Virus record (IMG/VR): IMGVR_UViG_3300030430_001703
Coordinates: 1-26,040 of that record
Reading direction: 5' to 3' (one strand)
From: a virus
DNA length: 26,040 nt
Made by a program: the position numbers and the translations under genes. The notes under the pieces are model-generated. The model had not been told where the DNA came from, did not search any database, and saw nothing but the letters and a program-made list of their open reading frames with translations. Of this stretch, positions 1 to 26,040 are shown piece by piece (positions within the stretch are counted from its first letter, which is position 1; every line of letters begins with the position of its first letter).

Positions 1-3
1 ATA

Positions 4-31
4 AGTATAACGTTTATTAATCTGTATTTTC
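4..31 (-). promoter_or_regulatory. Putative phage promoter, copy A (left edge)
   Basis: On the minus strand this reads GAAAA, 13 bases, then ACGTTATACT, followed by TAT at the window edge. The same ACGTTATACT core with the same 13-base spacing to a G.AAA element occurs at 14533-14560 and 19262-19289, where it lies 3 bases from an ATG. By analogy a leftward gene should start just beyond position 1. The site overlaps the 3' end of the DnaA-like gene. The motif is seen directly; the promoter role is inferred. Confidence 0.5.
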
Positions 32-478
32 TTCACTCTCCTGTAAAAACATATCGTTTACATATTCTGATATGTATATTAAAGTTTTGTTGCTTAGGAA
101 CTCTATTTTGTATTGTATTGCTTTTATTTTAGCATCTCTATCAAATGAAGAATAGTTTTGTGTTATGTCGCTTAGGAATATGTCTAATTGTTTATTGTAC
201 TTTCTGTACATTGGAAAGTTGTTTAGAGAGTGTAATACTGTAGCGTGATGGTATGTTTTTAGTCCATTATCTTGGTGTATATCTCGTATTTTACAAAGTG
301 TGAAGTTTAAATACTTAAATAGTATCACATTAAACAACGACCTTATTTCTATGACTTGTTGTTTTCTACCCTTTGCAAAAGGATTGATATTAGTTAGTCT
401 TTGTATTGTCTTTGCGAGTTCTTGAGCTTTTTTTGTTCTCTTCTCGTTTGTATCTTGAGTGTAGTCTTTGTATTTCAT
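17..478 (-). CDS. DnaA domain IV-like DNA-binding protein
   Basis: This 153-aa protein is not recognisable as a full initiator: there is no AAA+ ATPase and no Walker motifs. Residues about 38-105 resemble DnaA domain IV, the helix-turn-helix that reads DnaA boxes. The pattern is a helix with VIEIRSLFNVILFKY, a second helix, then HHATVLHSLNNF, which matches the DnaA signature (D/H)HTTVLHA. Family knowledge: stand-alone domain IV-like proteins are known from phages and could bind origin or promoter DNA or compete with host DnaA. It is the last complete gene of the leftward early cluster, and its start region overlaps the 62-aa ORF upstream. The HTH assignment is fairly sure; the biological role is inferred. 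Confidence 0.7.
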   Translation of the reverse strand: MKYKDYTQDTNEKRTKKAQELAKTIQRLTNINPFAKGRKQQVIEIRSLFNVILFKYLNFTLCKIRDIHQDNGLKTYHHATVLHSLNNFPMYRKYNKQLDIFLSDITQNYSSFDRDAKIKAIQYKIEFLSNKTLIYISEYVNDMFLQESEENTD

Positions 479-578
479 ATAAGTAATGTTCTATTAATTT
501 TTTATTATTTTTTTGTCTTGCTTCTTCTAATTGTTCAATCAGATAAGTATAAACCTTTACATATAATGTTTTGTGCAT
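390..578 (-). CDS. Small basic hypothetical protein
   Basis: This 62-aa ORF is highly charged. It has a helical segment (YLIEQLEEARQKNN) and a very basic Lys/Arg-rich tail. It starts two bases after the stop of the nuclease gene upstream and fills the gap before the DnaA-like gene, which it overlaps by 89 bases in another frame. The start position and gap filling support it; the long overlap counts against the C-terminal half. No family is recognised. A role as an accessory nucleic-acid-binding protein would be a guess from charge alone. Confidence 0.5.
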   Translation of the reverse strand: MHKTLYVKVYTYLIEQLEEARQKNNKKLIEHYLYEIQRLHSRYKREENKKSSRTRKDNTKTN

Positions 579-580
579 TT

Positions 581-1345
581 TTATAGTTCTCCCCTTAATG
601 TATAACTATGTAAATCCACACCATTTATAAAAAATGTTCTGTATCTATCTATTGCTTCGTGTGTTTTACGTTTGCCTTGATTATAGAAATCTTCGCTTAC
701 TGTGTATATTCCTATATCTAAACTTGATTTATCTATAACAACAAATCTAAAATCTTCGTAATGTCTTTCAAATAACTTACAATAAATATATACCTGAATA
801 TCATAACCAAACTTTCTTGCAGAGTATTCAAAACCTTTTATGTCTGTTGTGGTTTTTAAATCTACTAAATACTTTCCTATTGCATCTGCTTTACCTCTAA
901 ATGCCAAACCATCTATAACTCCAATTGTAGCTTTTTCAAACTCACAATCACTTATCATTTGTAAAGCACTTTCATTTTGGTAAAATGCATCTTGCAATCT
1001 TTCTGCATCTGACTTTTCTTTTATTGTATATACTTTGCCATACTTAGCTAATGCTTCTTTATATTTCTTGGTGTTCTTACTTTGTACTTCAATAAATCTT
1101 TGTTTTGCAAATTTATCTGGTTCTAATATACTCATATGAAACAAATGCCCATCTCTTAGTGCTTGACTATCTGGTTGTCCATACTGTGTAACATAGTGAT
1201 ACTTTTTTGGACTTGAATACAGAAGTTTTATAGAAGAACTACTCAAAGCGTGTTTACCAAGATAATTATAATAGAAATCATCACTATCCATTTTCTTTAG
1301 TATTTCTTCTTTATCCCATTCTTCAAGGTTTAGTAATTGTATCAT
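581..1345 (-). CDS. RecE-like PD-(D/E)XK exonuclease
   Basis: A 254-aa protein of the phage RecE/exodeoxyribonuclease VIII type. These enzymes degrade one strand of linear dsDNA 5' to 3' to make ssDNA for annealing. Visible motifs are an early SSSSIKLLYSSPKKYHY segment typical of the family's N-terminus, acidic residues near 135-137, then LAFRGKADAIG with D154, VDLKTTTDI with D162 and K164 (the D-x-K catalytic core), and the YDIQVYIY helix with Q184 and Y188. Length is normal for the stand-alone nuclease domain. Its stop overlaps the next start region closely and its ATG overlaps the upstream stop as ATGA. The OB-fold ssDNA-binding proteins at 4315-5002 are plausible partners. No annealase (RecT, Erf) was recognised in the window. 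Confidence 0.85.
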   Translation of the reverse strand: MIQLLNLEEWDKEEILKKMDSDDFYYNYLGKHALSSSSIKLLYSSPKKYHYVTQYGQPDSQALRDGHLFHMSILEPDKFAKQRFIEVQSKNTKKYKEALAKYGKVYTIKEKSDAERLQDAFYQNESALQMISDCEFEKATIGVIDGLAFRGKADAIGKYLVDLKTTTDIKGFEYSARKFGYDIQVYIYCKLFERHYEDFRFVVIDKSSLDIGIYTVSEDFYNQGKRKTHEAIDRYRTFFINGVDLHSYTLRGEL

Positions 1346-1617
1346 ATTGTTTTACTTTGTAATTCTAAGTAGAATTTTTTGTATTCTTCTGCTAATTCGT
1401 GTGCTTCAGCTCTACTTTCTAAGAGTTTGTCCATTCTAAAGTTTGCTTCTTTTAATTGCATTTCTAAAGCATTTACATATAAATAAGATGTGCTTAGATA
1501 GTTTGATAGTATCTCTATTTGTTTGTTTTTAGGTTTGTCTTTTACTGCCTTTAGAATAATATCTGAAGCTGCACTAAAATCACCTTGAAACTTTAACTTA
1601 AGAAGTTCTCTGCTCAT
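1342..1617 (-). CDS. Hypothetical helical protein
   Basis: About 91 residues, almost all predicted helical and rich in Lys/Glu/Leu, with a likely coiled coil in the second half (LEMQLKEANFRMDKLLESRAEAHELAEEYKKF, given here only as a region near residues 50-85). I choose the ATG at 1617; a GTG at 1635 in the same frame would add six residues. It overlaps the nuclease gene downstream by an ATGA, suggesting translational coupling. No family is recognised, and no catalytic motif is visible. Its place between nucleases suggests a DNA-metabolism accessory, which is only inferred from context. Confidence 0.65.
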   Translation of the reverse strand: MSRELLKLKFQGDFSAASDIILKAVKDKPKNKQIEILSNYLSTSYLYVNALEMQLKEANFRMDKLLESRAEAHELAEEYKKFYLELQSKTI

Positions 1618-1750
1618 CTCTAAATACTTTTGCACACACAGCTAGTCTTTGGTCTGTGTTTTTATATTCTTTTACCATTACTGCATCAGACATACATCTT
1701 TGCATATAGGTTTTTCTATCTTCTGTTTTTTTAGGTTTCGGTATCGGCAT
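1598..1750 (-). CDS. Small MPIPKP/RCMSD motif protein
   Basis: A 50-aa ORF that begins MPIPKPKKTEDRKTYM and contains RCMSDAVMVKEY and QRLAVC. Family knowledge: the pattern 'MP.PKP...F..RCM.D..M..E(Y/F)....QR.AVC' recurs as a short conserved segment in phage proteins, often next to or fused with head genes or proteases. Two conserved cysteines (C19 and C39) flank a helix and could form a small fold. It overlaps the gene upstream by 20 bases and the gene downstream by 20-38 bases, filling an otherwise empty 95-base gap exactly. Here it sits in the nuclease/replication cluster rather than beside the head genes. Reality of the gene is well supported by the motif; function is unknown. Confidence 0.75.
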   Translation of the reverse strand: MPIPKPKKTEDRKTYMQRCMSDAVMVKEYKNTDQRLAVCAKVFRDEQRTS

Positions 1751-2159
1751 TTGTGTTTGGGTTTATAATTCTTGCTTGTTCTTCTCTTAACAAATATACA
1801 TTTTTATTTCTCTTGGATTTATTCCACATTGTAGTGTTAGGACAATACAATTCTTGTTTTTGTAAGTCTATAAGTTCGTTTAGCCAAAAAAGATAGTTTG
1901 CTTTTGGGTCTGATACATAGTAAAACTTTTCTATATCTGTGTCAAGATTCATAAGTACATTATACTTGCTTACTTCAAGTATTTTGGTTTCATAATATTT
2001 TTCTCTAAACTTCATTTCTATAACAGCTTTTCTACCTTTTGGTGTTGTTCCTTGTGCATCAAATGGTAAGCAAGTTTCTCCAGTATGTATTAAATCCCAT
2101 CCTTCTAAATTAAATGCAAATACTACAGCTTTTTCTAAACTATGTATTTTCTTTATCAT
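1731..2159 (-). CDS. PD-(D/E)XK nuclease-like protein
   Basis: A 142-aa protein with a compact nuclease-like core: FDAQGTTPKG (D34), then AVIEMKFREK (E48-x-K50) and a following helix carrying E62 and K65 (LEVSKYNVL). This D...E-x-K order with a preceding acidic helix is what PD-(D/E)XK enzymes such as Holliday-junction resolvases and restriction-type nucleases show. The C-terminal half (tyrosine- and tryptophan-rich, FYYVSDPKANYLFWLNEL) is unfamiliar. It overlaps the upstream gene by 20 bases. It could be a resolvase, a recombination nuclease, or a catalytically silent relative. I am fairly sure of the fold, not of the substrate. Confidence 0.6.
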   Translation of the reverse strand: MIKKIHSLEKAVVFAFNLEGWDLIHTGETCLPFDAQGTTPKGRKAVIEMKFREKYYETKILEVSKYNVLMNLDTDIEKFYYVSDPKANYLFWLNELIDLQKQELYCPNTTMWNKSKRNKNVYLLREEQARIINPNTNADTET

Positions 2160-2343
2160 AAATATCGTTTAAATGAGTTATCCATTGCTTTATACGTTTC
2201 GGACTACAAGTGCATAACTCTTGATACTTATGGTTAAAATATTTAGCGTGTAATCTCATTATTAATTTATAATATTTATTTTCTAATCTATCTGTTGTGT
2301 TAATTCTAAATTCATCCCATTCTATTTTATCTTCTTCTTCCAT
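2140..2343 (-). CDS. Small conserved hypothetical protein (CxC motif)
   Basis: A 67-aa protein with an acidic N-terminus (MEEEDKIEWDEF), a central aromatic and basic helix, and CTCSPKRIKQWITHLNDIY at the C-terminus. The CxCSPK...WI..LN.IY pattern looks like a small family I associate with Bacteroidetes phages, where it has no known function. Only two cysteines are present, so a complete zinc site would need dimerisation or the nearby histidines. It overlaps its neighbours on both sides by about 20 bases, as expected for a coupled early operon. Confidence 0.65.
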   Translation of the reverse strand: MEEEDKIEWDEFRINTTDRLENKYYKLIMRLHAKYFNHKYQELCTCSPKRIKQWITHLNDIYDKENT

Positions 2344-2480
2344 ATATCTTTTATATCTATCTCTATGTCATTCCATTGTTTTCTTCTTCTATCACACTCA
2401 CAATTAGGATATATCTTTTTCCAGACATACCTAATACCTGTATATTTTGTAATGTAATAAACTAAATCTCCTAATTTCAT
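2322..2480 (-). CDS. Small CxCDRR protein (52 aa)
   Basis: This 52-aa ORF starts MKLGDLVYYITKYTGIRYVW and continues with CECDRRRKQWN. The layout, 'LGD...IT..TGI..LV...CxCxxRK..LN', matches a short protein family I recall from Bacteroidetes phages and prophages, of unknown function. Its ATG overlaps the stop of the 33-aa ORF upstream as ATGA, and its end overlaps the next gene by 22 bases. That precise tiling supports real coding. The two cysteines followed by arginines suggest a small metal- or nucleic-acid-binding element, which is inference only. Confidence 0.7.
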   Translation of the reverse strand: MKLGDLVYYITKYTGIRYVWKKIYPNCECDRRRKQWNDIEIDIKDIWKKKIK

Positions 2481-2578
2481 TTTTTAAATTTTTTATATAT
2501 TCTGTAAAAGCTGTAACTAACATAACCTAATATCAACAAGGTAAAACATATTGGACAAGGGTGTATAATTGTAATCAT
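2477..2578 (-). CDS. Tiny membrane peptide with CPxC motif
   Basis: A 33-aa ORF: a short N-terminus with HPCPIC, one hydrophobic helix (FTLLILGYVSYSFY), and a basic tail (RIYKKFKK) that would place the C-terminus in the cytoplasm. It is joined to both neighbours by ATGA overlaps (2575-2578 and 2477-2480), so it would be translated by coupling in the early operon. The overlaps and the membrane-peptide design are the only support; no family is recognised. It may be an early host-modifying peptide, but that is a guess. Confidence 0.55.
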   Translation of the reverse strand: MITIIHPCPICFTLLILGYVSYSFYRIYKKFKK

Positions 2579-2919
2579 AATAAATCTTGTATTGGTAATA
2601 AAATCCCTTTAGATGTATTGTTATCTCCACCAAGTACATCTCTTTGTGTTTTGTAATATTTTCTACAAATTTCTTTTAAATTTTTTGTTGGTATAAGATG
2701 TAAATTATCACCAAAAGCAAAACAATAATAATCACTTTCAGTTTTTGTTATACCACTATTTTTTCCCCTTGATTTATATTCTACAAATATGTTACCAGTA
2801 TCTTTAGCTTGTAAATCAAATTTGACTTCTATTTTTTTATTTGTTAAAATATCATACAATTCTTTTTCTTTTATATTTCCTATTTGTAAATCATATTTAA
2901 AATCACTATTAAATTTCAT
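2575..2919 (-). CDS. PD-(D/E)XK-like phage protein (resolvase-like)
   Basis: A 114-aa protein with the order E18/E20 (helix KEKELYDIL), D35 in VKFDLQAKDTGN, and E47-x-K49 in IFVEYKSRGKNSGI, followed by TESDYYCF. The sequence 'D...TGN.F(V/I)E....G..SG(I/L)..T.(A/S)DY' is a recurrent phage signature of a PD-(D/E)XK-type protein, probably a Holliday-junction or branched-DNA nuclease. Length fits a minimal single-domain enzyme. The gene is ATGA-coupled to the sigma-factor gene upstream and to the tiny membrane peptide downstream. It is the third nuclease-like gene in this early block. The fold assignment is good; whether it cuts junctions in vivo is inferred. Confidence 0.65.
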   Translation of the reverse strand: MKFNSDFKYDLQIGNIKEKELYDILTNKKIEVKFDLQAKDTGNIFVEYKSRGKNSGITKTESDYYCFAFGDNLHLIPTKNLKEICRKYYKTQRDVLGGDNNTSKGILLPIQDLL

Positions 2920-3413
2920 AGTTTACTTTTTATTTTTTGTTTTACTTTCTGGTAAGTATTGTATAAACTTCTATACTCTATTGTTGTTTCTCTTGACAAA
3001 GCAGAAATGTTACCTTCATCTTGTATAAGTTCAAATACTTTTTTATCATACCAATGCATCTCGTTTAGTGCTTTGGTTACTTTGTTGTATGCTTCTTCAA
3101 ACATATTTTCTTCTTCAAGCTCTACTTTATTTTTTGTGTCTATGATGTGTTTGATGTATTCATCTTTAACATCTATTACTTGCATTCTTTTTTCTTTTCT
3201 ACACAAATCAATAAACATACATCTTAAAGTTTTGTATATGTAGAAGTCATTTATATCTCCTTTATAAGTTATATCTATACCATTGTCAATCATTATAAGT
3301 AATTTAAGATACATAGATTGTACCAAATCTTCTGCTGTATCTGGGTTACATTTCCAACTTAAACAATAGGAAATCCATTTATTATGTTTGCTTACAAGTA
3401 TATCTTTTATCAT
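2916..3413 (-). CDS. Phage sigma-70-like RNA polymerase sigma factor
   Basis: A 165-aa protein with the two-domain layout of group 4 (ECF-like) sigma factors. The N-terminal part carries the region 2 signature NPDTAEDLVQSMYLKLL (about residues 23-39), followed by an aromatic and basic stretch ending in LCRKEKRM that would contact the -10 element. The C-terminal part (about 115-165) has a helix-turn-helix compatible with region 4: LIQDEGNISALSRETTIEY then SLYNTYQKVKQKIK. It would bind host core RNA polymerase and redirect it to phage promoters. It lies in the early operon between the ATPase and nuclease genes, ATGA-coupled to both. The repeated promoter-like motif at 4-31, 14533-14560, 17505-17533 and 19262-19289 is a plausible target, which is inference. 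Confidence 0.75.
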   Translation of the reverse strand: MIKDILVSKHNKWISYCLSWKCNPDTAEDLVQSMYLKLLIMIDNGIDITYKGDINDFYIYKTLRCMFIDLCRKEKRMQVIDVKDEYIKHIIDTKNKVELEEENMFEEAYNKVTKALNEMHWYDKKVFELIQDEGNISALSRETTIEYRSLYNTYQKVKQKIKSKL

Positions 3414-4315
3414 AATATCTTGCCTTGTGTTCTTCTTGGTATAGGGTTTACACCTTCTATTTCAAAACCAGTATTGTTTTTTAAGCTCTTCATTAGTACA
3501 GGCATATCTATAGGTGTACATTTACCACCTGTGTCTATGTTCTTACATTTAAGTATTGCTATCCTTGAGTACATCCAATCTGTAGGAGAATAAATGTATC
3601 TGTGTATTCGTATCATATTATCACACCTATTGTTAAACATAGAACCATATTCAATAGAAGCTGCACTTGGTGGTGTTGGTTGGTTTTCAAAGTCGTGTCC
3701 TTTAGGGTGTACTTTTCTTGATGCTTCTGTAGCAGCGTGTGTACAAATGTAAGTTGAAACATTGTTTTGCTTACAGAACAATCTAACTTCAGACAGAGCT
3801 TCATAAGTATACTCATAAGAGTTTGTACCTTTAAGTTTGTCTTTATCTTTAGCAAGTGAGTTCCAAGGGTCTATAACAAATGCTTGGTAGTCCCACGCTT
3901 TTTTTAATTGGTTTGCTAAGTCTAATATTTGAGTATAGCTATATAATCTTGTAGTGTCTATGAATTTAAAATGGGAATCTATCCATCTTATTCTTTCTTT
4001 ATATATAGCTTCTGGTATTTTGTTGAATACTTCGTTTTCTAAGTATTCTAATATCTTCCTGTAGATAGTATAGGTTTCGTTTTCGCTTGAGTACACAAGC
4101 CATCTAATGTTATGCTTCAAAGAATAAAGTGTCATTAGATACAATAATACAGATGTTTTACCCACATTAGAATGTCCTACTACAACATTCATAGCACCAT
4201 ACTTAAAACGTAGGTATTCATCTAAACGAGAGATACCGAGCTTTAAACCAGTCTTTAGTTTTCCTGCTCGGTAGTCATCAAGTTTTTTAATCTCATTGTC
4301 AAGATTGATAAACAT
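3410..4315 (-). CDS. DnaB-like replicative helicase / RecA-fold ATPase
   Basis: A 301-aa RecA-fold ATPase of the DnaB/RepA type. Walker A is GHSNVGKTS (G47-S55), Walker B is FVIDPWNSL with D149, and YICTHAA with H193 occupies the sensor position (motif H3) of DnaB helicases. It is much shorter than bacterial DnaB (about 450-500 aa) because the N-terminal primase-binding domain is missing; only the motor domain is present. Such short helicases occur in phage genomes beside SSB-like genes, as here: the DUF3127-type protein starts the overlap TAATG at 4315. It would form a ring and unwind the phage replication fork, or act as a helicase in recombination. No loader or primase was recognised in the window. 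Confidence 0.8.
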   Translation of the reverse strand: MFINLDNEIKKLDDYRAGKLKTGLKLGISRLDEYLRFKYGAMNVVVGHSNVGKTSVLLYLMTLYSLKHNIRWLVYSSENETYTIYRKILEYLENEVFNKIPEAIYKERIRWIDSHFKFIDTTRLYSYTQILDLANQLKKAWDYQAFVIDPWNSLAKDKDKLKGTNSYEYTYEALSEVRLFCKQNNVSTYICTHAATEASRKVHPKGHDFENQPTPPSAASIEYGSMFNNRCDNMIRIHRYIYSPTDWMYSRIAILKCKNIDTGGKCTPIDMPVLMKSLKNNTGFEIEGVNPIPRRTQGKIL

Positions 4316-4650
4316 TAGAAGGGTAAATCATCTTCATAAGTTTCTCTATCTGGTGAATATTCAGCGTTTGAAACTTCCTTTGATTCAGATACTTTCCAAC
4401 CTACTAATTTGGTATAGTATTTGACTATATTATCCTTCTGCCATCTTGAACCCCTTATGTTGTAAGATATTGTTACAGTATCTTTAACGTTAAGGTTTAG
4501 TATTTGATTAACTTTATCATTCCAAAACTCTATACAAAGTACTTGTGGGTACTTCTCTTCAGTTTTAAGTATAAGGTTTCTATACTTGTTTGTTCCTTTA
4601 CTCGCAATAGAATCTCCTATTTCCAATATTTGTCCTTTTATTTCAGCCAT
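4315..4650 (-). CDS. DUF3127-type OB-fold protein, SSB-like
   Basis: A 111-aa protein matching the DUF3127 pattern: GQILEIGDSIASKGTNKYRN, KYPQVLCIEFWNDKVNQI, a VKDTVTISYNIRGSRW strand and a final strand. DUF3127 proteins are OB-fold, single-strand-binding-like proteins found in Bacteroidetes and their phages. The C-terminus ends in an acidic tail, YEDDLPF, which is the canonical bacterial SSB tip (DDxPF) that docks replication and repair partners. This supports a true SSB role at the phage fork, with the neighbouring helicase and OB-fold protein. Its stop and the helicase start share TAATG; its start overlaps the next gene by 8 bases. Confidence 0.75.
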   Translation of the reverse strand: MAEIKGQILEIGDSIASKGTNKYRNLILKTEEKYPQVLCIEFWNDKVNQILNLNVKDTVTISYNIRGSRWQKDNIVKYYTKLVGWKVSESKEVSNAEYSPDRETYEDDLPF

Positions 4651-5002
4651 TGTTTATCCAGTTTAAAAAGGTTTGTGCTGTTTTTACTACATCATCAGCA
4701 GTTGATTCTGTACCTGCGTGAAATTCAGATGCAGCTTTAATTACTGTTTGCCTAATAATGATTTGGTCTTTATTAGTATAAGTAGTTTTAACTTGATTAT
4801 TTACAAACTTAGCTTTGTTTTTTGCTTGGTCTAAGTCATAAGTTGCATCATCACCTTCATTGTAAGGTAAAGGTTTTGTAGAATAAATATTTGGATTGTG
4901 TCCATTTGCAAATGTTACTACATAGTTATGCATAGTAGCACCATCTTGTGTCTTGAAACTACTGCTTTTTACAATAGTTTTTATTTTACTCGTATAAATC
5001 AT
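4643..5002 (-). CDS. Putative OB-fold ssDNA-binding / recombination accessory protein
   Basis: A 119-aa protein. The first ~70 residues look like a beta-rich OB fold: KIKTIVKSSSFKTQDG, then HNYVVTFANG, IYSTKPLPYNEGDDATYDL, and KAKFVNN. The last ~40 residues form a helix with KDQIIIRQTVIKAASEF, resembling a pattern in other phage DNA-binding proteins (KD..I.RQ...KAA.E). Family knowledge suggests a single-strand DNA or nucleotide binding role; I do not recognise a named family. It precedes the SSB-like and helicase genes in the same leftward operon, overlapping each neighbour slightly (8 and 17 bases). Confidence 0.55.
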   Translation of the reverse strand: MIYTSKIKTIVKSSSFKTQDGATMHNYVVTFANGHNPNIYSTKPLPYNEGDDATYDLDQAKNKAKFVNNQVKTTYTNKDQIIIRQTVIKAASEFHAGTESTADDVVKTAQTFLNWINNG

Positions 5003-5132
5003 ATTCTTGAATTTGTTGGGTTAGTATTTCTATTTTAGCTTCTAGCTCTTGTATTTTATTTCTAAGAGCTGTAGTTTCTGCAAAACCATAATTTAAGTTT
5101 CGCAATCTTTGTAAATCTTCTAAATGTGTCAT
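4986..5132 (-). CDS. Small coiled-coil protein, first gene of the leftward early operon
   Basis: A 48-aa protein from the ATG at 5132 (the frame is open further upstream, but those codons lie in the regulatory region). The sequence is one long helix with heptad spacing: ALRNKIQELEAKIEILTQQIQEY. It probably forms a coiled-coil dimer. It is the first gene after the control region at 5133-5355, which carries a palindromic operator candidate 57-74 bases upstream. Its end overlaps the next gene by 17 bases. No family is recognised; a structural or regulatory helper is all that can be suggested. Confidence 0.6.
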   Translation of the reverse strand: MTHLEDLQRLRNLNYGFAETTALRNKIQELEAKIEILTQQIQEYDLYE

Positions 5133-5180
5133 AATTATAAATTTTCCTAAAGTTATAAAAAAAAATTTTATATAATTTCT

Positions 5181-5210
5181 TTTGTGTTTATACACATTTG
5201 TGTATATTAG
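5181..5210 (+). promoter_or_regulatory. Bacteroidetes-type promoter for the plus-strand small gene
   Basis: TTTG at 5181-5184 and TATATTAG at 5203-5210 are separated by 18 bases. The Bacteroidetes consensus is TTTG at -33 and TAnnTTTG at -7 with about 19-21 bases between; the -7 box here differs by one base. Transcription would start near 5217, about 16 bases before the ATG at 5233. The palindrome 5189-5206 overlaps the spacer and the -7 box. Sequence seen; function inferred. Confidence 0.5.
5189..5206. promoter_or_regulatory. Perfect 8-bp palindrome, candidate operator
   Basis: TATACACA-TT-TGTGTATA is a perfect inverted repeat with a 2-base centre. It lies between the start of the leftward early operon (ATG at 5132) and the plus-strand small gene (ATG at 5233) and overlaps the plus-strand promoter. 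This is the classical place for a dimeric repressor or activator site. Thirteen bases of the same sequence occur again at 19685-19697. No repressor gene was recognised in the window. Confidence 0.55.
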
Positions 5211-5232
5211 ACAGAATTTTAAAATTAATATT

Positions 5233-5307
5233 ATGAATGAAGAGCAATATTGGGAAAATCTTTCTACACATTATGAAAGGTTTTCAGATTATGGTGAAGA
5301 TGACTAA
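5233..5307 (+). CDS. 24-aa acidic peptide or small RNA unit, only plus-strand gene
   Basis: A short ORF, MNEEQYWENLSTHYERFSDY then GEDD, on the strand opposite to every other gene. It is very acidic and aromatic. Three things support an independent unit: promoter-like TTTG/TATATTAG boxes 5181-5210, a spacing of about 23 bases from the -7 box to the ATG, and a strong terminator at 5331-5357 whose T-tract is on the plus strand only. The total transcript would be about 140 nt. It could encode a small acidic inhibitor or anti-factor, or work as an RNA facing the convergent NinG transcript. I do not recognise the peptide; the unit structure is clearer than the function. Confidence 0.5.
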   Translation: MNEEQYWENLSTHYERFSDYGEDD

Positions 5308-5330
5308 GAGATAGTTATACTTACACTAAT

Positions 5331-5357
5331 AACCACCTTCTTAGGTGGTTTTTTTTT
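5331..5357 (+). terminator. Rho-independent terminator, plus-strand
   Basis: AACCACCT, loop TCTT, AGGTGGTT, then a run of nine Ts on the plus strand. On the minus strand there is no T-tract after the stem, so it ends rightward transcription, that is, the small plus-strand unit. The stem is the same as in the terminators at 14563-14589 and 19290-19316, which act leftward. The T-tract covers the stop codon of NinG. Confidence 0.8.
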
Positions 5358-5715
5358 ACTTATATTTTTCTATAAGTTCTTTCAAATCATTTGTAGATAG
5401 TTTTACTACCTTTCTTGCTTTTCTATGTAGCTTATCTGCTGTACCTTTTCCGTATTTCTTATTTAAGTTTTTACCAAAAGTGTATTGAGCACCTTGTTCA
5501 AACAAATTGCATTTTGGGCATTGTACTTGTACATTTGTTTCATCCCATCTTGTACTATAATGTTTTCTACTCATAAAATGTCCTGCGTGTAGTCTTTTAA
5601 TGTCATCTACTTTACCACAAGTAAAACATTTTGCTTTGCCATTTTTTGAGTATCTGTTTCTTATGTATAAAGAAAATAGTTTGTCAAGTTTTTTGACAAG
5701 TTTACTTCTTGTCAT
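5356..5715 (-). CDS. ninG: NinG/Rap-like recombination protein
   Basis: A 119-aa protein of the lambda NinG (Rap) family, structure-specific endonucleases that act on recombination intermediates such as D-loops and Holliday junctions. Visible signature: KLVKKLDKLFSLYIR at the N-terminus, a first zinc pair in KCFTCGK (C30, C33), LHAGHFMSR with H43 and H46, then VQVQCPKCN (C66, C69) and the basic C-terminal helix. Length is shorter than lambda NinG (about 200 aa) but usual for Bacteroidetes phage versions. It is ATGA-coupled to the 70-aa gene upstream, and its stop lies in the T-tract of the plus-strand terminator, so it converges with the small plus-strand unit. Confidence 0.9.
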   Translation of the reverse strand: MTRSKLVKKLDKLFSLYIRNRYSKNGKAKCFTCGKVDDIKRLHAGHFMSRKHYSTRWDETNVQVQCPKCNLFEQGAQYTFGKNLNKKYGKGTADKLHRKARKVVKLSTNDLKELIEKYK

Positions 5716-5924
5716 CTATCCATAGCTTGAAGTAAAGTTTTACCTATAGCAGAATTTATATCTTGTATCATTCTATATATTTTTTTAGATAATCTTTTTA
5801 CTTCTAACCTTTCTTTCTTTGTGCTATCTATACCTAAGTTGGTATATAAATGTGCATCTATTTCAAGTAACTTATCTATTTTTTCTTTATCTGTAATAGG
5901 CATCTTTATAATTTCTTCAAACAT
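5712..5924 (-). CDS. Conserved small phage protein upstream of NinG
   Basis: A 70-aa, mostly helical protein: MFEEIIKMPITDKEKIDKLL, then IDAHLYTNLGIDSTKKE, then RLSKKIYRMIQDIN. The phrase 'IDAHLYTNLG.DSTK.E..EVKRLS..IY..I' recurs in my memory of Bacteroidetes phage genomes as a conserved small protein next to recombination genes; no function is known. It couples with NinG by ATGA. Upstream lies a strongly AT-rich tract (5941-6021) that probably carries its promoter or an origin. Confidence 0.7.
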   Translation of the reverse strand: MFEEIIKMPITDKEKIDKLLEIDAHLYTNLGIDSTKKERLEVKRLSKKIYRMIQDINSAIGKTLLQAMDR

Positions 5925-5940
5925 ACAATTTTATAAAATA

Positions 5941-6021
5941 ACATTAAACATCTCTACTATATATATAATTTATTATAATAATATAATACTATATATAATT
6001 ATTACTATATATATATATTAA
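5941..6021. repeat. AT-only tract with three TACTATATATA repeats; possible origin or promoter region
   Basis: About 80 bases are almost pure A/T between the structural/lysis module and the recombination/replication module. TACTATATATA occurs three times, at 5955, 5987 and 6003, so the spacings are 32 and 16 bases. The tract would melt easily, as expected of an origin unwinding element, but the same features would fit a multi-site operator or just low-complexity spacer. There is no gene here on either strand that I can support. Confidence 0.45.
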
Positions 6022-6028
6022 GAAAATA

Positions 6029-6415
6029 CTAATTTTTTTTTGATTTTTCGTAAGTTCTTCCAACAAAATATGCACCATACACGGTAACAAGTAAAGTTTG
6101 AAAGATAGGTATATACTCTTCTTGTACTTTAAAACCACCTATATTACCATCTGTAAATGCAAGTAATGTAAACATAGCTGTAAGAAATATCAAAACCAAA
6201 GGTCTTATACTACGAGTTAAGAAGTTACCATTCTTTGTATCATACTCCCATCTAGCTGTTACTTCATTCTGTGCTTTTTCATCAGCTTGTTTTATAAGCT
6301 CAGATAGCTTTTGCTTTGCTTCTAAGCGTTCTTCTTCACTCGTGTGTAGGTTATCTACCACTTTTCCAATATCGTTGATTAGAGAGCCTGTAATTAAGCT
6401 AAATATTTTTTTCAT
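6029..6415 (-). CDS. Holin, 3-TM superfamily
   Basis: A 128-aa protein with an N-terminal amphipathic charged half (IGKVVDNLHTSEEERLEAKQKLSELIKQADEKA, described only as residues ~17-50) followed by two clear membrane segments: RPLVLIFLTAMFTLLAF (~70-87) and IPIFQTLLVTVYGAYFVG (~102-120), and a basic tail. This is the layout of the three-TM phage/gene-transfer-agent holin family, including the 'TSEEE+LEAK' segment. Holins open the inner membrane at lysis so the lytic enzyme can reach the wall. It is the last gene of the lysis cluster, downstream of the M15 peptidase. Confidence 0.75.
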   Translation of the reverse strand: MKKIFSLITGSLINDIGKVVDNLHTSEEERLEAKQKLSELIKQADEKAQNEVTARWEYDTKNGNFLTRSIRPLVLIFLTAMFTLLAFTDGNIGGFKVQEEYIPIFQTLLVTVYGAYFVGRTYEKSKKN

Positions 6416-6548
6416 ACCATCTAAAATGTAAAGTTATTATCAATAAGAAAATGTTTACTTCGTAACTATATTCTTCTTCAGGATTGTCGTAAAAGGTTAC
6501 TCCAAGAAGTAAACCAGTATTTACTATGTTTAATATTTTAAATTCCAT
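6399..6548 (-). CDS. Small membrane protein in the lysis cluster
   Basis: A 49-aa ORF with two hydrophobic helices, FKILNIVNTGLLLGVTFY and VNIFLLIITLHF, separated by an acidic loop (DNPEEEYSYE). It starts within the TAATG that ends the peptidase gene and overlaps the holin start by 17 bases, so it fills the gap exactly. A hairpin membrane protein between endolysin and holin could be an antiholin, a second holin or a spanin-like factor; no family is recognised for certain. Gene reality is supported by the tiling and the clear membrane topology. Confidence 0.7.
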   Translation of the reverse strand: MEFKILNIVNTGLLLGVTFYDNPEEEYSYEVNIFLLIITLHFRWYEKNI

Positions 6549-6901
6549 TAATAAGTCCACACAACACCTTGTGCTTTATCTTTGTCTATGTCAGCGTGTA
6601 TAAATGTTTTTGCAATACCTAATCTTTTAAAACCTACATCAAGTAAACAATTTATTAAATGGTATCTGTCTGTAGAGTTTGTGCATTTTATATCTACTGC
6701 TAAACCTTTTAAATGAGATGATGCAGAAGTACCACCTACTTTATTGTTGTGTTCTGCTGTGCGATAACCAGAGTTTATTACTATAGGTTTGTCAAACTTT
6801 TCTCTTACCAAATCTAACATATCTAACAAATCTTTATTCATTAGTTTACCAGAACCTATAACATCTGGACTATCAAATTCTGTGTAATTAAAATATTTCA
6901 A
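6548..6901 (-). CDS. M15-family peptidase, likely endolysin
   Basis: A 117-aa D-Ala-D-Ala carboxypeptidase/L-Ala-D-Glu endopeptidase-type enzyme (Peptidase M15). Zinc and active-site motifs are present: GYRTAEHNNKVGG, SSHLKGLAVDI (H63, D70; the SxHxxGxAxD motif) and FIHADID (H102, D104). It would cut peptide cross-links in peptidoglycan and so act as the phage lytic enzyme. Length is the minimal catalytic domain without a wall-binding domain or signal peptide, so it depends on the holin for release. The start is TTG (sequence TTGA shared with the upstream stop); the first internal Met lies at residue 21 and would remove a conserved segment. Confidence 0.85.
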   Translation of the reverse strand: MKYFNYTEFDSPDVIGSGKLMNKDLLDMLDLVREKFDKPIVINSGYRTAEHNNKVGGTSASSHLKGLAVDIKCTNSTDRYHLINCLLDVGFKRLGIAKTFIHADIDKDKAQGVVWTY

Positions 6902-7308
6902 AACTGTGATGCTTTATTTATGTTGTTTATATCTTCTTGTAATTCTTGTAAGCTAGTAGGTAGTAGTAAATCTAAACCTGCTTTGTAAGATTTCTCTAAC
7001 ACACCATTCTTAAATATAAGCAGAGATGGTGTCATTCTTATTCTATACTTTTTCTTTGCAATTGGTGATTTTACAATATCTACTCTATAGTATTTTGCAT
7101 CTTGTATTTGTTGCCACTCAGCAAAACAATTTACTTTATTAAACTCTGCCCAAAATTCTACAAGTATTGTATCTTCATTGTTTTCACCAAAAGCAGAACT
7201 ATCAGAAATAGTATCTTCAAAATTACTATCATCTATCCAATACTCATCTGGTACATCTTCTTGAGTGTACAAAACAAGACTAAAAAACAAAAAAATATAT
7301 TTTATCAT
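6898..7308 (-). CDS. Exported thioredoxin-fold protein without CXXC
   Basis: A 136-aa protein with a signal peptide-like N-terminus (MIKYIFLFFSLVLYTQ) and a thioredoxin fold: DTILVEFWAEFNKVNCF (beta strand plus active-site position), YYRVDIVKSP, YRIRMTPSLLIFKNG with the cis-proline P94, then a C-terminal helix. The usual CXXC is replaced by EFNKVNC, leaving one cysteine (C61), so classical dithiol redox activity is unlikely. It sits in the lysis cluster between a membrane protein and the M15 peptidase, coupled to both. It might handle a periplasmic partner, act as a chaperone, or work with the Cys-rich mini-ORF nearby. The fold is confident; the role is open. Confidence 0.65.
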   Translation of the reverse strand: MIKYIFLFFSLVLYTQEDVPDEYWIDDSNFEDTISDSSAFGENNEDTILVEFWAEFNKVNCFAEWQQIQDAKYYRVDIVKSPIAKKKYRIRMTPSLLIFKNGVLEKSYKAGLDLLLPTSLQELQEDINNINKASQF

Positions 7309-7583
7309 TTTTTTTGTAATTCGTATAATCTCTCATCTAGCTTATCTATCTTTTCTAATATGACATCTACATCTTCTTGTGTGTCCATAATAGTTTGTCG
7401 TATAAGCTCATCCTTTAAATCATATTCAGTTCTGGATATATTAGGTGCAGGTAGTTCCTTAGCTTCTGCAATATCTGATTTAAGAGTAAACCACATACCT
7501 GCTAAAGTGATTGTAAAACTAATGATTATACCAATAGTTTTTAAATCAAGTGTTACTTTCGTATTTTCACTAACTTCTGCCAT
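7305..7583 (-). CDS. Membrane-anchored coiled-coil protein of the lysis cluster
   Basis: A 92-aa protein: a short N-terminus, one transmembrane helix (TIGIIISFTITLAGMWFTL, about residues 16-34), then a charged region with ISRTEYDLKDELIRQTIMDT and a C-terminal coiled coil ending in LDERLYELQKK. That topology (one TM and a long soluble helix) is also shown by i-spanins and by some phage membrane proteins. The phrase 'ISRTEYDLKDELIR.T' recurs in my memory of Bacteroidetes phages with unknown function. It could span the periplasm at lysis. ATGA overlap with the thioredoxin-like gene indicates coupling. Confidence 0.65.
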   Translation of the reverse strand: MAEVSENTKVTLDLKTIGIIISFTITLAGMWFTLKSDIAEAKELPAPNISRTEYDLKDELIRQTIMDTQEDVDVILEKIDKLDERLYELQKK

Positions 7584-7622
7584 CTAACACAATCCACACT
7601 GTACACAAAATATACAATCCAT
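7584..7622 (-). CDS. Possible 12-aa cysteine-rich peptide
   Basis: MDCIFCVQCGLC, four cysteines in twelve residues, with the arrangement C-x2-C-x2-C-x2-C. It starts inside the TAATG of the outer-membrane protein stop and its TAG is directly followed by the ATG of the next gene, so it tiles the 38-base gap exactly. Length is far below usual gene size, so chance is possible, but gap-exact tiling and the cysteine pattern make it worth recording. It may encode a peptide that binds metal or only provide translational coupling. Confidence 0.35.
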   Translation of the reverse strand: MDCIFCVQCGLC

Positions 7623-8800
7623 TATTTTAAAGTTAAATTAATTCCTACGTTTGTTTGGTATATTTCACTATCCCAAAACCTAGTGTACTCACCTTCTATG
7701 AATACTCCTAATACTTTGTTTATCTTCCATCCAAACATAATACCTGCTTGGTAATCATCCCATTGTTCTAAACTTGAATCTTGTCTTAGTCCACCTTTAC
7801 CCCAATTGTTTCTATTTAGATATGAGAATGTTTCTTCACCTTTAACGTATTTATGATATGGCAATATCCAACTACCAAAAGCGTGTAGCCAAAAATTACT
7901 CTTGTAATGGTAGAAATCAAATGCCACTACAGGTGCTACTTCTGCAAATGCATCAAGCTCTGACCATACTTCATTATTGAATCTATTCATAAGGTTACCA
8001 AAAACTCTATCTCTAAAATCTCTATCACCATAAGCTACAATATCTCCTTGCTCGTTTCTCCATATCCAATCAAAAAAAGATTCTCCTGTATATTCGTTTG
8101 TATAGGTAGTTGGTTCATCTGTATAACCATAAAAATAACCTAAGCTGTACCAAGGGTTTAATGGTTCTTCTATGTTTGTTTCTGGATTTATAAATGTTTC
8201 ATTTAGCCATATCTCTATAGGATTGTACCCATAAGGTCGTTGATGAGTGCGATACAATGCACCCAACGAAAAACTTAACTTTTTACCAATAGGTAGTCTG
8301 GCTCTAAGTTCTCCAGAAGTATATTCAAATCCTACTTTACCTGATTCTCTTGTTTCAAACTTTGCTATGTGGTATTTACCTGTATGTCTAACAAAGAATC
8401 TTTTGTTGTTATACTCATCACCATTTATTCTTTCTTTTTCAAAGTGTAATAAATACTCTAAACCTTTAAATGCAGATGTAGGAGATGACAAACCTATATT
8501 GTTTTCTGTGCCATTGTAGAAGTTTGGTTTATTCTCATATCCAAATCTAGCAAGTTTACGAATACCTACACCATATCTATAATCGTATGGGTGATATATA
8601 GTTTCATCTATTACTCTTGGTATGTCGTATAGATTATCTGGATTTGTTCTTATAAAGTAATCTGGTTGCTCAAGTTTGGCATTACCAACATTACCTGCTA
8701 CATATATAGTTCCGTATTGTAAAAAATCTTTGTACAGATTATTAAAAAATTGTCCGTAACCTATAGTGCTTATTAATAATAATGGTAATAGTTTTTTCAT
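7622..8800 (-). CDS. Phage-encoded outer-membrane beta-barrel protein
   Basis: A 392-aa protein with a Sec signal peptide (MKKLLPLLLISTIGYGQ, cleavage likely before QFF) and many alternating aromatic strands typical of outer-membrane barrels, for example YRYGVGIRKL, KRFFVRHTGKYHIAKFE, VGFEYTSGELRARLP, SFSLGALYR, and a final strand VGINLTLK. It lacks an obvious plug or TonB box. The gene lies between the lysis cluster and a virion-protein gene, coupled to the latter by ATGA. It may sit in the host outer membrane to block superinfection or help lysis, or it may be packaged. Related proteins occur in marine Bacteroidetes phages. The barrel type is confident; the role is inferred. Confidence 0.7.
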   Translation of the reverse strand: MKKLLPLLLISTIGYGQFFNNLYKDFLQYGTIYVAGNVGNAKLEQPDYFIRTNPDNLYDIPRVIDETIYHPYDYRYGVGIRKLARFGYENKPNFYNGTENNIGLSSPTSAFKGLEYLLHFEKERINGDEYNNKRFFVRHTGKYHIAKFETRESGKVGFEYTSGELRARLPIGKKLSFSLGALYRTHQRPYGYNPIEIWLNETFINPETNIEEPLNPWYSLGYFYGYTDEPTTYTNEYTGESFFDWIWRNEQGDIVAYGDRDFRDRVFGNLMNRFNNEVWSELDAFAEVAPVVAFDFYHYKSNFWLHAFGSWILPYHKYVKGEETFSYLNRNNWGKGGLRQDSSLEQWDDYQAGIMFGWKINKVLGVFIEGEYTRFWDSEIYQTNVGINLTLK

Positions 8801-9168
8801 TTGTTTTCTTGATATGATACACCTAAGAATGTATGTACACCTTCACCTTCACTAAAATCTATTTCTTTAGACTTCCATCCGTAAGGGTAAGATATTGTTT
8901 CATTACCTTCTTCATCTGTAGTTGTTAATTCTTCTTTTTTCCATAGTACATCTATGTGGTACTTATCAGAAAGCACAGGTGCTTTTGTTTCATTACCATC
9001 TTCATCATACTCTCCTTGTTCTAATACTACGTTTCCTAAATCTACAATAGAGTGATTATAGTTAGGGTGTTTTGTACCATCATCATCTGTTATGGTAGGT
9101 AGTTTACTTAGAGCTGTTTCATATTGCTCTTTGGTATTAAATTCATATTTTTTAAAAATTATACTCAT
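8797..9168 (-). CDS. Conserved virion-module protein
   Basis: A 123-aa acidic protein with a repeated 'DEDGNET'-type pattern (YDEDGNETKAP near residue 55 and DEEGNETISYPYG near residue 85), and a beta-rich region such as YHIDVLWKKEE. It follows the fibre genes and precedes the barrel gene, ATGA-coupled to the latter. I do not recognise a named family, but similar short proteins sit next to the fibres in Bacteroidetes phages. It may be a fibre chaperone or minor virion part; this is inferred from position. Confidence 0.6.
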   Translation of the reverse strand: MSIIFKKYEFNTKEQYETALSKLPTITDDDGTKHPNYNHSIVDLGNVVLEQGEYDEDGNETKAPVLSDKYHIDVLWKKEELTTTDEEGNETISYPYGWKSKEIDFSEGEGVHTFLGVSYQENK

Positions 9169-9171
9169 ATC

Positions 9172-10428
9172 TTATGTTGTCAAAGTTGTTAATTCTGCAT
9201 CTGTTAATATTGTGTCAAAATACATAAGCTGTTTACACTTACCAAAAAAATCATCACCACCATCACCCCTATCAAAGTTTATCCTGTCCAAACCTGCAAG
9301 TGCATTTGTATGAGAAGTATTAGTAGCTCTCTCACTACCATTTACCCAAAGTGCATAGTCGCTTGATTTATATTTTATTGCAATCTTGTTAAAATTTGTG
9401 ATTGTAGCACCATCAAATTGTAAAGTAAATTGTGAAGCACCACCATCTATAAATTGCATAGCAATTCTATTTGAACTATTTAGATAACTTAAAAGTATTC
9501 TATCTGTAGAACCATTAGAAACAGATATATCTCTAAGTGAAGAATCATTAGCAAGTGCTGCTATCTCTGCAAATAACACACCTTCTGAAGTATTTATAAT
9601 AGTAGAATTACCTGCACTATTACAAGTATCTACAGTTCTTGTTGTTGCACTACTACTTGTTGGAATATAAGATGTAGCAACACTTGATTGCTCTATTTGG
9701 GCTCCCCAAATCAATATACCAGAACTACCATCACCTTGTGATGATGCATTTCTTGCTGAATCGGAAGCATCTATAATGCCTACACTAAAATAACCTGATG
9801 TACCTGATGGTGTAGCTGTAGCTGATATTCTATACCAACCATTACCATAATTTTGTACATCTGTTGTGTGCCCTGATTCTGCTGTTACAACACCATTTTC
9901 TAAATTTATATTGCTGTGAGTGTTTCCAAAATCACTTCCTAAAATAATCTGTATAAAATTCTTTTGTAGTTTTTTTGCAAATATAGAAAATGTAAAAGGG
10001 TTTGTAGATACAGTTTCAATTTTAAATAGAGTATGTGCAGAATTATTAGAATCAGTAAAAAATTTATTAGCAGTAAAAGAACCTAAAGGTGAAGTATCTA
10101 CATTAGGTGTATTGTTTGAATTAAATTTTGTAAAATAATTATCAAAGTTTTCAGAGTGAGTAACTAAATTTTGTTTACTAGGTTCTAACAACAAATGTGG
10201 GTTTTGTGGGTTGTTTGGACTATAATCTAATCTTGGTTGATTAGATGATGCTATTTCTATAAGTCCATCTTTATTTACTCTTGTGCCATTTGTAGTACCT
10301 GAATAATTAAAATCACCATCACTATTACTAGGTATAACAGAATACAAATTATCTGTAGAACTACTGGAATTGAAACCAGAAGGTATCATTACAAGTTTTG
10401 CTTTCTTATGTATTTCTGCTAATGACAT
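9172..10428 (-). CDS. Tail/host-recognition fibre protein with lectin-like domains (paralogue 1)
   Basis: A 418-aa protein built of a segment with GTRVNKDGLIEIASS...LLLEPSKQNLVTHSENF, a carbohydrate-binding-like beta domain (about 95-255), and a C-terminal LamG/concanavalin-like domain ending in NFDRGDGGDDFFGK and ILTDAELTTLTT. The motif 'TRVN..GLIE....PR.D(Y/F).........LLLEPS..NL...SE.F' is a signature of phage fibre/structural proteins. It is a paralogue of the next gene (TAATG-coupled at 10428). It probably forms part of the receptor-binding tail fibre or head fibre. It lacks the ~50-aa N-terminal extension of its neighbour. Confidence 0.75.
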   Translation of the reverse strand: MSLAEIHKKAKLVMIPSGFNSSSSTDNLYSVIPSNSDGDFNYSGTTNGTRVNKDGLIEIASSNQPRLDYSPNNPQNPHLLLEPSKQNLVTHSENFDNYFTKFNSNNTPNVDTSPLGSFTANKFFTDSNNSAHTLFKIETVSTNPFTFSIFAKKLQKNFIQIILGSDFGNTHSNINLENGVVTAESGHTTDVQNYGNGWYRISATATPSGTSGYFSVGIIDASDSARNASSQGDGSSGILIWGAQIEQSSVATSYIPTSSSATTRTVDTCNSAGNSTIINTSEGVLFAEIAALANDSSLRDISVSNGSTDRILLSYLNSSNRIAMQFIDGGASQFTLQFDGATITNFNKIAIKYKSSDYALWVNGSERATNTSHTNALAGLDRINFDRGDGGDDFFGKCKQLMYFDTILTDAELTTLTT

Positions 10429-11804
10429 TAACTTGTTAATTGTGTTAGTTCTGCATCTGTAAGTGCTTCTTTAAATACTGCAATACATTTGACCTTACCA
10501 ATATAGTCTTGACCACCATCTCCTCTGTCAAAATTTAAAGTATTCAATCCAGTAGGCATAGTAGCACTTGTGTCAGTCCCAACTTTTGCTCCGTTAACAA
10601 ATAAAGCAAAATCATCAGTTTTATATTTTATAGCAATTTTAAAAAAATTAGTAACAGCAGGAGAAATAGTTGTTGTTAAATTTACTGTGGTTGTACCACC
10701 ACTCTTTATTAAAACTTGTATTTGATTGTTTGTACCCCTAAATGAAAAAGTAACTGAATTGCTTGAAGCACCTGATGATATAGAAAACTTTTTATTACTT
10801 CCAACAGCTTCTGCTAAAGAAGCAATTTCTGCATATAGCACACCTTCACTATCATTAAATAAATCAGAATTACCACTACTATTTGCTCTTTCTGCAATTC
10901 TCGTTGCTGTAGAACCAGTTGTAGCTATGTAAGATGTACTAAACGCTTGTTCTTCTATCATAGCTCCCCATAAAAAAATACCTGAACTACCATCTCCAGC
11001 AAAACTATATGTATCATCATTACCTAGTCCTATAACAACTCTATCTGCTGTACTTGCAGCTGCTGTAAAAGAACATCTAAACCATCCATTTGAAAATTCA
11101 ACCATTGAAGAACTTGCAATAGTACCTGTTTCAGTTTTTACACCTGTATCTAAATTAAAGGATACAATGTTACCTGTTACTGAAGTTTTTCCTATTGCAG
11201 CTCTAATACAATTATATTCTCCTTTCTTTGCAAAAAATGATAAAGAGTAAGTATTGCTATCTGTTAAAGTAACAACCTTGTCTATTCTATGAGTATTGTT
11301 GTCAGTTGTTGGAACTATTTTATATACATTAGCACTACCTGATGGAGAGCTAATTGAGCTTAAAGCATCTGTAGTTCTTATATTTACCCATTGACTAAAA
11401 TCTTCACTATAGTCAAATAAATTTGTACTACTAGGTTCAAGCAATAAGTGTCCACTTGTGTTGTTAGTAAAATCTATTCTTGGTGTGTCGTTACCTTGTG
11501 ATGCTTCTATAAGTCCTGCTTCATTCACTCTTGTAGCAGTTGATTCTCTATGAAAATCAAAATCACCATTAGCATCTACAGGTATTGCACTACCTATCTT
11601 ATCTTGTGAGTAACCTGTAGCTGTAAATACAATACTTGCTTTGTTAGGAATATTTGCTAATATTTTATCTGTAGCATCTGAGTTCTCATAATATGTAGAA
11701 CGATTGTACAACTTATTGGTTGCACTAGAATCAAAGTACATATCACCAAAACCTTCTGGTTTACTTTCTCCCCAATTGCTTCTGTGATAAATTTCGTTTG
11801 CCAT
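10428..11804 (-). CDS. Tail/host-recognition fibre protein with lectin-like domains (paralogue 2)
   Basis: A 458-aa protein. An N-terminal segment (residues 1-50) with EIYHRSNWGES and DMYFDSSATNKLYN is absent from the neighbour, and may anchor it to the virion. Then come RESTATRVNEAGLIEA and LLLEPSSTNLFDYSEDF, a beta-rich carbohydrate-binding-like domain, and a C-terminal LamG-like domain with LNFDRGDGGQDYIGK and ALTDAELTQLTS. These blocks match paralogue 1 in order and phrase, so the two arose by tandem duplication. The likely role is receptor binding. A 48-base gap separates it from the connector gene; I see no terminator in it. Confidence 0.75.
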   Translation of the reverse strand: MANEIYHRSNWGESKPEGFGDMYFDSSATNKLYNRSTYYENSDATDKILANIPNKASIVFTATGYSQDKIGSAIPVDANGDFDFHRESTATRVNEAGLIEASQGNDTPRIDFTNNTSGHLLLEPSSTNLFDYSEDFSQWVNIRTTDALSSISSPSGSANVYKIVPTTDNNTHRIDKVVTLTDSNTYSLSFFAKKGEYNCIRAAIGKTSVTGNIVSFNLDTGVKTETGTIASSSMVEFSNGWFRCSFTAAASTADRVVIGLGNDDTYSFAGDGSSGIFLWGAMIEEQAFSTSYIATTGSTATRIAERANSSGNSDLFNDSEGVLYAEIASLAEAVGSNKKFSISSGASSNSVTFSFRGTNNQIQVLIKSGGTTTVNLTTTISPAVTNFFKIAIKYKTDDFALFVNGAKVGTDTSATMPTGLNTLNFDRGDGGQDYIGKVKCIAVFKEALTDAELTQLTS

Positions 11805-11852
11805 TCAAAAACACTTTTAGTTTCTTAATATTTTTATTTTTTGGTTTATATG

Positions 11853-12353
11853 TTAAAGTACCCATCCGTTAAATAAGCTGTCCTTTTGAGGACTAATATC
11901 TTCGTTTACATTTGTATTATATTCTGGAAATGAAGATTGATTAAATGTTATGTAATCTATCATTCTAGTTGTATAATACTCTGCTAAATTTCTTTCTTTG
12001 TTTACTAAAAAATCTATTTCATCTTTAGTAGGTGTTTCTCCATTTTCGCTTGTATGCTTAAATAGTCCACCATTTTTAAGTTGGTAAGCAGCATAAGGTA
12101 AATACTCCACAAGTGCAAAATGTATAAGCATAGGTGCTATATAAGTATTTACAAGTGTTTGATATGCACCAGACAATCCACTTCCTAATATATCAGATTG
12201 TAGTTTGTCGTATAGTTTACTACCTATATAGTTACGAATGTGTATCTCTTGTGATATCTTCACAAATTGTATAAGCTTGTTTGTATCACAATTTCCATCT
12301 ATGATACTGTTTTTTACAAGGTCTGTTCTATTTATAAATAATGCTGTTGCCAT
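11853..12353 (-). CDS. Putative head-tail connector/adaptor protein
   Basis: A 166-aa, mainly helical protein: FINRTDLVKNSIIDGNCDTNKLIQFVK (residues 6-32), then QEIHIRNYIGSKLYDKLQSDI, YQTLVNTYIAPMLIHFALVEYLPYAAY, and a C-terminal helix with ERNLAEYYTTRMIDYI. The pattern 'L...T.(I/L)..GN.D..K....I...Q...I...LG..LY..L' is a conserved phage family in Bacteroidetes phages and is reminiscent of helical head-completion/adaptor proteins. It sits directly downstream of the portal (TAATG overlap), which is the usual place for a connector that lies beneath the portal ring. Confidence in the family is good; the adaptor role is inferred from fold and place. Confidence 0.6.
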   Translation of the reverse strand: MATALFINRTDLVKNSIIDGNCDTNKLIQFVKISQEIHIRNYIGSKLYDKLQSDILGSGLSGAYQTLVNTYIAPMLIHFALVEYLPYAAYQLKNGGLFKHTSENGETPTKDEIDFLVNKERNLAEYYTTRMIDYITFNQSSFPEYNTNVNEDISPQKDSLFNGWVL

Positions 12354-14158
12354 TAGTTCTTAAATCCCATTTTATTCCAATACGCTGCTGTATAACCTTT
12401 TCTCACCATATCCTTTGGTGCTACAGGTACTTTCTGTGCATTAGGTTTTGTTTTGAATCCCCTACTTCTAGCTTCTGTAGTAGATATGACTTCTCCTAAA
12501 CTCTTATTACCTTCTCTTCTTGCATATATTCTTCTAAACCATTTGTGATGACATCTTGCACCACCTTTATATAACCATACAGAATATTTATCAGAACCAC
12601 CTTTACCAAAACCTGCATTGACTACTTTATCTTCCATAGCCATTATATCTTCTTTACGATATACTTTTTTTGCAGAAATCATTTTTTTACAAAACTCTCT
12701 TGAATTGGATTGTGTTTTTTTAGGTTCATACATATATCTTGTTAAAAAGATAATATCTTCTTGTCCTTCTTGTTTGCTTTTACCATCTTGCTCACTTTCT
12801 CTATAAGGTTTTGCACTACCTGTGTTTGCAAGTTCTACTTTGTTAAGCTCACTTATTTTTGTGTCTAGCTCATCTTCTAAATCATAATCTACTTCTCTCT
12901 CATCTATAAGTTCAAAGTCTTTTAGAAGTTCTTCTTCATCTTGTCCTAAATCTATAAGTGCATCTGCTACTTCTGTGTCTATGAATTTATCTATATCACT
13001 AGATAAATCAACACAACATTCTTGACTTAATTTTACACCAGTTTCTTCTTCTCTTGTTTCTTCGTCAATTATAGCGTTGTCTTGGAAATCTAAAGGTTGT
13101 AGTGTCTTAAAATATAAATTTAGAGCAATGTCATTGTATGCAAGTATTTTATCAAATGATTCTATTAGTAGATTCTGAAAAGGTCTAATAACTATATTCA
13201 TCATTAGCTTGGTAGCAGTTTCTAATTCATCTGCATTATTACCCAAACCAGTATTGTCTTTTATACCAAGTAGCATAGGACTTACAACTCTATGTGCAAC
13301 CATAATCTTCCTTGAACTCTCATCACTTAAGAATTGATATTGGTTGTGTGCATCACTTAGTTGTACAGGGTCTATTGTAGCTGCTGTTTCTGGACTATCA
13401 TTAAATGCAAGTATAAACTTACCTGCATTACTACTACCACTAAACTTATCGTATATTCTTCTTTCTATTCTTTCCCTTTCTTCTGCTGAAGGTGTGCCAG
13501 AATTAAAATTAATAAGCATAGAAGGACTTAAACCTGATTGTATATTGTTTATATGAAAATTACTTATTTCTTCTTCTAAGTCAGCGTATTGAAGCCCACC
13601 TTGATAATCTGGAGTAGAATAGTACTTGTATCCTGCACGATATGGTTTTACATATAGTATTTCTATAGATTCTTTAGAAAAGCCGAATGCAGAAATTCTT
13701 TTAAGCTCTGAGCTGTGTTTGTACTTACTCCAATCTGCAAAGTAATAATATGCTTCTATTTCACCTTTATCATTACATTTCTCTGCTGCTAATGTTTCTA
13801 CAGGCAAGTGTTCCACTCTTGCAATCTTACTTCTGTTTTGATTGTATATAACTTGCATAGAGCATTGTCCAAATAGTTTTAAGTCTGTACATAACTTTCT
13901 TACACAATCTTTGTGTAAAAGTGTAATAGCTTGTGCATATGCTTCTGGTTTTCTATTGCTATCTGTAGCATCTAAACCTTTGCCAAATATCATATCTGAT
14001 ATACCATTTATAATAGCGTTGTTGGTAGGACTACCATTGTATCTATCAATAAGGTATTGGAAGTAAGAATTTTTATCTCCGTATGTTACAAAGTCCTTAT
14101 TCTTCTTTTCTTCTATTTCTGGACTTACATAGTTAGATAAATTTATAGCGTGTATCAT
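12353..14158 (-). CDS. Portal protein with C-terminal extra domain
   Basis: A 601-aa portal. The first ~400 residues show portal features: YFQYLIDRYNGSPTNNAIING near the N-terminus, DLKLFGQCSMQVIYN, HLPVETLAAEKCND, and KIMVAHRVVSPMLLGIKDNTGLGNNADELE before a long helix (NIVIRPFQNLLIESFDKIL). It forms the dodecameric ring through which DNA enters and leaves the head. After residue ~460 comes an extra domain with NSREFCKKMISAKKVYRKED, YSVWLYKGGARCHHKWFRR and a basic tail; C, H, H residues could hold a metal. It is downstream of the capsid gene rather than upstream. The upstream gene overlaps by ATGA. Confidence 0.85.
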   Translation of the reverse strand: MIHAINLSNYVSPEIEEKKNKDFVTYGDKNSYFQYLIDRYNGSPTNNAIINGISDMIFGKGLDATDSNRKPEAYAQAITLLHKDCVRKLCTDLKLFGQCSMQVIYNQNRSKIARVEHLPVETLAAEKCNDKGEIEAYYYFADWSKYKHSSELKRISAFGFSKESIEILYVKPYRAGYKYYSTPDYQGGLQYADLEEEISNFHINNIQSGLSPSMLINFNSGTPSAEERERIERRIYDKFSGSSNAGKFILAFNDSPETAATIDPVQLSDAHNQYQFLSDESSRKIMVAHRVVSPMLLGIKDNTGLGNNADELETATKLMMNIVIRPFQNLLIESFDKILAYNDIALNLYFKTLQPLDFQDNAIIDEETREEETGVKLSQECCVDLSSDIDKFIDTEVADALIDLGQDEEELLKDFELIDEREVDYDLEDELDTKISELNKVELANTGSAKPYRESEQDGKSKQEGQEDIIFLTRYMYEPKKTQSNSREFCKKMISAKKVYRKEDIMAMEDKVVNAGFGKGGSDKYSVWLYKGGARCHHKWFRRIYARREGNKSLGEVISTTEARSRGFKTKPNAQKVPVAPKDMVRKGYTAAYWNKMGFKN

Positions 14159-14529
14159 AATACTATGTAATCGTTATCAAATGTGTTGTTTGTTGTGTAC
14201 TCATTGTTATTTACGTTATATACACTTTGTTGTGTAGATTGAGCTGTACAAAATAATTTATCTCTATAGGCAAGTGTGTTGTCTGTTTTTTTTACTTCAA
14301 GTGTATAAAAGTGTCCTTCTCTAAAAGGTGCATTACTTGAACCAAAAGTTACAGATGCTGTTAGAAGATTCTCATTTGTATCAACAGATGTAGAAACAGA
14401 GTTTGTAGTTTCTGATTTATTGGTTTGTTCATCTGTTATACTATAGTTTAGATTTATCGTGGTTGTAGGATAATCTATTCTTGGAATGAACTTTAATGTT
14501 TGTGTTTGATTTACATTAATAATCTTCAT
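14155..14529 (-). CDS. Small structural protein downstream of promoter B
   Basis: A 124-aa beta-rich protein from the ATG at 14529; eight more upstream codons are open but lie inside the promoter-like motif. Sequence features are TQTLKFIPRIDYPTTTINLNYSI, FREGHFYTLEVKKTDN, and a low-complexity Asn/Thr tail. I associate 'QTLKFIPR' with small proteins next to portals in Bacteroidetes phages, function unknown. It is the first gene after a terminator/promoter cassette and is ATGA-coupled to the portal, so portal, connector and fibres would be read from this promoter. Confidence 0.65.
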   Translation of the reverse strand: MKIINVNQTQTLKFIPRIDYPTTTINLNYSITDEQTNKSETTNSVSTSVDTNENLLTASVTFGSSNAPFREGHFYTLEVKKTDNTLAYRDKLFCTAQSTQQSVYNVNNNEYTTNNTFDNDYIVL

Positions 14530-14532
14530 ATA

Positions 14533-14560
14533 AGTATAACGTAAAAAAAACAAAATTTAC
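14533..14560 (-). promoter_or_regulatory. Putative phage promoter, copy B (portal/fibre operon)
   Basis: Minus strand: GTAAA, 13 bases, ACGTTATACT, TAT, then ATG at 14529. The spacing between GTAAA and TATACT is 17 bases. The region after the motif (ATGAAGATTAT) is also shared with copy C. It follows a terminator directly (14563-14589). The motif being so close to the ATG suggests a leaderless or near-leaderless transcript. Confidence 0.6.
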
Positions 14561-14562
14561 TA

Positions 14563-14589
14563 TAAAAAAAAACCACCTTGATAGGTGGT
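14563..14589 (-). terminator. Rho-independent terminator (leftward)
   Basis: On the minus strand: ACCACCT, loop ATCA, AGGTGGT, then nine Ts. The stem and loop are the same as in 19290-19316. It lies between the 75-codon ORF upstream and promoter B, so it ends any read-through transcript before the portal operon. Confidence 0.85.
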
Positions 14590-14612
14590 CTTTGATTTAA
14601 ATTTTATTGATT

Positions 14613-14840
14613 TTAAAAATTATCAATTGCATAGTCACCACATTCTCTCAAAGTTTTTGTTTTGTAGTCAAAACCATCTTCTTTCATTTTCTTAAGGACT
14701 ATGTTTGGGTCAATGCACATATCTATACATAGACTCACAATATTGTGAAAGTGCATTACAGCTTCATATTGAGCTTTTCTTTGTCTTTGCTCTTCAGCAA
14801 ATTTAGCTTGATATTCTGCAACTATTTTATTAGATTCAAT
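14613..14840 (-). CDS. Small ORF without an ATG near its start, between two terminators
   Basis: A 75-codon frame from ATT at 14840 or a 47-codon one from ATG at 14756. The encoded sequence looks like real protein: a charged helix (AEYQAKFAEEQRQRKAQYEA) followed by HNIVSLCIDMCIDPNIVL and KEDGFDYKTKTLRECGDYA. Non-canonical ATT is rare as a start; the shorter ATG version is safer but loses the coiled-coil part. The whole unit is between terminators at 14851-14880 and 14563-14589, so it would depend on read-through or its own internal promoter. No family is recognised. Confidence 0.4.
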   Translation of the reverse strand: MESNKIVAEYQAKFAEEQRQRKAQYEAVMHFHNIVSLCIDMCIDPNIVLKKMKEDGFDYKTKTLRECGDYAIDNF

Positions 14841-14850
14841 GGTTTTTTGT

Positions 14851-14880
14851 AAAAAAAAGAAGGGGCAAAAATACCCCTTC
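14851..14880 (-). terminator. Rho-independent terminator after the tail-tube-like gene
   Basis: On the minus strand GAAGGGG, an 8-base loop, CCCCTTC and then eight Ts: a perfect 7-bp stem, GC-rich against an AT-rich background. It lies about 60 bases after the stop of the 179-aa gene and would end the head transcript. Confidence 0.85.
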
Positions 14881-14937
14881 CAAATTTAAAACTAACCTAT
14901 GAAAAAATTCATACACTACAAATGTACAAATATTTTA

Positions 14938-15477
14938 TTAAGCAGGACTAATAGGTGTCGCTGAAGCTATATCTGGTATAGTACAGAAGAATGGTGGAAA
15001 TACTTCACTAGCTGTTACTGTCAAAGTAAATCCTTGTAAATCTCCTGCTGCACTACCTGTAACGATAGTACCACCAGTTACTTCACCACCATTATCTCTA
15101 CCTACCAACATTCTCTTAGTAGTGCCTGCACCATCTGGGTACATTTCTACTACATAATGCGCTCTACCCCTTGAGAGAAGTTTTATCTCTTCTTGTGTAG
15201 CTGCATCTAAGATTTGGAATGTAAGATTTAAAGTAGTTTCATAGAACGTAGTACCATTCTCTCTTGAAGAATTGATAACTGTTTCCATAGATGAGTTACC
15301 ACCTTTTAGTTCAAATTTAAAAAACTCTGCAGAGTTATCAGTAGGTAAAGTAATTGTACCATTAGTATCTCCAAGAGCTGATATAACTGCACTATAATCT
15401 AAAATGTAAACATTCTTTATTCCTGCATACGCTGGTTTACATCCAAGATTTCTTCCTTTTGTTATTGCACAACTCAT
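14938..15477 (-). CDS. Putative major tail (tail tube) protein
   Basis: A 179-aa protein: KPAYAGIKNVYILDYSAV at the N-terminus, FFKFELKGGNSSMETV, NSSRENGTTFYETTLNLTFQILD, a long loop, then MLVGRDNGGEVTGGTIVTG and GDLQGFTLTVTASE. The plan 'GIK.VY(I/L)......ss.ENGT..(Y/F).qtL.i.l.......GG...TGG...TG.a.gD..G(Y/F)TLt' resembles phage proteins usually annotated as major tail subunits. They are small beta proteins that polymerise around the tape measure. Own terminator downstream, and another terminator between this gene and the capsid gene. An alternative is a minor head-tail protein. Confidence 0.6.
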   Translation of the reverse strand: MSCAITKGRNLGCKPAYAGIKNVYILDYSAVISALGDTNGTITLPTDNSAEFFKFELKGGNSSMETVINSSRENGTTFYETTLNLTFQILDAATQEEIKLLSRGRAHYVVEMYPDGAGTTKRMLVGRDNGGEVTGGTIVTGSAAGDLQGFTLTVTASEVFPPFFCTIPDIASATPISPA

Positions 15478-15486
15478 ATTTTTAAA

Positions 15487-15527
15487 ATAAAAAAGGGTGA
15501 GTAGGCACTCGGCTTACCCACCCCTTT
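15487..15527 (-). terminator. Rho-independent terminator after the capsid gene
   Basis: On the minus strand GGGTGGGTA, an 11-base loop, TACTCACCC, then TTTTTTATTTT; one G:T wobble in a 9-bp stem, which can be lengthened by AAAG pairing with the T-run. It is about 20 bases after the MCP stop and would cap the MCP transcript while some read-through feeds the tail-tube-like gene. Confidence 0.8.
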
Positions 15528-15545
15528 GGTTAATAATTAAGTTTA

Positions 15546-16508
15546 TTATGTAGTCGCTGTAAAGTGCTTAGCATCAGCAGAGATACCAACTTGTGTACCT
15601 GCTGTGAATCTAGCAATTACTCTTACATTTTGACTTCCATCTAAGTCTGCCATATCTAATAACTTAACTTCGTTGTGGTCTGATAACAAACCAGTACCAA
15701 AGAATAAGTTAGAATTTTGTGCAACGATTGCTCTGTTGCTTGACATACCTGGACATCTCTGAACTTTTAGTCCTTCAAAAGTCAAGTTTCTTTGGAAGTT
15801 AAACCAAAGTGAACCTTGACCATCAATACCATCAGTTGTCGCTGGAGATACTCCACTTGATATAGCAGAAGAGAAACCACCCAATGCTCTAACATATGAT
15901 TGATATACATTGTTAGGTATGTAAATAGTTACATCATCTTTGCCATATACAGCAGAAGGAATGTTATCTACTACTTTGCCTAAGAAAGTAACTACGTTGC
16001 TAGAAGAGATAGTTGAGCTACCTACACCAGATAGTGCAGAAGAGCTTAGTCTTTGCTCAAAACCTTCAAACAAGTTGTTTCCTGAAGCAGCAGAATCATC
16101 ACCACTCCAAATGTTATTCTCTACAGTTTCTGCAATCTTACCTGCAACATAACCTAAAATATAATCAGCTAGGTTGTCTGGTAGTTTGTCATAAGCAGAG
16201 TATCCCATTTGGATAGCTTCCCAATCTGAACGGAAATCAGCTTTACATAGTTGTAAGTTGACTTGTAACTCTTTTGGTTCTAAGATTGATTCTCCTAGAG
16301 TAAGAGTTGAAGTAGGGTCAAAATCACAAGTAGCATCTTTGACTACATCATCGGTGCTAAGTGTTTTTAATACTTCTTTAAATTTAACATTAGGTTTGAT
16401 TGTAATCGCACCATCATTTAGTGTTTTACCTGAAGTAAGTGCAGCAGAAATATATTGCCCTGCAAATTCACCAGAGTAAGTTGTTGTTATTGAAGTTGTT
16501 GTACTCAT
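15546..16508 (-). CDS. Major capsid protein, HK97-like
   Basis: A 320-aa protein with features of Bacteroidetes-phage HK97-fold capsid proteins: an N-terminal segment with TYSGEFAGQYISAAL, LCKADFRSDWEAIQMGYSAYDKLP, a long spine-like helix (LADYILGYVAGKIAETVENNIWSGD, residues about 112-137), VTIYIPNNVYQSYVRALGG, LTFEGLKVQRCPGM, NLFFGTGLLSDHNEVKLLDM and a beta strand ending in FTAGTQVGIS. It forms the icosahedral shell. Upstream are the decoration-like, scaffold-like and protease genes in the usual order; downstream a terminator. Expression would come mainly from promoter C or D. Confidence 0.85.
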   Translation of the reverse strand: MSTTTSITTTYSGEFAGQYISAALTSGKTLNDGAITIKPNVKFKEVLKTLSTDDVVKDATCDFDPTSTLTLGESILEPKELQVNLQLCKADFRSDWEAIQMGYSAYDKLPDNLADYILGYVAGKIAETVENNIWSGDDSAASGNNLFEGFEQRLSSSALSGVGSSTISSSNVVTFLGKVVDNIPSAVYGKDDVTIYIPNNVYQSYVRALGGFSSAISSGVSPATTDGIDGQGSLWFNFQRNLTFEGLKVQRCPGMSSNRAIVAQNSNLFFGTGLLSDHNEVKLLDMADLDGSQNVRVIARFTAGTQVGISADAKHFTATT

Positions 16509-16527
16509 TTCTTTATTTTATTATTTA

Positions 16528-16944
16528 TTATATTTCTCCTACAGTTATTGAAGAACTAGCGTTTCCGTTTCCAAACAAGAAATAGTTTGTACCATCACTT
16601 GAAATTTCTACGAAATCACCGATGCTTTCTGCACCATCTTCAAATGTTACTTTGTCAACAGCATCTGCTTCTACAATCGCACCATTTACAATTACACCAC
16701 CATTAAGAACATCTCTATTGTCTGATGGAGTTTGTACTACTGTGTCTGTTGAAAAAGCTGCTGATACTACAAATTTGAATTTCAATCCTGCTGAAACTGC
16801 AGGAAGTGTAACTGTGTACCCTGTACCAGATATTAAAAATGTTTTACCACTATCAGCACCTGTTAAAGTTACATCTGCTGTAAGTGTTTCGTATTCGTCT
16901 AAGATACGAATTACATCGTTAGAAAATGTTGTTGTTGTTGCCAT
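16528..16944 (-). CDS. Putative head decoration/head fibre protein
   Basis: A 138-aa beta-rich protein that begins MATTTTFSNDVIRILDEYETLTADVTLTG (described as residues 1-29) and contains DSGKTFLISG, VTLPAVSAGLKFKFVVSAAF, VNGAIV and SIGDFVEISSDGTNYFLFGNG. The pattern 'LT..D.GKT..l.......v.LP....G..f.fvv' occurs in phage decoration and fibre-type proteins. It sits between the scaffold-like and capsid genes, the usual place for a decoration protein. Its start overlaps the scaffold stop by TAATG. The C-terminus is rich in Ser and Gly, suited to the capsid surface. Confidence 0.65.
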   Translation of the reverse strand: MATTTTFSNDVIRILDEYETLTADVTLTGADSGKTFLISGTGYTVTLPAVSAGLKFKFVVSAAFSTDTVVQTPSDNRDVLNGGVIVNGAIVEADAVDKVTFEDGAESIGDFVEISSDGTNYFLFGNGNASSSITVGEI

Positions 16945-17501
16945 TATTTATTAAATAGTTTATTGAACACAATGTCTTGTGTAGTTAATGTTTTATTTTG
17001 AGAAAGAAGATTAATTTTCTTTTTAGAAACTTCTTCAGGATTATGTGCTATTGGTTCTACAGCAGCAGATAATTCTTCTTTTACTTCTTCAGACATTTTC
17101 TCTTCTTTTTTGTGCTCCATCAATTTCTTGATGTGTTCCTTTAGCTCTACAGCTAAATTGTCCATTTCTTTCTTGAGTTCATCTTTTGTAACGTACTCAA
17201 GTTTTTCCTTTTTTTCTTCTTCGTGTTCAGCAGCTTGTACTGCTTCTACTTCTTCTTGTTCTTTTACCATAATTTCATCAATTATTCCTTCTTCTATTAC
17301 TGTTAAAGTTTTACCATCTTCCATTAAATACTCTCCTACAGGTAGTGCTACTCTCTCATCTTCTGTTTTTATAAACACTTCGTTACCTTTCTCAAAAGAC
17401 TCTGCTTCTAAGATTGTTCCGTTCTCTAATTTAAGTTCTGCTAGTTTCACTTCTTCACCTAAAAGATATTTAATTTTAGATAACATTTGACTTGCTTTCA
17501 T
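16944..17501 (-). CDS. Putative scaffolding protein
   Basis: A 185-aa protein in two parts. Residues 20-75 form a beta-rich segment, LELKLENGTILEAESFEKGN-like with TEDERVALPVGEYLMEDGKTL and VIEEGIIDEI. Residues 75-150 are a highly charged coiled coil (many Glu/Lys, for example EHIKKLMEHKKEEKM). The C-terminal region is basic (KKKINLLSQNK). Charged coiled-coil proteins just upstream of the capsid gene and downstream of the protease are typical internal scaffolds. The motif 'NGT.LEAE.FE.G..V.I...DE.VALP.GEY.LEDG..L.V.EEG.I.EI' also occurs as a family in Bacteroidetes phages. Promoter-like copy D lies directly upstream. Confidence 0.7.
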   Translation of the reverse strand: MKASQMLSKIKYLLGEEVKLAELKLENGTILEAESFEKGNEVFIKTEDERVALPVGEYLMEDGKTLTVIEEGIIDEIMVKEQEEVEAVQAAEHEEEKKEKLEYVTKDELKKEMDNLAVELKEHIKKLMEHKKEEKMSEEVKEELSAAVEPIAHNPEEVSKKKINLLSQNKTLTTQDIVFNKLFNK

Positions 17502-17504
17502 ATA

Positions 17505-17533
17505 ACTATAACTTACTTATTAATTTATTTTAC
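17505..17533 (-). promoter_or_regulatory. Putative phage promoter, copy D (scaffold/capsid)
   Basis: Minus strand: GTAAA, 14 bases, AAGTTATAGT, TAT, then ATG at 17501. Relative to copies B and C it has two differences in the ACGTTATACT block and one extra spacer base. It would add transcripts for scaffold, decoration and capsid, the most demanded products, beyond those from copy C. Confidence 0.45.
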
Positions 17534-17540
17534 ATTTTCA

Positions 17541-17690
17541 TCAGGAAGTTTTTGTAATACTTCCTATTCCTTGTGCCCACAAACTACCATCACAACACTT
17601 TATGCTATAGGTATGTTTGTCTTTGCATAAGCATCCCCTACGACTTCCCTTAGGGCTAGACCTACTTGGTGTTTTGTATCTATGTTTCAT
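17541..17690 (-). CDS. Small Cys-rich structural-module protein (RGCLC/CCDG)
   Basis: A 49-aa ORF: MKHRYKTPSRSSPKGSRRGC then LCKDKHTYSIKCCDGSLWAQ then GIGSITKTS. The layout 'RGCLC.....Y...CCDGSL.AQGIG' is one I recall as a conserved tiny protein in Bacteroidetes phage head modules. Four cysteines (C20, C22, C32, C33) could bind zinc. Its ATG overlaps the protease stop as ATGA, so it is translationally coupled; it fills the protease-scaffold gap. Function unknown. Confidence 0.75.
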   Translation of the reverse strand: MKHRYKTPSRSSPKGSRRGCLCKDKHTYSIKCCDGSLWAQGIGSITKTS

Positions 17691-19258
17691 TTGTCGCTTT
17701 TTGGATGTCCTTTAGGTAATAAGTCATTATCACCTGTATATTTTTTGTTTTGTGGTCTGCCGTTCTTTACTAAATATAAATATGCATTTACTCTTGCAAA
17801 TGCCCATTGACTTGGACTACTAACTCTTGGAGAGTGTGATACATTGAATGCACCAAGTCCCCTTTGAAATACAGCTTTTAATGTGCCTACGTTTACACCA
17901 TATCCTAACTTGTCTTTATATCTTTCGTTAAAATCATCAGATTTCTTTTTTAAGGTAGCTTCATCTTGTTTTGATACTTTAGCACCTCTTGACGTGGAAG
18001 CATCTCCCTTAGCTGTTCCTTTACCCTTTGGAGATGGGTTAGGTGTTCTTGATTTAGGTGCTTTGGGAGATTTCTTAATTCCACCCCTTTCTCCTACTTC
18101 TGCCATTTTAACACATTTACCATTTTTCTTTTTATAACCTTTTGGACATTTATGGTAGGATAAATCTTTACTATGGAACTCACAAGGCATATACCAAGTT
18201 TGTCCTTCAAATTCGTGTTCGTGAAAACCTTCACAACCTAAATCTTTTGCAATCTTTAGTGCCATTTCTTTAGTAGAGTATGCTAGTCTATCCATAATAA
18301 TAGCATAATCTTCATTGACTTTTACATCTGCAAGTTCTAATTGTCCAAGTTCTTTTAGCTTTGCTTCTGCATATCTTTTACCTGCTTTACCACCCCAAAG
18401 TAAATAAGATATTGTACCACACGCTTCTGTGTCGCTTTCATCATAGTACTCTTCAGCTCTTGACAAAAAAGAATACATACGTTTGATTGTGTTTTCACTT
18501 ATTGGTTTTCCTTGTGCAAGTTGTTGTGCTCGTATCTTACCTACTTCTGTAGCACATTTGTTGTTTACTTTTTTATTTAAGTCTATACCTTTTTGTGCAT
18601 TGTTCTTTACTGCATCAGGATAATCACTATAGCTTTCAAGCTCTATGACTTTACCATCTTTGGTTCTACCATCTTGTCTTACAATTCTTCTAATCATAGA
18701 TAGTAGTTCTTCTGCTTCTTCTTCTTCAAAGTCGTTTAGAGATTCTTGTGGTCTTTCCATCTTATCTACAAAGTAACCTTCTATACTAAAACCTTTTACT
18801 TTGCCTGTCTTTACATAATCATCCCAAACTTCTTTGTTGTTTACTTTAACTACTCCCATCCAAGTACCTACAGGTACATCAAGATTGTATTTACGAGATT
18901 TATCATTTAACTCATCTTCTACAATCCAACTCTCAACTAAAGAAAGTCCTTGTAGTTTGTGATGGTGTTCAAGTGTGCTGTTGTTTTGATTACCACTTAT
19001 AAGATACATTTCAGATGCTTTTCTTACTGTTTCTTTTGAGAAGTATATGTAGTATTCTTCTTCACCCCTTTTTCTGTATATTGGTTTGTTTGGTACAAGC
19101 AAAGCACCTATAAGTATTTGTTTATCTACTTGTGCAAGTTGTATTTCTTCTGACTTAAGTGCTACAAAATCTTCTTCTATTGCAGGATTCTCTACAATTG
19201 ATATAGCTTCTATTCCTGATATTTCATTATCATCAAGTACAAGTTCTATAATCTTCAT
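17687..19258 (-). CDS. Prohead protease (XkdF-type) with extra domains
   Basis: A 523-aa multidomain protein. Residues 1-155 are an XkdF-like serine protease (Peptidase S78-related): GALLVPNKPIYR, STLEHHHKLQGLSLVESWIVED with candidate catalytic H98, VPVGTWMGVVKVN, and VKGFSIEGYF with S148. Residues about 205-306 form a second domain: YPDAVKNNAQKGI, CATEVGKIRAQQLAQGKPIS, RMYSFLSRAEEYY, CGTISYLLWGGKAG. After a cysteine-bearing basic linker (CPKGYKKKNGKCVK), residues about 390-523 form a third domain with GAFNVSHSPRVSSPSQWAFARVNAYLYLV and KYTGDNDLLPKG. A plain protease would be about 200 aa. The protease would cleave scaffold and capsid proteins. It is the first gene after promoter C. Confidence 0.8.
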   Translation of the reverse strand: MKIIELVLDDNEISGIEAISIVENPAIEEDFVALKSEEIQLAQVDKQILIGALLVPNKPIYRKRGEEEYYIYFSKETVRKASEMYLISGNQNNSTLEHHHKLQGLSLVESWIVEDELNDKSRKYNLDVPVGTWMGVVKVNNKEVWDDYVKTGKVKGFSIEGYFVDKMERPQESLNDFEEEEAEELLSMIRRIVRQDGRTKDGKVIELESYSDYPDAVKNNAQKGIDLNKKVNNKCATEVGKIRAQQLAQGKPISENTIKRMYSFLSRAEEYYDESDTEACGTISYLLWGGKAGKRYAEAKLKELGQLELADVKVNEDYAIIMDRLAYSTKEMALKIAKDLGCEGFHEHEFEGQTWYMPCEFHSKDLSYHKCPKGYKKKNGKCVKMAEVGERGGIKKSPKAPKSRTPNPSPKGKGTAKGDASTSRGAKVSKQDEATLKKKSDDFNERYKDKLGYGVNVGTLKAVFQRGLGAFNVSHSPRVSSPSQWAFARVNAYLYLVKNGRPQNKKYTGDNDLLPKGHPKSDK

Positions 19259-19261
19259 AAT

Positions 19262-19289
19262 AGTATAACGTATTTGTAAAAGTTTTTAC
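19262..19289 (-). promoter_or_regulatory. Putative phage promoter, copy C (head operon)
   Basis: Minus strand: GTAAA, 13 bases, ACGTTATACT, ATT, then ATG at 19258. It follows a terminator directly, just like copy B. The ten-base core is identical to copies A and B. Confidence 0.6.
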
Positions 19290-19292
19290 AAA
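19273..19292. repeat. Perfect 9-bp inverted repeat within promoter C
   Basis: TTTGTAAAA-GT-TTTTACAAA. It contains the upstream GTAAA element of promoter C on the minus strand, so it could be an operator for this copy; copies A, B and D do not have it. It could also extend the terminator hairpin region by chance because the sequence is mainly A/T. Confidence 0.4.
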
Positions 19293-19316
19293 AAAAAACC
19301 ACCTTGATAGGTGGTT
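19290..19316 (-). terminator. Rho-independent terminator after the 98-aa gene
   Basis: On the minus strand AACCACCT, loop ATCA, AGGTGGTT, then T-run. Same stem as 14563-14589 and 5331-5350. It separates the 98-aa gene from the head operon. Confidence 0.85.
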
Positions 19317-19344
19317 CTTATTGTAAGTATGACTATATTTATTT

Positions 19345-19641
19345 TTAGTAGTCGTCTGATAGTCTTTCTCCAAAACCATCGTATTCCTCTGTCGCATACC
19401 TTGACTTCTTGAATTTGTAGCGATTAGACCAGTAACATTCGTCACACCAATAACCTGTGCTGATGCCATACCAATCGTGTCTTTCGTGTCCTTCTCTATC
19501 ACAACATCTGCAAGATACTACTTGAATGATTGAATGAGTCGCAAACGAGAACTCAAAATCCACGCAATCTACTGCGTCTTCTCGTGTGTAGAACTCTTCT
19601 TCTACCTTGTTAGTCTTGTCGTTAATAACTTGATATTTCAT
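19345..19641 (-). CDS. Conserved marine-phage Cys-rich protein (GERLSDDY end)
   Basis: A 98-aa protein: MKYQVINDKTNKVEEEFYTREDAVDCVDF, then SCRCCDREGHERHDWYGISTGYWCDECYWSN, then RYKFKKSRYATEEYDGFGERLSDDY (regions near residues 1-29, 43-73 and 74-98). The Cys/His pattern C-x-C-C...H...C-x2-C suggests a zinc knuckle. I recall the end '(G/S)YWCDE.Y......YRK.RY...E.DGYGERL..DY' as a frequent small protein of unknown function in marine phages of several host groups. It is isolated between two terminators with its own upstream 180-base region holding the 13-mer shared with the early operator, so it probably has its own promoter and regulation. Confidence 0.75.
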   Translation of the reverse strand: MKYQVINDKTNKVEEEFYTREDAVDCVDFEFSFATHSIIQVVSCRCCDREGHERHDWYGISTGYWCDECYWSNRYKFKKSRYATEEYDGFGERLSDDY

Positions 19642-19684
19642 AAGATTAATTTTAAATTTAGACCAAGATAAATGAAATATTTGA

Positions 19685-19697
19685 TATACACAAATGT
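19685..19697. promoter_or_regulatory. Partial second copy of the 5189-5206 palindrome
   Basis: TATACACAAATGT here matches 13 bases of the minus strand of the palindrome at 5189-5206. It is 44-56 bases upstream of the ATG of the 98-aa gene, similar to the 57-74 bases from the palindrome to the early operon's first ATG. The right half (TTAATA instead of GTATA) is degenerate. The rest of the 19642-19821 gap is AT-rich and holds no gene that I can support. Confidence 0.4.
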
Positions 19698-19764
19698 TAA
19701 TAATTCTACGAAGGTAATTTTATTCTAATAGCACTTCTCTTAATTTTAATATATACATACTCTA

Positions 19765-19792
19765 GAAAACAGAAAGTCGCTTAAACGCTTTC
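19765..19792 (-). terminator. Likely terminator after the tape measure gene
   Basis: On the minus strand GAAAGCG, TTTAAG, CG, a bulged A, CTTTC, then TGTTTTCT: a 7-bp stem with one bulge and a broken T-rich tail. It is about 30 bases after the tape measure stop. It is weaker than the other terminators. Confidence 0.5.
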
Positions 19793-19821
19793 TAAATGCC
19801 TTTAAAATTGATTTTGTATTT

Positions 19822-21435
19822 CTATCCTAAAGAAGCACCATCTATAATATTTCTCTCCAAACTTTGTGCTGTGGTTACATCTTGTGATACTACAAATGCT
19901 TTTACTGGTTGTTGTTGTTGTCCTGTAATTGCTTCTGCAAGTTGATTAGTACCCCCTGCACCTACTATGTTAAATGCAGGTGGTGTTGAAGCTATACTTG
20001 GTGTTGGTGTAGCACCTCTACTTGATACAGTTACACTTGAAGGTGGTGTAGGGTCTTTTGTTGATGTAATAGCTTTTACATTAGCAAGTCCTGATGCTAT
20101 TATACCAGCAGCACCAACAAATCCAAATATACCACCTTGTGCTAGTGCTTTATTAGCTCCTGCAAAAGTATCTCTAATAGCATTAGCTATAGCAATACCT
20201 TTTGCAAATTTTGAATTTTGTCCTACAAGAGCAATTGCACCATTAATACCTTGTTGTATTGCTTGTTTTTTAAAATCTTCTAATTCTTTTGTTCTTTTCT
20301 TTTCATCTTCAGCAGATTTCTTTTTAGCATCATCTATTTCTTTTAGTCTTGCTAATTCTTCTGCTTTAGCTTCATCTTCTAATCTTTTTTCTTCTGCTTT
20401 TTGTTCGTTTTTTAAAGCTATGGTTTGTGATGTAACTTCTTTTTGTTTTGTTAAACGTGCAGTTTCTAATTGTATTACTCTAGCTCTTAATTGTGCTTCT
20501 TCATCTAAATCAGCTTTTGTAGATTTACCCAAAGCATTCTCTTCTTCTTTAGCTTGTAATCTAAGTTTTGCTGCTTCTATTTCTTTATTTGTAATATCTG
20601 CTTCAATTTGTCCTGCTTCTTCCAAAAAACCTATTCTTTCTTCAATGGTAAACTTTTCTCTGTTTACAGCTTTTTCTAATGCATTTGCTCTATCTCTGTC
20701 TGCTTTAGCTCTCTGTACTAATAAATCTCTTTCTATTTTATCTGCTTCAGCTCTTTGGTCTGCTATTTCACCTGCTATCTTACCTTCCTCTACAGTTGCT
20801 TTTATAAATTCATTTGTTTTATCTATAGCTTGTTGAGTTTTATCTACAATATTCTCTACACCTAAAGTAACTTTAGCAGCAGCGTTTACTGCTACTTTAC
20901 CTGCTTCTTTAAATTTACCTTGAAATAATAAACCAATAGCTTGTGCTAACTTAGGTACTAATTCTAATAATCCATTGAATCTATTTATCAAGTTTTCCTT
21001 AATTAGATTAGTAAAATCTGATAATGCTTTTTGTGGATTTGTAAATAATGTAATTAGCTTCTCACCTAAATCTGCAACTGCATCTAAAAATTGTCCTGTT
21101 ACAGCACCAATAACACCCATAAGTTTTGCAAACTTGTTTTGTCCTTCTTCACTTCTAGTGAATGCTTGTCCTATAGCTGTAATGGCAATTAGCAAAGCTC
21201 CAATACCTGTAGCTGCTATCGCTACCTTTAAAGACTTAAAACCAAGTACTGCTTTCTTTACACTTTTTAAAATACCAGTAAAACCAGATATTGCACCACC
21301 TGTCATTTTATCAAGTGAATTAGTAAGTTCTCCTGTAGTTTCGTTTGTTGCTTCTACAGATTTGTTAACTTCTTTTATACTATCTACTGCTTCTTTAGAA
21401 TCTGTTTCAAGTTGTATTACTATTTTTTCTGCCAT
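19822..21435 (-). CDS. Tail tape measure protein
   Basis: A 537-aa protein with tape-measure layout: N-terminal helix with repeated Thr/Val heptads (KEAVDSIKEVNKSVEATNET), a hydrophobic segment (LKVAIAATGIGALLIAITAIG, about residues 67-87), long charged coiled coil (about 215-385, Ala/Glu/Lys-rich), a second Gly/Ala-rich hydrophobic part (AKGIAIANAIRDTFAGANKA and GFVGAAGIIASGLANVKAI), then a Pro/Ser/Thr- and Gln-rich tail. It sets tail length and is ejected with DNA. At about 1.5 Angstrom per residue, the tail would be about 80 nm, short to medium for a siphovirus. It is the last gene of the tail operon with a terminator after it. Confidence 0.85.
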   Translation of the reverse strand: MAEKIVIQLETDSKEAVDSIKEVNKSVEATNETTGELTNSLDKMTGGAISGFTGILKSVKKAVLGFKSLKVAIAATGIGALLIAITAIGQAFTRSEEGQNKFAKLMGVIGAVTGQFLDAVADLGEKLITLFTNPQKALSDFTNLIKENLINRFNGLLELVPKLAQAIGLLFQGKFKEAGKVAVNAAAKVTLGVENIVDKTQQAIDKTNEFIKATVEEGKIAGEIADQRAEADKIERDLLVQRAKADRDRANALEKAVNREKFTIEERIGFLEEAGQIEADITNKEIEAAKLRLQAKEEENALGKSTKADLDEEAQLRARVIQLETARLTKQKEVTSQTIALKNEQKAEEKRLEDEAKAEELARLKEIDDAKKKSAEDEKKRTKELEDFKKQAIQQGINGAIALVGQNSKFAKGIAIANAIRDTFAGANKALAQGGIFGFVGAAGIIASGLANVKAITSTKDPTPPSSVTVSSRGATPTPSIASTPPAFNIVGAGGTNQLAEAITGQQQQPVKAFVVSQDVTTAQSLERNIIDGASLG

Positions 21436-21566
21436 CTCAATTCTTTTTTAATCTTTCTACCTGCACCCATTAATCCTTTAGGTAAGTGATATTTACCTTG
21501 TGCTATACGAATGTTTTCCGTTTCACCATTTGCTAGTTTTAGTAAATCTAAAATGTTTTGTATCAT
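21420..21566 (-). CDS. Small tail-module protein before the tape measure
   Basis: A 48-aa ORF: MIQNILDLLKLANGETENIR, IAQGKYHLPKGLMGAGRKIK, KELRWQKK. Starts by an ATGA overlap with the 676-aa gene and ends 16 bases inside the tape measure gene in another frame, so it fits the gap exactly. The part '(I/L)RIA.GKY.LPKG......R..KKE' seems conserved in related phages in my memory. It is basic and helical. A role in tape measure folding or tail assembly is suggested by position only. Confidence 0.65.
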   Translation of the reverse strand: MIQNILDLLKLANGETENIRIAQGKYHLPKGLMGAGRKIKKELRWQKK

Positions 21567-23593
21567 AAGTCATTAATTAATTCTAAGTTACTTTCACCTG
21601 TTAGTAAGTTTGTAGATATACTATTTATTTTATACTTGTTACCTGATATAATAAATCTATCACCCAATCCAAAGTTTAGTAGGATTCTCTGTGGTAAATA
21701 TGCTTTTAGTTTTGTTAATCTTTGTTTTGGATTGAATATACTATTTATGTAGCTTAAATAAAATTCAGTAAACAAATCATTAGTAAAACTATTATCTCCT
21801 GTCCATTCACTTTTCTCTCTGTTAAAATTTAACTGACTTGTATTTGTACCTGAGTTATTGGATGGACTATTGAATGGTAAGTTTACGTTAGTTATTTGTT
21901 TATGACTACTTGCAACATTATCAGAATTTACAACATCTACAAAACTTATACCACCAGTATTGACTAACAAAGGATAAAATAATAAAGGTTCTCCTAAATA
22001 TGCTTGTTGATTGCTATCTACGTTATATCCAATTTGAATATCTTTTGGTGTACCACCATTTACATCATTGAGTTTTTCAAACAACATATGTCCAAAAGGT
22101 GCTTCTACTTTATATAGTTGTCCTGCTATTTCAGTATCACCTGTAAATCTAAACTCTCCCCAATGTCTGTTATTTAATTCACCAAATTTATTTGCAAGAA
22201 AAGTTTTTGTGTCTTTGAATTTAAATATAAGTTCTCTATATGGTAAAGCTACATCTACTTTACTATTCTTAACATCTACAAATTCTGTAATATCAAATGT
22301 ATTTGTGCTTGTATAAAAAGCATCTAAGGTTTGTACTTTTATTGTACCACTATCTTCAAAAGCAGTAAGATTAAATAGCTTAAATAAACCTGTAAGAAAA
22401 TCTATAATTTTTATATCTGGTATTTGTCTTGATACATTAAAAGTAAAAGAACCACTTGTAGCAAATGTACCTGTTGAGAAATCTTTTGTAATTGTTGCTT
22501 CATCTGGTTCATCATAAGTTATTCTCCATACTATACTTGAAAAAGTTATACTTGATGAAGCTGTAATAAAAACATTGTATGCACCATTACCCATATCAAA
22601 ATCTCCTGTATGTGCATTTATTTCTTTTGCAGTAGCAGTAATACCTGTTTCACTAAACACACTTACACCATCTTTTAGTATTTCTATATCGTAAGAAGTA
22701 GAACCAGACCTAACCAAGTCTAATTCAAACTCTGTAAAAAATTCACTTTCAGTACCGATTATATTTAAAGTTGTTGTAGTTATTTGTACTTCTCTTTCTG
22801 TGGTATCAGCAGTCCAACCATCTACCTGAGTTTCAAAATTACTTGTACTACCTGATAAATCTTCTACTGCACCACTTTTTCTGTGTAACCACATAAACAA
22901 ATGGTCCATCTCTGTAATACTTGTGTTTTTAAAAAAATCTGTACTAAATGTTAAACCAAAATCTGTTTCTATTTGTTCTATAATTTTATTTACTCTTATT
23001 GCATATTTTAATTCGTTGAACTTTACTCCTTTGTTTGCACTTGCATCGTGTAAGTTTCCACTATCTGCTGTGTCTGTACCACTATCAAAAAACAATCTTT
23101 GGGAGTGTGTAATTAAAGGTACTATGATGTGGTTACTACTACTCTCTGCTGTAGTAAGTTTTGTTTCTATTGTGGAAGCATCATAATTTAAATCGTATGC
23201 TGTTAAAGTTAAATCTGAAAGTTTGGAATCACCAAGTTTGTCTTTTAAATCTACAGTACTACCAAAGAATGTAATTTTATAAGTATCTGGTTTGTTGTTT
23301 TTTAAATCAACACCTTCAAGTTTTACTTTACCACTTCTAAAAGGTAGATAGTTTAGTTCTATAGTTGCATCTACTTTTTTTCTACCATCAAAACCACCTA
23401 CTATATCAAACTTGTAGTAGTGTTTAAATATTTTATTATTTGCTTTAGATGCAGGTACATTGAATGACTGACTAAAAGTTGTAAAAACTTTTTCAATGTC
23501 TTTTATGTTTTGTATGCTATCTGTAATGGTAACACTCTCATCTTTGAAAAGTTCTACTTGGTCTGTACCAATAAACAACTGTATTACTTGCAT
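21563..23593 (-). CDS. Large tail-tip/hub structural protein
   Basis: A 676-aa beta-rich protein. The N-terminal part has VTITDSIQNIKDIEKVFTTF then SQSFNVPASKANNKIFKHYY, GRKKVDATIELNYLPFRSGKVKLEG, YKITFFGSTVDLKDKLGD; further on FLTGLFKLFNLTAFEDSGTI (a typical tail-hub helix) and RHWGEFRFTG. The C-terminus has LLNFGLGDRFIISGNKYKIN and LLTGESNLELIND. This N-terminal block is a recurring signature of large tail proteins in Bacteroidetes phages. It probably forms the baseplate hub or tail tip and meets the tape measure. Coupled by TAATG to the gene upstream and by ATGA to the 48-aa gene. Confidence 0.7.
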   Translation of the reverse strand: MQVIQLFIGTDQVELFKDESVTITDSIQNIKDIEKVFTTFSQSFNVPASKANNKIFKHYYKFDIVGGFDGRKKVDATIELNYLPFRSGKVKLEGVDLKNNKPDTYKITFFGSTVDLKDKLGDSKLSDLTLTAYDLNYDASTIETKLTTAESSSNHIIVPLITHSQRLFFDSGTDTADSGNLHDASANKGVKFNELKYAIRVNKIIEQIETDFGLTFSTDFFKNTSITEMDHLFMWLHRKSGAVEDLSGSTSNFETQVDGWTADTTEREVQITTTTLNIIGTESEFFTEFELDLVRSGSTSYDIEILKDGVSVFSETGITATAKEINAHTGDFDMGNGAYNVFITASSSITFSSIVWRITYDEPDEATITKDFSTGTFATSGSFTFNVSRQIPDIKIIDFLTGLFKLFNLTAFEDSGTIKVQTLDAFYTSTNTFDITEFVDVKNSKVDVALPYRELIFKFKDTKTFLANKFGELNNRHWGEFRFTGDTEIAGQLYKVEAPFGHMLFEKLNDVNGGTPKDIQIGYNVDSNQQAYLGEPLLFYPLLVNTGGISFVDVVNSDNVASSHKQITNVNLPFNSPSNNSGTNTSQLNFNREKSEWTGDNSFTNDLFTEFYLSYINSIFNPKQRLTKLKAYLPQRILLNFGLGDRFIISGNKYKINSISTNLLTGESNLELINDL

Positions 23594-24768
23594 TATCTGA
23601 TTGTGTTAATCTTATCAAAAGCATAATCAAATTCTATTGTGTATTGTACCAGTCTATCATTTAAAGTTGTCTTGTAAGTTACATTGCTTGTTTTTGGTAT
23701 GATAGGTAGTACAAGTTCTCTGTCTGTAAGTTTTGTAAGAAATACTTGCTCTGATAACAAAAGTTGTTTTATTACTTCTTCATAGTCATCAGATAAATAA
23801 CCTGTGTTAAGTGTGATGCTTTCTTTTCCTAATTTATCATATTGTGATACTTGTGGTTTGCTAACGACATATGAAGGAGTTTCTGTAGTAAAGTCAACAA
23901 GATTAGATTTAAAAGTTTGTCCAGTAGTATTTAAGCTCTCTATAGATTTTAAGCTAAAGTGTAAATCTTGTAAAGCACCAAACTTATTTACAAATGTAAC
24001 TTTTATTGGAGTGTATTTTGTTTCTGGTTCTGTTTTTATCTTTATGACTTCTGTACCATTTTCTGAATTGACATACAACTCATCTACAAGTCCATCATCT
24101 ATATCACAAAGAAAATCATCAAGTAAAGTATTATCTTCTAATGTACCACCATCAGCTAGTACCCTTTCTCTATAGTTGTCTGTGTTATCACTACCTGATA
24201 CTGTAATGTAATCTATTTGTGCATTTGTGTTTGTAGAAGTAGATACTGATTGTGTTCTTTTTACTGTGCCTTCAAATAAAAATGTTACAGAATCTGTTAT
24301 GCCTGTATATACTGGTACTCTTACATTCTCATCATTTAATCTAAATATGACTTTATTGGATTGTAGTGTACCCGTGTCTATTGTCTTAGCGTTTGTAGGA
24401 TTTGCACCATCTTCATAATATCCATATCCATCAAAAGCTACAAAACCATTTGTATTGTCAGGTTTGACAGTTGCTGTAGCAGAACCACTTGAAACTGTAG
24501 TACTAATAATAGCGTTTACCCAAACCACTTGACTATCATAAGTACCATTGAATGTAATGTCTAAATAATCTCTTATAAGCTCTGCTACTTCAAAAACTAT
24601 ATATCCTGATGTAACTACACTTTTGGTTATTGTGTATTTAGGATTCGCTACAGAAGCATTCGCTACAAATGTACCTGTGTATATATAAAGGTTGAGTGTA
24701 GCAGTTGCAATATTTGTTTGTGCTACTTTTAAATAAAAAGGACTTCTTACGTTTATCTTAGTTGCCAA
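23593..24768 (-). CDS. Tail structural protein
   Basis: A 391-aa beta-rich protein: INVRSPFYLKVAQTNIATAT, LNLYIYTGTFV, YIVFEVAELIRDYLDITFNG, FVAFDGYGYYEDGANP, then DEL-type acidic turns, ITLNTGYLSDDYEEVIKQLL and a final YTIEFDYAFDKINTIR. The N-terminal 'RSP(F/Y)......' with 'vsFEISELIRDYL' is a recurring pattern in Bacteroidetes-phage tail modules. It uses a TTG start (24768), since no ATG follows for a long stretch; the start overlaps the previous gene by 11 bases. It may be a distal tail or tail-tip ring protein paired with the 676-aa protein. Confidence 0.65.
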   Translation of the reverse strand: MATKINVRSPFYLKVAQTNIATATLNLYIYTGTFVANASVANPKYTITKSVVTSGYIVFEVAELIRDYLDITFNGTYDSQVVWVNAIISTTVSSGSATATVKPDNTNGFVAFDGYGYYEDGANPTNAKTIDTGTLQSNKVIFRLNDENVRVPVYTGITDSVTFLFEGTVKRTQSVSTSTNTNAQIDYITVSGSDNTDNYRERVLADGGTLEDNTLLDDFLCDIDDGLVDELYVNSENGTEVIKIKTEPETKYTPIKVTFVNKFGALQDLHFSLKSIESLNTTGQTFKSNLVDFTTETPSYVVSKPQVSQYDKLGKESITLNTGYLSDDYEEVIKQLLLSEQVFLTKLTDRELVLPIIPKTSNVTYKTTLNDRLVQYTIEFDYAFDKINTIR

Positions 24769-25264
24769 TTGTACTACTTCTTAAAAATTCTTCTAAATCT
24801 AATCTATATGCTTTTACCATATCTTCTGGTAATTTATCAAATGCTTGTTCAAAACTCTTAGTAAAGAAGTTACTAGGTTTTATACCTTTATTGTATATGC
24901 TTCTTGCTAACAAGTATTGTAAACTCTTACGTTTTATAAATCTACCTTGTGCATCTCTTGTGCCTTTTATGTTTCTTCTTACCATCCACTTATCAAGAGC
25001 TTTGGGTGGTGGCATTTTATCTTTGTAACTAAATGGTGTATTGTATTTACGTTTCTTACCACTTACACCCCTGTCTTGATATATACCATATTCTTCCATA
25101 AAGAAGTTTAGTATAAATGCAGCAGCAGAAGTTGTAAGGTCATATCTTAAACTATTATACAAATCTTTACTAGCATTTTTCTTACCTTTTGTAAGTCGTG
25201 TTCTGGATTGTTGTATTACACGCTTTGCAAATTTGTTTAATATTTCTTCAGTATTGTTCAACAT
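24758..25264 (-). CDS. HK97 gp10-like tail completion/head-tail joining protein
   Basis: A 168-aa basic protein: FAKRVIQQSRTRLTKGKKNASKDLYNSL, then FILNFFMEEYGIYQDRGVSGKKRKYNTPFSYKDKMPPP, LDKWMVRRNIKG, then SLQYLLARSIYNKGIKPSNFFTKSFEQAFDKLP. The order 'ME.YG.Y.D.GVSG' plus 'R..A..I...GI.P..Ff' is characteristic of gp10-like proteins that join head and tail. Overlaps the next gene upstream by 7 bases. Being followed by a tail-terminator-like gene upstream fits a tail-completion pair. Confidence 0.7.
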   Translation of the reverse strand: MLNNTEEILNKFAKRVIQQSRTRLTKGKKNASKDLYNSLRYDLTTSAAAFILNFFMEEYGIYQDRGVSGKKRKYNTPFSYKDKMPPPKALDKWMVRRNIKGTRDAQGRFIKRKSLQYLLARSIYNKGIKPSNFFTKSFEQAFDKLPEDMVKAYRLDLEEFLRSSTIGN

Positions 25265-25728
25265 AAGTACAAGTCGTTGTGTATTGTTAAATCAAATGTA
25301 GATGCCCAACCACCAAGTTGGTTTTCAAATCTATCATAAAAAGGTTCACAGCTTGGTGTACCTAACAATTGATATTTATCAAAGTATGGTGTGCCTTGTC
25401 TTAGCAATCCAAACAATCTATTCTGTACAGCTAATTGTGTGTTGAGTACATCTTGTTCATTATTGTTTCCTACAAATATGTCTGTTACTTCGCTTTTGCT
25501 TAAATCTATAATATCCATAGAAAGTATTGTAATGTTGAATGTAAGTATTTGCTCTGCTATTGTAACATTGTTTATTATGATATGTGTCAAAGGGAATATG
25601 GTTTGTTTAGATAAATCTATTTCTGTCAAATCACCTGTGGTTACTGTGTTTACATTCTCATCTAACAAGAGTGTATCTTTAAGTGTTTGTGTTACTAAGT
25701 AATATGCTCTTACACCTTGATTAGCCAT
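25258..25728 (-). CDS. Putative tail terminator protein
   Basis: A 156-aa protein: RAYYLVTQTLKDTLLLDENVNTV, then TEIDLSKQTIFPLTHIIINN, ILTFNITILSMDIIDLSKSE, NNNEQDVLNTQLAVQNRLFGLLRQG, and EPFYDRFENQLGGWASTFDLTIHNDLYLC. The pattern '(I/L)DL.KQT.FPL.HI' and 'MD(I/V)(I/V)D' followed by 'N.qdVLN....v.nrL...l' and 'GW...F...i' fits a conserved alpha/beta protein family in these tail modules, with tail-terminator-like layout (short helix, 4-5 strands, helix). It would cap the growing tail tube. Position next to the gp10-like protein supports this. Confidence 0.6.
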   Translation of the reverse strand: MANQGVRAYYLVTQTLKDTLLLDENVNTVTTGDLTEIDLSKQTIFPLTHIIINNVTIAEQILTFNITILSMDIIDLSKSEVTDIFVGNNNEQDVLNTQLAVQNRLFGLLRQGTPYFDKYQLLGTPSCEPFYDRFENQLGGWASTFDLTIHNDLYLC

Positions 25729-25948
25729 TTCTTCTAATTCTTTTCGTTTCTATTTCGTTTTTTTCTTTCATAAATTCTAAAGCATATAGACATTCGTGTA
25801 CGTTTAGTTTAGTGATATCTTTAAATCGTGTAATATCTCCGTTAGCGAGTCCAAATACTGATTGATACCAACCCCATTTTTGTCCAAAGGTTGCAGCTCT
25901 TGAAAGGTCATCCCCTGTCTGTGTGTAGAGTGAATCATAACTTGACAT
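25721..25948 (-). CDS. Conserved tail-module protein, possible downstream half of a frameshifting chaperone
   Basis: A 75-aa protein: LSRAATFGQKWGWYQSVFGL, ANGDITRFKDITKLNVHECL, YALEFMKEKNEIETKRIRRN. The 'KWGWY..(I/V)..LA.GDI.(R/K)F..(I/V)..LNV..CL..L.(Y/F)...K' pattern is a conserved element of tail-assembly proteins in related phages. The ATG at 25948 has a purine-rich GGGAAGGAG just upstream, unusual here, with only two bases between. The frame stays open upstream through the T9 tract (25968-25976) to a TAA at 26018-26020, so it may also be reached by a -1 shift from the 25804-26040 frame. Confidence 0.65.
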   Translation of the reverse strand: MSSYDSLYTQTGDDLSRAATFGQKWGWYQSVFGLANGDITRFKDITKLNVHECLYALEFMKEKNEIETKRIRRNG

Positions 25949-26040
25949 AACTCCTTCCCTAAATTGTAAAAAAAAAGTATAGAACTCATAACTACGGATA
26001 ACGGCATTTCCTTGTATTTAAGAGCGTTTCTCGGCTCGTA
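25804..26040 (-). CDS. C-terminal part of a tail-assembly-type protein, cut by the window edge
   Basis: The frame is open from the right edge: YEPRNALKYKEMPLSVVMSS, ILFFYNLGKELCQVM, then an Asn/Gln/His-rich stretch to the stop at 25804. 'PR.ALKYKEMPLSV......FF..LGKEL' looks like the end of a conserved tail-assembly protein. The last ~45 codons overlap the 75-aa gene in another frame and look like weakly constrained sequence there, so the true functional end may be near the T9 tract. The 5' end lies outside the window. The coding signal in the first 35 residues is good; how it ends is unclear. Confidence 0.6.
   Translation of the reverse strand, partial: YEPRNALKYKEMPLSVVMSSILFFYNLGKELCQVMIHSTHRQGMTFQELQPLDKNGVGINQYLDSLTEILHDLKISLN
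25968..25976 (-). other. T9 run, candidate -1 ribosomal frameshift site
   Basis: On the minus strand nine Ts; in the 25804-26040 frame the codons are CTT TTT TTT TAC, giving a T-TTT-TTT heptamer of the X-XXY-YYZ type. A -1 slip would join the upstream frame to the 75-aa frame (…FF then LQFREGVMSSYDS…). In the region after it I see no obvious stem-loop or pseudoknot. Confidence 0.4.

Follow-up and report, generated by a model that had tools for sequence, protein, structure and literature searches.

A putative late-promoter element in marine flavobacterial phages whose bases vary in step with an ECF-like sigma factor of the phage

The stretch of DNA analysed here, referred to as the window, is the entire 26,040-base IMG/VR record IMGVR_UViG_3300030430_001703, a linear phage fragment with the main set of genes on the - strand (Table 1). 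Its portal protein is 38.5% identical to the portal of Nonlabens phage P12024S. The names scaffold and small terminase were given by place, and phrog_24921 is matched by the protease as well as by the scaffold-like gene. The sigma gene follows the DnaB-like helicase gene in a gene cluster running to the putative promoter at the left edge. Elsewhere in the window the genes at 9172-10428 and 10428-11804 are adjoining diverged copies of each other (40% identical), each matching the lectin-like Laminin_G_3 in its C-terminal part.

Table 1. Positions of the genes, hairpins and putative late promoters discussed in the text
Feature	Position	Strand	Remarks
Putative late promoter, gene beyond left edge	1..33	-	CGTTAT at 7-12
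ECF-like sigma factor, 165 aa	2916..3413	-	Region 2.4 residues C65, D69, R72
DnaB-like helicase gene	3410..4315	-	Overlaps sigma gene start
Portal protein	12353..14158	-	Family match
Small gene preceding portal	14155..14529	-	Without family match
Putative late promoter, pre-portal/portal operon	14530..14562	-	AAA 14556-14558 (-29..-27), CGTTAT 14536-14541 (-12..-7), predicted +1 = ATG 14529
Intrinsic-terminator-like hairpin	14568..14593	-	7 bases ahead of GTAAA, 14529 site
Scaffold-like gene	16944..17501	-	Weak phrog_24921 match (unknown function); 'scaffold' from place only
Putative late promoter, scaffold-like/capsid operon	17502..17534	-	AGTTAT 17508-17513 (A for C at -12)
Head maturation protease	17687..19258	-	Peptidase_S78_2 match
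Putative late promoter, protease gene	19259..19291	-	AAA 19285-19287, CGTTAT 19265-19270, ATG 19258
Intrinsic-terminator-like hairpin	19294..19319	-	4 bases ahead of GTAAA, 19258 site

A sequence-only reading of the window had described GTAAA-N13-ACGTTATACT directly before the ATG codons at 14529 and 19258 and a close variant, GTAAA-N14-AAGTTATAGT, before the one at 17501, and these were found on the - strand at 14533-14560, 19262-19289 and 17505-17533, each ending 3 bases ahead of its ATG and with a T at -3. The terminator-like hairpins 7 and 4 bases ahead of two of these sites, which are identical in stem and loop, make those sites likely operon boundaries. The GAAAA-N13-ACGTTATACT described for the left edge is likewise present on the - strand (4-31), but the next gene expected there is absent from the window because the record stops at base 1. 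In the near-identical phage L083 the gene beyond this edge is a 120-aa gene directly preceding the large terminase gene, and in L129, likewise near-identical, an inserted ORF is followed by a gene of the 120-aa type preceding the large terminase; the 120-aa gene ahead of the large terminase (Terminase_3) is without any family match. The inserted ORF (L129 13057-13547) lies between the promoter and the pre-terminase gene and matches a methylase faintly (Eco57I, E 0.0095), and the window record ends exactly where this insertion sits, possibly an assembly break at a point of variation. The sites had been said to precede the protease, scaffold and post-capsid operons; the one before 19258 is that of the protease gene, the one before 17501 that of an operon whose first gene is scaffold-like by place, and the one before 14529 that of a pre-portal/portal operon.

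When the window was searched with the 10-mer core alone, allowing up to two mismatches, 37 matches were found against a shuffle mean of 36.5, so that the core by itself proves nothing since shuffles hold as many. The full motif was observed twice and in none of 200 dinucleotide shuffles, and a relaxed form of it four times against a shuffle mean of 0.045 and a maximum of 1, confirming that the four sites are real and, as full motifs, above chance. A generic sigma-70 promoter scan of positions 13500-20500 was uninformative (21 found, 27.4 expected). The host primary-sigma element TAnnTTTG was absent from just upstream of the start at all four sites, which bears out the remark that the motif does not look like the host -33 TTTG / -7 TAnnTTTG type, and no late-type site was seen directly ahead of the sigma gene of the window. 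Two other intergenic stretches, TACATTTG and TATCTTGG, at 14926 and upstream of 19641, are close to the host TAnnTTTG element and are possible candidates for early promoters.

Loci of relatives were collected by a portal search (best 80), a sigma search (49), a search with a sigma alignment (best 80; L133-L195 new), a second portal search (best 80) and several searches with further sigmas (best 80 in one of them); as four scans gave the best 80 each, the loci are a sample of the relatives. In the first set of loci GTTATA was located at -11 from the ATG of 50 out of 551 distinct intergenic starts and at most three times at any other offset, and the comparison with operon-internal starts gave 57 of 567 intergenic (gap 35 or more) against 0 of 400 operon-internal (gap under 15; Fisher p 2.6e-14). 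Among the sigma-selected loci L133-L195 an unbiased fixed-offset k-mer scan ranked TACGT at -14 and CGTTAT at -12 highest, CGTT at -12 being present at 14/563 intergenic and 1/470 operon-internal starts (p 0.0026). Over 360 loci, the two-block motif in its four variants stood at -12 of 166 out of 2032 intergenic starts, compared with 2 out of 1512 operon-internal starts and with 2/2032 intergenic starts at a control offset ten bases upstream. The enrichment at gene starts of relatives that had been proposed as a check on the motif was thereby found.

Alignment of five orthologous gene classes on their ATG, without gaps, gave a clearer anatomy of the element. The classes are the protease, the scaffold-like gene, the small pre-portal gene, the gene directly preceding the large terminase and a gene of ~215 residues upstream of the tail genes, with a telling family match in the protease only. 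Near-constant in all five are AAA at -29..-27, T-9 A-8 T-7 A-6 and T-1, and the spacers are variable. The element as read from the window had therefore to be redrawn in both halves: its upstream block is not GTAAA, of which only the AAA is nearly constant across relatives, and its downstream block is not TATACT after a 17-base gap but CGTTATA or a variant of it at -12..-6, with 14 bases between the AAA and CGTTATA blocks and with the between-lineage variation carried by the first three bases of CGTTATA. TATACT was also considered as a -10 hexamer and rejected, as it would place the start within the start codon; its TATA is kept and the three preceding bases carry the type.

The distance from the element to the start codon is fixed in most cases. 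Among 103 intergenic sites of CG type, with contexts less than 90% identical to each other, the first ATG begins exactly 12 bases past the C in 63 and at any other single distance in no more than five. A TA-like box ~12 bp upstream of the start codon is taken in the cited sections of PMC3160421 to mean a leaderless mRNA, and the -10 box described here holds this distance; the leaderless genes treated in those sections have a primary-sigma-like TANNNT box, whereas the present box is of the alternative-sigma CGT type and the model host of the group has mostly leadered messages. Where an ATG is missing at the predicted start (37 sites), a T/purine pair is retained at -1/+1 in 25 (expected 19%; p 1.4e-10), and this initiator, kept where the start codon is not, separates the start of transcription from a translation signal. 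Together with the fixed ATG distance it suggests leaderless late messages, and most late mRNAs probably start at, or within 1-2 bases of, the A of the ATG. Leaders are predicted at some sites (1 base in L083, 14 in L150, 28 in L136, 32 in L087 and 36 in L173) and at five sites, that of L129 among them, the first ATG comes two bases early relative to the predicted +1 (offset 10). According to the cited part of PMC6847099, 87% of the Flavobacterium johnsoniae transcripts with a probable promoter have leaders of more than 10 bases, so that late messages lacking a leader would be out of the ordinary in such hosts and the phage would have to depend on leaderless translation in cells with mostly leadered messages.

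The two-domain sigma factor proposed for 2916-3413 was borne out by the Pfam matches of its relatives and by its structure model, which is closest to ECF sigmas. The window protein itself matches Sigma70_r2 at E 0.003, under the curated cut-off; in 25 of 53 family members the match has E <= 0.01 (best 1.3e-5) and gp33 of P12024S scores above the cut-off, region 2 thus being detectable by sequence from family members and gp33. A PDB profile search gave SigR region 2 (E 0.0089) as well as a weak match to SigE (E 0.29). The AlphaFold model has a mean pLDDT of 85.7 and a pTM of 0.47, with low confidence in the linker. ECF sigmas lead its PDB matches, the best Foldseek E of 4e-4 being the sole one under 0.001 and Z reaching 10.2, a range (under ~13) in which, as the structure tool warns, a helical protein may match through common arrangement alone. 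The rmsd of the whole chain is high and single domains fit at 2-3 A: residues 1-78 superpose on ECF region 2 (2.3 A over 74 residues of Bartonella RpoE, 5uxx) and residues 101-165 on region 4 of E. coli sigmaE (2.7 A over 65 residues), so that the model shows a protein of only regions 2 and 4 with a linker of fewer than 50 residues, as in ECF sigmas. Sigma-28, sigma-32 and sigma-70 also match, with lower Z, as expected within one superfamily, and in a comparison with viral structure models the matches ranked third and fourth carry the name Sigma70-ECF and the phage GAP52 ECF sigma was found at E 0.0096. The DxxR of region 2.4 (D69-L-C-R72) occurs together with CGT sites in the window, as expected of an ECF sigma, and some relatives have other residues at the DxxR positions and other -10 boxes; the AAC -35 box of the group is replaced by AAA. 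Judged from its modelled fold, the product is an ECF-like sigma factor, and binding to core polymerase is predicted.

Five genes downstream of the sigma gene toward the left edge were compared with Pfam and gave no anti-sigma match. A tblastn search of 50,697 phage records (E 0.01) gave no relatives of the window sigma, from which gp33 is too diverged to be detected in this way, and a search for prophage relatives with the sigma alignment against 84,980 species, each represented by a single genome, gave 118 pattern matches, none of them confirmed. Some relatives have two sigma-like genes in direct succession, the second being diverged: L026 (at 18807-19382; L117 is this contig again), L255 from the record of L201, L087 and L111.

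When the bases at -12..-10 were compared they differed between contigs, and sites within one contig mostly agreed. With the type left unrestricted, 51 of the 76 contigs with two or more sites were of a single type (2000 shuffles: mean 14.1, maximum 25); a narrower pattern without A or G at -12, by which 43 of 43 contigs were of one type, is superseded by this count. In 23 of the 25 mixed contigs the difference is due to an AGT site only and all 23 AGT sites lie at the scaffold-like gene, whose promoter in the window clade has A for C at -12; there they perhaps set a lower promoter strength.

To relate these bases to the sigma factor, residues were numbered as in the window protein and a rule was drawn from a discovery set of 127 contigs with a sigma, 61 of them with sites. 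At -12, R at residue 72 goes with C and K with T; at -11, D at residue 69 goes with G and N or Q with T; at -10, S, T or C at residue 65 goes with T and G with A. The rule fits 102 of 112 sites of the discovery set, the same data from which it was drawn, and the ten departures are seven AGT, one TTA, one CTT and one ATT. Loci fetched later by sigma sequence, which are relatives of the discovery clades, added 42 sites on 31 contigs, and of the 33 sites fully predicted 30 were right and three depart, a count made without the CGTT preselection used earlier on six P12024S-like contigs; shuffles for the 33 sites gave a mean of 8.4 and a maximum of 19, and once similar contexts were removed 15 of 18 predictions were right. 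The residues A and S, new at position 69, were paired with CTA in 9/9 later sites.

In a table of 85 distinct sigmas the rule holds without exception, a score cleaner than the raw counts because off-type sites are left out: each contig was given its majority type, the labels were CGT, CGA, CTA and TTA only, and AGT, ATT, CTT, TTT, AGA and the like were dropped. For -10, residue 65 is there the only one of 173 columns that makes no error; seven columns achieve this for -12, residue 72 being the simplest, and three for -11, residue 69 among them. Labels were assigned by hand to L132 and to the L159 and L173 sites, and L180, a candidate for the TTA type, was set aside by judgement as a mis-registered CGTT site. 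The three residues are spaced i, i+4 and i+7 in helix 56-76 of the model. On the tree the base changes number at least 1, 2 and 3, and support is 0.34 at the node that unites the non-CGT types; with so few evolutionary events relatedness inflates the match between residues and bases. Mutation of Tt-RpoE1 showed that the Asp of its DxxR reads the G of CGTC, according to the text cited from PMC3397946, and D69 with G at -11 may by analogy correspond to this; a general residue-base code for ECF sigmas is ascribed to Todor et al. 2020 in the cited portion of a review (PMC8103513). On balance we think it likelier than the contrary that the sigma and nearly its whole regulon changed their code stepwise together, through CGT, CGA, CTA and TTA and through residues 65, 69 and 72 on successive helix turns, with most of the mRNAs leaderless.

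The complete genome of P12024S holds a sigma homologue, gp33, annotated with sigma-70 region 2 and situated shortly before the large terminase gene, and CGTT at -12 was found at six of its 49 predicted starts. None was found in three flavobacterial phages without a sigma hit in the bases examined, namely 11b (0/56 starts), phi10:1 (0/52, in 30,000 of 53,664 bases examined) and phi38:1 (0/69, in 50,000 of 72,534 bases examined); in phi38:1 a looser check picked up two operon-internal starts with CTATA or TTATA at -12.

Four other explanations of the element were considered. The first, that a host sigma, primary or ECF, reads these promoters and the phage sigma is unrelated to them, could draw on the CGT -10 box being a hallmark of bacterial ECF promoters in the cited part of PMC8103513; it is nevertheless unlikely, as the primary consensus TTTG / TAnnTTTG (given in the section used of PMC6847099) was not seen at the window sites, the motif type agrees with the phage sigma on the same contig and CGTT at -12 is missing in the examined sequence of the three flavophages without a sigma hit. 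The second takes the element for a translation-initiation signal in the mRNA, Kozak-like, instead of a promoter, in keeping with the fixed ATG distance at 63/103 sites and with the use of nucleotides upstream of the start by flavobacteria, which lack Shine-Dalgarno signals (PMC6847099, in the excerpt used). This we regard as very improbable: operon-internal starts would need the same signal and only 2/1512 have it, the element is kept at leadered, non-ATG sites (L087, L136, L150, L159, L173) and has a further block at -29, the A at -3 that acts as a positive determinant is not conserved, with T in its place at the three window sites that have an ATG, and the bases track the sigma factor (102/112 and 30/33). 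Just as improbable is a third, in which a phage RNA polymerase uses the sites as promoters or some other activator of the phage binds them; the window and contigs are fragments that could miss such a gene, but the complete P12024S genome, with six sites in the same register and gp33, has no RNA polymerase annotation, and the two blocks have a sigma-like spacing. The last, a merely copied intergenic module of terminator plus flank, agrees with the identical hairpin ahead of both exact sites; the spacers, however, differ between those two sites, and the explanation is refuted by the element being kept before different genes of diverged phages when the flanks are not.

The sites are thus, with high confidence, promoters of a late regulon read by the ECF-like sigma of the phage, with a predicted start at or near the A of the ATG. 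A middle or late regulon read by the phage sigma had already been suggested from the window, and the suggestion gained support from the enrichment at starts, the content of the operons, the control phages without sigma hit or CGTT and the tracking of residues by bases, being refined to a -10 element CGTT(ATA) and to messages that are probably leaderless. That the motif letters vary in step with the phage sigma suggests that this sigma switches on the late genes; we infer the late timing from the kind of genes in the operons. The sigma would be expressed from the cluster of replication genes that extends to the terminase promoter and would join the host core RNA polymerase, its region 4 reading the AAA block near -29 and the helix of region 2.4 reading CGT at -12..-10 through residues 72, 69 and 65. 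Transcription would then begin at, or 1-2 bases from, the A of the ATG and leave most mRNAs without a leader, and the terminator hairpins upstream of two sites would keep the operons apart.

A phage ECF sigma with promoters of its own is of a known kind. For gp36 of phiEco32 and its counterpart in SU10, which like the present sigma read phage-specific promoters ahead of late genes, the motif tAATGTATAtA lies 6-8 bases before the start (PMC4281155, cited portion); the present motif is AAA-N14-CGTTATA, with transcription probably starting at the start codon, and the host phylum differs. The hallmarks of ECF promoters are given in the part cited from PMC8103513 as CGT at -10 and AAC at -35, the AAC coming from the first small set studied. 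The present element shares the CGT box with the bacterial promoters of Tt-RpoE1, EcfG and SigW in the sources as cited, and the DxxR Asp reading G with Tt-RpoE1, and differs from them in having AAA for AAC and a 14-base gap between its blocks, in being phage-borne and in serving virion genes instead of a stress regulon. Another close counterpart is gp33 of Nonlabens (Persicivirga) phages P12024S/L, likewise a gene with sigma-70 region 2 shortly before the large terminase; the six sites of P12024S are CGTTA at -12, most of them with CGTTAATATA as compared with CGTTATA here, and its record names no promoters. A survey of marine viral genomes grouped many uncultured genomes with the Persicivirga phages (PMC5332604, cited section), and we infer that the present phages belong to this group. 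The stepwise co-evolution and the leaderless layout look new, as neither turned up in the literature searches, and among the entries listed there, which leave out subscription journals and preprints, no title or opening of an abstract dealt with late promoters of flavobacterial phages. For these mostly uncultured marine phages the element offers a testable switch for late genes, recognisable from sequence, its natural intermediates bear on how a sigma and several promoters can shift specificity without breaking the regulon, and leaderless late transcripts are predicted in hosts without Shine-Dalgarno signals.

The motif precedes few operons, whose genes include those for terminase, protease, portal and other virion proteins along with some target genes of no known function. 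Some relatives have a sixth class, a ParB_N-like gene with a late-type site at its start (L179 6889-8145; L286 15972-16559), fused in L179 to a DNA methylase domain, and this ParB/methylase gene would in such phages be a further target of the regulon. In the distant relatives L148, L157, L160, L162, L165 and L182 the messages of the terminase region seem to open with a short palindrome followed by T (for example GATTAATCAA...TTTTT), a possible 5' hairpin or operator.
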